The position numbers were made by a program, and so were the translations under genes. The notes below the pieces were generated by a model. The model did not search any database and was not told the DNA's origin. It saw only the letters and a list, made by a program, of their open reading frames with translations. A DNA stretch of 64,000 nucleotides from Streptomyces sp. RPA4-2 (GTDB taxonomy: Bacteria; Actinomycetota; Actinomycetes; Streptomycetales; Streptomycetaceae), in the NCBI RefSeq assembly GCF_012273515.2, contig NZ_CP050975.2:3100001-3164000 (forward strand), in the 5' to 3' direction. Shown here in pieces: positions 1-64,000 of this stretch (the first letter of the stretch is position 1; each line of letters begins with the position of its first letter).

Positions 1-678
1 CTGCTCGCCGCACAGTTCGCCTCACAGGCCGCGCTGGCGCTGGTCCTCGCGGACGCCCGGCACAGCCGGGAGCGGCTCGCGGTCTACGAGGACCGCGACC
101 GGATCGCTCGCGACCTGCACGACCTGGTCGTCCAGCGGCTCTTCGCCACCGGCATGATGCTGGAGTCCACGCAGCGGCGCAGCGCCGGGGAGGTCGACGC
201 GGAGGTGCACGAGATCCTGGGCCGGGCCGTCGACGAACTGCAGTCCACCGTCCAGGAGGTACGCACCGCGATCTTCGCCCTCCAGCAGCCGCCGGCCGAC
301 GCCCCCACCACCCTGCGCGGCAAGGTGCTGCGCGAGACGGCGGGCGCGGCGGCGGCCCTGGGTTTCCAGCCGTCCACCCGATTCACCGGCGCGGTGGAGG
401 CACTCGTGCCGGAGCCCGTTGTCGGCCACCTGCTCGTGGCTCTCCGCCGCGCCCTCGCCTCCGCCGCGCGCCGCTCCGGGGTGTCCCGTATCGAGGTCAC
501 GGTGGACGCGACGAGGAGACTTCCCGACGGGCGGGCCGGGGTGCGGCTGACGGTGTTCGACGACGGCGACACGGGCGGGGGCCGCAGGGAGGACGAAGGC
601 ACGGGGGACGGAGACACGGAGGACGGAGACGGGCGCGGACGTGCGGGGACGACGGTCGTGTGGCAGTCACCCCTGTGA
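1..678 (+). CDS. sensor histidine kinase, C-terminal part (DevS/GAF type)
   Basis: The reading frame is open from the first base, so the N-terminus lies outside the window. The visible 225 residues begin at the end of a sensor region, followed by a dimerisation/phosphoacceptor helix with the motif DRDRIARDLHDLVVQRLF, where the histidine of DLHD is the expected phosphorylated residue. This is the HisKA_3 type paired with NarL/LuxR response regulators. The C-terminal ATPase part looks short and degenerate: VTVFDDGD resembles a G-box, but the end is a low-complexity run rich in G, D, T and E. It is probably a GAF-domain kinase of the DevS/DosS type, though the sensory domains cannot be seen. The phosphoacceptor motif is clear and the stimulus is unknown. 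Confidence 0.8.
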   Translation: MLAAQFASQAALALVLADARHSRERLAVYEDRDRIARDLHDLVVQRLFATGMMLESTQRRSAGEVDAEVHEILGRAVDELQSTVQEVRTAIFALQQPPADAPTTLRGKVLRETAGAAAALGFQPSTRFTGAVEALVPEPVVGHLLVALRRALASAARRSGVSRIEVTVDATRRLPDGRAGVRLTVFDDGDTGGGRREDEGTGDGDTEDGDGRGRAGTTVVWQSPL

Positions 679-855
679 GCGCCGGTCCGGTCGGGCCTCC
701 TCATCAACTGCGCTTTTCTCACGGCCACTTGACGCCCTCCCCCGGCCTCCGTACCGTCACCACTCGCATACGCGGATATGACTTCTGTTCACATCCACGG
801 ACGTGCGGGAGACAGGGCGAGTTGGGGACGGGACAAGGGTGAGGACGGGGTGACC

Positions 856-1605
856 ATGGCCCAGCGGCGCGTGGTGGTGTCCGGTGGCGGCACCGGGATC
901 GGCCTGGCGACGGCGGAGGCGTTCGCCGCGGACGGGGATCGGCTGGTGCTCCTCGGCCGCCGCGAGGAGGTGCTGCGCAAGGCGGCCGACACACTGAACA
1001 GCCGGTTCGGGGAGTCGGCGGCGACCTGGTGCGCGGCGGACCTCTCCGACCCCGAACAGGTCGGCACGGTGCGGGACTTCATCACGGCGGACGAGGCTCC
1101 GGTGGACGTGCTCGTGGCCAACGCGGGCGGCAACGTGGCCGCCGCGCACGACGGCACCCTCGCCTCCGTCGCGGACGGCTACCGCCGCAACTTCGACGCC
1201 AACGTCCTGACCGCGGTGCTGCTCACCGAGGCCCTGCTCCCGCACATCCGCAGGCCCGGCGGGCGCATCGTGCAGCTCTCCTCCATCGCCTCGCTGCGCG
1301 GCCCGGGGTCGTACGGCGGCTCCAAGGCCTGGATCAACACGTACACCTACGACCTCGCCCAGCGCGTCGGCCCCGAGGGCATCACCGTCAACGCGGTCGC
1401 CCCCGGCTTCGTCGGCGACACGGAGTTCTTCGGCGACCGCGCGACCCCGGAGTTCGTGGCGTCGCGGGTCGCGCAGTCCCTGACGGGGCAGCCGGGACAC
1501 CCCTCGGAGATCGCCGCGGCCGTCCGCTACGTCGCGTCGCCCGAGGCGGCGTATCTGACGGGGCAGCTGCTGCACATCAACGGCGGGGCGGCACTGGGGC
1601 GCTGA
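856..1605 (+). CDS. SDR family oxidoreductase
   Basis: A classical short-chain dehydrogenase/reductase of about 249 residues. It has the glycine-rich cofactor loop SGGGTGIG near the N-terminus, the NAGG motif after the fourth strand, the catalytic serine in LSSIAS and the YGGSK active-site motif. The C-terminus ends with LTGQLLHINGG, typical of the family. ATG at 856 is chosen, with GAGGA about ten bases upstream; a GTG two codons earlier at 850 is an alternative. The frame is open further upstream, but residues before 850 do not resemble an SDR N-terminus. The substrate cannot be inferred. The gene stands alone between the kinase and the tRNA cluster. Confidence 0.88.
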   Translation: MAQRRVVVSGGGTGIGLATAEAFAADGDRLVLLGRREEVLRKAADTLNSRFGESAATWCAADLSDPEQVGTVRDFITADEAPVDVLVANAGGNVAAAHDGTLASVADGYRRNFDANVLTAVLLTEALLPHIRRPGGRIVQLSSIASLRGPGSYGGSKAWINTYTYDLAQRVGPEGITVNAVAPGFVGDTEFFGDRATPEFVASRVAQSLTGQPGHPSEIAAAVRYVASPEAAYLTGQLLHINGGAALGR

Positions 1606-1612
1606 GGCGTGC

Positions 1613-1757
1613 TGCGGGCGTCCCCGCCGTCGCCGGTGGCGAGGGCCGCGAGCCGGCCGGTGGACGCGTCCGCGAGCCGCCCGACGAGCTGCCGTGCGAC
1701 GCCGAGCGAGCCGACGGAGGGGTAACCGACCAGGTACAGGGGTTTGTGACGCCGCGT
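1613..1757 (-). pseudogene. coding-like fragment without a start
   Basis: In the 464-base gap between the SDR gene and the first tRNA, the minus strand holds a short open stretch with almost all codons ending in G or C. It begins just after a TGA and includes the residues KPLYLVGYPSVGSLGVARQ. No start codon or ribosome-binding site belongs to it, and it runs into antisense of the SDR gene. It looks like the last part of a degraded gene. I do not recognise the family. The remainder of the gap (1758-2069) shows nothing I can support. Confidence 0.25.
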
Positions 1758-2069
1758 TCACCAGTTGGGGCGAGCCCGGCCCTGTCGCCCCGCCCCTCCC
1801 GGGGAGGTGGACTCGGCTGCCCTCCGGACGGGCGTGGGCGCGCGTGGATGCCGGATCATCCGACCGCCGTCCCGCACACCGTCACCGAAGGCCGTGCGGC
1901 CGCCGACGGGGGTCCGTGGGGATCCGCCGGGCCGTGGGTCGGCCGTCCGTGCGCGGGTGGGCCGCCTGGTCCTGGTCCGGATGGATGAATGGGGACCGCC
2001 GACTCGGGGCTGCGACTGCCGTTACCGCGTTTCCACAGATAGAAACGGTTCTGCTACGCAGGCACTGGG

Positions 2070-2143
2070 TGGGGCGGGTGGGACTCGAACCCACGGCCGA
2101 CGGATTATGAGTCCGCTGCTCTAACCGGCTGAGCTACCGCCCC
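2070..2143 (-). tRNA. tRNA with anticodon CAU (Met or Ile2)
   Basis: A complete 74-base cloverleaf: acceptor stem GGGGCGG paired with CCGCCCC, discriminator A, a D-arm starting TAGCTCAG, an anticodon loop CTCATAA and a T-arm with GGTTCGAGTCC. CCA is not encoded. CAU fits elongator methionine tRNA or the lysidine-modified isoleucine tRNA; sequence alone does not settle which. It lacks the usual initiator features. Confidence 0.93.
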
Positions 2144-2276
2144 TTACGGCGCGTCGCGCACATTTGTGCGCGCCGTCTGCCGCAGCATAGCCGCTCATAC
2201 GATCTCCTGCTTCGGATGGTCGGCAACGCATGACCATGAGGACTTCGGCGCCGGCCACCCGGTTCCCCCGGACATG

Positions 2277-2300
2277 AAAAAGGACCCCAGAGGGGTCCTC
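2277..2300 (-). terminator. rho-independent terminator of the tRNA-Asn pair
   Basis: On the minus strand an 8-bp stem (AGGACCCC / GGGGTCCT) with a three-base loop is followed by a run of five T. It lies 9 bases past the 3' end of the first tRNA-Asn gene, so it should end the transcript of the two tRNA-Asn genes. A canonical U-tract terminator is uncommon in this genus. Confidence 0.8.
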
Positions 2301-2308
2301 TTCCGTTG

Positions 2309-2381
2309 CTCTCCCGACTGGACTCGAACCAGTAACCTGCCGGTTAACAGCCGGCTGCTCTGCCAATTGAGCTACAGGAGA
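2309..2381 (-). tRNA. tRNA-Asn (GUU), copy 1
   Basis: A 73-base cloverleaf with anticodon loop CTGTTAA (GUU), acceptor stem TCTCCTG/CGGGAGA and discriminator G; CCA is not encoded. It is identical to its neighbour except for one covarying acceptor-stem pair (T-A here, C-G in copy 2). Confidence 0.96.
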
Positions 2382-2386
2382 TCGCG

Positions 2387-2459
2387 CTCCCCCGACTGGA
2401 CTCGAACCAGTAACCTGCCGGTTAACAGCCGGCTGCTCTGCCAATTGAGCTACAGGGGA
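2387..2459 (-). tRNA. tRNA-Asn (GUU), copy 2
   Basis: A 73-base cloverleaf with anticodon GUU, acceptor stem TCCCCTG/CGGGGGA and discriminator G. It lies five bases upstream of copy 1 in the same orientation, so the two are probably cotranscribed and processed from one precursor. Confidence 0.96.
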
Positions 2460-2604
2460 TTGCCTTGTTGCATCGAACGCACCTACCTGGGTATTCGCCA
2501 GGGGGCGTGCGCTCGCTGCGACACATACATTAGCGCAAGCAGGGGGGTGCTCCGCCAATCGGTTCCCCCCGCACCGATGCCGACGCAAGGGAAGGGTGGC
2601 CGTC

Positions 2605-2910
2605 ATGCGGTACCGGCTCACATTCGTCGCCGGACTGGCCGTGGGTTACGTGCTGGGCACACGCGCCGGGCGCGAGCGCTACGAACAGCTGAAGAAGTCC
2701 GCGCGGCAGGTCGCGCAGAACCCCGCCGTGCGCAACACCGCCGAGACCGCCGCCCAGCAGGGGCGCCAGGTCGCGGGCAAGGCCTACCACGCGGTGAGCG
2801 AGAAAATGGGCGACCACGTGCCCGCCTCGGTGACCCAGCGGGTCCGCTCCCTGCGCGAGCGGAACACCAACGGCACCGGCGAGGACGACTGGGGCACCAC
2901 GAACACCTGA
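2605..2910 (+). CDS. small YtxH-like membrane-anchored protein
   Basis: A protein of about 101 residues. The N-terminal hydrophobic segment FVAGLAVGYVLGTRAGRERYE is the signature of YtxH-like proteins: one membrane helix with a GTRAGRERYEQL extension. An amphipathic, Ala/Gln-rich helical region follows, and the tail is polar and disordered. ATG at 2605 is chosen because GGAAGGG sits eight bases upstream; the in-frame GTG at 2596 would overlap that site. The molecular function of the family is unknown. It stands alone and is followed by a strong hairpin. Confidence 0.82.
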   Translation: MRYRLTFVAGLAVGYVLGTRAGRERYEQLKKSARQVAQNPAVRNTAETAAQQGRQVAGKAYHAVSEKMGDHVPASVTQRVRSLRERNTNGTGEDDWGTTNT

Positions 2911-2957
2911 GCCACCGGATGGCCGTATCGCCCGAAAGGCCCGGTGCGAGAGGCATC

Positions 2958-2987
2958 GGGCCCCTGGCACCGGGGCCTCAGGGGCCC
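2958..2987 (+). terminator. hairpin after the YtxH-like gene
   Basis: Nine-base arms GGGCCCCTG and CAGGGGCCC are separated by 12 bases, 48 bases after the stop codon. There is no T-run. Confidence 0.6.
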
Positions 2988-3062
2988 CCGGCCACCCGCG
3001 CTCACCAGGCGTGACACCCGGCCCGGCGCGCTCACCTCCCGCGGTACGGCAGAATTTCCGCC

Positions 3063-4517
3063 ATGGGGATAGTCGCCGGGTTGGACAGTTCACCCGATTT
3101 CACTCGCATCGTCGTCTGCGACACGGACACGGGCGCCGTGCTCAGGCAGGGGTATGCGCCGCACCCGGTGGAGAGCACCGAGAGCGGCGGCCGCCCTTCC
3201 GACGTCGATCCGCAGGCGTGGCTGCTGTCCCTGGGCGAGGCCGCCGGCGGCGGCCTGCTCGAAGGCGTGCAGGCCATCGGCGTGTCGGCGCAGCAGAACG
3301 GGCTCGTCCCGCTGGACGCGCAGGGCAACACGGTGCGCCCCGCCCTGGTCGGCGGTGACAAGCGGGCCCAGGTCGCCGCCGCCGACCTGGTGGACGCGCT
3401 CGGCGGGCGCGAGGCATGGGCCCAGGCCGTGGGCTGCGTCCCCCAGGCCGCGCAGCCGGTGACCAAGCTGCGCTGGCTGAACAGGACCGAACCCGACGCG
3501 GCCCAGCGCACCGCCGTACTGCTCCAGGCGCACGACTGGCTGGTGTGGCAGTTGCTCGGCCGCCCGCTGCGCCGGACCACCGACCGCGGCGGGGCCTCCG
3601 GCACCGGCTACTGGTCGGCGGCGACCGGCGCCTACCGGCCGGATCTCGTCGAGCTCGCGCTGGGCCACCAGGCCACGCTTCCCGAGGTGCTCGGCCCGTC
3701 CGAGGCCGCGGGCACCACCCCCGAGGGGCTGCTGATCTCGGCGGGCACCGGCGAGACGATGGCGGCGGCCTTCGGGCTCGGCATCGGGCTCGGGGACGCG
3801 GTCGTCTCCCTCGGCGCGTCCGGGTCCGTGATGGCCGTACACACCGAGGCGCTGGCCGACCCCTCCGGCATGATCACCTCACTGGCGGACGCGACCGGGC
3901 TCCATCTGCCGGTGGTGACGACCCTGAACGCCGTACGGACCCTGCGCGGCGCCGCCGAACTGCTCGGCCTGCCCGACCTGGAGAGCCTGTCCGAGCTCGC
4001 GATGAAGTCCACGCCGGGCTCGCACGGACTGGTCCTGCTCCCCTATCTGGAGGGCGAGCGGACCCCGAACCTCCCCCACACGGCGGGCACGCTCGCCGGG
4101 CTGCGGCGCGAGTCGATGCGGCCCGAACACCTGGCGCGGGCCGCCTTCGAGGGCATGCTGTGCGGGCTCGCGGACGCGCTCGACGTCCTGCGCGGGCGGG
4201 GCGTGGACGTCCGGCGGGTCTTCCTGCTCGGGGCCGCCGCGGAGCTGTCGGCCGTGCAGGCCGCGGCGCCCGCGCTGTTCGGCGCGCAGGTCGTCGTACC
4301 GCAGCCCGCGGACTACGCGGCGCTCGGCGCGGCCCGCCAGGCGGCCTGGGCACTCGGCGTGTCGCAGGGCACCCTCGACCCCCGGCTGCCACCCGTCTGG
4401 CAGGGTGCGGTCGCCCAGGTTCTGGAGCCCGGCGAGGAACTGGCGGTGGGCCAGGCCGTACGGCAGCAGTACGTCTCCGTACGGGAGCAGACGCATCCTG
4501 GGGCGTTTCGCGCATAA
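3063..4517 (+). CDS. FGGY family carbohydrate kinase (xylulokinase-like)
   Basis: A 484-residue sugar kinase of the xylulokinase/glycerol kinase fold. The N-terminal phosphate loop is atypical, GLDSSPDFTR, where most members have a threonine-rich loop. IGVSAQQNGLVPLD stands where SGQMHG is usual, and GGDKRA carries the probable catalytic aspartate. The second domain has VSLGASGSVMA for ATP binding and the family segment LPYLEGERTPN. The length matches xylulokinases. No xylose isomerase is nearby, so the true substrate is open. No clear ribosome-binding site precedes ATG 3063, so translation may be leaderless or weakly initiated. Confidence 0.85.
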   Translation: MGIVAGLDSSPDFTRIVVCDTDTGAVLRQGYAPHPVESTESGGRPSDVDPQAWLLSLGEAAGGGLLEGVQAIGVSAQQNGLVPLDAQGNTVRPALVGGDKRAQVAAADLVDALGGREAWAQAVGCVPQAAQPVTKLRWLNRTEPDAAQRTAVLLQAHDWLVWQLLGRPLRRTTDRGGASGTGYWSAATGAYRPDLVELALGHQATLPEVLGPSEAAGTTPEGLLISAGTGETMAAAFGLGIGLGDAVVSLGASGSVMAVHTEALADPSGMITSLADATGLHLPVVTTLNAVRTLRGAAELLGLPDLESLSELAMKSTPGSHGLVLLPYLEGERTPNLPHTAGTLAGLRRESMRPEHLARAAFEGMLCGLADALDVLRGRGVDVRRVFLLGAAAELSAVQAAAPALFGAQVVVPQPADYAALGAARQAAWALGVSQGTLDPRLPPVWQGAVAQVLEPGEELAVGQAVRQQYVSVREQTHPGAFRA

Positions 4518-4721
4518 GGGCGCACAGGGGGGCACACGGGGAAGCCGGGACGCGCGGTGAAGTCCCGTAAGGGCCGCGGGCGTACGTCCGAAGGTCCGGT
4601 TCCGGTCGGCTCTTGGTCCGCTCTTGGATTAATCGATTGGGGTAACGCGGGTGGAGTGTCCGACGATAGGGGGTGGTGCACCACCGACCGCACTGCCGTC
4701 GCCGACTCCGAGAGAAGCCGC

Positions 4722-6455
4722 GTGCTCATACGACTGCTTCGGACCTACCTCAGTCCGTACAAGAAACCCATCGCCCTCCTGGTGTTCCTGCAGTTCCTGC
4801 AGACCTGCGCCACCCTCTACCTGCCGACCCTGAACGCCCACATCATCGACAACGGCGTGGTCAAGGGGGACACCGAATACATCCTGTCCTTCGGTGCCCT
4901 GATGATCGGGATCTCGCTGGTCCAGGTCTTCTGCAACATCGGAGCCGTCTACTACGGCGCCCGGACGGCGTCGGCCGTCGGCCGGGACATCCGCGCGGCC
5001 GTCTTCGACCGGGTGCAGTCGTTCTCCGCGCGCGAGGTCGGTCATTTCGGCGCCCCGTCACTGATCACCCGCACCACGAACGACGTGCAGCAGGTGCAGA
5101 TGCTGACGCTGATGACGTTCACCCTGCTGGTGTCGGCGCCGATCATGTGCGTCGGCGGCATCGTGCTCGCCCTCGGCCTGGACGTGCCGCTGTCCGCGAT
5201 CCTGGTCGCCGTCGTGCCCATCCTCGGCATCGGCGTGACGCTGATCGTGCGCAGGCTGCGCCCGCTGTTCCGGACCATGCAGGTGCGCCTGGACACCGTG
5301 AACCGGGTGCTGCGCGAGCAGATCACCGGCAACCGCGTCATCCGCGCCTTCGTCCGGGACGACTACGAGAAGGACCGCTTCCGGGGCGCGAACACCGAGC
5401 TGACCAAGATGTCCCTGGCCACCGGCCGGATGCTCGCACTGATGTTCCCGATGGTCATGACCGTCGTGAACCTCTCGTCGATCGCCGTGGTCTGGTTCGG
5501 TGCCCACCGCATCGCCAGTGGCGGCATGCAGATCGGCGATCTCACCGCGTTCCTCGCCTATCTGATGCAGATCGTGATGTCCGTGATGATGGCCACCTTC
5601 ATGTTCATGATGGTGCCGCGCGCGGAGGTCTGTGCCGAGCGCATCCAGGAGGTCCTGGACACCTCCTCCAGCGTCGTGCCGCCCACCGCGCCCGTCCTGG
5701 AGCTGCGTCGCCACGGTCATCTGGAGATCCGCGGCGCCGGGTTCCGCTACCCGGGTGCCGAGGAGCCGGTGCTGAGGTCCATCGACCTGGTGGCGCGGCC
5801 GGGCGAGGTGACGGCCGTGATCGGGTCGACGGGCAGCGGGAAGTCGACCCTGCTGGGTCTGGTCCCCCGTCTCTTCGACGCCACCGACGGCCAGGTCCTG
5901 GTGGACGGCGAGGACGTGGCCAGTGTGGAGCCGCAGTTGCTGGCCAGGACGGTCGGGCTCGTCCCGCAGAAGCCGTACCTGTTCGCGGGCACGGTGGCGA
6001 GCAACCTGCGCTACGGCAATCCGGACGCGACCGACGAGGAGCTGTGGCACGCGCTGGAGGTGGCACAGGCCAAGGGCTTCGTGGAACAGCTGGACAACGG
6101 CCTGCAGTCGGCGATCGCGCAGGGCGGCACGAACGTGTCGGGCGGTCAGCGCCAGCGCCTCGCGATCGCCCGCACCCTCGTGCAGCGCCCGGAGATCTAC
6201 CTCTTCGACGACTCCTTCTCGGCCCTCGACTACGCGACGGACGCGGCGCTGCGGGCCGCGCTCGCCGAGGAGACCTCCGAGGCGACCGTGGTGATCGTCG
6301 CCCAGCGGGTGTCGACCATCCGTGACGCCGACCGCATCGTGGTCCTCGACGAGGGCCGGGTCGTCGGCACCGGACGCCACCACGAACTGATGGCGGACAA
6401 CGAGACCTACCGGGAGATCGTGCTCTCCCAGCTGACGGAAGCGGAGGCCGCCTGA
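4722..6455 (+). CDS. ABC exporter half-transporter, degenerate ATP site subunit
   Basis: A half-transporter of about 577 residues: a six-helix membrane domain (to about residue 320), then an ATPase domain with Walker A GSTGSGKST, the intact signature VSGGQRQR and Walker B IYLFDDSFSALD. The catalytic glutamate is replaced by aspartate (DD). GTG at 4722 is chosen because the hydrophobic domain begins directly after it (LIRLLRTYLSPYKK); the frame is open upstream to 4557, but those residues are not transporter-like. The stop overlaps the next gene's ATG by one base, so both halves are translationally coupled and probably form one heterodimer. The substrate is unknown; this class exports drugs, lipids or peptides. 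Confidence 0.9.
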   Translation: MLIRLLRTYLSPYKKPIALLVFLQFLQTCATLYLPTLNAHIIDNGVVKGDTEYILSFGALMIGISLVQVFCNIGAVYYGARTASAVGRDIRAAVFDRVQSFSAREVGHFGAPSLITRTTNDVQQVQMLTLMTFTLLVSAPIMCVGGIVLALGLDVPLSAILVAVVPILGIGVTLIVRRLRPLFRTMQVRLDTVNRVLREQITGNRVIRAFVRDDYEKDRFRGANTELTKMSLATGRMLALMFPMVMTVVNLSSIAVVWFGAHRIASGGMQIGDLTAFLAYLMQIVMSVMMATFMFMMVPRAEVCAERIQEVLDTSSSVVPPTAPVLELRRHGHLEIRGAGFRYPGAEEPVLRSIDLVARPGEVTAVIGSTGSGKSTLLGLVPRLFDATDGQVLVDGEDVASVEPQLLARTVGLVPQKPYLFAGTVASNLRYGNPDATDEELWHALEVAQAKGFVEQLDNGLQSAIAQGGTNVSGGQRQRLAIARTLVQRPEIYLFDDSFSALDYATDAALRAALAEETSEATVVIVAQRVSTIRDADRIVVLDEGRVVGTGRHHELMADNETYREIVLSQLTEAEAA

Positions 6456-8383
6456 TGGCCGGGCCCATGGGACGCATGATGGCCGGGGGCGGCCCCGATC
6501 AGCGCTCGCTGGACTTCAAGGGATCCGGGAAACGGCTCCTGACGCAGTTCAAACCCGAGCGCGTCACCCTGTACGTCATGCTGTGCGCGGTCGTGCTCAG
6601 CGTGGGGCTCTCGGTCGTCGGGCCGAAGATCCTCGGCAAGGCCACCGACCTGGTCTTCGCGGGGATCATCGGGCGGCAGATGCCGGCCGGGGCCACCAAG
6701 GCCGAGGTCCTCGCGGGCATGCGCAAGCGGGGCGACGGCGGCATGGCCGACATGCTCTCGGGGACGGACTTCACCCCGGGCAAAGGCATCGACTTCGGCG
6801 CCGTCGGCGACGTACTGCTGATCGCGCTCGGTACGTTCCTGGTGGCCGGTCTGCTGATGGCGGTGGCGACGCGCCTGGTGAACCGGGCCGTCAACAAGAC
6901 CGTCTTCCACATGCGCGAGGACCTCCAGGCGAAGCTGTCGCGCCTGCCCCTCTCGTTCTTCGACAAGCGGCAGCGCGGCGAGGTGCTCTCGCGGGCCACG
7001 AACGACCTCGACAACATCCAGCAGACGCTCCAGCAGTCGATGGGCCAGCTGGTCAACTCCCTGCTGACCATCGTGGGTGTGCTCGCGATGATGTTCTGGG
7101 TGTCGTGGCTGCTGGCGCTCGTCGCGCTGGTCACCGTCCCGCTCTCGTTCTTCGTCGCCACCCGCATCGGCAAGCGCTCGCAGCCGCACTTCGTGCAGCA
7201 GTGGCGCACCACCGGCATACTCAACGCGCACATCGAGGAGATGTACACCGGGCACACCCTGGTGAAGGTGTTCGGACGCCAGGAGCAGTCGGCCGCGCAG
7301 TTCGCGGAGCAGAACGAGAAGCTCTACGAGGCCGGGTTCAAGGCCCAGTTCAACAGCGGGGTCATGCAGCCGCTGATGATGTTCGTGTCGAACCTGAACT
7401 ACGTACTGGTGGCGGTGGTCGGCGGGCTTCGGGTCGCGTCGGGCACGCTGTCGATCGGTGATGTGCAGGCCTTCATCCAGTACTCCCGGCAGTTCTCGAT
7501 GCCCCTGACGCAGGTCGCGTCGATGGCGAACATGGTGCAGTCCGGGGTCGCCTCCGCGGAGCGCGTCTTCGAGCTGCTGGACGCGGAGGAGCAGGCGGCG
7601 GATCCCGTGCCGGCCGCGCGCCCGGACGAGCTGCGCGGGCGGGTGGCACTGCACAACGTGTCCTTCCGCTACGACCCCGAGAAGCCGCTCATCGAGGACC
7701 TGTCCCTGAAGGTGGAGCCCGGACACACGGTGGCGATCGTCGGCCCGACGGGTGCGGGCAAGACGACGCTGGTGAACCTGCTGATGCGTTTCTACGACGT
7801 CACGGGCGGCCGGGTCACCCTCGACGGGGTCGACATCGCGTCGATGTCCCGGGACGAACTGCGGTCCGCGATCGGCATGGTGCTCCAGGACACCTGGCTG
7901 TTCGGCGGCACGATCGCGGAGAACATCGCGTACGGGGCCTCGCGCGACGTGACCCGCGGGGAGATCGAGGAGGCGGCGCGGGCGGCTCACGCGGACCGGT
8001 TCATCCGGACGCTGCCGGACGGCTACGACACCGTGATCGACGACGAGGGAAGCGGGGTCAGCGCGGGTGAGAAGCAGCTGATCACCATCGCGCGCGCGTT
8101 CCTGTCCGATCCGGTGATCCTGGTGCTCGACGAGGCGACCAGCTCCGTCGACACCCGCACCGAGGTGCTGATCCAGAAGGCGATGGCGAAGCTGGCGCAC
8201 GGGCGGACGTCGTTCGTGATCGCGCACCGGCTCTCCACGATCCGGGACGCGGACACCATTCTCGTGATGGAGAACGGGTCGATCGTGGAACAGGGGGCGC
8301 ACACGGAGCTGCTCGCGGCGGGCGGCGCGTACGCGCGGCTGTACCAGGCGCAGTTCGCCCAGGCGGTGGCCGAGGTCGACTAG
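6455..8383 (+). CDS. ABC exporter half-transporter, catalytic ATP site subunit
   Basis: The partner of the preceding gene, 642 residues. A Met/Gly-rich N-terminal tail precedes the membrane domain. A long loop of about 60 residues lies between the first two helices. The ATPase domain has Walker A GPTGAGKTT, Walker B VILVLDEATSSVD with the catalytic glutamate, and a deviant signature GVSAGEKQ in place of SGGQ. With the partner's intact signature and Asp-containing Walker B, this gives one competent and one degenerate ATP site, as in TM287/288-type exporters. A strong terminator follows. Confidence 0.92.
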   Translation: MAGPMGRMMAGGGPDQRSLDFKGSGKRLLTQFKPERVTLYVMLCAVVLSVGLSVVGPKILGKATDLVFAGIIGRQMPAGATKAEVLAGMRKRGDGGMADMLSGTDFTPGKGIDFGAVGDVLLIALGTFLVAGLLMAVATRLVNRAVNKTVFHMREDLQAKLSRLPLSFFDKRQRGEVLSRATNDLDNIQQTLQQSMGQLVNSLLTIVGVLAMMFWVSWLLALVALVTVPLSFFVATRIGKRSQPHFVQQWRTTGILNAHIEEMYTGHTLVKVFGRQEQSAAQFAEQNEKLYEAGFKAQFNSGVMQPLMMFVSNLNYVLVAVVGGLRVASGTLSIGDVQAFIQYSRQFSMPLTQVASMANMVQSGVASAERVFELLDAEEQAADPVPAARPDELRGRVALHNVSFRYDPEKPLIEDLSLKVEPGHTVAIVGPTGAGKTTLVNLLMRFYDVTGGRVTLDGVDIASMSRDELRSAIGMVLQDTWLFGGTIAENIAYGASRDVTRGEIEEAARAAHADRFIRTLPDGYDTVIDDEGSGVSAGEKQLITIARAFLSDPVILVLDEATSSVDTRTEVLIQKAMAKLAHGRTSFVIAHRLSTIRDADTILVMENGSIVEQGAHTELLAAGGAYARLYQAQFAQAVAEVD

Positions 8384-8406
8384 ACCGGCCAACGGGTTCA
8401 GGGATC

Positions 8407-8450
8407 GGGGAGGGGTGCTCGCCGCAGCGAGCGCTCCTCCCCGGTCCTTT
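8407..8450 (+). terminator. terminator after the ABC exporter pair
   Basis: A 16-bp stem (8407-8422 with 8427-8442, two G-T wobbles) with a CGCA loop is followed by GGTCCTTT. It lies 24 bases after the stop, between convergent genes. Confidence 0.8.
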
Positions 8451-8513
8451 GCCGGGTCCTTTGCCCGGTCCTTCGTTCGTTCTTTCGTTCTTTCGTTCGT
8501 TCTTTCGTTCGAT
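8440..8513 (+). repeat. CCGGTCCTTT and CGTT/CTTT simple repeats
   Basis: Three variants of CCGGTCCTTTG are followed by a tetranucleotide-type run of CGTT and CTTT units (8474-8513), which forms nearly two copies of a 20-bp unit. It occupies the short gap between convergent genes, and no gene or site explains it. Confidence 0.75.
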
Positions 8514-8529
8514 GTCGGCGGAGGGGCGC

Positions 8530-9753
<1,224 letters not shown>

Positions 9754-10058
9754 CCCGTAGTCGTTTGGCGGAACGGCGGGTATCGGGAACCCGCCGCGTG
9801 CGGGTCGGCCGCGCTCCGAGGACTCAGGCACCGGAACCCAGTGTGGAGTACGACACATCGCCGCCACGAGGGGCGTGCGGTGACTTTTTGCGCCCGGTCC
9901 GTGACCGCGTGATTACCCTCGTGCACGAGTGCGCAGGACCGGGCGTGCGAAACCTGCGGAAAGGCGCATGTGGGGGCGGGCACTCCGGGGACGGTGTGAG
10001 CGCCGGGGCCGCTTCAGCGGGGTGCGGGCTCCGGGCGCGGGACCCGTGGCGCGGCGGC
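9754..10058. promoter_or_regulatory. intergenic region upstream of hrdA with a 12-bp palindrome
   Basis: About 300 bases between dnaG and hrdA that should hold the hrdA promoter. The clearest element is the perfect palindrome CTCGTGCACGAG at 9918-9929. A TAATCA-like hexamer lies next to it on the minus strand, but no convincing -35 is seen. Confidence 0.3.
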
Positions 10059-10073
10059 GGCCCGGACCGGGCC
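10059..10073 (-). terminator. possible terminator of dnaG
   Basis: GGCCCGG and CCGGGCC arms separated by one base sit five bases past the dnaG stop codon. There is no T-run. Confidence 0.4.
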
Positions 10074-10078
10074 GGGCC

Positions 10079-11989
10079 TCAGAGCGCCTCCGCGCCCCGC
10101 TCGCGCAGCGCCTGCCCGTACTGCTGGAGGACCCACAACTCGTTCTGCACAGCGGTCAGCTGGGCCGGGTCGCCGTGGGCACTGGCGCGGGCCAGGGCGC
10201 CCTGGACGTCCACGACGCGGCGCTCGACGGCACGGCGGCGGACCATGACGAGCTGGTCGCCGGCGTAGGTCTCGTCGACGGTCTTGCGCATGATGGCCTC
10301 GACGGCCAGTTCGGTGACCATGGCGCGCACCGTGTTGTCCGGGGCTGCCTCGCGGACCAGGACCAGGTACTCCTGGGGGTCCTGGGCCCCGTACTCCGCG
10401 CCGCCTGCCTCCATGATCGCCTGGCGTACGGCGGCGTACGGCGGGGCGGTGAACTCGTCGATCCCGTAGGCGTCGAAGGCCGGGGAGACCAGCTCGGGGC
10501 GCTGGAGGGCGAGCTTGAGCAGCTCGCGCTCGGTGGCGAAGACGGGGTTGCGGAGGTTGAGCGCGGGGCCGCCGCGAGGGGTCTGGACGGCGGCGTACGT
10601 CTGCTGGGGTCGCTGTCCGGCGGGGGCCGGGCCGGCCGGGCCCTTGCCGCCGCGGTCGCGGGCCCAACGGGCCAGCTGGGCCACCCGCTTGACCACGAAC
10701 TGGGTGTCGAGGATGCCGAGCATGCCCGCGAGTTGCACGGCCACCTCGTGCTGGGCGCCGGTGTTCTTGATGCGGGCGACGACCGGGGCCGCCTCGTCGA
10801 GGGCGGCCGCCCGTCCGGCGGGGGTCTCCAGGTCGTAGCGGGCGACGATGTGGCGCAGCGCGAACTCGAAGAGCGGGGTGCGTGGTTCGACGAGGTCGGC
10901 GACCGCCTCGTCACCCTTGGCCAGGCGCAGGTCGCAGGGGTCCATGCCGTCCGGGGCGACCGCGATGTAGGTCTCGGCGGCGAACTTCTGGTCGTCCTCG
11001 AAGGCGCGCAGGGCCGCCTTCTGGCCGGCCGAGTCGCCGTCGAAGGTGAAGATGACCCGCGCCGAGCCGTTGTCCATCAGCAGCCGGCGGAGGATCTTGA
11101 TGTGGTCGCCGCCGAAGGCCGTGCCGCAGGTCGCGATGGCGGTGGTGATGCCGGCCAGGTGGCAGGCCATGACGTCGGTGTAGCCCTCGACGACGACCGC
11201 GCGGCTGGTCTTGGCGATCTCCTTCTTGGCGAGGTCGATGCCGTACAGGACCTGGGACTTCCGGTAGATCGCCGTGTCGGGCGTGTTGAGGTACTTCGGG
11301 CCGTTGTCCGTCTCGTACAGCTTGCGCGCGCCGAAGCCTACGACCTCGCCGCCGATGTCGCGGATCGGCCACATCAGGCGTCCGCGGAAGCGGTCGATGG
11401 GGCCGCGGCGGCCCTCCTGGGAGAGGCCGGACAGGAGCAGCTCCTTGTCCGAGAAGCCCTTGCCGCGGAGGTAGCGGGTGAGGTGGTCCCAGCCCTGCGG
11501 GCTGTAGCCGACGCCGAAGTGCGCGGCGGCGGTCTGGTCGAAGCCGCGCTCGGCGAGGAACTTGCGGCCGGCGTCGGCCTCGGGGCTGGTGTCGAGCTGC
11601 TCGATGTAGAACTGCGCGGCGACCTTGTGGGCCTCGACCAGGCGGATGCGTTCGCCGCGCTGGTTGGACGGGTTGTACCCGCCCTCCTCGTAACGGAGTG
11701 TGATGCCCGCCTGTCCGGCGAGGCGCTCGACCGCCTCCGAGAAGGAGAGGTGGTCGACCTTCATCACGAACGTGATGGTGTCGCCGCCCTCCTGGCAGCC
11801 GAAGCAGTGGAAGAGACCCTTGCTCGGGCTGACCTGGAAGGACGGTGACTTCTCGTCGTGGAAGGGGCAGAGGCCCTTGAGGTTGCCGCCGCCCGCGTTG
11901 CGCAGCTGGAGGTACTCCGAGACGACGGCGTCGATCGGGACCGCGTCCCGAACAGCCTTCACGTCCTCGTCGTTGATCCTTCCAGCCAC
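10079..11989 (-). CDS. dnaG: DNA primase
   Basis: The 636-residue primase that makes RNA primers at the replication fork. The N-terminal CHC2 zinc-binding domain shows CPFHDEKSPSF followed by HCFGCQEGGD. The TOPRIM catalytic core has VVVEGYTDVMA and FTFDGDSAGQKAA, whose acidic residues bind metal. The C-terminal part (from about residue 440) is the less conserved helicase-interaction domain. Length and domain order are normal. ATG at 11989 gives MAGRINDEDV, the usual primase N-terminus. It is on the same strand as the sigma factor but separated by more than 300 bases, so the two are probably not a single transcript. Confidence 0.98.
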   Translation of the reverse strand: MAGRINDEDVKAVRDAVPIDAVVSEYLQLRNAGGGNLKGLCPFHDEKSPSFQVSPSKGLFHCFGCQEGGDTITFVMKVDHLSFSEAVERLAGQAGITLRYEEGGYNPSNQRGERIRLVEAHKVAAQFYIEQLDTSPEADAGRKFLAERGFDQTAAAHFGVGYSPQGWDHLTRYLRGKGFSDKELLLSGLSQEGRRGPIDRFRGRLMWPIRDIGGEVVGFGARKLYETDNGPKYLNTPDTAIYRKSQVLYGIDLAKKEIAKTSRAVVVEGYTDVMACHLAGITTAIATCGTAFGGDHIKILRRLLMDNGSARVIFTFDGDSAGQKAALRAFEDDQKFAAETYIAVAPDGMDPCDLRLAKGDEAVADLVEPRTPLFEFALRHIVARYDLETPAGRAAALDEAAPVVARIKNTGAQHEVAVQLAGMLGILDTQFVVKRVAQLARWARDRGGKGPAGPAPAGQRPQQTYAAVQTPRGGPALNLRNPVFATERELLKLALQRPELVSPAFDAYGIDEFTAPPYAAVRQAIMEAGGAEYGAQDPQEYLVLVREAAPDNTVRAMVTELAVEAIMRKTVDETYAGDQLVMVRRRAVERRVVDVQGALARASAHGDPAQLTAVQNELWVLQQYGQALRERGAEAL

Positions 11990-12035
11990 GGGTGAATTCT
12001 ACGGGGGCGCGGTGACAGCCGAGTGCCGCCGTGGG

Positions 12036-13301
12036 TCACGGGAGCAGACTGTCCAGCGGGACGTGCGGGTCGGCCAGGGCCTCGGCGTCCACCTGGGACC
12101 GGGATCGGATCAGCTGCTGGATCGGCTCCGTGACGTCCCACACATTCACGTTCATCCCGGCCAGGACCCTGCCCTCCTTCAGCCAGAAGGCGATGAACTG
12201 CCGTTTGCCCGCGTCTCCCCGGATCACCACCTGGTCGTAGGTGCCCGGGGGCGCCCAGCCGGAGTACTCGAGTCCGACGTCGTACTGGTCGGAGAAGAAA
12301 TAGGGCACACGGTCGTACGTCGTCTCGCGGCCCAGCATCGCGCGGGCGGCCGCCGGTCCGCCGTTGAGGGCGTTGGCCCAGTGCTCGACGCGCAGCCGGG
12401 TGCCGAAGAGGGGGTGGGGGAAGGCGGCGACGTCGCCGGCGGCGTGGATGTCGGGGTCGGAGGTGCGCAGCCGCTCGTCGACGGCGATGCCGCCGCCGTG
12501 CGCCCGGGGGGCGATCTCCAGGCCCGCGGCCTCGGCGAGCCCGGTGCGCGGCGCCGCCCCGATGGCCGCCAGTACGTCGTGGGCCGGGTGCTCCTCGCCG
12601 TCGTCGGTGCGGGCGGCGAGCACCATGCCGTCCTGGCCGACGATCTCGGTGAGGCGGGCGCCGAAGTGGAAGCGGACGCCGTGCTCGCGGTGCAGCTCGG
12701 TGAAGAGCTGGCCGAGCTCGGGGCCGAGCACCGAGTGCAGCGGGGTCGCCTCCGGCTCGACGACGGTGACCTCGGCGCCGTACTCGCGGGCCGCGGCCGC
12801 GACCTCCAGGCCGATCCAGCCGGCGCCCGCGATCACGATGTGCCCGTTGTCCCGGCCGAGCGCGGCGAGCACTCCCTTCAGCCGTTCGGCGTGGGCGAGG
12901 CGGCGCAGGTGGTGGACTCCGGCGAGGCCGGTGCCCGGGATGTCGAGGCGGCGCGGCTCGGCGCCGGTCGCGAGGAGCAGCTTGTCGTAGTGGACGAGGG
13001 TGCCGTCGTCGCCGAAGCGGACCGTCTTCGCGGTCCGGTCGATCGCGTCGACGGTCTGACCGAGGTGCAGCTCCACGTCGTTCTGCGCGTACCAGGCGGG
13101 TTCGTGCACGAAGACGGTGTCGCGTTCCTCCTTGCCGAGGAGGTAGCCCTTGGAGAGCGGCGGCCGCTCGTAGGGGTGGTCACGTTCGTCGCAGATCAGT
13201 ATCACCCGCCCGGTGAATCCCTCCGCTCGGAGTGTCTCGGCCGCCTTGGCGCCGGCCAGGCCTCCTCCGACGATGACGAATGTCTGATCCGCGTCGACCA
13301 C
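12036..13301 (-). CDS. NAD(P)/FAD-dependent oxidoreductase (ferredoxin reductase-like)
   Basis: A 421-residue pyridine nucleotide-disulfide oxidoreductase-type flavoprotein. The FAD-binding motif is VIVGGGLAGAKAAE at the N-terminus. The NAD(P)-binding fold is HIVIAGAGWIGLEVAA near residue 155, and the second FAD contact is DIHAAGDVAAFP near residue 290. The C-terminal reductase domain follows. No redox-active CxxC pair is present, which fits the ferredoxin/rubredoxin reductase branch rather than disulfide reductases. No ferredoxin or P450 gene is adjacent, so the electron acceptor is unknown. It is followed on the same strand by dnaG, 46 bases away. Confidence 0.88.
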   Translation of the reverse strand: MVDADQTFVIVGGGLAGAKAAETLRAEGFTGRVILICDERDHPYERPPLSKGYLLGKEERDTVFVHEPAWYAQNDVELHLGQTVDAIDRTAKTVRFGDDGTLVHYDKLLLATGAEPRRLDIPGTGLAGVHHLRRLAHAERLKGVLAALGRDNGHIVIAGAGWIGLEVAAAAREYGAEVTVVEPEATPLHSVLGPELGQLFTELHREHGVRFHFGARLTEIVGQDGMVLAARTDDGEEHPAHDVLAAIGAAPRTGLAEAAGLEIAPRAHGGGIAVDERLRTSDPDIHAAGDVAAFPHPLFGTRLRVEHWANALNGGPAAARAMLGRETTYDRVPYFFSDQYDVGLEYSGWAPPGTYDQVVIRGDAGKRQFIAFWLKEGRVLAGMNVNVWDVTEPIQQLIRSRSQVDAEALADPHVPLDSLLP

Positions 13302-13394
13302 TTGATGCCTCCTCGTAAGGATGTCGCCCCATGCGAGCGTCCCGCACGCAGCGTGATGCGGGAAGAGGGAGTGGCCCGATCAGGCCACGCAGGG

Positions 13395-14768
13395 TCACAC
13401 TCCGCCGCCTGTGCCGGGGCGGGTGGTGAGCCTGAGGTGCAGTGAGCGTGCCGAGGCGTCCGTCAGCGAGGCGATCTGGTCGACGATCACCCGTTTGCGG
13501 GCGCGGTCGTCGGGTGCCTCGTCGAACAGGGCCCTGAACTGCGGGTCCAGGCCGTCCGGGGCGCGGGCGGTGAGCGCCTCGGCGAGTTCGGCGACGACGA
13601 CCCGCTGATCGGCGCGGAGCAGTTCTTGTTCGGCGCGCTGCATGACGTAACGGTCGGCCACCGCCTTGAGGACCGCGCACTCCAGGCGCGCGGCGCGCGG
13701 AACGACCAGTTCCGCGCCGTGGCGGGTGAGTCGGCCGAGGCCGTACGTGGCCCGTGTGGCGCCCTCGGCGGCCAGGCAGAAGCGGCCGATGAGCTGGCTG
13801 GTGGCGTCCTTGAGCCGGGCCTGCGCGATGGCCGATCCGTCGTAGCCGTGCGGCCACCACTCCTGGTCGAGGAGCCGGTCGAGGGCCTCGGCGAGCTCGG
13901 CGGGGTCGGTCTCCGCGGACACGTACCGCCCGATGGCCACCGCGAAGATCTCCTGCCGCTCCGGCTCGGCGTGCAGACAGCCGGGGTCGATGTGGCCCGC
14001 GTGCAGCCCGTCCTCGACGTCGTGCACCGAGTAGGCCACGTCGTCCGACCAGTCCATGACCTGGGCCTCGAAGCAGGTGCGGGTGGCGGGGGCGCCCTTG
14101 CGGATCCAGTCGAAGACCGGCCGGTCGTCCTCGTAGACCCCGAACTTCGGTGACGCGGGGGCGGTGGGGTGGGCGCCGCGCGGCCAGGGGTACTTGGTGG
14201 CGGCGTCGAGGGTGGCACGGGTGAGGTTGAGGCCGACGCTGACCAGCTCGCCGGTCGCCTCGGACGGCACGAACCGCTTGGGCTCTATGCGGGCGAGCAG
14301 CCGCAGCGACTGCGCGTTGCCCTCGAAGCCTCCGCAGTCCCGCGCGAACTCGTTCAGCGCCTGTTCGCCGTTGTGTCCGAAGGGCGGGTGGCCGAGGTCG
14401 TGGGAGAGGCAGGCCGCCTCGACGAGGTCGGGGTCGCAGCCGAGGGCCGCGCCCAGTTCACGGCCGACCTGGGCGCATTCCAGGGAGTGCGTCAGCCGGG
14501 TGCGGGGGCTGGCGTCCCAGGCCCGGTCGAGGGTCCCCCCTCTGCGGGCGGAGTCGAGGCCCTGGGGAAGGGTGCCGGGCGTGACGACCTGGGTCTTGCC
14601 CGCGAGCCTGCGCAGGGCGGAGGAGTGCAGGACACGCGCGCGGTCGCGCTGGAAGGCGGTGCGTCCGGGGCGTTTGTCGGGTTCGACGGCCCAGCGCTCG
14701 ACGGCGGTCTCGTCGTACTCCTCGGGGCCGGTGTGGTGCTCGTACGCCTTCGGTGCGGTGCCTTCCAT
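13395..14768 (-). CDS. dgt: deoxyguanosinetriphosphate triphosphohydrolase-like protein
   Basis: An HD-domain dNTP triphosphohydrolase of about 457 residues that splits dGTP or related nucleotides into nucleoside and triphosphate. The metal-binding motif is seen as [15 protein letters not shown] and [16 protein letters not shown], with the HD pair in SHDLGHPP. The N-terminal segment [26 protein letters not shown] is typical of dgt. The start at 14768 ([12 protein letters not shown]) is chosen because residues before it in the longer frame fall in the upstream gap and the inverted-repeat element. In many actinobacteria dgt lies directly upstream of dnaG; here the flavoprotein gene lies between them. 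Confidence 0.93.
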
Positions 14769-14830
14769 GCATCCGACAGTAGACGCAGGCGCTGACGATC
14801 GGGGCGCGGAGGACCACCGCGAGCCCCGGT

Positions 14831-15943
14831 TCAGGTGGTGGCTGGTGCCGTGGCAGGCAACGTCTGCCCTTCGAGGAGCGGCGTCCGGTGCGTGCTCTCG
14901 GCGTGCCGGCCGGAAGTCCTCGTACTGGACGTACTTGGGCTTTCGGCCGGTGCGGCGAGTGGGGGCACCTCCCACGCCCTTGAGGCTGTGGGGGAGCGTG
15001 CCGGACGTCGCGACGGGGCGAACGTTGCCTGCCGCGGCACCAGCTCGCGTTCGGAGGCCGGCTCGGGGGCCGCGAGGGCCTGGTCGTAGCGGTGCAGGAC
15101 GAGGCGGGCCATCGCCGGGTGGGTGCCCAGGGGTGCGGCGGCAATCCAGGGGGCGGCCTCGGCGCACGCGGTGGCGAAGCGGCCGGGCGCGGTGAAGTAG
15201 GAGGCGACGGCGATGCGGTGGCGGCCGCGGGCGGCCATGGCCCGTACGGCGGCCGGGACGGTGGGCGCGGCGGCGGAGGCGTACGCCGCCGCGACGGGCA
15301 CGCCGAGGCGTTCGGCCAGCAGGCGGGCGGTGCGGCGGGTGTCGACGGCCGCTTCGGGGTCGCGGGAGCCGGCTGCGGCCAGCACGACACCGCTCGCCCG
15401 GCGGGCGGCGTCACTCATCCGGGTGCGCCAGCCGGCCTCGACCAGCCGTGCGTACAGCGTCTCGACGAGCAGGGGGTGCGGGCCGAGCGGGGCGGCGACG
15501 CGGGCACGCAGGCCCGGGACGGCGGCCGCCGCGTCGGGGACGTCGCGCTTGACGTGGTGGCCGCGGCCGAGCAGCAGCGGCACGAGGACGGCCCGGGGGT
15601 CGCGGGCCGTGTCGATCGAGGCGAGGGTGGCGGGCAGCAGCGGTTCGTCGAGCTCGAGGTGACCGAGCCGCACGGACAGGTGCGGGCGCAGTTCGCGGAC
15701 CCGTTCGACGAGGGTGCTCACGGTGCCGAGCGCGCGCGGGTCGCGGCTGCCGTGCGCGACGAGGACGAGCGGCGGGGGCGGCGGCCGCCGCGTGCCGTCG
15801 AGGTCGACGAGGCTGAGCTGATGGCCGAGCCGGCTGGTGATCGCGTTCATGAGTTGCGCCGTACTGTCGAGGGGGGCGCCCGGGAGCGGCCGGCCCCCGG
15901 TGCCGGTCGGGGACTCGTCGTGAGGGGATGGCGACGCCGTCAT
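14831..15943 (-). CDS. sirohydrochlorin chelatase-like (CbiX) protein with element-encoded tail
   Basis: A 370-residue member of the CbiX/SirB family, which inserts ferrous iron or cobalt into sirohydrochlorin. Two repeats of the fold are visible: [14 protein letters not shown] with the metal-binding histidine, [14 protein letters not shown], and a second half starting [14 protein letters not shown] and ending YFTAPGRFA. The half-domain order fits the long two-repeat form. From about residue 300 the frame runs into the small inverted-repeat element at 14841-15044, which supplies the last 70 residues and leads to a stop just outside it. That tail is Ser/Pro/Thr-rich and not part of the family. 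Siroheme would serve the nirB enzyme encoded 8 kb away. Confidence 0.85.
14841..15044. mobile_element. MITE-like inverted-repeat element, 204 bp
   Basis: The ends are inverted copies of a 23-bp sequence beginning GCTGGTGCCG (14841-14863 against 15022-15044), matching at 22 of 23 positions. Inside lies a further hairpin-prone stretch (14961-15000) with GGGGGCACCTCCC and TGTGGGGGAG. No transposase is encoded and I see no target-site duplication. The element forms the 3' end of the chelatase gene. It could be a non-autonomous transposon or a Streptomyces intergenic repeat. Confidence 0.6.
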
Positions 15944-16065
15944 GGACCGATCGTGCCGGTAGGAGGTTGCCGCGCCGTTGCACCGGCATGACGGGTGTTT
16001 TCCGGGGGTTCACGGTGGCGTTCCGCCGGTCTGTGAGGCCCCCGCACGCGCGGTCGGGGGCACCG

Positions 16066-16081
16066 GGTGACCCCGGTCACC
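16066..16081 (+). promoter_or_regulatory. palindrome upstream of the SanA-like gene
   Basis: GGTGACCCCGGTCACC has perfect 7-bp arms around two bases. It lies about 90 bases before the start of the next gene, with TACGCT as a possible -10 between them. It could be an operator; no regulator is adjacent. Confidence 0.35.
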
Positions 16082-16167
16082 GCACCGCGCCGAACCGAAC
16101 GGGCTTACGCTGCGTCCCCATCTGTCGAACGCCGCCGCGAGCCGACGCCATCTGGGGGACACCGATC

Positions 16168-16896
16168 ATGCTGCGCCTGCCGCGCCCGAGCATCCGTAGA
16201 CCGTTCTTCCCGCGGCTGGGACGGCTCCCGCGGCTCCCCCGCACCCGTGCCGGGCAGCGCAGGGCGGTACAGGTGGTCATGGTGCTGTGCGTGCTGGCGC
16301 TGCTTCCCGCGACCTGGCTGTACGTGGTGACGGGCGACCGGCTGCGGACCACCGCGGACGTACCGAGGACCGGGGTCGCGATGGTCTTCGGGGCGGGGCT
16401 GTGGGACGGCGAGCCGTCGCCGTACCTGGCGCACCGGCTGGACGCGGCGGCGCGGCTGTACCGGGCGGGGCGGATCGAGGTGGTCCTCGTCACCGGGGAC
16501 AACAGCCGCGAGGACTATGACGAACCGGACGCCATGCGCGCGTATCTGACGAGGCACGGGGTGCCGGACGGCCGGATCGTCAGCGACTACGCCGGGTTCG
16601 ACACCTGGGACTCGTGCGTGCGGGCCCGGAAGATCTTCGGCGTCCACGAGGCGGTGCTGATCAGCCAGGGGTTCCACATCCGGCGGGCCGTCGCGCTGTG
16701 CCGGGCGGCGGGGGTGCGTTCGTACGGCGTCGGGGTCGACGCCAAGCACGACGCCACCTGGTACTACGGGGGTGCCCGCGAGGTGTTCGCGGCGGGCAAG
16801 GCCCTGCTGGACGTGGTGTTCGAGCCCGATCCGCGGTTCCTCGGGCACAAGGAGCCCGGGGTGGCGCGGGCGCTGGCGGCTGCGGGCGAGCGGTGA
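16168..16896 (+). CDS. DUF218 / SanA-YdcF-like membrane protein
   Basis: A 242-residue protein with a basic N-terminus, one membrane helix (VVMVLCVLALLPATWLYVV) and an extracytoplasmic DUF218 domain. Diagnostic segments are VAMVFGAGLWDGEPSPYL, VLVTGDNSREDYDEPDAM and LISQGFHIRRAVALCR. Homologues include E. coli SanA, which affects envelope permeability to vancomycin; the biochemical activity is unknown. ATG at 16168 follows GGGGGA by eight bases. The GTGA overlap at the 3' end couples it to the next gene. Confidence 0.88.
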   Translation: MLRLPRPSIRRPFFPRLGRLPRLPRTRAGQRRAVQVVMVLCVLALLPATWLYVVTGDRLRTTADVPRTGVAMVFGAGLWDGEPSPYLAHRLDAAARLYRAGRIEVVLVTGDNSREDYDEPDAMRAYLTRHGVPDGRIVSDYAGFDTWDSCVRARKIFGVHEAVLISQGFHIRRAVALCRAAGVRSYGVGVDAKHDATWYYGGAREVFAAGKALLDVVFEPDPRFLGHKEPGVARALAAAGER

Positions 16897-18398
16897 TCCC
16901 CGCCGACCTGACGCCCGCGGAGTGCCGGGTCCGGGACGCCTTCCCACGCGGCGAGGGCGTCGACTTCCGCGAGAGCCCCGACGAGGACCCCGCGGACGGG
17001 GCCTCCTGGGGACCGGAGCGGACCGTGCGCGCCGAGGTGCTGCGGGCGCTGCTGATCGGCGGAGCCGTCCAGGACGGTGAGATAGCCGGCCTGAGGCTGA
17101 GCGGGGCGCGCGTCACCGGACGGCTGGACCTCACCTACGGGACGGTCGACCACCCCGTACGGCTGCGGTTCTGCCACTTCGAGCAGGACCCGAACCTGTA
17201 CGGGGCGCGGCTGCGCAACCTGGTGCTGAGCGACTCGGTGCTGCCCGGACTCACCGCGGGCACCGTGCGGGTGGAGGGGGTGCTGCGGCTCAGCTGCTGC
17301 CGTGTCACCGGGCAGGTGCGGCTCCAGGGCGCGAAGATCTCGGGCGCCGTCTTCCTGAACGGGGCGCGGCTCGGCGTGCCACCGGACCCGGACGCCCCGG
17401 ACCGGGATCCCGGCGCGCCGGAGGCCGCCGCGGAACCGGCCCTCCAGCTCAACCACGCCGAGGTCGGCACCGATGTGTGGGCCGTCGGTCTCGTCGCCCA
17501 CGGCCAGGTCCGGCTGAACGGCGCGACCCTCGGCGGGCAGCTGAACCTCGACGACGCCGAACTGCACGCGCCGGGCGGCACCGCGCTGCACGCCGAGACG
17601 CTGTCGGTCGGCACCGATCTGCGGGCCATGCGGCTGCGCGCGTACGGGCGGGTCAACCTGAGCGGCGCGAGGATTCCCCACCAGCTCAATCTGGCCTACG
17701 CCCGGCTGTCGAACCCCGGGGGACCCGCCCTGCGGGCCAGCAGCTGTGTCATCGGCGAGCTGTGGCTGCGCGAGGCCGCCCCGATCGTGGGCACGGTGAA
17801 TCTGCGCCGCTCCCAGCTGGACCTGCTGCACGTTCCCCCGGAGACCTGGCCCGGACAGGTGCGCCTCGACGGCCTCGGCTACCGCACCCTCGCCCCGCAC
17901 CTGCCCGCCGAGCTGCGGCTGCCGCTGCTGGAGCGCGAGGAGTCCGGCTATCTTCCCTACGCCTACGAGCAGTTGGCGGCCGCCTACCGGACCGCGGGCG
18001 ACGACGCCGCCGCGCGTACGGTGCAGTTGGCCAAGCTCCGGCGGCATCGCGGGACGCTGTCACGCCCCGCCCGGTTCTGGGGTCATCTGCAGGACGCGAC
18101 CGTCGGGTACGGCTTCCGGCCGATGCGTGCCGCCGGCTGGCTGCTGTTGCTGCTGTGCACGGGCGCGGTCGCCTTCGCGCTGCACCACCCGCACGCCCTG
18201 AAGCCGGCCGAGGCGCCCGGTTTCAATCCGCTCGTCTACACCCTCGACCTGCTGCTGCCCCTGGTCGACTTCGGGCAGGAGACGGCCTTCGCGCCGCGCG
18301 GCGGCTACCAGTGGCTCTCGTATCTGCTGGTCGCCACCGGCTGGATCCTGGCGACGACGATCGCGGCGGGCGTCACCCGCTCCCTCAACCGCCAGTAG
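16893..18398 (+). CDS. membrane-anchored repeat protein of unknown function
   Basis: A 501-residue protein starting at a GTG that overlaps the previous stop by four bases. Residues 40-300 form repeated segments of the kind GxVRLxGAxLxG (for example QVRLQGAKISGAVFLNGARL), suggesting a beta-helix like that of pentapeptide-repeat proteins. A helical region follows, then two membrane helices near the C-terminus (AAGWLLLLLCTGAVAFAL and LLVATGWILATTIAAG). Streptomyces relatives have been labelled membrane-associated oxidoreductase, but I see no cofactor motif to support that. Coupling to the SanA-like gene suggests a shared envelope role. Confidence 0.75.
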   Translation: MIPADLTPAECRVRDAFPRGEGVDFRESPDEDPADGASWGPERTVRAEVLRALLIGGAVQDGEIAGLRLSGARVTGRLDLTYGTVDHPVRLRFCHFEQDPNLYGARLRNLVLSDSVLPGLTAGTVRVEGVLRLSCCRVTGQVRLQGAKISGAVFLNGARLGVPPDPDAPDRDPGAPEAAAEPALQLNHAEVGTDVWAVGLVAHGQVRLNGATLGGQLNLDDAELHAPGGTALHAETLSVGTDLRAMRLRAYGRVNLSGARIPHQLNLAYARLSNPGGPALRASSCVIGELWLREAAPIVGTVNLRRSQLDLLHVPPETWPGQVRLDGLGYRTLAPHLPAELRLPLLEREESGYLPYAYEQLAAAYRTAGDDAAARTVQLAKLRRHRGTLSRPARFWGHLQDATVGYGFRPMRAAGWLLLLLCTGAVAFALHHPHALKPAEAPGFNPLVYTLDLLLPLVDFGQETAFAPRGGYQWLSYLLVATGWILATTIAAGVTRSLNRQ

Positions 18399-18476
18399 CC
18401 GGCCGGCGGACGCCGCTCAAGCACCGCGCACCGCGCCCGGCGCACCGCTCCCGCCGGGCGTCGACGACGGGTCCCG

Positions 18477-18893
18477 TCACGGTCCACGCCGACGCTCCCG
18501 CCAGTCCCCGCCCGGGACGAGCCGACCGTGGGTCCGCAACCGGGCGGCGACGGCGGGTGCGGCCAGGTAGACCCAGGCCCGCGCGGCCGTGCCGTCCACG
18601 CGGGCCGCGTCGCGGACCATCCGCTCGTACAGGTTGCCCTCCAGCCGGTCGAGCGCGCCGAGCAGTTCCGCGTACGCCTCGGGCAGCGCCGTGACCAGCT
18701 CCCCGCGCACGACACCTGCGGGTTCCTCGACGGCGTACGGGTATCCGGGTCCGTCGTACAGCACGATCCCCCGCATCCTGGCGGGCTGTTCGGACCGCGT
18801 CCGGCCGCGCAGGAAGAGGTCGTGGTGGTGTTCGCCGGGGCGCAGGGTGCCGTAGACGAAGAAGGGCAGCGGTTCCCCGTCGGTGACGCTCAA
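18477..18893 (-). CDS. gamma-glutamylcyclotransferase (AIG2-like) family protein
   Basis: A 138-residue protein with the family signature FFVYGTLRPGEHHHDLF at the N-terminus and the segment LDRLEGNLYERM, which contains the glutamate expected to act in catalysis. The fold is that of gamma-glutamylcyclotransferases and AIG2-like proteins, which act on gamma-glutamyl amines or peptides. The precise substrate is unknown. The start codon is the rare TTG at 18893, supported by GAGGGGA seven bases upstream. The tail is basic. Confidence 0.85.
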   Translation of the reverse strand: MSVTDGEPLPFFVYGTLRPGEHHHDLFLRGRTRSEQPARMRGIVLYDGPGYPYAVEEPAGVVRGELVTALPEAYAELLGALDRLEGNLYERMVRDAARVDGTAARAWVYLAAPAVAARLRTHGRLVPGGDWRERRRGP

Positions 18894-19073
18894 GAGCCAG
18901 TCCCCTCTCTCGGCCCCGGGGTGTCCCGGTGGACGCCGCGGACGTTGCCACGGCCGTCGTTCCTGTGGTCATTCCGGGGGTGTTCCGGCTGCGGTCTCCA
19001 TGATCGCCTCTCATTCGTGAGGGCGCGGAAACGATTCCCTCCACACCCGCCGCAACCACGTATGCGCTATGGA

Positions 19074-19087
19074 CATGACATGTCATG
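19074..19087 (+). promoter_or_regulatory. 14-bp palindrome upstream of the M4 protease gene
   Basis: CATGACATGTCATG is a perfect palindrome 69 bases before the signal-peptide start, next to the AT-rich stretch CTTTAAATCT. It is probably an operator for the protease gene; no regulator is beside it. Confidence 0.4.
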
Positions 19088-19155
19088 GACCTTTAAATCT
19101 GAACGGGCATCAGCGCCCCCCACACGCGCCTGAGCGTGCCTCCCCGAGGAGACCG

Positions 19156-20816
19156 ATGAGTCGGAACCGGATACGCCCCACCCGAGGTTCCCGTCTGGCC
19201 GCCGCCGGGGTGGCCGCGGCCACCACCGCCCTGCTGGCGACCGCCCTCACCCCCACCGCCACCGCCCTCACCCCCACCGCTGCGGCGGCAGCCGGGCCAC
19301 CGCGATCGCCGACGCGGCGACGGCCCTCGTGCGCGAGGCCGCGCGCCTCGGCCTGACTTCCGCCGAGGGCACCAGCGTGCGCGACGTCGTCATCGACGCG
19401 GACGGCGGCCGGCATGTGCGCTACGACCGCACGTACCGCCGACTGCCCGTGCTCGGCGGTGACTTCGTGGTCCATCTCGCCCCGAACGGCTCCTACCGCG
19501 GCGCGGACCTGGCCACCTCCCGCGACCTCGCCGTGCCCACCACCACGCCCGCGCTCTCCGGCCCGAAGGCCGCCTCCCTGGCCGCCACCGCGCTGCGCGC
19601 CGCACACGACGGACAGACCCTGAGGAAGGTGACGGCCAGGCCGAAGCTGGTGGTCGACGCCCTGCACGGCGCTCCCCGACTGGCCTGGCGCACCGACGTG
19701 GCGGGCCAGGACTCCCTGGGCAACCCGGTCGCCCGCGCGGTGCTGACCGACGCCCGCACCGGCCGGCAGATCGACGCCTGGGACAGCGTCGAGACGGCGG
19801 CCGGCGACGGCCGTTCGCTCTACAGCGGCACGGTCCCGCTGGAGACCACGCCGTCCGGATCGGCGTACCAGCTCAAGGACCCGACGCGGGGCAACACGTA
19901 CACGGGCGACGCGGCGAACAAGACGGACCTGTGCATCCTCGGGATCTGCGTCAGCCGGGCCCCGGCGACCCTCTTCACGGACACCGACAACCACTGGGGC
20001 AGCGGGGCGGCCGCGGACCGCGCCTCGGCCGCGGTCGACGCCCAGTACGGCACGGACGCGACCTGGGACTACTACAAGGACGTGCACGGACGCAACGGCA
20101 TCGCGGGCGACGGGAAGGGCTCGTACAACCGTGTGCACTACGGCAGCAACTACAACAACGCCTTCTGGGACGACAGTTGCTTCTGCATGACGTACGGGGA
20201 CGGTGACGGGACCACGCTCGGCCCGCTGGTCGCGCTCGACGTGGCCGGTCACGAGATGTCCCACGGCGTGACCTCGAAGACGGCGGCGCTGACGTACTCG
20301 GGCGAGTCCGGCGGCCTCAACGAGGCGACCTCCGACATCTTCGGCACGCTGGTGGAGTTCCACGCGCACAACGCCACCGACCCCGGTGACTACCTGATCG
20401 GCGAGAAGGTCGTGCGTTCCGGGTTCGGCAAGCCGGCCCTGCGCTTCATGGACCGGCCCTCCAAGGACGGCAGCTCGGCGGACTGCTGGAGCTCGTCGGT
20501 GGGGAACCTCGACGTCCACTACTCGTCCGGCGTGGCGAACCACTTCGCGTACCTGCTCGCCGAGGGCAGCGGCGCGGCGACCGTGGGCGGCGTCTCCTAC
20601 GACAGCCCGACCTGCAACGGCTCCACGGTCACCGGCATCGGCCGGGACAAGCTCGGCGCGATCTGGTACCGGGCGCTGACGGTCTACATGACGTCCTCGA
20701 CCAAGTACGCGGGCGCGCGGACGGCGACACTGAACGCGGCGAAGGATCTGTACGGCGCGGGGAGCACGGAGTACGGCGCGGTGGCGGCGGCCTGGTCCGC
20801 CGTGTCCGTGGGCTGA
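19156..20816 (+). pseudogene. secreted M4 (thermolysin-like) metalloprotease, frameshifted
   Basis: The gene is split over two frames. ATG 19156, preceded by GAGGAG, starts a signal peptide (MSRNRIRPTRG, then a hydrophobic Ala/Leu stretch) in one frame. The propeptide and protease domain continue in another frame from about 19290 (TAIADAATALVREAARLGLT). The protease part is complete: HEMSH zinc motif, the third zinc ligand in GGLNEATSD, and HYSSGVANHF with the catalytic histidine. The change of frame equals loss of one base in about 19270-19300, near a 21-bp in-frame tandem duplication (LTPTATA). As read, the mature enzyme cannot be exported from this start. It may be a true pseudogene or a sequencing error. 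Confidence 0.8.
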
Positions 20817-20882
20817 CGCGCCGGGCCGTACACCCGGGTACCGTCCGGTCCCGTCGAGGTCGCGCGGGCGCCGCGTCCTGCC

Positions 20883-20943
20883 GCCGGGCCCGGACGCCCG
20901 TGTCGCCGGGCCCGGACGGCCGTGTCGCCGGGCCCGGACGCCC
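20883..20943 (+). repeat. 22-bp GC-rich tandem repeat
   Basis: Nearly three copies of a 22-bp unit starting GCCGGGCCCGGACG lie in the 383-base gap after the protease. Each unit contains the palindrome CCGGGCCCGG, so the array may also act as a transcription terminator. The rest of the gap holds nothing I recognise. Confidence 0.8.
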
Positions 20944-21199
20944 TTCACCCGTTCACCCGGGCCCTCCCCCCTTCGGACCCCCGTTCTCCCCTCGCGCTCG
21001 ACGCACACCGCTGACCTGCCGAAACGTCCTCCGATCCCCCCGTACGGCCCTCTCGTACACCACCCGTTCACCACGCTTCCGGCCTTCCCCGGCAAGCGGG
21101 CGCGTGCCGGTACCACTTACCTCGGAAGGGCAGGGGCACGACCGACGCAGCGGCACTTGGGGGTGCCGCGGGCCGCGCCCCCTCGGAGGAGCAGCAACC

Positions 21200-21727
21200 A
21201 TGCGACGCACAGCCCGTCTGCTGACCGGTACCGCGCTCGCCGTCGCCGCCGCGGGTCTCACGGTCGCGCCCGCGTACGGCGAAAGCACCGTGAGTCTGGA
21301 GGTGTCCCCCTCCACCGCGCTCCCGGGTGGCGACATCGCCGTCAGCACGGCGGCGTGCGGCACGAACGGCGCCGCGACGGGTGACGCCAGCGCGGTCGGC
21401 GCCGGGACCTTCCCGCTCGCCGCCGGCCCGCACGAGAACGACGCGGTCGGCCGGTTCCGGGTGCCGCCGAGCGCCCAGCCCGGGACGTACGAGATCGTCG
21501 CGAAATGCTCCCGCGGCACACAGGTCACCGGCGATCTGACGGTCACCATGACCTCGGCGACCTCGGCGCGCGACCAGCTCCAGCCGCGCGGACATGTGAA
21601 CACGGGCGTCGGTGGCGCACTCGGCACCGACCCCACGAAGACCGCGGCGGGAGTGGCGGCACTGGCCGTCGCCGCCGCGGGCGGTACCTGGCTCCTGCAT
21701 CGCCGGGCGAGAGGCGACGGGATCTGA
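21200..21727 (+). CDS. secreted, C-terminally membrane-anchored surface protein
   Basis: A 175-residue protein with a signal peptide (RRTARLLTGTALAVAAAG, cleavage probably after AYG), a beta-rich domain with two cysteines (STAACGTNG, VAKCSRGTQ), a short Pro/Gly-rich linker, and a C-terminal membrane helix followed by the basic tail LLHRRARGDGI. This is the architecture of a sortase substrate, but no LPXTG-type motif is visible before the helix; NTGVGGALGTDPTKTAAG is there instead. ATG at 21200 follows GGAGGA by nine bases. The next gene is a sortase, 186 bases downstream, so the protein is its likely partner or substrate. Confidence 0.78.
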   Translation: MRRTARLLTGTALAVAAAGLTVAPAYGESTVSLEVSPSTALPGGDIAVSTAACGTNGAATGDASAVGAGTFPLAAGPHENDAVGRFRVPPSAQPGTYEIVAKCSRGTQVTGDLTVTMTSATSARDQLQPRGHVNTGVGGALGTDPTKTAAGVAALAVAAAGGTWLLHRRARGDGI

Positions 21728-21913
21728 CGGACACCCTCCGCTGTCCGTCCGCCGGTACCGCCGTTCCCTCCCCCTCCGTGGCCCGACGCCCCTCGCGGCC
21801 CGGAGGGGGACGGGGACCCACCCCGACGAAACCCCGAGGCAGCCCCGACAGGACTTCGAAGACCCCTGCGGAACCCCTGACGAACCCCCGCAGAACCCCG
21901 AGAGGAGGCTCCA

Positions 21914-22558
21914 GTGCACCGGATAACCAAAGCCGGTCGCCCCGGCAGCGTCGGCAACACCGTCATAGCGTCCGTCACCGTGGTCGCCCTCTGCTCGGGC
22001 GTCTGGCTGGTGCGCAGCGGCACCGAGAGCCATCCGCCGCCCCAGCCCTCCGCCGCCCAGTCGGGCACCGGCAGCGCCGCCCGGCAGTCCGTCCCCGCGC
22101 TCCGCCACTCCCCGCCCGAACGGATCCGCATACCCTCGATAGGCGTGGACGCCCCGCTGATGGGACTCGGACTCACCCCCCAGGGCAGTCTGGACGTCCC
22201 GCCCGCCGAGCAGAAGAACCTCGCGGGCTGGTACGAGGCCGGCACCACGCCCGGCGAGCGCGGCACCGCCATCGTCGCCGGTCATGTCGACAACACCGAG
22301 GGGCCGGCCGTCTTCTACGGCCTCGGCGCCCTGCGCAAGGGCAGCGCCATCGAGGTGGCGCGCCGCGACGGCGGCACCGCGCACTTCACCGTCGACGCCG
22401 TCGAGGTGTACGACGCCCGCGACTTCCCCGACGACAAGGTGTACGGGGCCGCGCCCCGCCCCGAACTGCGCGTCATCACCTGTGGCGGCGGCTATTCGAG
22501 GACGACGGGCTACCAGGGCAACGTGGTCGTCTTCGCCCACCTGACCGGCGGCGGCTGA
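21914..22558 (+). CDS. class F sortase
   Basis: A 214-residue membrane-bound transpeptidase. An N-terminal membrane helix (IASVTVVALCSGVWLV) is followed by a Pro/Ser-rich linker and the sortase barrel. Landmarks are RIRIPSIGVDAPLMGLGL, the catalytic histidine in VAGHVDN, and the catalytic cysteine in LRVITCGGGYSRTTGYQGN, followed by the arginine. The ITC-GGGY form is characteristic of class F, the actinobacterial class whose recognition signal is poorly defined. GTG 21914 follows GAGGAGG by six bases. It is adjacent to a secreted protein with a C-terminal anchor. Confidence 0.9.
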   Translation: MHRITKAGRPGSVGNTVIASVTVVALCSGVWLVRSGTESHPPPQPSAAQSGTGSAARQSVPALRHSPPERIRIPSIGVDAPLMGLGLTPQGSLDVPPAEQKNLAGWYEAGTTPGERGTAIVAGHVDNTEGPAVFYGLGALRKGSAIEVARRDGGTAHFTVDAVEVYDARDFPDDKVYGAAPRPELRVITCGGGYSRTTGYQGNVVVFAHLTGGG

Positions 22559-22565
22559 CCCGGGC

Positions 22566-22579
22566 CCGCCCGCGGGCGG
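22566..22579. terminator. possible terminator between convergent genes
   Basis: The 14-bp palindrome CCGCCCGCGGGCGG lies just after the sortase stop and 30 bases before the end of the convergent transporter gene. There is no T-run. Confidence 0.3.
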
Positions 22580-22608
22580 CCGACACGGGTCCGGCCCGAG
22601 CGGCGGCC

Positions 22609-23391
22609 TCAGGCCACCCACTGCTGGTAGGCCAGGTTCGCGACCAGCGCGAACACCACCGTCAGCAGGACCACCCGGACGAACCCGCTGCCCCGCTTCA
22701 GCGCGGTGTGCGCCCCGACGGTGCCGCCGACGAGGTTGAAGACCGCCATCAGCGCGGCCAGTTGCCAGTACACCGTGCCCTTCCACGCGAAGGTCGCGAG
22801 GGCGCCCGCGTTGGTGCAGCAGTTGACGATCTTCGCGGTCGCCGAGGCGGTCACCAGGTCGAGGTGGAGCAGCGCGGTGAGGGCGAGGACGAGGAAGGTG
22901 CCCGTGCCGGGGCCGATGAGCCCGTCGTAGAAGCCGATGCCGAGGCCCGCGAGTCCGATCGCGGCGAGCACGCGGCGCGGCGGGACGGGCTCGGCGGAGG
23001 GCGCGGTACCGAAGGCGGGACGCAGGATGACGAACGTCCCGACGCCGACCAGGACCACCATCACGACGGGCTTCAGGACGTCCGTGCTCATCCCGGCGGC
23101 CACGAAGGCACCGGCCGTGGAGCCGGCGAGCGCCGCGAGACCGATCCGTACGGCCAGCCGCACGTCGACGGGCGCCTTGCGCGCGTACGTCACCGCCGCG
23201 CCGCTCGTCCCGACGATCGCGACCGCCTTGTTGGTACCGAGCGCGTACGCCGCCGAGGTGCCGCCCGGCAGCCCGAGCAGCAGCGCGGGCAGCAGGAGCA
23301 GTCCGCCGCCGCCCACCACGGCGTCGATCCATCCCGCCGCGAGGGAGGCGAGGCACAGCACAACGACCATGGTCAGCGATATGTCGGGCAT
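22609..23391 (-). CDS. TSUP family (TauE/SafE) membrane transporter
   Basis: A 260-residue protein with about eight hydrophobic segments. The N-terminal SLAAGWIDAVVGGGGLLLLPALL and the central GLGIGFYDGLIGPGTG are the paired repeats typical of the TSUP family, which moves sulfite, sulfoacetate or other organic anions. The substrate cannot be read from sequence. It is divergent from nirB, with 317 bases between them. A role in nitrogen or sulfur oxyanion transport is possible but unproven. Confidence 0.88.
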   Translation of the reverse strand: MPDISLTMVVVLCLASLAAGWIDAVVGGGGLLLLPALLLGLPGGTSAAYALGTNKAVAIVGTSGAAVTYARKAPVDVRLAVRIGLAALAGSTAGAFVAAGMSTDVLKPVVMVVLVGVGTFVILRPAFGTAPSAEPVPPRRVLAAIGLAGLGIGFYDGLIGPGTGTFLVLALTALLHLDLVTASATAKIVNCCTNAGALATFAWKGTVYWQLAALMAVFNLVGGTVGAHTALKRGSGFVRVVLLTVVFALVANLAYQQWVA

Positions 23392-23553
23392 GATCGCGAC
23401 CCTATGGAGGGGATGGATGTGCCGTCCATCAAAGGGGGCGTCCTGTGAGGTTCGGCTCCCACCGCCGAGCTGCCGCGGGACCGCCCGGCACCCGCCGGTG
23501 ACGCGTGTGGGGCGGGACCCTCACAGCCGGTCCCCGCCCCCGCTGAGATCAGC

Positions 23554-23591
23554 GTTCCGCCCGGGAAACCACGGCGATGCGACCGGGTAAC
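23554..23591 (+). promoter_or_regulatory. probable GlnR binding site upstream of nirB
   Basis: GTTCC, GAAAC, GATGC and GTAAC follow one another with exactly six bases between each. This is the spacing of the GlnR box (gTnAc-n6-GaAAc twice). The first, second and fourth elements fit well; the third is weak. The site starts 155 bases before nirB, and GlnR control of nirBD is known in S. coelicolor. The rest of the 317-base gap shows nothing else clear. Confidence 0.65.
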
Positions 23592-23708
23592 ACCGGCATC
23601 GCAGGCTGCGGGCATGACCTCGAACGCGCGGCCGGTGGTGACCGGCGCCGGAACCGCGGGGTCCTGGCCGCAGGCCGCTGCACCGCACCCCGACGACGGA
23701 GGCTCCCG

Positions 23709-26300
23709 ATGTCCACGGACACCCCCACGATCGTGCTCGTCGGTCACGGCATGGTCGGCCAGCGCTTCCTGGAGGCGCTGGCCGAGCGCGGGCTGACCGC
23801 GACGCACCGGGTGGTCGTGCTCGGTGAGGAGCCCCGTCCGGCTTACGACCGGGTCCGGCTCACCTCGTACTTCTCGGGCCGCACCCCGGACGAACTCTCG
23901 CTGACCGACGCCGGGTTCGTCGCCGAGCACGGCATCGAACTGCACCTCGGCGACCCGGCCGGGACGATCGACCGGGCGGCGCGGACGGTCACGGCCCGCT
24001 CCGGCCTGACCGTCGCCTACGACACCCTGGTCCTCGCCACCGGCTCCTCCCCCTTCGTGCCGCCGGTGCCCGGCCGGGACGCCGAGGGCTGCTTCGTCTA
24101 CCGGACCATCGAGGACCTGCTCGCCATCGAGGAGTACGCGAAGACGCGTGCGACCACCGGCGCGGTGGTCGGCGGCGGGCTGCTGGGGCTGGAAGCGGCG
24201 GGCGCGCTCCAGAGCCTCGGACTGGCCACGCACATCGTGGAGTTCGCACCGCGGCTGATGCCCGTGCAGGTCGACGAGGGCGGCGGCGCGGCGCTGCTGC
24301 GTACCGTCAGGGACCTCGGCCTGACCGTCCACACCGGCACCGGCACGCGGGAGATCGTCACCGGCGCCGACGGCGCCGTGACCGGCATGGGCCTCTCCGA
24401 CGGCTCCGAACTCGCCACGGACCTCGTGGTGTTCTCGGCGGGCGTGCGTCCGCGCGACCGGCTCGCCCGCGACAGCGGACTCATGGTCGGCGAGCGCGGC
24501 GGCATCACGGTCGACGAGCGGTGCCGCACCTCCGATCCGCGCGTGTTCGCGATCGGCGAGTGCGCCCTCGCGTCCGACGGCCGGGTGTACGGGCTGGTCG
24601 GGCCCGGCTACGAGATGGCCGAGACGGCCGCCGCGACGATCGCCGGCGCGGACGCGGCCGCCGGCTTCACCGGTGCCGACCTCTCCACCAAGCTCAAGCT
24701 GCTCGGCGTGGACGTCGCGTCCTTCGGCGACGCGCACGGCACCACCGCCGACTGCCTCGACGTCGTCTACGCCGACGCGCGCTCGGGCACCTACCGCAAG
24801 CTCGTCATCGGCCGCGACGGCGAGCTGCTCGGCGGCATCCTGGTCGGCGACGCCGACGCGTACGGCACCCTGCGCGCCCTCACCGGATCGGTGCCGCCGA
24901 TCGCTCCCGGGCAGTTGGTGCTCCCGGCGGGCGCGGGTGCCCCGGCCGCTCTCGGTCCCTCCGCGCTCCCCGACTCGGCCGTCGTCTGCTCCTGCCACAA
25001 CGTCACCAAGGGCACGGTCCGCGACGCGGTCACCGAACACTCCCGCACCACCGTGCCGGAGGTGAAGAAGTGCACCAAGGCCGGTACCGGATGCGGGAGT
25101 TGCGTCAAGGTCCTCGGTCAGCTCGTGGACGAGGAGCTGGCGGCGCACGGCGTCGAGGCCGACCACGGCCTGTGCGGCTGCTTCCCGCAGACCCGCGAGG
25201 AGCTGTACGAGATCGTCCTCGCGCTGCGCATCTCCTCGTACCAGGCGTTGCTCGACCGCTACGGACGGCCCGGCGCCCGGGGCGGCGACGGCTGCGAGGT
25301 CTGCAAACCGGCCGTCGCCTCGGTTCTCGCCTCGCTCGCCCCGGTCATCGGCACGAGCGGCCATGTCCTGGACGGCGAGGAGGCGGCCCTCCAGGACACC
25401 AACGACCACTTCCTCGCCAACCTGCAGAGGAACGGCTCCTACTCGATCGTGCCGCGCGTCCCCGGCGGCGAGATCACCCCCGAGAAGCTCATCGTGATCG
25501 GTGAGGTGGCCCGGGACTTCGGCCTCTACACGAAGATCACGGGCGGTCAACGCATCGACCTGTTCGGCGCGCGGGTCGAGCAACTCCCCCTGATCTGGGC
25601 CAGGCTGGTGGACGCGGGCTTCGAGTCCGGGCACGCGTACGGAAAGGCGCTGCGGACCGTGAAGTCCTGCGTCGGCCGGACCTGGTGCCGCTACGGGGTC
25701 CAGGACTCGGTCCGGATGGCGATCGACCTGGAGCTGCGCTACCGGGGACTGCGCTCACCCCACAAACTCAAGTCGGCGGTCTCCGGGTGCGCCCGGGAGT
25801 GTGCCGAGGCCCGGTCCAAGGACTTCGGCGTCATCGCCACGGCCACCGGCTGGAACCTCTGGGTCGGCGGCAACGGCGGCGCCACGCCCCGCCACGCGGA
25901 CCTGCTGGCCCAGGACCTGGACGATGCCGGGCTGGTCCGTCTGATCGACCGGTTCCTGATGTTCTACATCCGTACCGCCGACCGGCTGGAGCGCACCTCG
26001 GCCTGGCTGGAGCGGATGACGGGCGGCCTCGGCCATGTCCGGGACGTCGTCGTGCACGACTCGCTCGGCATCTGCGAGGAGCTGGACTCCCTGATGGCCG
26101 CTCATGTCCGCGCCTATCGCGACGAGTGGGCGGAAACCCTCGGCGACCCGGTGAGACTGGCCCGGTTCGTGTCGTTCGTGAACGCCCCCGGCACCCCCGA
26201 CCCGGTGGTCGGCTTCGTCCCCGAGCGCGACCAGATCAAGCCGGACCTGCCGCTGCTGGCCATCGGCCCACGCCCCCTGGAAGGAAGCGCCCAGCGATGA
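23709..26300 (+). CDS. nirB: nitrite reductase (NADH) large subunit
   Basis: An 863-residue assimilatory nitrite reductase subunit that reduces nitrite to ammonia with NADH. Domain order: FAD/NAD-binding flavoprotein (IVLVGHGMVGQRFLEAL, later GAVVGGGLLGLEAAG), a BFD-like [2Fe-2S] region (VCSCHNVTKG and CTKAGTGCGSCVKVLG), then the ferredoxin-like and siroheme/[4Fe-4S] domains with KSCVGRTWCRYG and SGCARECAEARSKDFG, whose cysteines hold the cluster and siroheme. The length is normal. ATG 23709 follows GGAGG. The 3' end overlaps nirD by four bases. Siroheme may come from the CbiX-like protein encoded at 14.8-15.9 kb. Confidence 0.97.
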   Translation: MSTDTPTIVLVGHGMVGQRFLEALAERGLTATHRVVVLGEEPRPAYDRVRLTSYFSGRTPDELSLTDAGFVAEHGIELHLGDPAGTIDRAARTVTARSGLTVAYDTLVLATGSSPFVPPVPGRDAEGCFVYRTIEDLLAIEEYAKTRATTGAVVGGGLLGLEAAGALQSLGLATHIVEFAPRLMPVQVDEGGGAALLRTVRDLGLTVHTGTGTREIVTGADGAVTGMGLSDGSELATDLVVFSAGVRPRDRLARDSGLMVGERGGITVDERCRTSDPRVFAIGECALASDGRVYGLVGPGYEMAETAAATIAGADAAAGFTGADLSTKLKLLGVDVASFGDAHGTTADCLDVVYADARSGTYRKLVIGRDGELLGGILVGDADAYGTLRALTGSVPPIAPGQLVLPAGAGAPAALGPSALPDSAVVCSCHNVTKGTVRDAVTEHSRTTVPEVKKCTKAGTGCGSCVKVLGQLVDEELAAHGVEADHGLCGCFPQTREELYEIVLALRISSYQALLDRYGRPGARGGDGCEVCKPAVASVLASLAPVIGTSGHVLDGEEAALQDTNDHFLANLQRNGSYSIVPRVPGGEITPEKLIVIGEVARDFGLYTKITGGQRIDLFGARVEQLPLIWARLVDAGFESGHAYGKALRTVKSCVGRTWCRYGVQDSVRMAIDLELRYRGLRSPHKLKSAVSGCARECAEARSKDFGVIATATGWNLWVGGNGGATPRHADLLAQDLDDAGLVRLIDRFLMFYIRTADRLERTSAWLERMTGGLGHVRDVVVHDSLGICEELDSLMAAHVRAYRDEWAETLGDPVRLARFVSFVNAPGTPDPVVGFVPERDQIKPDLPLLAIGPRPLEGSAQR

Positions 26301-26689
26301 CCCGACCACACAGCGCCCCTCCACTGAAGGTTCAACTACGCCTGGAAGAGGCTTGGTTGACCATCTGTGACTTCTCGGCCCTGACGCCCGGCCGGGGGGT
26401 GGCCGCACTGCTGCCGGACGGCCGTCAGGCCGCCGTCTTCCGCGACCGGGCAGGCCGGACGTACGCCATCGACAACCGCGACCCGTTCAGCGGCGCGGCG
26501 GTCCTCTCCCGCGGCCTGACCGGCTCCCACCAGGGCCGGCCCTTCGTCGCCTCGCCGCTCCTCAAGCAGCGGTTCGACCTGGGGTCGGGACGGTGCCTGG
26601 ACGACGAAACGGTGACGGTCACGACGTACGAGGTGAGGACGTACGAGGCAGGGACAACATCGGCGCAGCTTGCACACCCTCTGACTTGA
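26297..26689 (+). CDS. nirD: nitrite reductase (NADH) small subunit
   Basis: A 130-residue protein starting at the ATGA overlap with nirB. It has the Rieske-like fold of NirD: TICDFSALTPGRGVAALL, TYAIDNRDPFSGAAVLSRG and GRPFVASPLLKQRFDL. As in other NirD proteins, the cysteine/histidine ligands of true Rieske proteins are absent. The C-terminal tail of about 20 residues after the conserved domain is Thr/Tyr-rich and not conserved-looking. Its stop codon overlaps the promoter of the following TetR gene. Confidence 0.93.
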   Translation: MTRPHSAPPLKVQLRLEEAWLTICDFSALTPGRGVAALLPDGRQAAVFRDRAGRTYAIDNRDPFSGAAVLSRGLTGSHQGRPFVASPLLKQRFDLGSGRCLDDETVTVTTYEVRTYEAGTTSAQLAHPLT

Positions 26690-26715
26690 CCGTTCGTTCT
26701 GGAAAAGCCTAGGCT
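26686..26715 (+). promoter_or_regulatory. promoter and operator of the TetR gene
   Basis: A -35 TTGACC and a -10 TAGGCT are 18 bases apart. Only seven bases separate the -10 from ATG 26723, so the mRNA is probably leaderless. Between the hexamers lies ACCGTTCGTTCTGGAAAAG, which matches the element at 27349-27366. Confidence 0.65.
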
Positions 26716-26722
26716 CCCCCGC

Positions 26723-27307
26723 ATGGCCAGGACCAAGGAGTTCGATCCGGACGCCGCGTTGCAGTCGGCCCTGGAGCTGTTCTGGCGCCGCGGTTACGAG
26801 GCGACGTCGATGGCGGATCTCGTCGAGCACCTCGGCGTCGGGCGCGCCAGCATCTACGCGACCTTCGGCAACAAGCACGACCTGTATCTGAAGGCGCTGG
26901 ACCGTTATCAGCAGGCGCGCAATCCGCAACTGCTGCGGGAGTTGTCCCAGCCGGGCCCCGCCCTGCCGGCCGTCCGTGCGGTGGTCCGCCGCTTCGCGAC
27001 CGAGGCGGCGACCGGCGAACGGCGCCTGAGCGGCTGCTTCGTCACCAACACGGCCACCGAACTGGCTCCGCACGACACCGACGCGGCCCGCCGGGTAGAG
27101 CACAACTGGGACCACCTCGAAACCCTGCTGCACGCGGCCCTGGTCCGCGCCGAGGCCCAGGGCGAACTGCCCGCCGGCCGCGACCCGCTGGCCCTCGCCC
27201 GCATGCTGCTGGTCCTGATGCAGGGACTGCGGGTGGTGGGCAAGGCGTCCACGGACCCGGCCCGCGTACAGGACGCCGCGGAGCAGGCACTGACCCTGCT
27301 CGACTGA
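26723..27307 (+). CDS. TetR/AcrR family regulator
   Basis: A 194-residue repressor. The N-terminal helix-turn-helix is clear: FDPDAALQSALELFWRRGYEATSMADLVEHLGVGRASIYATFGNKHDLYLKAL. The C-terminal ligand domain resembles the group with CFVTNTATELAPHD and LLVLMQGLRVVGKAS. The promoter is leaderless and contains a sequence that is repeated in front of the next gene, suggesting it represses itself and the SDR gene. The ligand is unknown. Confidence 0.92.
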   Translation: MARTKEFDPDAALQSALELFWRRGYEATSMADLVEHLGVGRASIYATFGNKHDLYLKALDRYQQARNPQLLRELSQPGPALPAVRAVVRRFATEAATGERRLSGCFVTNTATELAPHDTDAARRVEHNWDHLETLLHAALVRAEAQGELPAGRDPLALARMLLVLMQGLRVVGKASTDPARVQDAAEQALTLLD

Positions 27308-27348
27308 ACGCGCCCCGCTCGGCGCGTTTCGGCGTCCCCTCATATTGA

Positions 27349-27366
27349 ACCGATCAGTCTGTAAAG
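27349..27366 (+). promoter_or_regulatory. probable TetR operator in front of the SDR gene
   Basis: ACCGATCAGTCTGTAAAG shares ACCGnTCnnTCTGnAAAG with the TetR promoter (26689-26707). It lies 52 bases upstream of the SDR start, where a promoter is expected. Confidence 0.55.
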
Positions 27367-27418
27367 ACCATCCCTCGCGTACGCGTCCCGTACGACACCG
27401 CAGACGAATGGAGAACTC

Positions 27419-28183
27419 GTGAGCGTCCGCTTCTCCGGCAGGACCGCCCTCGTCACGGGCGCCGGATCCGGCATCGGCCGCACCACCGCTCTGGCGTTCG
27501 CCGCCGAGGGCGCGCACGTCGTCGTCGCCGGGCGCACCGCCGCCCCGCTGGACGAGACGGTCGCGTTGATCGAGGCGCGCGGCGGCAAGGCGCTGGCCGT
27601 GCCCGCCGACGTGTCACGCGCCGCCGACTGGCGGGATCTCGTCAGGACGGCCGTGGACCGCTTCGGCTCACTCGACGTGGCGGTCAACAACGCGGCCGTC
27701 TTCCACGGCGGGACACCGCTCGCCGACCTCGCGGAGGCGGACTGGCACGCGCAGTTCGACATCAACACGACCGGCGTGTTCCTCGCTCTCCAGGCCCAGA
27801 TCCGGCAGATGCGGACCCAGCCGGCCGGCGGTGCGATCGTCAACATCGCCTCCACCATCGGCGTGCACACCCGGCGTCCGGGCGTCGCCGCCTACGCCGC
27901 GTCCAAGGCGGCCGTCACCGCGCTGACCCGCGCCGCGGCCCTCGACCACATCGCCGACGGCGTCCGGATCAACGTCGTCAGCCCAGGCGCCGCCGCCACC
28001 ACGATGTCGCTGCGCCCCGGCGAGTCGGAGGCCGAGCGGGTCGAGCGGGTGCGGCACGAACTGCCGCTGGGCCGGGTGTCGAGGACGGAGGAGGTCGCCG
28101 CGGCCGTCCTGTACCTGGCGTCCGAGGACGCGGCGTCGGTCGTCGGCACGGACCTGGTGGTCGACGGCGGCGGCGCGCTCTGA
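27419..28183 (+). CDS. SDR family oxidoreductase
   Basis: A 254-residue short-chain dehydrogenase with TGAGSGIG, NNAA in VAVNNAAVFHGG, the catalytic serine in NIASTIG, the tyrosine/lysine motif YAASKAA, and the C-terminal VVGTDLVVDGGGAL. It is a complete classical SDR of the kind that acts on small alcohols, ketones or acyl substrates. GTG 27419 follows GGAGA by five bases. It is preceded by the TetR gene with a shared operator-like sequence and is probably its regulated target. Confidence 0.9.
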   Translation: MSVRFSGRTALVTGAGSGIGRTTALAFAAEGAHVVVAGRTAAPLDETVALIEARGGKALAVPADVSRAADWRDLVRTAVDRFGSLDVAVNNAAVFHGGTPLADLAEADWHAQFDINTTGVFLALQAQIRQMRTQPAGGAIVNIASTIGVHTRRPGVAAYAASKAAVTALTRAAALDHIADGVRINVVSPGAAATTMSLRPGESEAERVERVRHELPLGRVSRTEEVAAAVLYLASEDAASVVGTDLVVDGGGAL

Positions 28184-28198
28184 GCGCCGGCGGACCGG

Positions 28199-29137
28199 TC
28201 AGGCCTTCAGGGCGTCGTACGACACTCCGGTGAGCTGCTCGGAAACGTCCCAGAGCCGCTCGCCCGCCGCGTCGTTGCGGGTCCGGCCGGTCCGCCAGGA
28301 CTCCGCCGGCGCGCCACGCCACATCGCGAACGAGGGTCCGGTGAAGGAGTCGGGGCGCACGCCGGGCGCGGTGGCCGCGTACAGCGTGGGCAGGGCGCCC
28401 GCCCGCGGGCTCTGCCCGAAGACCCGGTTGCCGATCTCCATGAACCGCTCGGCCCCCTTGCGGCCGGCCATCCGGGGCCCGGTGGTCTGCAGGTTCGTCG
28501 AGGCGTACCCGGGGTGGGCCGCGGCCGCCACGACGTCGGAGCCGACGGCCGCCAGCCTGCGTGCCAGTTCGTGGGTGAAGAGCAGGTTGGCGGTCTTGGA
28601 GCGGGCGTAGGCGATCCAGCGCCGGTAGGAGGGCCGCGCGCTGTCGAGGTCGTCGATGTCGATGTCGGAGAGCACGTGCATCATGCTCGACACGGTCACG
28701 ACGCGGGCGCGGGGGGTGTTCAGCAACGCGGGGAGCAGCAGTCCGGTGAGGGCGAAGTGCCCCAGGTGGTTGACCCCGAACTGTGTCTCGAACCCGTCGG
28801 TGGTGCGCCCCGGCGGCAGGGCCATCACTCCGGCGTTGTTGACGAGCAGGTCGAGCCGCTCTCCGTACGCATGGTCGTATGTCGCCGCGAACTCCCCGAC
28901 GGAGTCGAGGTCGCCCAGGTCCAGCCGTACGAACTCCACGTCGGCGCCCGGCACTTCGGTCACGATCCGGTCACCGGCCTCGCTCCCCCGCGCCTCGCTG
29001 CGACAGGCCAGCACGACCCGCGCCCCGCGCCGGGCGAGCTCACGCGCCGTCACATAGCCGATCCCGCTGTTGGCGCCGGTGACGACGGCCGTACGACCGC
29101 TCTGGTCGGGGATGTCGTTCACGTTCCACGCGGTCAT
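28199..29137 (-). CDS. SDR family oxidoreductase (retinol dehydrogenase-like)
   Basis: A 312-residue SDR with the longer C-terminal region of the retinol dehydrogenase/WW-domain oxidoreductase group. Motifs: VVTGANSGIGYVTA, the arginine-containing LACRSEARG (suggesting NADP), LLVNNAGVM, GVNHLGHFALT, VSSMMHVL and YARSKTANLLF with the catalytic tyrosine. ATG 29137 follows GAGAGAGG. It converges on the preceding SDR gene with 15 bases between the ends, so the two may share terminator signals but not a transcript. Confidence 0.9.
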   Translation of the reverse strand: MTAWNVNDIPDQSGRTAVVTGANSGIGYVTARELARRGARVVLACRSEARGSEAGDRIVTEVPGADVEFVRLDLGDLDSVGEFAATYDHAYGERLDLLVNNAGVMALPPGRTTDGFETQFGVNHLGHFALTGLLLPALLNTPRARVVTVSSMMHVLSDIDIDDLDSARPSYRRWIAYARSKTANLLFTHELARRLAAVGSDVVAAAAHPGYASTNLQTTGPRMAGRKGAERFMEIGNRVFGQSPRAGALPTLYAATAPGVRPDSFTGPSFAMWRGAPAESWRTGRTRNDAAGERLWDVSEQLTGVSYDALKA

Positions 29138-29297
29138 GCCGGACCTCTCTCCACCGATGTCTGTCCCTCACCGTACGCAATCCGCCACCCGGCCAACGGC
29201 AAGGCGCCGACGGCGGCGACGGCCACGACGCCCAGCGCGCGGGCGAGCAGGACCGGGACGCCGGCCCCGTCCCCGAGAAGCGCGGGCCACGCACGAC

Positions 29298-29327
29298 GGG
29301 GCGGCACCTCGCACAAGGTGCCGCCCC
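29298..29327 (-). terminator. terminator of ppdK
   Basis: Perfect 12-bp arms (GGGGCGGCACCT and its complement) lie around a six-base loop, about 85 bases after the ppdK stop. On the plus strand the hairpin is followed by GCTTCTTT. On the minus strand there is no T-run, which is usual in this genus. Confidence 0.7.
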
Positions 29328-29412
29328 GCTTCTTTCGTACGCCGGAGCCGTCGATCGCCGGTGAGGGTGAATGGTGGTCGACGGGCCCGGAGTCACCGGT
29401 GCTCCCGAAGGG

Positions 29413-32163
<2,751 letters not shown>

Positions 32164-32366
32164 GAGTCTCGACTCCTCGACGTCGCGGTGGCTGCCCTGA
32201 CGGCGAGGAACATACCCAGATCGAAGGCACCTGGGTACGTCCACTTGCACGTCATACGCCTGTAACCACCCGTCCGCCACGCGATCGAAAGTCAAGGCTT
32301 GGCAAGCGCCCGGAGCGGGATGTTTTCACTTCTTGAACGAGTGAGCGCACACTCGCCCACAAAATC

Positions 32367-32479
32367 GCTCATGTGAGCATGCTCCGGCACGCCTGAGTTT
32401 AATCGATGAACGATCAAGGGGTGGCACTGAGTGCCACCCCTTAGGGAAGTGCAGCCGCCCAAGATCCGCTCATCTGAGC
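32367..32479. promoter_or_regulatory. paired GCTCA-N2-TGAGC palindromes upstream of ppdK
   Basis: GCTCATGTGAGC at 32367-32378 and GCTCATCTGAGC at 32468-32479 share flanking bases (CGCTCATnTGAGCAT) and lie 101 bases apart. The first overlaps a second palindrome, GAGCATGCTC. They lie about 200 and 300 bases before the ppdK start, in a 493-base gap, and look like paired operators for an unidentified regulator. Confidence 0.5.
32416..32442. terminator. 13-bp perfect inverted repeat between ROK and ppdK genes
   Basis: AAGGGGTGGCACT and its exact complement are separated by one base. The real loop would be CTGAG. It probably ends the ROK transcript coming from the right, though a T-run is missing and it lies 215 bases past that gene. 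It could instead be part of the operator array around it. Confidence 0.5.
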
Positions 32480-32590
32480 ATTACACCGATCAGAGGTGGC
32501 GAGAATCACGCCGGAACGAGGGCCGGAATTTCATCATGCGGACCACGACGCGGACGCGACACACGGCTGTCACTTGGCACCGGCCACCGG

Positions 32591-32615
32591 GCACCAGGCA
32601 CCAGGCACCAGGCAC
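32591..32615 (+). repeat. GCACCAG heptamer tandem repeat
   Basis: Three and a half copies of GCACCAG lie 42 bases beyond the 3' end of the ROK gene. No function is evident. Confidence 0.7.
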
Positions 32616-32656
32616 GGAAGGCTCGGACAGCGCGCGGGCTCGGACGGCCCACAGGC

Positions 32657-33892
32657 TCAGACGCCCAGCGCCGCCAGCCGCTCCTCGACCCGCTCCGGCG
32701 CGTACAGGTACTCGACGACCAGCGCCCCGGCGCCGACCAGTCCGGCCCGCTCGCCGAGCTTCGACGTCACCACGTCCAGATGAGCGGTGGAGCGGGGCAG
32801 CGCCCGCTGGTACAGGAGCTCACGCACGCCCGTGAGGAACGGGGTTCCGGCCAGGTCTCCGGCGATCATCAGAACACCCGGGTTCAGCAGGGTCACGACG
32901 GTCGCGAGGACGTCCCCGACCTGCCGCCCCGCCTCCCGTGCGAGCGCCATCGCCTCCGGGTGCCCGGCCGTCAGCAGGTCGCGCACGTCCGAGCCGGACG
33001 CGGCCGGCACTCCGGACTCCACGAGCCGCCGCGCCACGGCGCCACCGCTCGCGACGGCCGCCAGGCATCCGTACGAGCCGCACCGGCACAGCGCGTCGGC
33101 GCCGACCCGGATGTGCCCTATGTCGCCGGCGCCGCCGTCGACACCCCGGTAGATGGAGCCGCCGACGACCATGCCCGCGCCGATACCGGTGGAGACCTTG
33201 ACCAGGGCGAACGCCGAGCAGTCCGGGTACCCGGCGCGCTGTTCGCCGTACGCCATCAGGTTGGCGTCGTTGTCGACGAGGACGGGGACACCGGAGCCGC
33301 CGCCGCCCGTCTGCTCCGCGAAGGCGCGCCCCAGGCGCCCCCGGATGTCGTAACCGTCCCAGCCCGGCATGATCGGCGGCTGCACGACCCGTCCGGTCTC
33401 GCTGTCGACCGGGCCCGGCACCGCCAGCCCGATCCCGCACACCGAGCCCACGGGCCGCCCGGCCTTCTCCAGCAGTTCGGCGAACCAGCCGCCCAGTTCG
33501 CCGAGGACCGCGTCCGGGCCGTCCTCGATACGCAGCGTGCCGTGGTGCTCGGCCTGGATCTCGCCGGTCAGCGAGACCACGGCGGCCCGGCCGTGCCGGG
33601 TGTCGAGATCGGCGGCGAGGACGACGGCGTGCGCGTCGTCGAACTCCAGGGTGATGGAGGGGCGGCCGCCCAGCGGTGAGTCCACCGGGCCGCCCGCGCC
33701 CTCACGCAGCCAGCCCGCGCGGAAGAGCCGGTCGAGGCGCTGGCCGACCGTGGCCCGGGACAGACCGGTGGCCTGCTGGAGCGCGCCGCGCGTCGTGGCA
33801 CGGCCGCTGCGCACCAGTTCGAGCAGATCTCCGGCGCTTGCCTGGTTCCCGGCCCTCATGGCCTTCGCCGCCCTTCCCGTCGTGCCGGTCAT
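32657..33892 (-). CDS. ROK family transcriptional regulator
   Basis: A 411-residue protein. The N-terminal winged helix is TTRGALQQATGLSRATVGQRLDRL. The ROK sugar-kinase-like domain follows, with VCGIGLAVPGPVD, VLVDNDANLMA, STGIGAGMVVGG and the zinc motif GHIRVGADALCRCGSYGCLA. Proteins of this build are usually repressors that sense a sugar or phosphosugar. It is divergent from the two glycoside hydrolase-like genes, with about 120 bases holding both promoters, so it probably controls them and itself. The start at 33892 follows GGGGTGGGG; the in-frame ATG 11 codons later is an alternative. Confidence 0.92.
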   Translation of the reverse strand: MTGTTGRAAKAMRAGNQASAGDLLELVRSGRATTRGALQQATGLSRATVGQRLDRLFRAGWLREGAGGPVDSPLGGRPSITLEFDDAHAVVLAADLDTRHGRAAVVSLTGEIQAEHHGTLRIEDGPDAVLGELGGWFAELLEKAGRPVGSVCGIGLAVPGPVDSETGRVVQPPIMPGWDGYDIRGRLGRAFAEQTGGGGSGVPVLVDNDANLMAYGEQRAGYPDCSAFALVKVSTGIGAGMVVGGSIYRGVDGGAGDIGHIRVGADALCRCGSYGCLAAVASGGAVARRLVESGVPAASGSDVRDLLTAGHPEAMALAREAGRQVGDVLATVVTLLNPGVLMIAGDLAGTPFLTGVRELLYQRALPRSTAHLDVVTSKLGERAGLVGAGALVVEYLYAPERVEERLAALGV

Positions 33893-33936
33893 GCCCCACC
33901 CCTTGCGTTCCCCAACTCTGCATTACATATTGGGTT

Positions 33937-33966
33937 TTGCGTGTTAAATAGACGTAACCCTACGGT
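33937..33966 (+). promoter_or_regulatory. promoter of the glycoside hydrolase operon
   Basis: TTGCGT and TACGGT are 18 bases apart. On the other strand TTAACA and TAATGC (spacing 16) overlap this region and would serve the ROK gene. The locally AT-rich core contains TTAAATAG. The overlap of divergent promoters is suited to one repressor site, which I cannot define further. Confidence 0.45.
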
Positions 33967-34011
33967 ACCCAGTGCCGAACCGGTCGGCCGGACGTCTTCG
34001 GGGAGACCTGA

Positions 34012-35853
34012 GTGGACAGCACAACCCAACTCACCATCCGCCGCACGGGAATCACCACCCCCGTGCGCACCTCGGGCTCCCCCGCTCCGCCCGGTTCGGG
34101 CGAGATCACCCACTCCGCCGCCGACGTATACGATCCCGTCCGGTCCGCCGGGTCGCTGCACCTCAGGGCCGCCCACGTGCTCGAAGGCAACTGGACGGGA
34201 ACGTCCACCGTCCCCTCGCGCGGCCTGTATCCGCACCAGTGGTCCTGGGACTCGGCCTTCATCGCGATCGGGCTGCGCCATGTGTCCCCCCTGCGGGCGC
34301 AGACGGAACTGGAGACCCTGCTCGGCGCCCAGTGGGGTGACGGCCGGATTCCGCACATCGTGTTCAACCCCTCCGTCCCACTCGACGCGTACTTCCCGAG
34401 CCCCGACTTCTGGCGCTCCTCGACCGCAGGGCGCGCCGCGGGTGCCCCGCGCACCGTACAGACGTCGGGCATCGTGCAGCCACCGGTGCACGCGCTCGCC
34501 GCCTGGCTGGTGCACCAGGCCGACCCCGGCCTGTCCCGGGCGCGGTCCTTCCTTCCCCGGGTGTATCCCCGCCTCGCGGCCTGGCACCGCTATCTGCTGC
34601 ACCGCCGGGACCTGGGTGGCGGCGGGCTCGCCTCCGTGGTCCACCCCTGGGAGCAGGGCATGGACAACAGCCCCTGCTGGGACGCCCCGCTCGGCCGGAT
34701 CACCCCGGCCCCGCCGCGCACCTTCCGGCGCGCCGACCTCGACCACGGGTCCGCCGAGGACCGCCCGACGGATCTCGACTACGGGCGGTACGTGCGGCTC
34801 GCGACGGACTACCGGGACGGCGGATACGCCGACGGGGCCGGGGCGGAGGCCGGGGCCGGCGCGGGCCGATTCGCCGTCGAGGACCCGGCGTTCAACGCGC
34901 TGCTGATCGCCTCCGAGCACGCGCTCGCGGCCATCGCCCGGGAACTGGGCGCGGCCGGGACCGCACGGCACGCACGCGCGGAGCGCCTGACGGCGGCGCT
35001 GGTGGCGCGGCTGTGGGACCCGGCCGAGGGGATGTTCTTCTGCCGGGACGTGTACGGCGGAGGCGAGGGCGAGAGCGGTGCTCACGGAACGGAGCGGCGC
35101 TCTCCGAGTGGCGATCGCACGTCGGAGCCGTGCTTACAGAGCGGTGCTCTCGAAGCGGAGCGGCGCTCACGGGCCGGCGATCGCGCCGCGGAACAACGCG
35201 CGCAGAGCGGTGCTCTCGAAGCGGAGCACCGGTCACAGAGCGATGCTCGCGAACGAGAGCAGCGCTCGCGGAGCGGTGCTCACGGTACGGAGCGGCGCTC
35301 TCCAAGTGGCGCCCTGATCCCCGAGCGCAGTGTCGCCGGGCTGCTGCCGCTCATCCTTCCCGCGCTGCCCCGCGACATCGCCACCACCCTCGTCCGCACC
35401 GCGGGCGGCCCGCACTTCGGGCTCGGCGGGGTCGCCCGGCTGGTGCCCAGCTACGACCTGACCGGGCACGCCTTCGACCCGCGCCGCTACTGGCGTGGCC
35501 CGGCCTGGTTCAACACCAACTGGCTGCTGGAGCGCGGGCTGCGGCTGCACGGGGAGCACGGGCGCGCGCAGGAGCTGCGCTCGGCGCTGCTGGAGACGGC
35601 GGACACGTCCGGGTTCGCGGAGTACGTGGATCCGTACACCGGCGAGGCCTGCGGAGCACTCGGCTTCAGCTGGACGGCCGCGCTGACGCTGGACCTGCTG
35701 CACGAGCCCCCAGGGGCGGACCAGGTCGTGTCCCGTCCGGGGCGCGACACGTTCGACACGGCACAGGGCGCGGCCCCGCACGGCACACCGCCGGACGGCA
35801 CGGCACCGCGCGGTTCATTCGAGACGGGCGCCAAGGGAGGGGACCGGGGATGA
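34012..35853 (+). CDS. MGH1-like glycoside hydrolase family protein with internal repeat insertion
   Basis: A 613-residue alpha/alpha-barrel glycosidase-like protein. The N-terminal half has GLYPHQWSWDSAFIAIGLRHV, IPHIVFNPS and HPWEQGMDNSPCWDAPL. The C-terminal part has GPAWFNTNWLLERGLR and SGFAEYVDPYTGEACGALGFSWTAAL. These segments are typical of MGH1-like/GH63-related proteins. Between them (about residues 353-436) lies a charged, low-complexity insert made of a 22-residue repeat encoded by a 66-bp tandem repeat, which is foreign to the fold. GTG 34012 is chosen. The stop overlaps the next start by four bases. It probably acts in the cytoplasm on an oligosaccharide or glycoside, under ROK control. 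Confidence 0.8.
   Translation: MDSTTQLTIRRTGITTPVRTSGSPAPPGSGEITHSAADVYDPVRSAGSLHLRAAHVLEGNWTGTSTVPSRGLYPHQWSWDSAFIAIGLRHVSPLRAQTELETLLGAQWGDGRIPHIVFNPSVPLDAYFPSPDFWRSSTAGRAAGAPRTVQTSGIVQPPVHALAAWLVHQADPGLSRARSFLPRVYPRLAAWHRYLLHRRDLGGGGLASVVHPWEQGMDNSPCWDAPLGRITPAPPRTFRRADLDHGSAEDRPTDLDYGRYVRLATDYRDGGYADGAGAEAGAGAGRFAVEDPAFNALLIASEHALAAIARELGAAGTARHARAERLTAALVARLWDPAEGMFFCRDVYGGGEGESGAHGTERRSPSGDRTSEPCLQSGALEAERRSRAGDRAAEQRAQSGALEAEHRSQSDAREREQRSRSGAHGTERRSPSGALIPERSVAGLLPLILPALPRDIATTLVRTAGGPHFGLGGVARLVPSYDLTGHAFDPRRYWRGPAWFNTNWLLERGLRLHGEHGRAQELRSALLETADTSGFAEYVDPYTGEACGALGFSWTAALTLDLLHEPPGADQVVSRPGRDTFDTAQGAAPHGTPPDGTAPRGSFETGAKGGDRG
35073..35320 (+). repeat. 66-bp in-frame tandem repeat with GAGC-N3-GCTC palindromes
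   Basis: GAGCGGTGCTC occurs at 35073, 35139, 35205 and 35271, exactly 66 bases apart. A second palindrome 19 bases later in each unit (GAGCGGCGCTC, degenerate in the third) has the same period. Nine perfect GAGC-N3-GCTC sites are present. The unit is 22 codons, so the reading frame is kept. Units 1 and 4 encode SGAHGTERRSPSG; units 2 and 3 encode SGALEAE. Confidence 0.92.
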
Positions 35854-37787
35854 CGGACCGGCATCATCTGCTCGTGCACGGTGGGACGTTCGCCGCCGTG
35901 GGTGACGGCGGGGACATCAGCGGGGTGCGGGGCGGCAGCTCCCCGGACGGGCTGTTCGTACGGGACGCCCGGCACCTCAGCCGCTGGCAGCTGACCGTCG
36001 ACGGCGCGGTGCCCGAGGCACTGACGCCGGTCTCGGACGGGGACACGGCGCGCTGTGTGCTCGTCCCGCGCGGCGGCCGCAACGAACCGCCCGCGTACAC
36101 GCTCTTCCGTGAACAGGCGGTCACCGACGGCGCGTTCGTGGAGGCGCTGCGCGTCACCAGCAACCGTCCGACGCCCACGACCGTGCGTATCGCGCTCACC
36201 GTCGACGCCGACTTCACGGACCAGTTCGAGCTGCGCTCCGACCACCGCACGTACGTCAAGACCGGCGCCGTACGGGAGCGCCGGATCCTGGACGACGGGG
36301 TGGAGTTCAGCTACCGGCGCCGGGAGTGGCGGTCCTGTACGACGGTCACCTCCGAGCCGCCGCCGGGCGGGGTCGAGGAGACGGGCACGGGCGCCCGGCG
36401 CCTCGTGTGGACCCTGGACCTCCCGCCGCACGAATCGGCGGAGCTGTCGCTGCGCGTCGCGGCGCGTCCGCACGGCGCGCTGAAGGAGCCGCAGGTGCCG
36501 CTCTCCCCCGCCGCGGCGAACGACCGGCTGCTCGCGCTGGAGGACGAGTTCGCGGAGGGCGTGCCCTTCCCGACCGGCTGGCCGGAGCTGGCCGCGGCCT
36601 GCGCGCGCGGGCTGTCGGACCTCGCGGTGCTCCAGGTCCCGGCGACCGGCCCGGACGGCGAGGAACTGCGGGTGCCGGCCGCCGGGGTGCCCTGGTTCCT
36701 CACCCTGCTGGGCCGTGACGCCCTGCTGACCTCGCTGTTCGCGCTTCCCTACCGCCCCCGGCTCGCCGCCGCCACGCTGCCCGCGCTCGCCGCGACCCAG
36801 GCGGTCGAGGTGGGGGCGGCCGCGGTGGCCCAGCCCGGCAAGATCGTGCACGAGGTGCGGCACGGCGAGCTGGCGCACTTCGGGCAGGTGCCGTACGGGC
36901 GGTACTACGGGTCGGTGGACGCCACGCCGCTGTTCCTGGTGCTGCTCGGCGCGTACACCGAGCAGACCGGGGACGTGGCCCTGGCCCGGCGGCTGGAGTC
37001 GCACGCCCGCGCGGCGATCGGCTGGATGCTGGACCACGGCGGACTGACCTCGTGCGGCTATCTCGTCTACCGCGCGGACGGCGGCGGTCTCGCCAACCAG
37101 AACTGGAAGGACTCCCCGGGCGCGATCTGCTCGGCGGACGGCAGCCGTCCCAGTGGGCCGGTGATGGCGGCGGGCGCGCAGGGATACGCGTACGACGCGC
37201 TGCGCCGCACCGCCCATCTGTCCCGGACGGTCTGGGGCGACGAGGTCTACGCGGCCCTTCTGGAACAGGCCGCCGGTGATCTCCGCGACCGCTTCCAGCG
37301 GGACTTCTGGATGAGCGAACAGGCCTTCCCCGCGCTGGCGTTGGACGGCGACGGCCGTCAGGTCGACGCGCTCGCCTCGGACGCGGGCCATCTGCTGTGG
37401 TCCGGTCTCCTGGACAAGGAGTACGGCGAACTGGTCGGCCGGCGGCTGCTGGAGCCGGACTTCTTCTCGGGCTGGGGCGTCCGCACCCTGGCCGCCGGCC
37501 AGCCCGCGTACCACCCGCTGTCGTACCACCGCGGTTCGGTCTGGCCGCACGACAACGCGCTGATCACGCTGGGGCTGGCCCGCTACGGCCTGCACGACGA
37601 GGCCCGCGCGGTCGCCCACGCCCTGGTCGACGCGGCCACGGCGGCCGGCCACCGGCTCCCCGAGGTCCTCGCGGGCTACGGCCGCGCCACGCACACGGAG
37701 CCGGTGCCCTACCCGCACGCGTGCGTACGGGAGTCGAGGTCGGCGGCGGCGCCGCTGGCGCTGCTGACGGCGGTGGGGGGAGCCTGA
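35850..37787 (+). CDS. amylo-alpha-1,6-glucosidase / glycogen debranching-like protein
   Basis: A 645-residue protein starting in the ATGA overlap with the previous gene. Residues 1-200 form the beta-rich N-terminal domain of debranching-type proteins (FVRDARHLSRWQLTVDG, FTDQFELR). The C-terminal alpha/alpha barrel shows WFLTLLGRDALLTSLFAL, GKIVHEVRHGELAHFG, YYGSVDATPLFLVLL, NQNWKDSPGAICS and YHRGSVWPHDNALI, the conserved active-site cleft of this family. It is likely to split alpha-glucosidic links in short saccharides. It shares an operon with the MGH1-like gene, opposite the ROK regulator. Confidence 0.88.
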   Translation: MTDRHHLLVHGGTFAAVGDGGDISGVRGGSSPDGLFVRDARHLSRWQLTVDGAVPEALTPVSDGDTARCVLVPRGGRNEPPAYTLFREQAVTDGAFVEALRVTSNRPTPTTVRIALTVDADFTDQFELRSDHRTYVKTGAVRERRILDDGVEFSYRRREWRSCTTVTSEPPPGGVEETGTGARRLVWTLDLPPHESAELSLRVAARPHGALKEPQVPLSPAAANDRLLALEDEFAEGVPFPTGWPELAAACARGLSDLAVLQVPATGPDGEELRVPAAGVPWFLTLLGRDALLTSLFALPYRPRLAAATLPALAATQAVEVGAAAVAQPGKIVHEVRHGELAHFGQVPYGRYYGSVDATPLFLVLLGAYTEQTGDVALARRLESHARAAIGWMLDHGGLTSCGYLVYRADGGGLANQNWKDSPGAICSADGSRPSGPVMAAGAQGYAYDALRRTAHLSRTVWGDEVYAALLEQAAGDLRDRFQRDFWMSEQAFPALALDGDGRQVDALASDAGHLLWSGLLDKEYGELVGRRLLEPDFFSGWGVRTLAAGQPAYHPLSYHRGSVWPHDNALITLGLARYGLHDEARAVAHALVDAATAAGHRLPEVLAGYGRATHTEPVPYPHACVRESRSAAAPLALLTAVGGA

Positions 37788-37793
37788 CGGGAC

Positions 37794-38321
37794 TCAGGGA
37801 GCGCTCATGGCGTCCCGGGCCGTCCCGATGAACCGCTCCAGCGTGTGGCGGAAGGCCGCGTGGGCCTCCTCGAAGCGTTCGCGGGCGCCCGGGTCGCCGC
37901 AGGTCACGCGCCACAGCGCGCGGTTGGCCTGCGCCGCCGCCTGCTGGAGTGCGGTGGCCGCCTCGGCGGCCCGGACCGGGCCCTCCAGGACGACGACCCG
38001 GACACCGCGCATGAGTGGGTCGAAGGCGCCGCGCAGTTCGTCGCGCAGTTCCTGAACGCGCGTCAGACGGTCGTCGGGGTCGTCGAGTTGGGTGTAGGCG
38101 TCGCCGACCCGCCAGTACAACTGGCCGGTGAGGTGAGCCTGTTCCATGAGGTCGAGGTAGGCGGCGCGCCGGGTCTCCCGTAGCCGGTCACGGTGCTGGA
38201 CCCGGGCCGACGCCTCGGCCTGGACCCGGGCCGCGCGGGCGTTGCCCAGGGTGGTCACCCAGCCGGCGAGCACCGCCGTCGCGCCGGTGAGGACCGCGAC
38301 CCATACCGTGCTGTCCGTCAC
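37794..38321 (-). CDS. hypothetical protein with N-terminal membrane helix and coiled coil
   Basis: A 175-residue protein. The N-terminus has one membrane helix (VWVAVLTGATAVLAGWVTTLG), followed by a long Ala/Arg/Gln-rich helical region (RAARVQAEASARVQHRDRLRETRR) that looks like a coiled coil, then further helices. No catalytic motif is visible. The family occurs widely in Streptomyces without an assigned function. It converges on the debranching-like gene with six bases between the ends. Confidence 0.7.
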   Translation of the reverse strand: MTDSTVWVAVLTGATAVLAGWVTTLGNARAARVQAEASARVQHRDRLRETRRAAYLDLMEQAHLTGQLYWRVGDAYTQLDDPDDRLTRVQELRDELRGAFDPLMRGVRVVVLEGPVRAAEAATALQQAAAQANRALWRVTCGDPGARERFEEAHAAFRHTLERFIGTARDAMSAP

Positions 38322-38388
38322 GCCGATCAGTGTCGGGGAGCGGTGTTCCCCTGTCGAGGGCGCCTGCCGTCGGCAGGGGCCGCGCCGG

Positions 38389-39567
38389 TCAGCCCCCGGA
38401 GGTGTCCAGTTCGGCGTCCTCGCTGATGCCCGCGCAGTCGTACGGGTCCTTCAGCCAGCCGTCCGGCAGGACGACCCGGTTGTTGCCGGAGGTGCGGCCA
38501 CGGGGGCCGTCGGCGCCGGTCGGCCACGCCTGGTCGAGGTCCAACTCGGCGAGCCCTTCGGAGAGTTCGGCGAGCGACGAGGTGATCGCGAGGCGCTTTC
38601 GCATGTCGGAACCGACCGCGAAGCCCTTCAGGTACCAGGCCACGTGCTTGCGGAAGTCGATGACACCGCGGGCCTCGTCGCCGATCCACTCGCCGAGCAG
38701 GGTGGCGTGCCGGACCATGACGGCCGCGACCTCGCGGAGGGTCGGGCGGACGCCGTGCCCGTCGGGGCCTTCGGCCCGGCCGTCCGTACGGCCCTCGAAG
38801 GCCGCCACCAGGTCGGCGAACAGCCATGGCCGGCCGAGGCAGCCGCGCCCGACCACGACGCCGTCGCAGCCGGTCTCGCGCACCATGCGCAGCGCGTCCT
38901 CGGCGGACCAGATGTCGCCGTTGCCGAGGACGGGGATCTCCGGCACGTGCTCCTTGAGGCGCGCGATGGCGTCCCAGTCCGCCGTGCCGCCGTAGTGCTG
39001 CGCGGCGGTGCGGCCGTGCAGCGCGATGGCCGTGACACCCTCCTCGACGGCGATCCGGCCGGCGTCCAGGAAGGTGATGTGGTCGTCGTCGATGCCCTTG
39101 CGCATCTTCATCGTGACGGGCAGGTCCCCGGCGCCGCTCACGGCCTCCCGCAGGATCGCCCGCAGCAGGTTGCGCTTGTAGGGGAGGGCGGAGCCGCCGC
39201 CCTTGCGCGTCACCTTCGGCACCGGGCAGCCGAAGTTCAGGTCGATGTGATCGGCGAGGTCCTCTTCCGCGATCATGCGGACGGCCTTGCCGACGGTCGC
39301 CGGGTCCACGCCGTACAGCTGGATCGAGCGCGGCTGCTCGGTCGCGTCGAAGCGGATCAGCTGCATGGTCTTCTCGTTGCGCTCGACCAGCGCCCGCGTG
39401 GTGATCATCTCGCTGACGAACAGACCCTTGCCGCCGCTGAACTCCCTGCACAGGGTGCGGAAGGGCGCGTTCGTGATCCCGGCCATGGGGGCCAGGACGA
39501 CGGGCGGCTGGACGGCGTGGGGGCCGATCGCCAGCGGGGCGGCGGGGGCGAGGACGGTCGTGGACAT
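38389..39567 (-). CDS. dusB: tRNA-dihydrouridine synthase
   Basis: A 392-residue flavoenzyme that reduces uridine to dihydrouridine in tRNA D-loops. The TIM-barrel signatures are VLAPMAGITNAPFRTLCREF, the FMN-binding and catalytic segment HIDLNFGCPVPKVTRKGGGS with the essential cysteine, VTMKMRKGIDD, ALHGRTAAQHYGG and VLGNGDIWSAEDA. The C-terminal helical tRNA-binding domain is present. The length is normal for actinobacterial DusB. It is transcribed away from the MFS gene; the 157-base gap contains the divergent promoter. Confidence 0.95.
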   Translation of the reverse strand: MSTTVLAPAAPLAIGPHAVQPPVVLAPMAGITNAPFRTLCREFSGGKGLFVSEMITTRALVERNEKTMQLIRFDATEQPRSIQLYGVDPATVGKAVRMIAEEDLADHIDLNFGCPVPKVTRKGGGSALPYKRNLLRAILREAVSGAGDLPVTMKMRKGIDDDHITFLDAGRIAVEEGVTAIALHGRTAAQHYGGTADWDAIARLKEHVPEIPVLGNGDIWSAEDALRMVRETGCDGVVVGRGCLGRPWLFADLVAAFEGRTDGRAEGPDGHGVRPTLREVAAVMVRHATLLGEWIGDEARGVIDFRKHVAWYLKGFAVGSDMRKRLAITSSLAELSEGLAELDLDQAWPTGADGPRGRTSGNNRVVLPDGWLKDPYDCAGISEDAELDTSGG

Positions 39568-39688
39568 TCCCCCATTGTCGCGTACGGGAGCGCGTGCCGT
39601 GACAGTGGTCGAAGCGGTCTCCCGGGGACGTGCGGTGGACGTCGGGGCACGCCGTGACCGCCGTCACGAACTCCACGCGGGTCATTAG

Positions 39689-39718
39689 TTAGACGCACTA
39701 TCGAAGTCGGCGTAGGCT
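39689..39718 (+). promoter_or_regulatory. promoter of the first MFS gene, probably leaderless
   Basis: TTAGAC and TAGGCT are 18 bases apart, and the -10 ends six bases before ATG 39725. The -35 is embedded in TAGTTAGACGCACTA, which looks like a regulator target. Confidence 0.5.
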
Positions 39719-39724
39719 TGTGGA

Positions 39725-41194
39725 ATGCCCGAGCTCACCCCACGCCACCGCCTCCTGGTGCTCGCGATCTGCTGCATGAGTCTGCTGATCGTGAGTCTGG
39801 ACAACACGGTGCTGAACGTCGCCCTGCCCTCGATGCAGAAGGAACTGCACGCGAGCGTCGCCGGCCTCCAGTGGACGATCGACGCGTACACGCTGGTCCT
39901 CGCGTCGCTGCTGATGCTCGCGGGTTCGACGGCCGACCGCATCGGCCGGCGCCGGATCTTCAAGGCGGGCCTGGTGATCTTCACCCTCGGCTCGGTGCTG
40001 TGCTCCCTCGCCCCGAACCTCGAATCGCTGGTCGCCTTCCGCATGGTGCAGGCGGTCGGCGGTTCCATGCTGAACCCGGTGGCGATGTCGATCATCACCA
40101 ACACCTTCACGGACCCGCGCGAGCGCGCCCGCGCGATCGGGGCCTGGGGCGCCGTGGTCGGCATATCGATGGCCGCGGGCCCGCTGGTCGGCGGACTGCT
40201 GGTGGACTCGGTCGGCTGGCGCTCGATCTTCTGGATCAATCTCCCGGTGGGCCTCGCCGCCCTCCTGCTCACCTGGCGGTACGTCCCTGAGTCCCGCGCC
40301 CCCAAGGCCCGCCGCCCCGACCCGGTCGGCCAGCTCCTCGTCATCGCGCTGCTCGGCTCGCTGACGTACGCGATCATCGAGGCGCCCAGTTCCGGCGTCG
40401 CCAGGACCGCCGCGTTCGGCGCGATCGCTGTCGCCGCCCTGCTCGGCATCCTCCGGTACGAACCCCGGCGCGCCGAACCTCTCATCGATCTGCGCTTCTT
40501 CCGCTCGGCGCCGTTCAGCGGGGCCACGGTCATCGCCGTCAGCGCGTTCGCGGCGCTCAGCGGCTTCCTGTTCCTGTCGACGCTCTATCTGCAGAACGTC
40601 CGCGGCCTGGACGCGCTGCACGCGGGCCTGTGGATGCTGCCCATGGCGGCGATGTGCTTCGTGTGCGCGCCGCTGTCCGGGCGACTGGTCGGCAGTCGGG
40701 GGCCGCGTCTGTCCCTGCTGATCGCGGGGGTCGCGACCACCGCGAGCGGGCTGCTGTTCGCCGCCTTCGAGGCCGAGACGTCGAACGTCACGCTCGTCAT
40801 CGGCTACGTCCTGTTCGGCCTGGGCTTCGGCTTCGTCAACGCCCCCATCACCAACACCGCCGTCTCCGGGATGCCCCGCACCCAGGCCGGTGTCGCCGCG
40901 GCCGTCGCCTCGACCAGCCGCCAGATCGGCGGCACCCTGGGCGTCGCCGTGATCGGCGCCGTCCTCGCGTCCGGCATCCACGCCTCCGCGTACCGGGAGA
41001 CGTTCGTCTCGGCCGCCCGCCCCGGCTGGTGGATCCTCACCGGCTGCGGTCTCGCCGTCCTCGTCCTCGGCGCCCTGACCAGCGGACGCTGGGCACGCGG
41101 CACCGCCGAACGCACGGCGAGGCAGCTGGCACCCGCGGAGGTGGAGACGCGCGAACCGGTGGGCGCCCGCTCCCAGGACGCGCCGGCGGCCTGA
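39725..41194 (+). CDS. MFS transporter, DHA2 (14-helix drug exporter) family
   Basis: A 489-residue membrane protein with about 14 hydrophobic helices. It carries DHA2 motifs: SLDNTVLNVALPSM in helix 1, STADRIGRRRIFKAG after helix 2, and GGSMLNPVAMSIITNTF plus GAVVGISMAAGPLVGGLLVDSVGWRSIFWINLPVG in helices 4-5. It probably exports a drug or small metabolite by proton exchange. The promoter is leaderless with an embedded operator-like sequence, but no regulator of this gene is adjacent. It ends five bases from the convergent regulator gene. Confidence 0.92.
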   Translation: MPELTPRHRLLVLAICCMSLLIVSLDNTVLNVALPSMQKELHASVAGLQWTIDAYTLVLASLLMLAGSTADRIGRRRIFKAGLVIFTLGSVLCSLAPNLESLVAFRMVQAVGGSMLNPVAMSIITNTFTDPRERARAIGAWGAVVGISMAAGPLVGGLLVDSVGWRSIFWINLPVGLAALLLTWRYVPESRAPKARRPDPVGQLLVIALLGSLTYAIIEAPSSGVARTAAFGAIAVAALLGILRYEPRRAEPLIDLRFFRSAPFSGATVIAVSAFAALSGFLFLSTLYLQNVRGLDALHAGLWMLPMAAMCFVCAPLSGRLVGSRGPRLSLLIAGVATTASGLLFAAFEAETSNVTLVIGYVLFGLGFGFVNAPITNTAVSGMPRTQAGVAAAVASTSRQIGGTLGVAVIGAVLASGIHASAYRETFVSAARPGWWILTGCGLAVLVLGALTSGRWARGTAERTARQLAPAEVETREPVGARSQDAPAA

Positions 41195-41199
41195 GCGCT

Positions 41200-42144
41200 T
41201 CAGAAGGCCCGGGGGGTGCCGACCCCCTGGGCCGCCTCGGTCTCCGCCGCCCGCGCGATCTCGTACAGCTTCTCCAGCCCCGCACGGCTCGCCTCGTCGG
41301 TGGGGGCGTACGTCACCATCCGGGCGCCCATGTCGGGGGCGAGCCACAGGTCGGTGTGGTCGAGGGTGAGGAGCCCGACGTACGGGTTGAGGAACTGCTT
41401 GGTCTTGCTGCGGGAGCCGCCGAACACCTCGTACCGCTCCCAGATCTCGCGGAACTCCGCCGACTCCGTCCGCAGTCGCTTGACCAGCATCTTCCAGGCG
41501 GGCTCGCCGAGATGTCCGGCCATCGAGGCGCGCAGCTTGGCGGCCATCATGCGCATGGTCTCGTCGAGGAGCACGATCGACCTGCGCCACTCCTCGTGGG
41601 TGTAGACGAGGACCATGCAGTTGCGGTCCTCGGGCGCCACCGCGTCCAGGTCGCTCATCATCAGCCGGGCGTAGGTGCGGTTGTACGCCAGGATGTCGTA
41701 CCGGCTGTTCTGGATGCAGGCCGGGACCGGCTCCAGCTGGGTCAGCATGTGGCGCAGCGCCGGGGTGAGGGTCGGGCACCGCGCGGCGGGCGTGGGGTCG
41801 ACGGCGCCGGCAAGTTGGAAGAGGTGGCCGCGCTCGCTGGAGTCCAGCAGCAGGGTGCGGGCCAGCGCGTCGAGAACCTGTTCGGAGACCTGGATGTCGC
41901 GGGCCTGTTCGAGCCAGGTGTACCAGGTGACGCCGACGGCCGAGAGCTGGGCGACCTCCTCGCGGCGCAGTCCCGGGGTGCGCCGGCGGTGGCCGCGGGG
42001 CAGTCCGACCTGCTCGGGCGGGATGCGTTCGCGCCGGTTGCGCAGGAAGGCGGCGAGTTCGTGCCGCCGGATCGCGCTTCCGCGCGGGGCGGCGCCGGCG
42101 GCCGGCTCCGGGGTGGTGGTCGTCTCCCGCACCATCGTCGTCAT
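41200..42144 (-). CDS. MmyB-type helix-turn-helix regulator
   Basis: A 314-residue regulator. The N-terminal XRE-like domain is LAAFLRNRRERIPPEQVGLP, then RTPGLRREEVAQLSAVGVTWYTWLEQAR. The C-terminal MmyB-like ligand-binding domain has DILAYNRTYARLM, LLDETMRMMAAKLRASMAGHLGEP and a predicted PAS-like core. Regulators of this group are abundant in Streptomyces and often control a neighbouring enzyme or exporter. The divergent MFS gene, separated by 100 bases rich in CTGGTACCAG-type sites, is the likely target. Confidence 0.9.
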   Translation of the reverse strand: MTTMVRETTTTPEPAAGAAPRGSAIRRHELAAFLRNRRERIPPEQVGLPRGHRRRTPGLRREEVAQLSAVGVTWYTWLEQARDIQVSEQVLDALARTLLLDSSERGHLFQLAGAVDPTPAARCPTLTPALRHMLTQLEPVPACIQNSRYDILAYNRTYARLMMSDLDAVAPEDRNCMVLVYTHEEWRRSIVLLDETMRMMAAKLRASMAGHLGEPAWKMLVKRLRTESAEFREIWERYEVFGGSRSKTKQFLNPYVGLLTLDHTDLWLAPDMGARMVTYAPTDEASRAGLEKLYEIARAAETEAAQGVGTPRAF

Positions 42145-42176
42145 GTCTCCAGACTGCCGTCCGCCGGAACCTGTTG

Positions 42177-42218
42177 CCAGGTACTGCCTCTACCAGGATA
42201 AGGAGACTCTGGTACCAG
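42177..42218. promoter_or_regulatory. operator cluster between regulator and MFS gene
   Basis: The perfect palindrome CTGGTACCAG (42209-42218), the near copy CCAGGTACTG (42177-42186) and a TACCAG half-site at 42191 lie in the divergent promoter region. They are probable binding sites of the MmyB-type regulator. Confidence 0.55.
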
Positions 42219-42244
42219 CCTGAGGGTGGGACGAAGCTCTTTAC

Positions 42245-43675
42245 GTGACCGAAACCGGAACCCTGACCACACCAGTCCGATCACCGTCCGCGCCACCCCT
42301 GCTGGGTGGTCTCGGACTCTTCACCGTGCTGCTCGGCGCGGCACTCCCGCTCATCGACTTCTTCATCGTCAACGTGGCCCTCCCGACCATCGGCCGGGAC
42401 CTGAACGCGGGCGAGGCCGTCCTCGAACTCGTCGTCGCCGGGTACGGGGTCTCGTACGCCGTCCTGCTCGTCCTGGGCGGCCGGCTCGGCGACCTCTTCG
42501 GGCGACGGCAGCTCTTCCTCGGGGGCATGGCGGCCTTCGGCCTGACCTCGCTGGCGTGCGGGCTCGCGCCCAGCGCCTGGACGCTGGTCGCGGCCCGTGT
42601 CGCACAGGGCGCGGCGTCCGCCGCGATGCTGCCGCAGGTGCTCGCCACCATCCAGTCGGCGACCGCGGGCGGCCGCCGTGCCAAGGCCATGGGCCTGTAC
42701 GGCGCGACGGCCGGGCTCTCCATGGTCGCCGGGCAGATACTCGGCGGCCTCCTGGTCGCCGCGGACATCGCGGGCACCGGCTGGCGCGCGGTGTTCCTCG
42801 TGAACGTGCCCGTCGTCGTGCTCGGCCTGGTGCTGGCCGCACGGGCGGTCCCCGAGACCCGCTCGCAGCACCCGGAGCCGATCGACACCCCCGGCACCGT
42901 CCTGCTCGCGCTGTCGCTGCTGACGCTCCTGGCCCCGCTGACCGAGGGCCGCGCGGCGGGCTGGCCGCTGTGGACCTGGCTGTCGCTGGCCCTGTTCCCC
43001 CTCGTGGCCGCGGCATTCTACTTCGTCGAGCGCCGCGAGGACCGGGCCGGCCGCACTCCCCTGGTGCCACCGAGCCTGTTCGCGCTGACCTCGCTGCGCC
43101 GGGGCCTGATCATGATCGTGCCGTTCTCGATCGGCTTCAGCGGATTCATGTTCGTGATCGCGGTGGCGCTTCAGCGGGGCGCGGGCCTCGGTCCGGTCGC
43201 GGCCGGGCTGGCACTCGCCCCGATGGCCGTCGTCTTCTTCTTCACCTCCCTCTGCGGGCCGCGGCTGATCGCCCGCTACGGCACCCGGGTCGTCACCGCG
43301 GGCGGCCTGATCCAGGTGGTGGGCGTGGCCCTCATCACGCTGACCGCGTGGCGGTCCTGGCCGGACCTCGGGGTGTGGGAGCTGCTCCCGGGCGCGGCGG
43401 TCGCCGGTGCGGGGCAGGCGCTCCAGCTGCCGGTGCTCATCCGGATCGTCCTCTCCGAGGTGCCGGCCGCGCGGGCCGGTGTCGGCAGCGGCGTCATGGC
43501 GACCACCCAGCAGTCGGCGCTCGCCGTCGGCGTCGCCACCCTGGGCACCCTGTTCCTGTCCCTAGTCCCCGGCCACGGCATGCGGGACGCCCTGGTGACG
43601 ACGCTCCTGGTGCAGCTGGCGGGCGTGGTCCTGACGACGGCACTGAGCCTGCGGCTGCCGCGCACGGTCGGCTGA
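42245..43675 (+). CDS. MFS transporter, DHA2 family
   Basis: A 476-residue drug-exporter-type membrane protein. Helix 1 has LIDFFIVNVALPTIGRDL; loop 2-3 has GGRLGDLFGRRQLFLGG; helix 5 has GATAGLSMVAGQILGG, the antiporter motif region, and VFLVNVPVVV. About 14 helices are predicted. GTG 42245 is chosen without a strong ribosome-binding site. It is divergent from the MmyB-type regulator and likely controlled by it. The substrate is unknown. Confidence 0.9.
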   Translation: MTETGTLTTPVRSPSAPPLLGGLGLFTVLLGAALPLIDFFIVNVALPTIGRDLNAGEAVLELVVAGYGVSYAVLLVLGGRLGDLFGRRQLFLGGMAAFGLTSLACGLAPSAWTLVAARVAQGAASAAMLPQVLATIQSATAGGRRAKAMGLYGATAGLSMVAGQILGGLLVAADIAGTGWRAVFLVNVPVVVLGLVLAARAVPETRSQHPEPIDTPGTVLLALSLLTLLAPLTEGRAAGWPLWTWLSLALFPLVAAAFYFVERREDRAGRTPLVPPSLFALTSLRRGLIMIVPFSIGFSGFMFVIAVALQRGAGLGPVAAGLALAPMAVVFFFTSLCGPRLIARYGTRVVTAGGLIQVVGVALITLTAWRSWPDLGVWELLPGAAVAGAGQALQLPVLIRIVLSEVPAARAGVGSGVMATTQQSALAVGVATLGTLFLSLVPGHGMRDALVTTLLVQLAGVVLTTALSLRLPRTVG

Positions 43676-43841
43676 CGGCATCGCCGCGCGGGCTGATCGG
43701 CGGGCGGCCGGGGGGCGGCCCCACCGGCGCCTGACCGCCGGGTGCAGGCCCCCTGGCCGACCCCCGGAGGGGCCGGCCGGACGCGGACCGGCCGGCGGGT
43801 TCGGACGGTGACGGGAACGGCCGGCGACGGCCCCGCCGAGA

Positions 43842-43889
43842 CCGACCGATGACGGGCCGATCGAGGCCGACCGGTGACGGGCCGATCGA
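43842..43889 (+). repeat. 25-bp tandem duplication
   Basis: CCGACCGATGACGGGCCGAT and a copy with one change lie 25 bases apart in the 512-base gap after the MFS gene. The gap (43676-44187) contains no credible gene; most of it is GC-rich and repetitive. Confidence 0.7.
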
Positions 43890-43974
43890 CGTGGAGGACG
43901 GCACGGGGACGGCTGGACAACGACGGACCGTACGGCGCCCCTCCCCGGGCCGGGGGCCCATCACGAGCCGGACC

Positions 43975-44200
43975 GTGGCGGACCAGGACGGACGCCGTGC
44001 CCGTGCCGGGCCGGTGCCCACCGGGCCGCGCGGGTCGGATCAGTGGCGGACCGGCACGGACGCCGTAGCGGGGCCGTACCCGGCCGGGGCCCACCCGGCC
44101 GCGGCGGGTCGGATCAGTGGCGGACCGGCACGGACGCCGTAGCGGGGCCGTACCCGGCCGGGGCCCACCCGGCCGCGGCGGGTCGGATCAGTGGCGGACC
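43975..44200 (+). repeat. 74-bp tandem repeat at the 3' end of the VOC fusion gene
   Basis: Two identical 74-bp copies (44032-44105 and 44106-44179) are followed by the first 21 bases of a third, which contains the stop codon of the minus-strand gene. A diverged copy precedes them from 43975. Each copy repeats the sequence of the gene's last codons and stop. Confidence 0.92.
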
Positions 44201-45300
44201 AGGCAGAACGGGTGCCCGGCCGGGTCCGCGTAGATGTGCCAGCCGCGCCCGTCGGAGTCGTCCAGTACGGTCGCACCCCGCGCCAGGACCCGTTCGCGCG
44301 CGAGGTCCAGGTCCGGGACGCCGAAGTCCAGATGGAACTGCTGGGGCCGGCTGGGCTCGGGCCAGCGCGGCGGCTCGTACTCCGCGACCCGTTGGAAGGC
44401 CAGGACCGGACCGGACGGCGTGTGGAGCGTCGCCCAGCCCTCGCCGAGCGCCCAGCGCGGGTCGGGCCGGTCGACCTCACCGCCGAGCAGGTCCGCGTAG
44501 AACCCGGCGAGCCGGTGCGGGTCCGGGCAGTCCAGCACGACGCACTGCAACTCGGCGGTGACGGGGGCCGGCCCCGGTCCGGCCGGCGGAGCGACCAGGG
44601 CCGGCGACTGGCCCGAACGCCGCAGGGCGTCCGCGACGAAGCCGCCGGACTTCAGCTCCTCGACGAGATCGCGGAGGAAGCGGACGGTCTCGCGGCGGCG
44701 GGTCCTGGTCGTGCCGACCGCCTGCCGGATCTGCATGAACCGGCCCTCGATCAGCCGGAGTTCGGGATGTTCCGCGACATACGCGGTCATCGGCTGCCGG
44801 ATCCCGGCCGCGGCCTCCAGTCCCCCGGCGCGGAACGCCTCGACGCCTTCGTCCCCGCGTACGACGCTCGCGTGCCGCAGCGTGCGGGACAGGAACAGGT
44901 CGTAGGCGGACCCGCGTTTCACACCGATCCGTACACCGGGACGGTCGACGTCGGCGGCGCTCACGTGGTCCGAGTCGCGGGGCACGGCGTACACGCCCTC
45001 GATCACCACGTACGGCTCCGTGAAGGCGACTTCGGCCTCGCGTGCGGGCTCGACGGCCAGGAAGCAGAGGTCGGCGCGGCCCTCCGCCATCGCCTCGTAG
45101 GACTTGCGGGCCGCGTCGAAGCAGAGGAGTTCCACGGGGAGGCCCAGCCGCGCGCCGATCTCGCGCGCGAGGTCCACGGTGATGCCGGCCGGGGACTGCG
45201 GAGTGCCCCGGGCCAGTACCGGATTGCCCAGGTTGATGGAGGCCCGCAGCGTGCCGTTCGGTGCGAGATCCCGCGCGATGGCGGCGGCTTCGGTCGTCAT
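44188..45300 (-). CDS. fusion of solute-binding-protein-like domain and VOC domain
   Basis: A 370-residue protein of two parts. Residues 1-230 resemble a family 3 amino-acid-type binding protein (LRASINLGNPVLARG, GITVDLAREIGARLGLPVEL, VAFTEPYVVIEGVYAV, IGVKRGSAYDLFLSR) but have no signal peptide or lipobox. After a Pro-rich linker, residues 250-370 form a VOC/glyoxalase-like domain (LQCVVLDCPDPHRLAGFYADLLGG, FHLDFGVPDLDLAR, IYADPAGHPFCLVRH). The domains are in one continuous frame, so this looks like a real cytoplasmic fusion, perhaps an intracellular ligand sensor or resistance protein. The function is unknown. The stop codon lies in a 74-bp tandem repeat. Confidence 0.82.
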   Translation of the reverse strand: MTTEAAAIARDLAPNGTLRASINLGNPVLARGTPQSPAGITVDLAREIGARLGLPVELLCFDAARKSYEAMAEGRADLCFLAVEPAREAEVAFTEPYVVIEGVYAVPRDSDHVSAADVDRPGVRIGVKRGSAYDLFLSRTLRHASVVRGDEGVEAFRAGGLEAAAGIRQPMTAYVAEHPELRLIEGRFMQIRQAVGTTRTRRRETVRFLRDLVEELKSGGFVADALRRSGQSPALVAPPAGPGPAPVTAELQCVVLDCPDPHRLAGFYADLLGGEVDRPDPRWALGEGWATLHTPSGPVLAFQRVAEYEPPRWPEPSRPQQFHLDFGVPDLDLARERVLARGATVLDDSDGRGWHIYADPAGHPFCLVRH

Positions 45301-45441
45301 GCGGCGGAGTCTAGGCGGACGGCCTCACGGCGCCGTCGGTCAACTCATGACCCGAGAGCCCCCGTTGATCTTCTCCATGCTGCACACTCCTTGCTGCACA
45401 TGCCTTGCCGGGCAAGGGGAACGGAAACACCAGGAGGTTCC

Positions 45442-45648
45442 ATGCTGCAGATCAACACGAGCAAGGTGAGCCGCTGGGACCAGCACGGCCGCGAGCACGT
45501 CGTCCACGTCCAGCGGACGGGGATGCAGCGCACGATCAGGTGCGGTACCTGCGGCTGGCGCAAGAGCGCGCAGTTCCTGCCGTGGCTGAAGGCCGAGGAG
45601 CACCTCGCCGAGGCCCACCAGGCGACGGTGGACCCGACGGAGAGCTGA
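45442..45648 (+). CDS. small zinc-finger-like protein
   Basis: A 68-residue protein with IRCGTCGWRKSAQFLPWLKAEEHLAEAHQ: a CxxC pair followed by an HxxxxH pair, a plausible C2H2-type zinc site. ATG 45442 follows a perfect AGGAGG by four bases. Small proteins of this type are common in Streptomyces without known function. It stands alone between a divergent fusion gene and a convergent TetR gene. A short inverted repeat, CCTTGC/GCAAGG, precedes it at about 45402. Confidence 0.8.
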   Translation: MLQINTSKVSRWDQHGREHVVHVQRTGMQRTIRCGTCGWRKSAQFLPWLKAEEHLAEAHQATVDPTES

Positions 45649-45671
45649 GCACTCTCCGCCGGGTCCGCCGG

Positions 45672-46271
45672 TCAGGGGCGCAGGCCGCGCAGGACGAGGT
45701 CGACGACCGCCGTGAACTCGGCCTCGATGCCCGGCTGTTCCCATTCGCGGGCGTAGGCCGGGTCGTGGAAGCGGTTCGTGGCGTCGAAGAGCGCGCGGGC
45801 CGTCGCGGCGGCGCCGCCGTCCACCGCCGCGAAGTCCCCCTCGCGCACACCCCGGCCGACGATGTCCGTGAGCTGGCCGACGAGCTCCAGGACGTGTTCC
45901 TCGACCACGCTGCTGGTGTCGGCGAGGAGCACCGTGTACGTGGCGAACAGCTCGGGGTCGTCGCCCGCCTTGTGCCGCTTGGCGGCGAACAGCGCTCCGA
46001 ACCACTGCCTGAGCGCCTCGGGAGGCGTCTCGTCCGTCGTCCCGGCGATCCGGCCCAGCGTCTGCGACGTGCGGTCCAGCCAGCGTTTGGTGACCGCCTC
46101 CCGCAGTGCCGCCTTCGTACGGAAGTGGCGGTAGACGCTGCCGTGGCTGACGCCGAGCGCGCGGGCCACGTCCACCACGGTGGCCTTGGCCGGGCCGTGG
46201 CGGCGCAGCACCTCCTCGGTGACTTCGAGGATGCGCTCGGCGGTCAGGGTCTCGCTGGTCGGTGGTGCCAT
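45672..46271 (-). CDS. TetR family regulator
   Basis: A 199-residue TetR-type repressor. The helix-turn-helix is TAERILEVTEEVLRRHGPAKATVVDVARALGVSHGSVYRHFRTKAALREAV. The C-terminal ligand domain is helical, with LFATYTVLLADTSSVV and RALFDATNRFHDPAYA. ATG 46271 is chosen. It lies 26 bases after the aldo-keto reductase gene on the same strand, so the two are probably cotranscribed, and the inverted repeat upstream of that gene is the likely operator. Confidence 0.9.
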   Translation of the reverse strand: MAPPTSETLTAERILEVTEEVLRRHGPAKATVVDVARALGVSHGSVYRHFRTKAALREAVTKRWLDRTSQTLGRIAGTTDETPPEALRQWFGALFAAKRHKAGDDPELFATYTVLLADTSSVVEEHVLELVGQLTDIVGRGVREGDFAAVDGGAAATARALFDATNRFHDPAYAREWEQPGIEAEFTAVVDLVLRGLRP

Positions 46272-46297
46272 GACGACGACCGTACCCGGCGGTACTG

Positions 46298-47302
46298 TCA
46301 GCGCTCCGTGCCGAGGTGGGACATCTGCGCCCGCGGGTAGCGGTCGCCCGCGGCGGCGCCGTCCGGCACGGCCTCCTCGATGGCGGTGAGGTCCCCGGCG
46401 TCGAGGGTGATGTCCAGGGCGCCGAGCGCCTCCGCCAGCCGCTGCCGGGTGCGGGAGCCGACCAGCGGCACGATGTCCTCGCCGCGCGAGAGCACCCAGG
46501 CGATGGCAATCTGGGCGACGGAGACGCCCTTCTGCTCGGCGACCTTGCGCAGCGCCTCGACGAGGGTGAGGTTGTGCCGCAGGTTCTCGCCCTGGAAACG
46601 GGGGCTCATGGTCCGGAAGTCGTTCGCGCCGAGCTGCCGGTCGGCGGTGAAGTGGCCGGAGATCAGACCGCGGGAGAGCACGCCGTACGCGGTGATCGAG
46701 ATGCCCAGCTCGCGGGTGGTCGGCAGCACCTCGTCCTCGATGCCGCGGGAGATGAGCGAGTACTCGATCTGCAGGTCGCTGATGGGGGCGGTGGCGGCGG
46801 CCCGGCGGATGGTGTCGGCGCCGACCTCGCTGAGGCCGATGTGCCGGACGTGGCCCTTCTCGACCAGTTCGGCGATCGCGCCGACCGTCTCCTCGATGGG
46901 CACGCCGGGGTCGGCCCGCGCGATCCGGTAGACGTCGATGTGGTCCACCCCGAGGCGCTGGAGGGAGTACGCGGCGAAGTTCTTCACCGCGGCGGGGCGG
47001 CCGTCGTAGCCGCTCCAGCCGCCGTCCGGGTCGCGCAGCGCGCCGAACTTGACGCTGGTGAGGGCCTGTTCGCGCAGGGCGGCGGGGGCGGTGCGCAGGG
47101 CTTCGCCGATGAGCATCTCGTTGTGGCCCATGGCATAGAAGTCGCCGGTGTCCAGCAGGGTCACGCCGGCTTCGAGTGCGGCGTGGACGGTCGCGATGGA
47201 CTCGGCCCGGTCCGCGTCGCCGTACAGCGCGGACATGCCCATGCAGCCGAGGCCGAGGGCGGAGACCTGGGGACCGGTCGTTCCGAGGGGGCGGGTGCGC
47301 AT
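46298..47302 (-). CDS. aldo/keto reductase
   Basis: A 334-residue NADPH-dependent reductase of the AKR superfamily. Motifs: VSALGLGCMGMSALYG at the N-terminus, LLDTGDFYAMGHNEMLIGEAL where the usual D-x-A-x-x-Y is DTGDFY with tyrosine present, LQRLGVDHIDVYRIARADP, HIGLSEVGADTIRRA and IVPLVGSRTRQRLAEAL, which binds the cofactor. ATG 47302 follows AAGGAA. It precedes a TetR gene and is itself preceded by a strong inverted repeat, which suggests induction by a small toxic or signalling carbonyl compound. Confidence 0.92.
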   Translation of the reverse strand: MRTRPLGTTGPQVSALGLGCMGMSALYGDADRAESIATVHAALEAGVTLLDTGDFYAMGHNEMLIGEALRTAPAALREQALTSVKFGALRDPDGGWSGYDGRPAAVKNFAAYSLQRLGVDHIDVYRIARADPGVPIEETVGAIAELVEKGHVRHIGLSEVGADTIRRAAATAPISDLQIEYSLISRGIEDEVLPTTRELGISITAYGVLSRGLISGHFTADRQLGANDFRTMSPRFQGENLRHNLTLVEALRKVAEQKGVSVAQIAIAWVLSRGEDIVPLVGSRTRQRLAEALGALDITLDAGDLTAIEEAVPDGAAAGDRYPRAQMSHLGTER

Positions 47303-47361
47303 GAAGGTTCCTTGGGTTGGGGGCGGGGGCCGTACAGGTGACCCGTACCCACCATGGCATG

Positions 47362-47393
47362 ACAGCTGACAGATTTCAATATCTGTCAGCTGT
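47362..47393 (-). promoter_or_regulatory. 13-bp inverted repeat, probable TetR operator
   Basis: ACAGCTGACAGAT and its exact complement are separated by six bases, 60 bases before the aldo-keto reductase start. On the minus strand TTGAAA lies in the centre and could be the -35. The TetR gene is the next one in the same transcript. Confidence 0.75.
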
Positions 47394-47480
47394 TACATGT
47401 CAGCCACGCCGCTCTAAGCCGCCCCGTAGGCCATCACCGCCATAGCCGCCACCCCCGCCGTCACCGCCATCACCCCTATT

Positions 47481-47512
47481 TGGTCCAGACCTATTGACGA
47501 CAGGTCTGGACC
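47481..47512 (+). promoter_or_regulatory. paired DasR-like sites and promoter of the chitinase gene
   Basis: TGGTCCAGACCT and AGGTCTGGACC form an exact 11-bp inverted repeat, and each arm is itself a GGTC-N2-GACC palindrome like the DasR element. A -35 TTGACG lies between them (47494-47499). In Streptomyces, chitinase promoters carry such sites and DasR represses them until N-acetylglucosamine signals appear. Confidence 0.75.
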
Positions 47513-47570
47513 GCGCGCACTGTCATGCATGCGACACGCCCCTCCTTCCCCCCACTCCAGGAGGCCCCGC

Positions 47571-48626
47571 ATGATCCGCCGGAAGTTGCGCCTGCTCGCC
47601 GTCGCGCTGGCGGCCGCCGTCCTCGCCCCCCTGTCGGTCGCCGCCGCCCCCACCGCGACCGCGGCCGACACCTGCGCCGTGAAGTCCCGCCCCGCTCTAA
47701 GCAAGGTCCTCCAGGGCTACTGGGAGAACTGGGACGGGTCGTCCAACGGGGTCCACCCGCCCTTCGGCTGGACCCCGATCACCGACTCCCGAATCGCCGC
47801 GCACGGCTACAACGTGCTCAACGCGGCCTTCCCCGTCATCCGGTCCGACGGCACCGCGCTGTGGGAGGACGGGATGGACACGGGCGTGAAGGTCGCGACG
47901 CCCGCGGAGATGTGCGCGGCCAAGGCGTCCGGGCAGACGCTCCTGCTGTCCATCGGCGGGGCCGCCGCCGGGATCGACCTCAGCTCCTCCGCCGTCGCGG
48001 ACAGGTTCGTGTCGACGATCGTGCCCATCCTCCAGAAGTACAACTTCGACGGGATCGACATCGACATCGAGACGGGCCTGGTCGGCAGCGGGAACATCGG
48101 CCAACTCTCCACCTCCCAGGCCAACCTGATCCGCATCATCGACGGCGTGCTGGCCCGTATGCCGGCGAACTTCGGGCTGACCATGGCGCCGGAGACGGCC
48201 TACGTCACCGGCGGCAGCATCACGTACGGCTCGATCTGGGGCGCGTATCTGCCGATCGTCAAGAAGTACGCGGACAACGGCCGGCTGTGGTGGCTGAACA
48301 TGCAGTACTACAACGGCAGCATGTACGGCTGCTCCGGCGACTCCTACTCCGCGGGCACCGTCCAGGGCTTCGTCGCGCAGACGGACTGCCTGAACAAGGG
48401 GCTGGTCGTCCAGGGCACCACCGTCAAGGTGCCCTACGACAAGCAGGTCCCCGGCCTTCCGGCCCAGTCCGGCGCGGGCGGCGGCTACATGTCGCCGAGC
48501 CTGGTCTCCCAGGCCTGGCGCCACTACGGGACCGCGCTCAAGGGTCTGATGACGTGGTCGGTCAACTGGGACGGCTCGAAGAACTGGACGTTCGGGGACA
48601 ACGTCAAGGCGTTGCAAGGCCGTTGA
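47571..48626 (+). CDS. secreted GH18 chitinase
   Basis: A 351-residue glycoside hydrolase family 18 enzyme. The signal peptide is IRRKLRLLAVALAAAVLAPL, with cleavage expected after TATAA. The catalytic domain has YWENWDG, LLLSIGGAAAG, the active-site motif FDGIDIDIET (DxxDxDxE, with the final glutamate as acid), MQYYNGSM and the C-terminal LMTWSVNWDG. There is no separate carbohydrate-binding module. ATG 47571 follows AGGAGG; an earlier GTG in frame is less likely. DasR-like operators upstream point to induction by chitin. Confidence 0.95.
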   Translation: MIRRKLRLLAVALAAAVLAPLSVAAAPTATAADTCAVKSRPALSKVLQGYWENWDGSSNGVHPPFGWTPITDSRIAAHGYNVLNAAFPVIRSDGTALWEDGMDTGVKVATPAEMCAAKASGQTLLLSIGGAAAGIDLSSSAVADRFVSTIVPILQKYNFDGIDIDIETGLVGSGNIGQLSTSQANLIRIIDGVLARMPANFGLTMAPETAYVTGGSITYGSIWGAYLPIVKKYADNGRLWWLNMQYYNGSMYGCSGDSYSAGTVQGFVAQTDCLNKGLVVQGTTVKVPYDKQVPGLPAQSGAGGGYMSPSLVSQAWRHYGTALKGLMTWSVNWDGSKNWTFGDNVKALQGR

Positions 48627-48632
48627 GACACC

Positions 48633-48676
48633 ACGAAGCCCCCGCCCCCCGTGGTCACGGGAGGCGGGGGCTTCGT
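48633..48676. terminator. terminator between chitinase and glyS
   Basis: Perfect 14-bp arms (ACGAAGCCCCCGCC and complement) enclose a second stem CCCGTG/CACGGG. It lies seven bases after the chitinase stop and can act in both directions. Confidence 0.85.
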
Positions 48677-48709
48677 CATCGCCGGGCGGCGCCGGTCAGC
48701 AGGCCCGCC

Positions 48710-48731
48710 GGTCGCCGATCGCTCGGCGACC
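48710..48731 (-). terminator. hairpin after glyS
   Basis: Nine-base arms GGTCGCCGA/TCGGCGACC with a TCGC loop lie 25 bases past the glyS stop. Confidence 0.55.
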
Positions 48732-48755
48732 GATCAGCAGGTGATCAGCAGGTGA

Positions 48756-48769
<14 letters not shown>
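48732..48769 (+). repeat. 11-bp tandem repeat at the glyS stop codon
   Basis: GATCAGCAGGT occurs about three and a half times from 48732. The last copies include the glyS stop and final codons, so the gene end has been duplicated by slippage. Confidence 0.75.
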
Positions 48770-50138
<1,369 letters not shown>

Positions 50139-50267
50139 GATGCTCTCTTCAGTACGACGGACGGCGCGAATGACTCAGGTTACCGGCGCCGCCCACCCTC
50201 GTATCAAATCGGTTCGGTGACCACCCCGCTCGGGCCGCTGTTCACCGAGGACTTACCGAGGGCTTGT

Positions 50268-50304
50268 TGACAATCGTTTCCAGTTTTGTTGAAAATGACT
50301 GTCA
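50268..50304 (+). promoter_or_regulatory. two Zur boxes and promoter of the zinc operon
   Basis: TGACAATCGTTTCCA (50268-50282) and TGAAAATGACTGTCA (50290-50304) fit the Zur consensus TGAAAATGATTTTCA at 11 and 13 of 15 positions. TTGACA (50267) and GAAAAT with 18 bases between form the promoter, and transcription would start at or next to ATG 50304. Bound Zur would cover the whole promoter and start. Confidence 0.75.
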
Positions 50305-51266
50305 TGAACGTACGACGACGCCTCATATCCGGGTCGGCCGCGCTGGTGGCCACCGCTCTCGGTCTCTGCACGCTCTCCGGCTGCTCCGGCTCCGCGGCGG
50401 CCGACGGCGGGAGCGGCGGGAAACTCGACGTCGTGGCGTCGTTCTACCCCCTGCAGTACCTCGCCGAGCAGATCGGCGGGACGCACGTGCACGTGACGAG
50501 TCTGACCCGGCCCGGCCAGGAGCCGCACGACCTGGAGATCAGCGTCCGGCAGATCGTCCAGCTCGAGTCGGCGGACGCCGTCGTCTACCTCAAGAACCTG
50601 CAGCCGGCCGTCGACGACGCCGTGGCGCAGTCCTCGGTCAAGGCCAAGGTCGACGCCGCGTCGCTGACCACGCTGGAGAAGCACGGCAACGAGGTCGGCG
50701 GGCACGCGGCCTCGCACGACAGCTCCACGGGCGAGGAGACGGGCTCCGCCGACCCGCACATCTGGCTCGATCCGGTGAGGTACGCCCAGGTCGCGAGCGG
50801 CGTCGGCAAGGCCCTGGAGAAAGTCGACCCGAAGCACGCCGCGGACTACGAGAAGAACACCGCGGCCCTGCTGAAGAAGCTCTCCGCTCTCGACACCCGT
50901 TACAAGACCGGGCTGGCGCACACCAGGACCAAGGTCTTCATCACCACGCACGCCGCCTTCGGCTACCTCGCCGAGCGCTACGGCCTCACCGAGGAGGCGA
51001 TCAACGGCCTCGACCCGGAGTCGGAGCCCAGCGCGAACCGTGTGAAGGACCTTGAGAGGATGGCGAAGGCCGACGGCGTCTCGACGGTCTTCTACGAGAC
51101 GCTCGTCAGCGACAGGACCGCCAAGACCATCGCCGGCGACGCGAAGCTGAAGACGGACGTCCTCGACCCGATCGAGGGCATCACCGACAAATCCAAGGGC
51201 AGCGACTACCTGCAGGTCATGGATGCGAATCTGAAGGCGCTGCGGACGGCGCTGGGCCCCAAGTGA
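50304..51266 (+). CDS. znuA: zinc ABC transporter substrate-binding lipoprotein
   Basis: A 320-residue binding protein of the cluster A-I metal family. The N-terminal signal ends in the lipobox LSGCSGS, so the protein is anchored by a lipid at the cysteine. Likely metal ligands are in GQEPHDLEIS and SADPHIWLDPVRY, and the later FITTHAAFGYLAERYG and YETLVSDRTAK are family landmarks. A His-containing loop (HAASHDSSTG) is shorter than in many zinc proteins. ATG 50304 is chosen because the promoter would make the mRNA leaderless there; ATG 50295 and TTG 50286 are in frame upstream. It is the first gene of a Zur-controlled operon. Confidence 0.93.
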   Translation: MNVRRRLISGSAALVATALGLCTLSGCSGSAAADGGSGGKLDVVASFYPLQYLAEQIGGTHVHVTSLTRPGQEPHDLEISVRQIVQLESADAVVYLKNLQPAVDDAVAQSSVKAKVDAASLTTLEKHGNEVGGHAASHDSSTGEETGSADPHIWLDPVRYAQVASGVGKALEKVDPKHAADYEKNTAALLKKLSALDTRYKTGLAHTRTKVFITTHAAFGYLAERYGLTEEAINGLDPESEPSANRVKDLERMAKADGVSTVFYETLVSDRTAKTIAGDAKLKTDVLDPIEGITDKSKGSDYLQVMDANLKALRTALGPK

Positions 51267-51306
51267 CCCCCATGACCCACATGATCCCCAGTTCCAGGAG
51301 GACAGC

Positions 51307-52074
51307 GTGAGCGAGTCCGTCATTTCCCTGCGCGGCGTGACCGCCGAACTGGGCTCGCGCCCCGTCCTGCGTGGCATCGACCTGACGGTGCACCGCGGCG
51401 AGGTCGTCGCGCTGCTCGGCGCGAACGGCTCCGGCAAGTCGACGGCCATCCGCAGCGTCATCGGCCAGGTCCCGGTCAGCGGCGGCGAGATCGAGATCTT
51501 CGGCACCCCGCGCCGCCGCTTCCGCGACTGGAAGCGGGTGGGGTACGTCCCGCAGCGCACGACCGCCGCGGGCGGCGTGCCCGCCACGGTCACCGAGATC
51601 GTCGCCTCCGGCCGGCTCTCCCGTGCCCGCTTCGGCGTGCTGCGCAAGGCCGACCACGAGGCCGTACGCCAGGCCCTGGAGCTCGTCGGCATGGCGGACC
51701 GCGCCAAGGACTCGGTGAACGCCCTGTCGGGCGGCCAGCACCAGCGCGTCCTGATCGCCCGCGCCCTCGCCTCCGAACCCGAACTGCTGATCATGGACGA
51801 GCCGATGGCGGGTGTCGACCTGGCGAGCCAGGAGGTGCTGGCGCAGACGCTCAGGGAGCAGGTGGCGGCGGGCACCACCGTCCTCCTGGTCCTGCACGAG
51901 CTGGGCCCCCTGGAGCCGCTGATCGACCGCGCCGTCGTCCTGCGGGACGGCTGCGTCCTGCACGACGGCCCGCCCCCGCGGGCGGTCGGCCAGCACGCGC
52001 TGCCCGGCCACGACCACGTACACCCGCACGCGGCTCACGACGCCGAACCGATCCGGACGGGACTGCTGAGCTGA
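51307..52074 (+). CDS. znuC: zinc ABC transporter ATP-binding protein
   Basis: A 255-residue ATPase with Walker A LLGANGSGKST, signature ALSGGQHQR, Walker B LLIMDEPMAGVD and the H-loop histidine in LVLHELGP. The C-terminal tail is histidine-rich (GHDHVHPHAAH), a feature of zinc transport proteins. GTG 51307 follows a purine-rich AGGAGGAC. The stop overlaps the permease start by one base. It powers uptake with the preceding lipoprotein and the following permease. Confidence 0.93.
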   Translation: MSESVISLRGVTAELGSRPVLRGIDLTVHRGEVVALLGANGSGKSTAIRSVIGQVPVSGGEIEIFGTPRRRFRDWKRVGYVPQRTTAAGGVPATVTEIVASGRLSRARFGVLRKADHEAVRQALELVGMADRAKDSVNALSGGQHQRVLIARALASEPELLIMDEPMAGVDLASQEVLAQTLREQVAAGTTVLLVLHELGPLEPLIDRAVVLRDGCVLHDGPPPRAVGQHALPGHDHVHPHAAHDAEPIRTGLLS

Positions 52075-52973
52075 TGGACTTCCTGAACTACGACTTCATG
52101 CAGCGGGCGCTGCTCTCCGCGGTCCTGGTGGGCGTCACCGCGCCCGCCATCGGCATCTACCTCGTGCAGCGCCGCCAGGCTTTGCTGGGCGACGGTATCG
52201 GTCATGTCGCGATGACCGGTATCGGCCTCGGCTTCCTGCTCTCGACCAACCCCGTGTGGATGGCGACGGCCGTCTCGGTCCTCGGCGCCGTCCTGATGGA
52301 GCTGATCCGCTGGTACGGCAAGACGCGCGGCGACATCGCGCTGGCCATGCTCTTCTACGGCGGTATGGCGGGCGGCGTGATGCTCACCAGCCTGGCGGGG
52401 GGGACTACCGCCAACCTGACCTCGTACCTCTTCGGCTCCCTCTCGACGGTGAGCGAGTCCGACGTGACGGCGATCTGCCTGCTCGCCGGCTTCGTCGTCC
52501 TGGTCACTCTCGGCCTGCGCCGCCAGCTGTTCGCGGTCAGCCAGGACGAGGAGTTCGCGCGGGTGACGGGGCTGCCGGTGCGCGCGCTGAACCTGCTCAC
52601 CGCCGTCACGGCGGCGGTCACGGTGACGGTCGCCATGCGCGTCGTCGGCCTGCTGCTGGTGAGCGCGCTGATGGTGGTCCCGGTCGCGGCCGCCCAGCAG
52701 CTCAGCCGCAGCTTCGCCGCCACCTTCGCGATCGCCGTGGCGATCGGGGTGAGCGTGACGATCGGCGGGACGGTGACCTCGTTCTACCAGGACGTGCCGC
52801 CCGGCGCGACGATCGTGCTGCTGACCATCGGAGGGTTCATCGCGCTCACCGCGCTGGCGACGCCGCTCGCCCGGCGCCGGGCGCGGGCCGCGGCGGCCGG
52901 GCAGATGCCGGGGGACCCGGCGGAGTGCGTGATTCCGGCCGGCCGCGCCCCGGAACGCAAGGTCGGCGTCTGA
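52074..52973 (+). CDS. znuB: zinc ABC transporter permease
   Basis: A 299-residue membrane protein with about eight helices, from the family of metal ABC permeases (ZnuB/TroC). Typical segments are LVGVTAPAIGIYLVQRRQALLGDGIGHVAMTG and the coupling region FAVSQDEEFARVTGLPV, then LLLVSALMVVPVAAAQQL. It is translationally coupled to the ATPase gene. The C-terminal tail is short and basic. Confidence 0.93.
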   Translation: MDFLNYDFMQRALLSAVLVGVTAPAIGIYLVQRRQALLGDGIGHVAMTGIGLGFLLSTNPVWMATAVSVLGAVLMELIRWYGKTRGDIALAMLFYGGMAGGVMLTSLAGGTTANLTSYLFGSLSTVSESDVTAICLLAGFVVLVTLGLRRQLFAVSQDEEFARVTGLPVRALNLLTAVTAAVTVTVAMRVVGLLLVSALMVVPVAAAQQLSRSFAATFAIAVAIGVSVTIGGTVTSFYQDVPPGATIVLLTIGGFIALTALATPLARRRARAAAAGQMPGDPAECVIPAGRAPERKVGV

Positions 52974-53031
52974 CCACGCACAGTCCGGGCTGGCACAATG
53001 GCCGGGCAAGGGCAGACGCGAGGAGGCAACG

Positions 53032-53448
53032 GTGACTACCGCTGGATCGCCCGTTCGGGGCCGCTCCACCCGGCAGCGTGCCGCCGTGGCGGCGGCGCTC
53101 GACGAGGTGGACGAGTTCCGCAGTGCGCAGGAGCTCCACGACATGCTCAAGCACAAGGGTGACTCCGTCGGGCTCACCACCGTGTACCGCACGCTGCAGA
53201 ACCTCGCCGACGCGGGCGAGGTGGACGTGCTGCGCACCTCCGACGGCGAGTCCGTCTACCGCCGTTGCTCCAGCGGCGAGCACCACCACCACCTCGTCTG
53301 CCGGGTCTGCGGCAAGGCGGTCGAGGTCGAGGGCCCGGCCGTCGAGAAGTGGGCCGAGGCGATCGCGGCGGAGCACGGCTATGTGAACGTCGCCCACACC
53401 GTGGAGATCTTCGGCACCTGTGCGGAGTGCGCCGCCGCCAAGGGCTGA
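53032..53448 (+). CDS. zur: zinc uptake regulator (Fur family)
   Basis: A 138-residue Fur-family repressor. The DNA-binding winged helix contains STRQRAAVAAALDEVDEFRSAQELHDMLK and VGLTTVYRTLQNLADAGEVD. The metal sites are SGEHHHHLVCRVCGKAVEVEG, with the structural CxxC, and HTVEIFGTCAEC, with the second CxxC. GTG 53032 follows GAGGAGG. It lies 58 bases after the permease and is probably part of the zinc operon or read from its own promoter. With zinc bound it would repress the boxes at 50268-50304. Confidence 0.94.
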   Translation: MTTAGSPVRGRSTRQRAAVAAALDEVDEFRSAQELHDMLKHKGDSVGLTTVYRTLQNLADAGEVDVLRTSDGESVYRRCSSGEHHHHLVCRVCGKAVEVEGPAVEKWAEAIAAEHGYVNVAHTVEIFGTCAECAAAKG

Positions 53449-53466
53449 CGCGCGACAGCGCGAGAC

Positions 53467-53516
53467 AGAGACAGCGAGAGGGGCTGCCCGGCCGGGCAGC
53501 CCCTCTCGCTGTCTCT
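53467..53516. terminator. 50-bp perfect palindrome, terminator between zur and uppS
   Basis: Twenty-five perfectly paired positions with no spacer, centred at 53491/53492, lie between the ends of the two convergent genes. It can end transcription from both sides. Confidence 0.9.
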
Positions 53517-53541
53517 CGGCGCCTCTCGGCGTCCGGCGCTG

Positions 53542-54393
53542 TCAGGTCCCTTCCGGCCGGCCCCGCATCGCTTCCTCCATGGCGAGGAGGTCCTCGTTCG
53601 GGACGGCGCCACCGAAGCGGCGGTCGCGCTGGGCGAACTCCACACAGGCGCGCCACAGGTCACGGCGGTCGAAGTCGGGCCACAGGACGTCCTGGAAGAC
53701 CATCTCGGCGTAGGCGCTCTGCCAGAGCAGGTAGTTGGAGGTGCGCTGCTCGCCGCTGGGCCGCAGGAACAGGTCCACGTCCGGCATGTCCGGGTAGTAC
53801 AGGTACTTCGCGAAGGTCTTCTCCGTGACCTTGTCCGGGTCGAGCCGGCCCGCCCGCACATCCTCCGCCAGGGCCTGCGCCGCGTCCGCGATCTCCGCGC
53901 GGCCGCCGTAGTTCATGCAGAAGTACAGAGTGAGCCGGTCGTTGTCCTTGGTCTGCTCCTGGGCGACCTGGAGCTCCTTGGCGACCGACTTCCACAGCTT
54001 GGGCATCCGGCCCACCCAGCGCACCCGGATGCCGAGCGCGTCGAGCTGGTCACGCGTCTTGCGGATGAAGTCACGGTTGAAGTTCATCAGGAAGCGCACC
54101 TCGTCGGGCGAACGCTTCCAGTTCTCGGTGGAGAACGCGTACAGGGAGATGGCCCCGACCCCGGCCTCGATCGCGCCCTGCAGCACGTCCAGCACCCGCT
54201 CGGCGCCGATCTTGTGCCCCTCGGTGCGGGGCAACCCGCGCTCCTTGGCCCAGCGGCCGTTCCCGTCCATGACGATCGCCACGTGGTTGGGGACCAGCTC
54301 GCCGGGGAGCTTGGGCGCGCGGGCACCCGACGGGTGCGGCTCCGGCGTCTCGTACTCGCGGCGCTGGCGCCCCAGGAACCCGCGTACCACCAT
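53542..54393 (-). CDS. uppS: isoprenyl transferase (undecaprenyl diphosphate synthase)
   Basis: A 283-residue cis-prenyltransferase that makes the lipid carrier for cell-wall synthesis. Conserved segments: [20 protein letters not shown] with the catalytic aspartate and P-loop-like region, [21 protein letters not shown], and [23 protein letters not shown]. The N-terminal 35 residues are basic and variable. The length is normal for the actinobacterial long-chain form. ATG 54393 follows GGGAGACGAG. It is downstream of recO on the same strand, 49 bases apart, so the two are probably cotranscribed. Confidence 0.96.
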
Positions 54394-54442
54394 GTGTTTC
54401 TCGTCTCCCTAGGTCTTGCGTCCGTTGCCCTGCGCTACTTCA

Positions 54443-55189
54443 TCACTTCTCGACGTACCGCAGTGAGCGCAGCCCGCGCTCCAGGTGCCAGTGCAGATAG
54501 GCCGAAACCAGCCCGCTGCCCTCCCGGACGAACCGCGGCTCGCACGCGTCCGCGGTCTCCCAGTCTCCCGTGAGCAGTGCGCCCAGGAGTTCGAGGGCCC
54601 CTGCCGAGGGTACGACGCTGCCGGGCACCCGGCAGTCGACGCAGACGGAACCTCCCGCGGCGACCGAGAAGAACCGATTCGGTCCCGGCATCCCGCACTT
54701 GGCGCAGGCGCTGAAACTGGGTGCGTAACCGTTCACGGCGAGGGAGCGCAGCAGGAAGGCGTCGAGGACGAGGTGCGGTTCGTGCTCACCGCGGGCGAGG
54801 GTGCGCAGCCCCCCGACGAGTAGCAGGTACTGCTGCACCGCGGGCTCGCCCTCGTGGTCCGTGAACCGCTCGGCGGTCTCCAGCATGGCCGTCCCGGCCG
54901 TGTACCGCGCGTAGTCCGTGACGATCCCGCCGCCGTACGGGGCGATCGTCTCGCTCTGTGTGCACAGCGGCAGGCCGCGCCCGATCAGGTCGCTGCCCCG
55001 TGCGAAGAACTGCACGTCCACGTGGGAGAAGGGTTCGAGGCGCGCTCCGAACTTCGACTTGGTGCGCCGCACGCCGCGCGCCACGGCCCGTACCCGTCCG
55101 TGACCGCGCGTGAGCAACGTGATGATCCGGTCCGCCTCACCCAGCTTCTGGGTGCGCAGCACGATGCCGTCGTCGCGGAACAGACTCAT
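54443..55189 (-). CDS. recO: DNA repair protein RecO
   Basis: A 248-residue protein that loads RecA at gaps together with RecR. The N-terminal OB fold starts SLFRDDGIVLRTQKLGEADRIITLLTRGHG and contains RAVARGVRRTKSKFGARLEPF. A zinc site is seen as SACAKCGMPG and VCVDCRVPG. The C-terminal helical region ends LERGLRSLRYVEK. ATG 55189 (MSLFRDDG) is preferred over the ATG three codons earlier because it gives the usual start of the family. uppS follows on the same strand. Confidence 0.95.
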   Translation of the reverse strand: MSLFRDDGIVLRTQKLGEADRIITLLTRGHGRVRAVARGVRRTKSKFGARLEPFSHVDVQFFARGSDLIGRGLPLCTQSETIAPYGGGIVTDYARYTAGTAMLETAERFTDHEGEPAVQQYLLLVGGLRTLARGEHEPHLVLDAFLLRSLAVNGYAPSFSACAKCGMPGPNRFFSVAAGGSVCVDCRVPGSVVPSAGALELLGALLTGDWETADACEPRFVREGSGLVSAYLHWHLERGLRSLRYVEK

Positions 55190-55267
55190 GGGGTCCATTC
55201 TCGCCTACGGCGCCCGCGCCCCGGTCCGGGCGGGCCCCTTTCGTTCCGCCCGCTCCCGTCGCCCCCT

Positions 55268-55495
55268 TCAGGGGACCTCGCCGCGGCTGCGTGCGTTGGC
55301 GTACGCGGTGGCCGCGCTGAGCCGTTCCGCCGGGGTGGCCCGGCGCACCGCGCCCGGATCGCAGTCCCACTCCCTGCCGCCGCCGAGCGGCCTCAGCTGT
55401 ACGTACGGCCCCACGTGTCCCATGACCATCCCCACCCTTCCGCTGCCCACGTCCACGGCGTACGAGCCGACCGGCGGCCCCGGCGGCGGCTTCAC
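55268..55495 (-). CDS. small conserved hypothetical protein
   Basis: A protein of about 75 residues. The recognisable part is PVGSYAVDVGSGRVGMVMGHVGPYVQLRPLGGGREWDC, a small beta-rich domain found in many Streptomyces proteins of unknown role, followed by a helical tail RLSAATAYANARSRGE. GTG 55495 is chosen because codons further upstream in the open frame (to 55678) have low G+C at third positions and look non-coding. The start is not certain. It lies upstream of recO in the same direction. Confidence 0.5.
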   Translation of the reverse strand: MKPPPGPPVGSYAVDVGSGRVGMVMGHVGPYVQLRPLGGGREWDCDPGAVRRATPAERLSAATAYANARSRGEVP

Positions 55496-56274
55496 CGCAG
55501 CGCCGCCCGGTCGGTCCGGTGCGGCGGCAACGTAATTCCGGTCTTCTTCCGTGGTGCCCGCAATTCCTTCACCGTTACCTCCGCCTCTTCGGCGCGGGGC
55601 GCCGAGTGTTGTGCCCTCACCCTGTTCCCCGGACTTTCGGAGTTTCACGCTTCGCGTCTCCGTGGTGCCACTGTGCACCTACACTCGGCAGGAGTCTGTC
55701 CTCCACAAGTGCTGCACGTCATAGGACGTTTGACCTGTGGCCAAGGGTGCACGACAGACGGTGTGCGATTTCCTTCCGGAACGGCACCGGACAGCTCGAA
55801 CGGCCCATTCGCAAAACACGTTCGGATGCGTCGTCGTGAATCGAAAAAACCTGGAACCCGATGGTCCTTTCGAGTGCGGCGCGCTGAATCCGACGGAGGG
55901 CGGCGGCTTAAGGGACCGTGCGGGGTATTTCGTGGCGTACCCCGTTCGCCGTACCACCACGATCCCGCCGGTGGCTCACGGCGGCGACGCTCTCGCCCGT
56001 TCCGGCGCCTGTCGGCGGTCGGTGGCCGACACCGGTCCCGCCTCATGGGCGATGATCACCAACTGGACCCGGTCGCGGGCGTCCGGCTCGGACAGGAGCC
56101 GGGTCAGCACCTCGCGCTCCCGCTCCGTGATGCCGGTCAACTCGCGCGTCGCGCGCGCCCGCTTCGAAGCGGGCGCCGTGTGAGAGGCCGTACGGGCGGG
56201 CGCGTGCGGCGATGTCGGCCGGCGGCCGTACTGTGCACCCAACGCCGTCTCGCATCACCCGCACTGGAGGAACC
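55496..56274. other. gene-poor, lower-GC region
   Basis: About 780 bases with noticeably lower G+C (for example around 55560-55880), stretches such as CGAAAAAACCTGG, and only short open frames without coding-like third positions. The only recognisable content is a regulator remnant at 56030-56145. The rest shows no gene, RNA or clear regulatory site. The lower G+C suggests decayed or acquired DNA. Confidence 0.5.
56030..56145 (-). pseudogene. remnant of a NarL/LuxR-type response regulator
   Basis: On the minus strand the reading frame gives ELTGITEREREVLTRLL, the start of a LuxR-type DNA-binding domain, directly joined to DARDRVQLVIIAHEAGPV, which is its C-terminal end. The middle of the domain, including the recognition helix (about 35-40 residues), is missing, and no receiver domain lies upstream. 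It is an internally deleted fragment and cannot bind DNA as such. Confidence 0.55.
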
Positions 56275-57378
56275 ATGTCCGCGAGCGCCCGTCTCGTCAC
56301 CACGCTCGCCGGCCCGCTGGACTCGGCCACGGCCGGCGCTCCGGACGTGCTGTGCCTACCGGACCGGACACTCGTCCTGCAGAGCGACGACGCCCAACTC
56401 GCCGCGTACGACCTGGCCGAGGCGCTCGCGGGCGAGGCCGCGGTGGCACGCTTCCCGGCGCCGTGGCGGCGCCGGTTCGGTACGCGCACGGTCGCGCCGG
56501 GCCTGGACGCCGCGGTCTTCGCCGGCGTCCACGCGATACGGGCGGTGGACAGACACGGCGTGACCCTGTGGGAGGTGCGGCACGGCTGCTGGGAGGGCGG
56601 CTGCCGGGAGTTGCACACCTCGGTCGACGAATACGCCGACAGCCGCGACCACTTGTACGCCGACAGCGGCTCGGCGGTCTTCTCCGCGGACGGCAAGCTC
56701 GTGTGGGCCCATGTCCGCGGACCGCTGGCCGAGGACGGCGAGGACCCGGAGGTGCTCGACGAGTGGCTGGTGCTCGACGCGGCCGACGGGACGGTGCTCG
56801 GGGAGGCCGACGCGCAGACAGTGGCCGCCGGCTCGGACCACGTGTCGCACCCGGACCCGGGCCAGATGGGGCTGAGCGTCGGCGAGGGCCAGGACGGGGT
56901 GCCGCTGCTGTGGGGCCGCTGGGACGGCGAACGGCTCTCCGTCGACCGGATCGGTGACGACGACCGGATCCTGCTCGCGGTGAGCCCTTCCGGCGAGAGC
57001 TTCCTGACGGTCACTCACTATCAGGAACTCCTCGCCCTGCACCGGGCCGCGGACGGCTCGGTCGTCCGCGAGCTGGACGCCGAGGAGGCCGTCGCGCCCC
57101 ATCCCGCGCTCCCGCCGGAGAACGACGAGCCCGAGGTGCACTGGGACTACTACGCCGGATTCCTCGACGAGCACACCGTCATCACGGGCACCGTCGAGGC
57201 CGACGAGGAGTTCGGGGCGGGGCGGCACTGGCTGGTCGACGCACGCGACATGCGCCTGCTCGGCGAGGTCGGCTATCCGTTCCCGGTGTCCGGTGTTCCC
57301 CTGGCCCTGGGCGATGGCAGCTGGTGCACGGTCGACGAGGACACGAACGAACTCCAGGTGTGGCGGCTCGACATCTGA
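56275..57378 (+). CDS. hypothetical protein, possible beta-propeller
   Basis: A 367-residue soluble protein with no signal peptide or membrane helix. It contains repeated strands with Asp/Gly turns (DGKLVWAHVRGP, DEWLVLDAADGTVLGE, SPSGESFLTVTHYQELLAL, ARDMRLLGEVGYPFPVSG), which suggests a WD40-like or other propeller fold. ATG 56275 follows GGAGG. I do not recognise the family. It lies alone between the gene-poor region and the convergent GntR regulator. Two cysteines in HGCWEGGCRE are the only notable residues. Confidence 0.7.
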   Translation: MSASARLVTTLAGPLDSATAGAPDVLCLPDRTLVLQSDDAQLAAYDLAEALAGEAAVARFPAPWRRRFGTRTVAPGLDAAVFAGVHAIRAVDRHGVTLWEVRHGCWEGGCRELHTSVDEYADSRDHLYADSGSAVFSADGKLVWAHVRGPLAEDGEDPEVLDEWLVLDAADGTVLGEADAQTVAAGSDHVSHPDPGQMGLSVGEGQDGVPLLWGRWDGERLSVDRIGDDDRILLAVSPSGESFLTVTHYQELLALHRAADGSVVRELDAEEAVAPHPALPPENDEPEVHWDYYAGFLDEHTVITGTVEADEEFGAGRHWLVDARDMRLLGEVGYPFPVSGVPLALGDGSWCTVDEDTNELQVWRLDI

Positions 57379-57459
57379 GCCGGGGTCCGGGGCGGCGGCT
57401 CCGGGGCCGCGTGGGGACTCGGGGTCCGGCCCCGTGCCCCGCCTCGCCCCGGAGCCGGG

Positions 57460-58224
57460 TCAGCTCACCCCGCGCGACTCCTGCGCCGCCCTCGCCTCGA
57501 TACCCCGGAAGTGGTCGGCCATCGCGCGCTGCGCGGCCTCGACGTCGCGGGCACGCAGCGCCGTGACGATGTCCCGGTGGCGGCGGACGGTCACCTCGGG
57601 TGCCGGGTCGTCCGTCCAGCCGCGGACGCCGGCGACCCGGCTGAAAACCGTCCAGAAGGCGCCGAGCAGCTGCGGCACCAGCGCGTTGCCCAGCGGGGCG
57701 TACAGCAGTTCGTGGAATTCCCGGTCGAGTTCGGGGAAGGGACGGCCCGCGCGGCCCGCCTCCTCCATCTCGGCCACGACGGCTTCGAGCCGGTCGAGTT
57801 CCGTCTCGGTGAGCACCGCCGCGACCCGGTGGATCAGCCCCTCCTCCAGGACCTCGCGGACCTGGAGGATCTCCGCCAGCGCCCCGGTCTCGTTCGTGTC
57901 GTCCTGCCGGGCGAGCGTGCGGAAGGTGAGGCCGTCGACGAAGGGGGTCAGGGAGGCCTGGCCGACATAGGTGCCGTATCCGTGCCGGATATCGACTATG
58001 TCGAGCGCCTGCAGGGCCTTCAGTGCCTCGCGGACGGAGTTGCGGCTGACACCGAGGCCGTTCATCAGCTCCGTCTCGGTGGGCAGCGGGGCGCCCGCCT
58101 GGAGCCTGCGGTCGAGGATCAGCTGCATGACCTCGCGCTGGATCTGGCTGCTCACCCGGCGCTCGGGCCCGCGCCGGCTCCCGGTCTCCTCGGCCATGCG
58201 CCGCATCGTACGCTCACTGGACAT
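57460..58224 (-). CDS. GntR family regulator, FadR/FCD type
   Basis: A regulator of about 254 residues. The N-terminal winged helix is VSSQIQREVMQLILDRRLQAGAPLPTETELMNGLGVSRNSVREALKALQALDIV. The C-terminal FCD domain has EILQVREVLEEGLI and metal-binding-type histidines in REFHELLY, RRHRDIV and ADHFRGIEA. ATG 58224 is chosen; a GTG at 58236 is in frame. It is divergent from the ABC importer operon and most likely controls it in response to an organic acid or related ligand. The element GGAC-N7-GTCC overlaps its start, and a GACGTC site lies in front of the operon. Confidence 0.92.
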   Translation of the reverse strand: MSSERTMRRMAEETGSRRGPERRVSSQIQREVMQLILDRRLQAGAPLPTETELMNGLGVSRNSVREALKALQALDIVDIRHGYGTYVGQASLTPFVDGLTFRTLARQDDTNETGALAEILQVREVLEEGLIHRVAAVLTETELDRLEAVVAEMEEAGRAGRPFPELDREFHELLYAPLGNALVPQLLGAFWTVFSRVAGVRGWTDDPAPEVTVRRHRDIVTALRARDVEAAQRAMADHFRGIEARAAQESRGVS

Positions 58225-58322
58225 CCGACGTCCCACCTCCGGGCGGATTCAGCACCAACTACCCGTATGTCAAGGCTTCATTGGTCGCACCTCTGGAAGA
58301 TACGCCATTCGTGTGCGAGCCC

Positions 58323-58382
58323 TTGACCGCCCTCACAGCCGCTCCCTATGGTCACGCTGCCCCTATGACGTAGGACGTCGTA
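58323..58382 (+). promoter_or_regulatory. promoter and operator of the ABC importer operon
   Basis: TTGACC (58323) and TATGGT (58347) are 18 bases apart. About 12 bases past the expected start lies TAGGACGTCGTA (58371-58382), a GACGTC-centred near-palindrome suitable for a FadR-type GntR protein. A related site, GGACATCCGACGTCC, overlaps the regulator's own start (58219-58233). Confidence 0.6.
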
Positions 58383-58421
58383 TCTCTGTCTCTCGGACCA
58401 CCTCTCCCCACTGGAGGAACC

Positions 58422-60050
58422 GTGCGCGACGTGACCGACCTCCCGGCGCCGCACCGCCGGTCGTTCCTGAAGTACACGGGCGCGCTCGGCGCTGCCGCCG
58501 CCCTCTCCTCGTCGCTGGCCGCCTGTTCGTCCGGCCCGCAGTCCACCAACGACACCGGTGGCGGGAAGGGCGGCAAGGACGCCACGCTCACCGCGGTCAT
58601 CGGCTATGGGAACGACGGAAGCTGGGACCCGACCCAGACCGCGTCCGCCTTCTCCATGGCCGCCAACCACCACATCTACGAGGGTCTGCTCGACACCGAC
58701 CCGATCTCGCGGGAGCCCTACGCGGCCCTGGCCACCGAGGTCCCCTCCGACCTCACCGGCACCTCGTGGAAGTTCACACTGCGGGCCGGGGCCACCTTCC
58801 ACGACGGCAAACCCGTCACCGCCGACGACGTGGTCTTCGTCTTCGACCGGATTCTCGACCCGAACACCCAGACCCTCGCCAAGGGATTCTTCGAGAGCTG
58901 GCTGAAGGAGGTCCGCGGGGTCGACGCCTCGACGGTCGAGCTGATCCTCAAGTTCCCCTTCCCCGACGGCCTTTCACGGCTGACCCTGGCGAAGGTCATG
59001 CCACGGCACGTCTTCTCCCGGCCGGGCGCCTGGGACGACGCGATCAAGGGGAAGGCGGTCGGCTCCGGGCCCTACCGGCAGACCGCCCACCACCCCAAGT
59101 CGAACACCACCTTCGAGGCCTTCGCCGGCTACAACGGCCCGCGCCCGCCCGCCTTCAAGCGGATGAACTGGCTGACGATCGTGGACGCGGCCCCGCGCGT
59201 CGCGAAGATCTCGGGCGCCAGCGCCGGCGCGCAGATCGCCGACAACATCCCGTACGCCAACATCGAGCAGCTCAAGAAGGGCGGCATGAGCGTCCAGGGC
59301 GGCGCGGGGATGAACAACCTCTTCCTGATGTTCAACACCCGGCACAAGCCCTTCGACGACGTACGGGTGCGCCAGGCGCTGCACTACGCCATCGACACCG
59401 GCAAGATGGTCGAGGTCGCCCTCAGGGGGCACGGCAGGCCGTCGAGTTCGTTCCTCAACGAGGGCAACCCGGCCTACCGGTCCGCGAAGACCGTCTACGG
59501 GTACGACCCCGAGAAGGCGAAGAAGCTCCTGAAGGCCGCCGGGGTGTCGGGCCTCAAGGTCGACATCCTGGCGGTGAACGTCAGCTGGATCGTGGACTGT
59601 CTGCCGACGATCAAGGCGTCCTGGGACGCGATCGGCGTCGAGACCACGCTCTCGCCGCAGGAGACGACGGCCGTGTTCACCAAGATGGACCAGAAGCAGG
59701 ACTACCAGGTCGTCGCCGCCGCCTCGAACCCCAACCAGTTCGGTCTCGACGCGGACCTGATCATGCACTACAACTACGGCCCGCGGAACCTGTGGATGCA
59801 GTACGCCCGCTGGGCCGACGACCCGGTCGCCCGCCGGCTCTTCACGGACATGGACCGGGCGACGCGGGAACCGGACCCCGACCGGAAGAAGGCGATGATC
59901 CAGGACTACGTCGAGGTCGTCGCCGAACAGGCCGTGCTCTACCCGGTGGTGCACAACGAGCTGATGACGGCCTGGGATCCCGGGAGGCTCTCGGGGATCA
60001 GGGCCCAGCCCTACCCGGGCATCAACCTCCTCCAGGCCAAGTGGGCATGA
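58422..60050 (+). CDS. ABC transporter substrate-binding lipoprotein, family 5 (peptide/nickel type)
   Basis: A 542-residue binding protein. The N-terminus has a twin-arginine motif, HRRSFLKYTG, followed by a hydrophobic stretch and the lipobox LAACSSG, so it is probably exported folded by Tat and lipid-anchored. The family 5 domain has GSWDPTQTASAF, HIYEGLLDTDP, FTLRAGATFHDGKPVTADDVVF and VRQALHYAIDTGKMVE. GTG 58422 follows GGAGGAA. It is the first gene of an importer operon with two permease and two ATPase parts. The ligand may be a peptide, nickel complex or sugar oligomer. Confidence 0.92.
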   Translation: MRDVTDLPAPHRRSFLKYTGALGAAAALSSSLAACSSGPQSTNDTGGGKGGKDATLTAVIGYGNDGSWDPTQTASAFSMAANHHIYEGLLDTDPISREPYAALATEVPSDLTGTSWKFTLRAGATFHDGKPVTADDVVFVFDRILDPNTQTLAKGFFESWLKEVRGVDASTVELILKFPFPDGLSRLTLAKVMPRHVFSRPGAWDDAIKGKAVGSGPYRQTAHHPKSNTTFEAFAGYNGPRPPAFKRMNWLTIVDAAPRVAKISGASAGAQIADNIPYANIEQLKKGGMSVQGGAGMNNLFLMFNTRHKPFDDVRVRQALHYAIDTGKMVEVALRGHGRPSSSFLNEGNPAYRSAKTVYGYDPEKAKKLLKAAGVSGLKVDILAVNVSWIVDCLPTIKASWDAIGVETTLSPQETTAVFTKMDQKQDYQVVAAASNPNQFGLDADLIMHYNYGPRNLWMQYARWADDPVARRLFTDMDRATREPDPDRKKAMIQDYVEVVAEQAVLYPVVHNELMTAWDPGRLSGIRAQPYPGINLLQAKWA

Positions 60051-60069
60051 CGGGCCGGGGAGTTCACCG

Positions 60070-61032
60070 ATGACGGCCATCGTCCGCATCCTGACCCGCC
60101 GTATCGCCCTGCTCGTCCCGCTGCTGCTCGGCATCGTGCTGTTCGTCTTCCTGGTGATGCGCTTCTCGGACGTCGACCCGGCGTCCGCGTTCTTCCAGGG
60201 CGCCAACCCCACTCCGCGGCAGCTGCACGACTTCCGGGAACGCAACGGCCTGCTCGACCCCTTCCCCGTCCGCTACGTCCACTTCGTCGGCGCCCTGCTC
60301 CACGGCGACCTGGGCACCAGTGCCCTGACCCGGGCGCCGGTCGTCGACCAGGTCACCACCGCACTGCCGCTCACCCTCCAGCTGACCTTCCTGGGCCTGG
60401 GCATCGCGGTGGTACTGGCGCTGCTCGGCGGGGTCACCGCCGCGCTCCACCGCGACCGGCTGCCCGACCAGGTCATCCGGGTCGTGTCGCTGACCGGGGT
60501 CGCGGCGCCCGGCTTCTGGCTGGCGCTGCTGATGATCCAGTACCTGGCCGTGGACCTGGGCTGGTTCCCGACCGGCGGATACGTCAACCCCGGTGACTCG
60601 CTGAGCGGCTGGCTGAGAACGATGACGCTGCCGGCCTTCGCGCTCTCCCTGCCGGTCGCCGCGCAGCTCACCCGGATCGTCCGTACGGCCGTGGTCGAGG
60701 AACTGGACAAGGACTACGTACGGACGGCGGTCGGGAGCGGCCTGCCGCCGCTGGTCGTGGTCGGGCGGAACGTGCTCCGCAACGCCCTGATCAACCCCCT
60801 GACCGTGCTGGGGCTGCGGGTCGGCTATCTGCTGGGCGGCGCGGTCGTCATCGAGACGATCTTCTCGCTGCCCGGGATGGGCAAGCTGATGATCGACGCC
60901 GTGCAGAACGGCGACCCGGCGGTCGTCCAGGGGGTCGTCCTGACGACGGCCACCGGCTTCGTGGTCGTGAACCTCGTCATCGACATCCTGTATCTGCTGG
61001 TCAATCCACGCCTGAGGGACGCCGCTCGATGA
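60070..61032 (+). CDS. ABC transporter permease (DppB type)
   Basis: A 320-residue membrane protein with six helices of the DppB/OppB family. The first helix is RIALLVPLLLGIVLFVFLVM. A periplasmic segment contains NPTPRQLHDFRERNGLLDPF. The cytoplasmic EAA loop is EELDKDYVRTAVGSGLPPLVVVGRNVLRNAL. LLGGAVVIETIFSLPGMGKLMIDAV follows. ATG 60070 lies 19 bases after the binding-protein gene. The stop overlaps the next start by four bases. Confidence 0.94.
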   Translation: MTAIVRILTRRIALLVPLLLGIVLFVFLVMRFSDVDPASAFFQGANPTPRQLHDFRERNGLLDPFPVRYVHFVGALLHGDLGTSALTRAPVVDQVTTALPLTLQLTFLGLGIAVVLALLGGVTAALHRDRLPDQVIRVVSLTGVAAPGFWLALLMIQYLAVDLGWFPTGGYVNPGDSLSGWLRTMTLPAFALSLPVAAQLTRIVRTAVVEELDKDYVRTAVGSGLPPLVVVGRNVLRNALINPLTVLGLRVGYLLGGAVVIETIFSLPGMGKLMIDAVQNGDPAVVQGVVLTTATGFVVVNLVIDILYLLVNPRLRDAAR

Positions 61033-62990
61033 TCATCACGCGCAAGAGCCTCGCCGTGGCCCTCTCCCGGCCCGGGATCCGACTGCGCAGGCTTCCCGTC
61101 CTGTCCCGGATCGCCGTCTGCTTCCTGGCCGTCGTCGTCCTGCTGGCCCTGTTCGCCCCGCTCCTCGCCCCGCACGACCCGCTCGACCAGCAGCCGCGGG
61201 CCGACGGCAGCGGGCACCCGTCCGCCGGACACTGGATGGGGCAGGACAGCCTCGGCCGGGACATCCTCAGCCGGCTGATGTACGGCGCCCGCTGGTCCCT
61301 CGCGATCGGCCTCGGCGCCACCGCGCTGGCCCTGGTCGTGGGCGCGCTCCTCGGCGCGGTCGCGGCGACCTCCCGCAAGGCGGTCGACGAGACGCTGATG
61401 CGCTGCCTGGACGTGGTGATGGCGTTCCCCGGTATCGCGCTGGCCGCCGTCCTGGTCGCGGTCTTCGGCGGCGGCATCACGGTCCTGACCTGCGCGATCG
61501 CGTTCCTGTTCACCCCGCCGGTGGCCAGGGTCGTCCGGGCGAACGTGCTCGACCAGTACGGCGAGGACTATGTGACGGCCGAACGGGTCATCGGTGCCCG
61601 CACACCGCACATCGTGCTGCGGCACGTGGCCGTCAACTGCGCCGCCCCCGTCCTCGTGTTCTGCACGGTCCAGGTCGCGGAGGCGATCGTCTTCGAGGCG
61701 TCGCTGTCCTTCATCGGCGCGGGCGTCCGGCCGCCGGACCCCTCCTGGGGCAGTGTCATCGCGGACGGCAAGAACATGGTGCTCACCGGCGGCTGGTGGG
61801 CGACGGTCTTCCCCGGCCTGCTGATGCTGATCACCGTGCTGTCGCTGAACGTCCTCTCCGAGGGGGTCTCCGACGCGTGGGCGGCACCGCCCGCGCGGGA
61901 GGTGGAGACCGGCGGGGACCGGCTGGAGACGCCGGAACCGGGCGGCGGAACGGTCCTCGAACTGCCGGATCTCGCGCGGGCGGCGGCCCGGCTGCGTTCC
62001 CGGGCCCGCCCGCTGCCCACCGGCCCGCCGGTCCTCCGCGTCGAGGACCTCGCCATCGGCTTCGACGCCCGGCACCGGGGCGTCGACATCGTCGACGGGA
62101 TCGGTTTCGAGGTGCGCCCGGGTGAAGTCCTGGGCCTGGTGGGCGAGTCGGGCTGCGGGAAGTCACTGACGGCGCTCGCGGTGATGGGCCTGGAGCCGCC
62201 GGGGGCCCGGGTGCGCGGACGGGTCCTCTTCGACGGGACGCAGTTGGTGGGCGAGCCGATGCGGGTGCGGCGACGGCTGCTGGGCCACGAGATGGCGATG
62301 GTCTACCAGGACGCGCTGTCGTCGCTGAACCCGGCCATGACGATCCGGGCCCAGCTGAAGCAGGTGGTGCGCAGGGGCGGCAGGCGCTCCCCCGCCGAAC
62401 TGCTGTCGCTGGTCGGCCTCGATCCCGGCCGCACGCTGCGCAGTTACCCCCACGAGCTCTCCGGCGGCCAGCGCCAGCGCGTCCTGATCGCGATGGCCCT
62501 CTCCCGCGGCCCCCGGCTGATCGTCGCCGACGAACCGACGACGGCCCTCGACGTGACCGTCCAGGCGCAGATCATCACGCTGCTCCTGCGGTTGCGCGAG
62601 GAACTGGGCTTCGCGCTGGTCCTGGTCTCGCACGACCTGGCACTCGTCGCGGACGTCACGGACCGGGTGGTGGTGATGTACGGCGGCCGGATCGTGGAGA
62701 CGGGCGTGACGGCGGACCTGGTCCAGTCGCCCGCCCACCCCTACACGCGGGGCCTGCTGGGCAGTGTCCTGTCCCTGGAGTCGGCGGCCACCCGCATGAC
62801 ACAGATCAAGGGGGTCGTGCCCTCCCCCGCCGACTTCCCGGCGGGCTGCCGGTTCGCCGACCGCTGTCCGTCGGCGACGGAGGTGTGCCGGACGACGAGA
62901 CCCGCCCTGCTGGGCACCCCGGCGCACACGGCGGCCTGCCATCATCCGGCGGTGGTACTGACGACCACGGAGAGCGAGACCGTCTCATGA
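61029..62990 (+). CDS. fused ABC permease (DppC type) and ATPase (DppD type)
   Basis: A 653-residue fusion. Residues 1-290 are the DppC-type permease (ASLSFIGAGVRPPDPSWGSVIADGK, EAA-loop region RVIGARTPHIVLRHVA). After a Pro/Arg-rich linker (about 290-330), the ATPase follows with Walker A LVGESGCGKS, QDALSSLNPAMTI (Q-loop), signature HELSGGQRQR, Walker B LIVADEPTTALD, LVSHDLALVADV, and the C-terminal oligopeptide-type cluster region with GCRFADRCP and C-x(n)-C residues. The fusion is in a single frame, overlapping the genes on both sides by four bases. It would join the membrane subunit to one motor subunit. Confidence 0.93.
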   Translation: MIITRKSLAVALSRPGIRLRRLPVLSRIAVCFLAVVVLLALFAPLLAPHDPLDQQPRADGSGHPSAGHWMGQDSLGRDILSRLMYGARWSLAIGLGATALALVVGALLGAVAATSRKAVDETLMRCLDVVMAFPGIALAAVLVAVFGGGITVLTCAIAFLFTPPVARVVRANVLDQYGEDYVTAERVIGARTPHIVLRHVAVNCAAPVLVFCTVQVAEAIVFEASLSFIGAGVRPPDPSWGSVIADGKNMVLTGGWWATVFPGLLMLITVLSLNVLSEGVSDAWAAPPAREVETGGDRLETPEPGGGTVLELPDLARAAARLRSRARPLPTGPPVLRVEDLAIGFDARHRGVDIVDGIGFEVRPGEVLGLVGESGCGKSLTALAVMGLEPPGARVRGRVLFDGTQLVGEPMRVRRRLLGHEMAMVYQDALSSLNPAMTIRAQLKQVVRRGGRRSPAELLSLVGLDPGRTLRSYPHELSGGQRQRVLIAMALSRGPRLIVADEPTTALDVTVQAQIITLLLRLREELGFALVLVSHDLALVADVTDRVVVMYGGRIVETGVTADLVQSPAHPYTRGLLGSVLSLESAATRMTQIKGVVPSPADFPAGCRFADRCPSATEVCRTTRPALLGTPAHTAACHHPAVVLTTTESETVS

Positions 62991-64000
62991 CCGCACTCGT
63001 CCGGCTCGCGGACACCCACGTCGTCCACCGCGCCCGCAGCGGCAGCCTGTTCGCCCGCGACCGGGTGTACGCCCTGACCGGCGTCGATCTCACCGTCGCG
63101 CCCGGCGAGACGGTCGGGGTCGTCGGCGAGTCCGGCTGCGGGAAGTCGACACTCGCGAAGGTGCTGGTGGGCGTCCAGCGGCCGACGTCCGGCACGGTGA
63201 CGTTCGGCGGTCGCGACCTCTGGTCGATGAAGCCCGCCGAGCGGCGCGCGGCCGTCGGCGGCAACACGGGCATGATCTTCCAGGACCCGTCGACGGCGCT
63301 GAACCGCCGGCTGTCCGTACGACGGATCCTGCGCGACCCGCTGGACGTGCACCGGCGCGGAACGCCGGCCGGACGTGAGCTGCGGGTGCGGGAGTTGATG
63401 TCCCTGGTGGGTCTGCCCCGGGCCCTGGCGGAGGCCCTGCCGGGGCAGCTCTCCGGCGGCCAGCGCCAGCGGGTGGCCATCGCGCGCGCCCTCGCCCTGG
63501 ACCCGGACCTGGTGGTGGCCGACGAGCCGACGAGCGCGCTGGACGTGTCGGTCCGCGCCCAGATCCTCAACCTCCTGCTGGACCTCAAGGAGCGGCTCGG
63601 GCTCGCGCTGGTGTTCGTCTCGCACGACATCCAGACGGTACGCAGGATGAGCGACCGGGTGGTCACCATGTACCTCGGCCGGATCGTGGAGGAGTCCCCG
63701 GCTGCCGAGGTCACCGACCGGGCCCGGCACCCGTACACCCGGGCCCTCTTCTCGGCCACGCCGGGTCTGCTGGCACCGATCGACCCCATCCCCCTGGCGG
63801 GCCCGGTGCCCTCGGCCACCCGCCCGCCGACCGGCTGCCCCTTCCGCACCCGCTGCTGGAAGGCGGACGACACGTGCGCGTCCGCCATGCCGGGCTTCAC
63901 GGCCACGTCGGACCCCGGACACCGCTTCCGGTGCCACCATCCTGTGGAGGAGGGCGAGTCGACGCGCGACCTGGTGGCACAGGCCGTGGCGGTCTCTCCC
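62987..64000 (+). CDS. ABC transporter ATP-binding protein (DppF type), 3' end outside window
   Basis: The frame is open from ATG 62987, overlapping the previous stop by four bases, to the last base (338 codons). Motifs: Walker A VVGESGCGKST, FQDPSTALNRRLSV, signature QLSGGQRQR, Walker B LVVADEPTSALD, FVSHDIQTVRRM, and the C-terminal GCPFRTRCWKADDTC cluster-like segment. It is the second ATPase of the importer and pairs with the ATPase part of the fusion protein. Only the last residues are missing. Confidence 0.93.
   Translation, partial: MTALVRLADTHVVHRARSGSLFARDRVYALTGVDLTVAPGETVGVVGESGCGKSTLAKVLVGVQRPTSGTVTFGGRDLWSMKPAERRAAVGGNTGMIFQDPSTALNRRLSVRRILRDPLDVHRRGTPAGRELRVRELMSLVGLPRALAEALPGQLSGGQRQRVAIARALALDPDLVVADEPTSALDVSVRAQILNLLLDLKERLGLALVFVSHDIQTVRRMSDRVVTMYLGRIVEESPAAEVTDRARHPYTRALFSATPGLLAPIDPIPLAGPVPSATRPPTGCPFRTRCWKADDTCASAMPGFTATSDPGHRFRCHHPVEEGESTRDLVAQAVAVSP

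Follow-up and report, generated by a model that had tools for sequence, protein, structure and literature searches.

Is the short tandem repeat in the middle of a Streptomyces glycoside hydrolase a feature of the enzyme, a neutral expansion, or a DNA element that is merely read as protein? The question is raised by a 64,000-nucleotide stretch of DNA (hereafter the window) which corresponds to positions 3,100,001–3,164,000 of the 9.86-Mb single-contig chromosome of Streptomyces sp. RPA4-2. The host gene encodes an MGH1-like enzyme (Table 1). In the profile search two stretches of the protein match PF22422, the best of them being residues 73–349, and the score of 383 bits against a curated cut-off of 27 makes the enzyme a member of this family; with 345 bits against an NCBIfam cut-off of 550 it scores below the threshold for the glucosylglycerate hydrolases (NF047898). 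A match to PF03200 covers residues 468–518. The ATG of the debranching-type gene overlaps the stop codon of the hydrolase gene as ATGA. The C-terminal tail of the hydrolase (window positions 35700–35850) is a second variable low-complexity region among its relatives, e.g. in P0008–P0015.

Table 1. Window coordinates of the hydrolase gene, its array and its neighbours.
Feature	Position	Strand	Basis
ROK-family regulator gene, divergent from the hydrolase gene	32657..33892	-	ORF, domain match
MGH1-like glycoside hydrolase gene with the array (613 aa)	34012..35853	+	ORF, PF22422 E 2.5e-114
Nine GAGC-N3-GCTC words (35073, 35092, 35139, 35158, 35205, 35238, 35257, 35271, 35290)	35073..35300	.	pattern search
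Tandem array of seven 33-bp (11-codon) units, with the Ser codon of S-x-x taken as the start of each	35074..35304	+	33-bp spacing, register
SGALIPERSV, the native segment proposed as the seed; shares the register of the units	35305..35334	+	identity 0.47 at 33 bp; 15/22 operator-pair positions
GDE_N_bis-domain gene (glycogen-debranching type), downstream of the hydrolase gene	35850..37787	+	ORF, domain match

The original prediction described a tandem repeat with an exact 66-bp register and nine GAGC-N3-GCTC palindromes, lying in frame within the ORF of the enzyme. The repeat, its register, its frame and all nine palindromes are indeed present in the sequence, yet 66 bp is twice the underlying period of 33 bp: the repeat search returned six copies at spacings of 33, 33, 33, 33 and 33 bp, and TRF gives 33 bp × 6.9 alongside 66 bp × 2.4. 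The array is situated between GMFFCRDVYGGG and SGALIPERSVAGLLP of the hydrolase, and the insert is rich in R, E and S. Each unit carries two 11-bp quasi-palindromes resembling GAGCRSYGCTC (hereafter the word), which lie 19 bp apart in two frames, some of them with mismatches. The steps from word to word within the 33-bp period are 19 and 14 bp, and the two codon phases are 2 and 0 in the eight array genes read as DNA. Eight of the nine palindromes match the word, the exception being the one at 35238 with GAT in its centre. Elsewhere the window contains a 74-bp tandem repeat of 3.2 copies (43975–44205), where the ORF 44188–45300 of the reverse strand ends, and a tandem pair of almost identical tRNA-Asn genes (2308–2459).

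The insert is flanked by conserved parts of the enzyme and many homologues have a short loop in its place, both as had been predicted. The solved homologue 2z07 (TTHA0978) is almost loop-free, query residues 350 and 436 being aligned with chain residues 292 and 295. Among the best 120 of 3904 homologues, which represent near relatives only, the length of the loop, its four native residues included, varies between 9 and 189 residues; it is nearly absent in some, a Gly-rich linker in others, and built of the same 11- or 12-residue unit in most. The predicted variation between strains was also found. Counted as occurrences of S-[GSTA]-A, the units number from 2 to 6 in 17 proteins named S. mirabilis, and the enzyme cores of P0022 (6 units) and P0038 (2 units) are 99.8% identical with the word kept in both. 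Therefore the copy number varies, and copies clearly come and go; being unequal between close strains, the repeat is a minisatellite (VNTR). Across Streptomyces the insert is not of one fixed, conserved form, as both its length and its unit number vary. The supposed youth of the expansion is the part of the earlier interpretation that did not stand, since the array type is found in 88 of the 121 rows of a tree built from the enzyme core with the insert omitted, and on several branches. One branch of 56 rows (SH-aLRT 98) consists entirely of array proteins and further arrays appear on distant branches; the tree needs at least 8 array changes, of which the well-supported branches force only 1.

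Of 23 hydrolase loci read as DNA, three (L068, L070 and L144) misfit the pattern and enter no count. Since most of the loci were chosen for a break in the alignment at this loop, the 8 arrays among the remaining 20 do not represent a frequency. The other 12 of the 20 hold unrelated repeats or linkers in the same loop, and its tolerance is therefore general: the loop is a repeat hot spot. This tolerance and the fast change of copy number both favour a neutral expansion, in which slippage or unequal recombination would have amplified an operator-like native segment in a tolerant loop, the word persisting without function through descent and exchange between units. We regard this as a serious rival to the explanation preferred below, though a rather unlikely one. 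The unrelated tandem repeats include RSDGLSE, VRSDG, GEARREPR, VQGGD and VGRDAVGHD, observed in the hydrolase loop of other species (L061, L062, L064, L066, L067 and L069).

Read as xxG-AGC-RSY-GCT-Cxx the word encodes S-[G/S/T/A]-A, and read as GAG-CRS-YGC-TCx it encodes E-[R/Q/H]-[R/C]-S. In 86 of the 120 proteins, preselected for at least two motif-type tetrapeptides, position x of S-x-A is G, S, T or A in 346 of 354 occurrences; in E-x-y-S position x is R, Q or H in 406 of 439 and position y is R or C in only 351 of 439. From S-x-A to E-x-x-S the distance is always 6 residues (19 bp; 257 of 257 cases), with neighbouring units spaced by 11 residues in 115 cases and by 12 in 90. In the eight array genes GCT makes up 66% of the Ala codons of the arrays, against 2% elsewhere in the same genes and 1% in the 12 unrelated inserts, and within the S-x-A context it is used for 28 of 29 Ala residues; TCT accounts for 19% of Ser codons in the arrays and for none in the remainder. 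Over 33 units registered from the native segment (some registers had slipped and were kept, including the first units of L063 and L059) the fixed motif positions carry 1.46 bits versus 0.60 for the spacers. The difference has the same direction at every codon position, and a few spacer positions are conserved too, up to 1.37 bits.

A constraint on the array at the level of DNA is thus well supported by these patterns. The original prediction had noticed the palindromes without assigning a role to them; by their codons and residues they are marked as the conserved element. Selection at the protein level, for a charged and flexible loop useful to the enzyme, would agree with an in-frame insert containing many R, E and S residues, and polar or Gly-rich loops occur here in other lineages too. 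It is nevertheless the least probable of the readings considered, as the synonymous choice tracks the DNA word, the permitted residues are those that the degenerate word can encode, and the loop is almost absent in many homologues. The same data weigh on the neutral expansion introduced above: the word and its 19-bp step persist amid diverging spacers, even when the unit changes from 33 to 36 bp, and the arrays have shifted from the native GCC and GCG codons towards GCT. The words of the array resemble a putative repressor docking site elsewhere in the genome (described below), and therefore it seems that the DNA word, rather than the enzyme, dictates this stretch of protein.

As a single site the word is close to background in its own genome (78 occurrences vs 62 for the reversed pattern). 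Near-matches in the window number 24 vs 14 expected, a value reached by 2 of 100 shuffles. Pairs of words spaced by 19 bp with up to three mismatches are found 32 times in the chromosome vs 4 for the reversed-pattern control, and 6 of these near-pairs lie in the hydrolase, 4 in the region of a TetR-family regulator and 3 in a GFO/IDH/MocA oxidoreductase gene; by pair count the hydrolase array is the largest cluster of such sites on the chromosome. Exact pairs with 3–30 bp between the words are present in 117 of 295 Streptomyces genomes vs 7 for the reversed control. The gap between the ROK regulator gene and the hydrolase gene contains no near-match of the word, and no site of the form GAGCGGYGCTC with up to one mismatch occurs from 18450 to 35073, the hydrolase promoter included, which counts against the operator reading preferred below.

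Palindromic DNA inserted into ORFs at tolerant sites is known from the palindromic elements of Rickettsia, which are dispersed. The hydrolase array resembles them in placing palindromes within an ORF and differs in not being dispersed. A dispersed mobile repeat was rejected as its source, given that no other match to the array in its own genome is better than E 0.002; the best one, with this value, is the TetR promoter. A phage source looks unlikely, the exact 19-bp pair being found in 3 stretches of the viral collection. The GFO/IDH/MocA gene (2,898,322–2,898,409; L010:1501–1588), which has three exact words inside, was considered as a second intragenic operator and rejected. Of 40 unselected orthologues 13 contain the word, with no relation to the regulator (9 of 28 with TetR, 4 of 12 without it), and the same peptide is often encoded without the word, which is taken here as a coding coincidence.

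The regulator in question belongs to the TetR_C_33 type (PF13305, PF00440); its gene occupies 1,376,978–1,377,718 on the minus strand of the chromosome and is divergent from a reductase of the F420H2_quin_red family (PF04075, deazaflavin/F420-type), with the intergenic sites at 1,377,737–1,377,838. Its closest solved relatives are Rv1816 (5d1r) and SCO4313 (2oi8), and an orthologue is present in 213 of the 295 Streptomyces genomes (E 1e-50). Forty upstream regions were sampled from these, 20 from the top-ranked genomes and 20 from lower-ranked ones. The word is present in 40 of 40 and occurs at least twice in 39. Six of seven control palindromes are absent from the 40 regions, and the seventh, GTCCRSYGGAC, was counted 20 times, once each in 20 regions. 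The same word stands at the regulator's own promoter in all sampled orthologues. It is also found upstream in four of four remoter orthologues (55–60% identity, reductase adjacent). Upstream of eight TetR paralogues with 34–44% identity it is found in none, and one paralogue has a single word more than 1 kb away on its other side.

The words at this promoter have more than one spacing. The most frequent distance between exact words is 53 bp (19 cases), then 19 (14) and 52 (14), which counts against the operator reading; 19 bp comes first (60 pairs) only if one mismatch is tolerated, followed by 38 (35) and 53 (21). The distance of 52 or 53 bp resembles the sum of 19 and 33 in the array, a likeness that we do not count as evidence. 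Pairs at 19 bp occur in 24 of the 40 regions when each word may carry up to one mismatch and in 38 of 40 when it may carry two; shuffled regions contain none. Alignment to the start of the reductase succeeded for 11 of 20 regions. These share conserved, promoter-like TTGC and CA-ACT blocks. One word directly adjoins the -35-like block, a weaker one is placed between the two blocks, and another begins about 12 bp past the second block.

The association extends beyond the genus. A scan with one genome per species revealed at least 120 stretches with an exact 19-bp pair, and among the 120 listed 30 have a relative of this TetR no more than 800 bp away, while 10 fall in a GFO/IDH/MocA gene, 4 in the hydrolase and 76 elsewhere. 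Seven of the 30 come from outside Streptomyces (Amycolatopsis, Actinokineospora, Actinophytocola, Actinopolymorpha and Compostimonas), where the regulator is 48–58% identical. Taken together as phylogenetic footprinting, we infer from this association that the word is a putative operator of the TetR. A purely neutral descent from the hydrolase would leave the word at the TetR promoter unexplained.

The distribution over genomes is less strict, which counts against the TetR link. Pairs occur in 100 of the 213 genomes with TetR vs 17 of the 82 without it at E 1e-50 (Fisher P 3e-5, a value that includes the promoter of the TetR itself and takes no account of relatedness), and hence are not confined to genomes with the regulator. 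One of these 17, G224, has a shortened TetR orthologue; 5 exact 19-bp pairs were counted in G184, a one-contig genome in which the TetR search gave no match at E 1e-20. TetR is present in 8 of 8 genomes with the hydrolase array, but also in 122 of 157 genomes with the hydrolase. Also against the link, pairs are common between convergent genes, with 17 of the 76 other stretches vs 98 of 1200 random positions according to a crude gene caller, which placed 12 of the 30 TetR-side pairs in coding sequence because upstream ORFs were read too long.

Pairs between convergent genes and in genomes without TetR would suit a word read in another way, either by a different DNA-binding protein or as an RNA structure of the transcript. 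The RNA of the array does fold better than its shuffles (z -4.44); a self-complementary word, however, lowers the folding energy regardless of its role, and an 11-bp hairpin can be formed by none of the 18 exact pairs of the hydrolase arrays. A different reader also has to face the constancy of the TetR association, which holds in every sampled orthologue, in no paralogue and across genera. We consider such a reader improbable. A transcription terminator was rejected on the same hairpin count.

Where the array came from is suggested by the native segment that follows it. Between x-GALIPERSV and the units the identity is 0.43–0.63 at 33 or 36 bp, with an all-offset mean of about 0.3; in the window itself some offsets other than 33 score higher. 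Compared with the operator pair, the native segment agrees at 13–17 of 22 positions in array genes and at 12–16 of 22 in the seven of the 12 array-less genes that fit the pattern. A value of 15 of 22 is reached by 0.5% of 3319 in-frame windows from five array-less loci. A native segment that is in register and already operator-like is what the neutral expansion would also start from. The best reading of the locus is, in our opinion, an intragenic array of TetR operators for which a duplicated native segment, GALIPERSV, served as the seed; the arguments for and against this reading appear about evenly balanced. The GALIPERSV codons, already similar to an operator pair, would have been duplicated in the insertion-tolerant loop, and the copies would then have moved closer to the operator sequence.

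If the array is such a set of operators, it is most likely bound by the TetR, possibly with about two dimers per unit. What binding would do is less probable than binding itself. The occupied array may act as a mid-operon roadblock, so that transcription proceeds more slowly through the hydrolase towards the debranching gene, or as a decoy which keeps the TetR off its own promoter and lowers the amount of free TetR, or as both. In either case the number of units could tune the response. It is conceivable, and we propose it only tentatively, that the copy number works as a regulatory dial: the units would set the number of TetR dimers held and tune the sugar operon together with the TetR-reductase circuit, the peptide being written by the operator in two frames. 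A transcription factor site amplified inside a gene would then dictate a protein repeat, and the repeat number of a strain would act on regulation. A putative operator is at the same time supplied for the TetR of the 213 genomes among the 295 searched. A caution follows for low-complexity repeats in general, in that the DNA should be checked before a protein-level meaning is given to them.

Each ingredient is already known on its own: operators of TetR proteins, DNA sponges, tandem repeats within reading frames, and binding inside genes. Autoregulated operators of TetR-family proteins have been described in Streptomyces for SCO3201 (TGGCAGATTCTGCCA) and SAV576 (CCRTACRVYGTATGS) (PMC7324645, PMC4051647). 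Like the sites proposed here, they are short palindromes at the regulator's own promoter with a divergent neighbour; they differ in sequence, and in the present case there is additionally a tandem array in coding sequence. In DNA sponges, as treated in PMC7686491, multiple decoy sites could titrate one regulator in the same manner. The sponges tested there are synthetic, whereas the hydrolase array is natural, lies inside an ORF, and consists of putative sites. The in-frame tandem repeats of Borgs (PMC9879509) are likewise fast-changing repeats within ORFs, but selection on the amino-acid repeats was reported there, while in the hydrolase array it is the DNA word that looks constrained. In the M. 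tuberculosis network transcription factors often bind within coding sequence, according to passages of PMC4301838; these contain no operator array shaping a protein repeat, unlike the hydrolase array, and do not name Rv1816. Searches of open-licence literature, as distinct from subscription papers, listed nothing on the word, on this TetR, or on an operator array in coding sequence or as the origin of a protein repeat.

Several word clusters outside the hydrolase deserve mention in their own right. In other Streptomyces genomes arrays or pairs of the word, 19 or 37–38 bp apart, lie between convergent genes (L024:1444–1790, L033:1501–1625, L027:1501–1530, L116, L120 and L131); the pair in L027 is a perfect, terminator-like hairpin. 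L117, L128 and L129 contain word pairs between aminotransferase-like and cydA-like genes (names from peptide reading), and their genomes have many pairs and lack a close TetR orthologue. In L018:1368–1644 words of the GAGC type alternate with words of the GATC type over fourteen sites, almost all of which keep an exact 19-bp phase.
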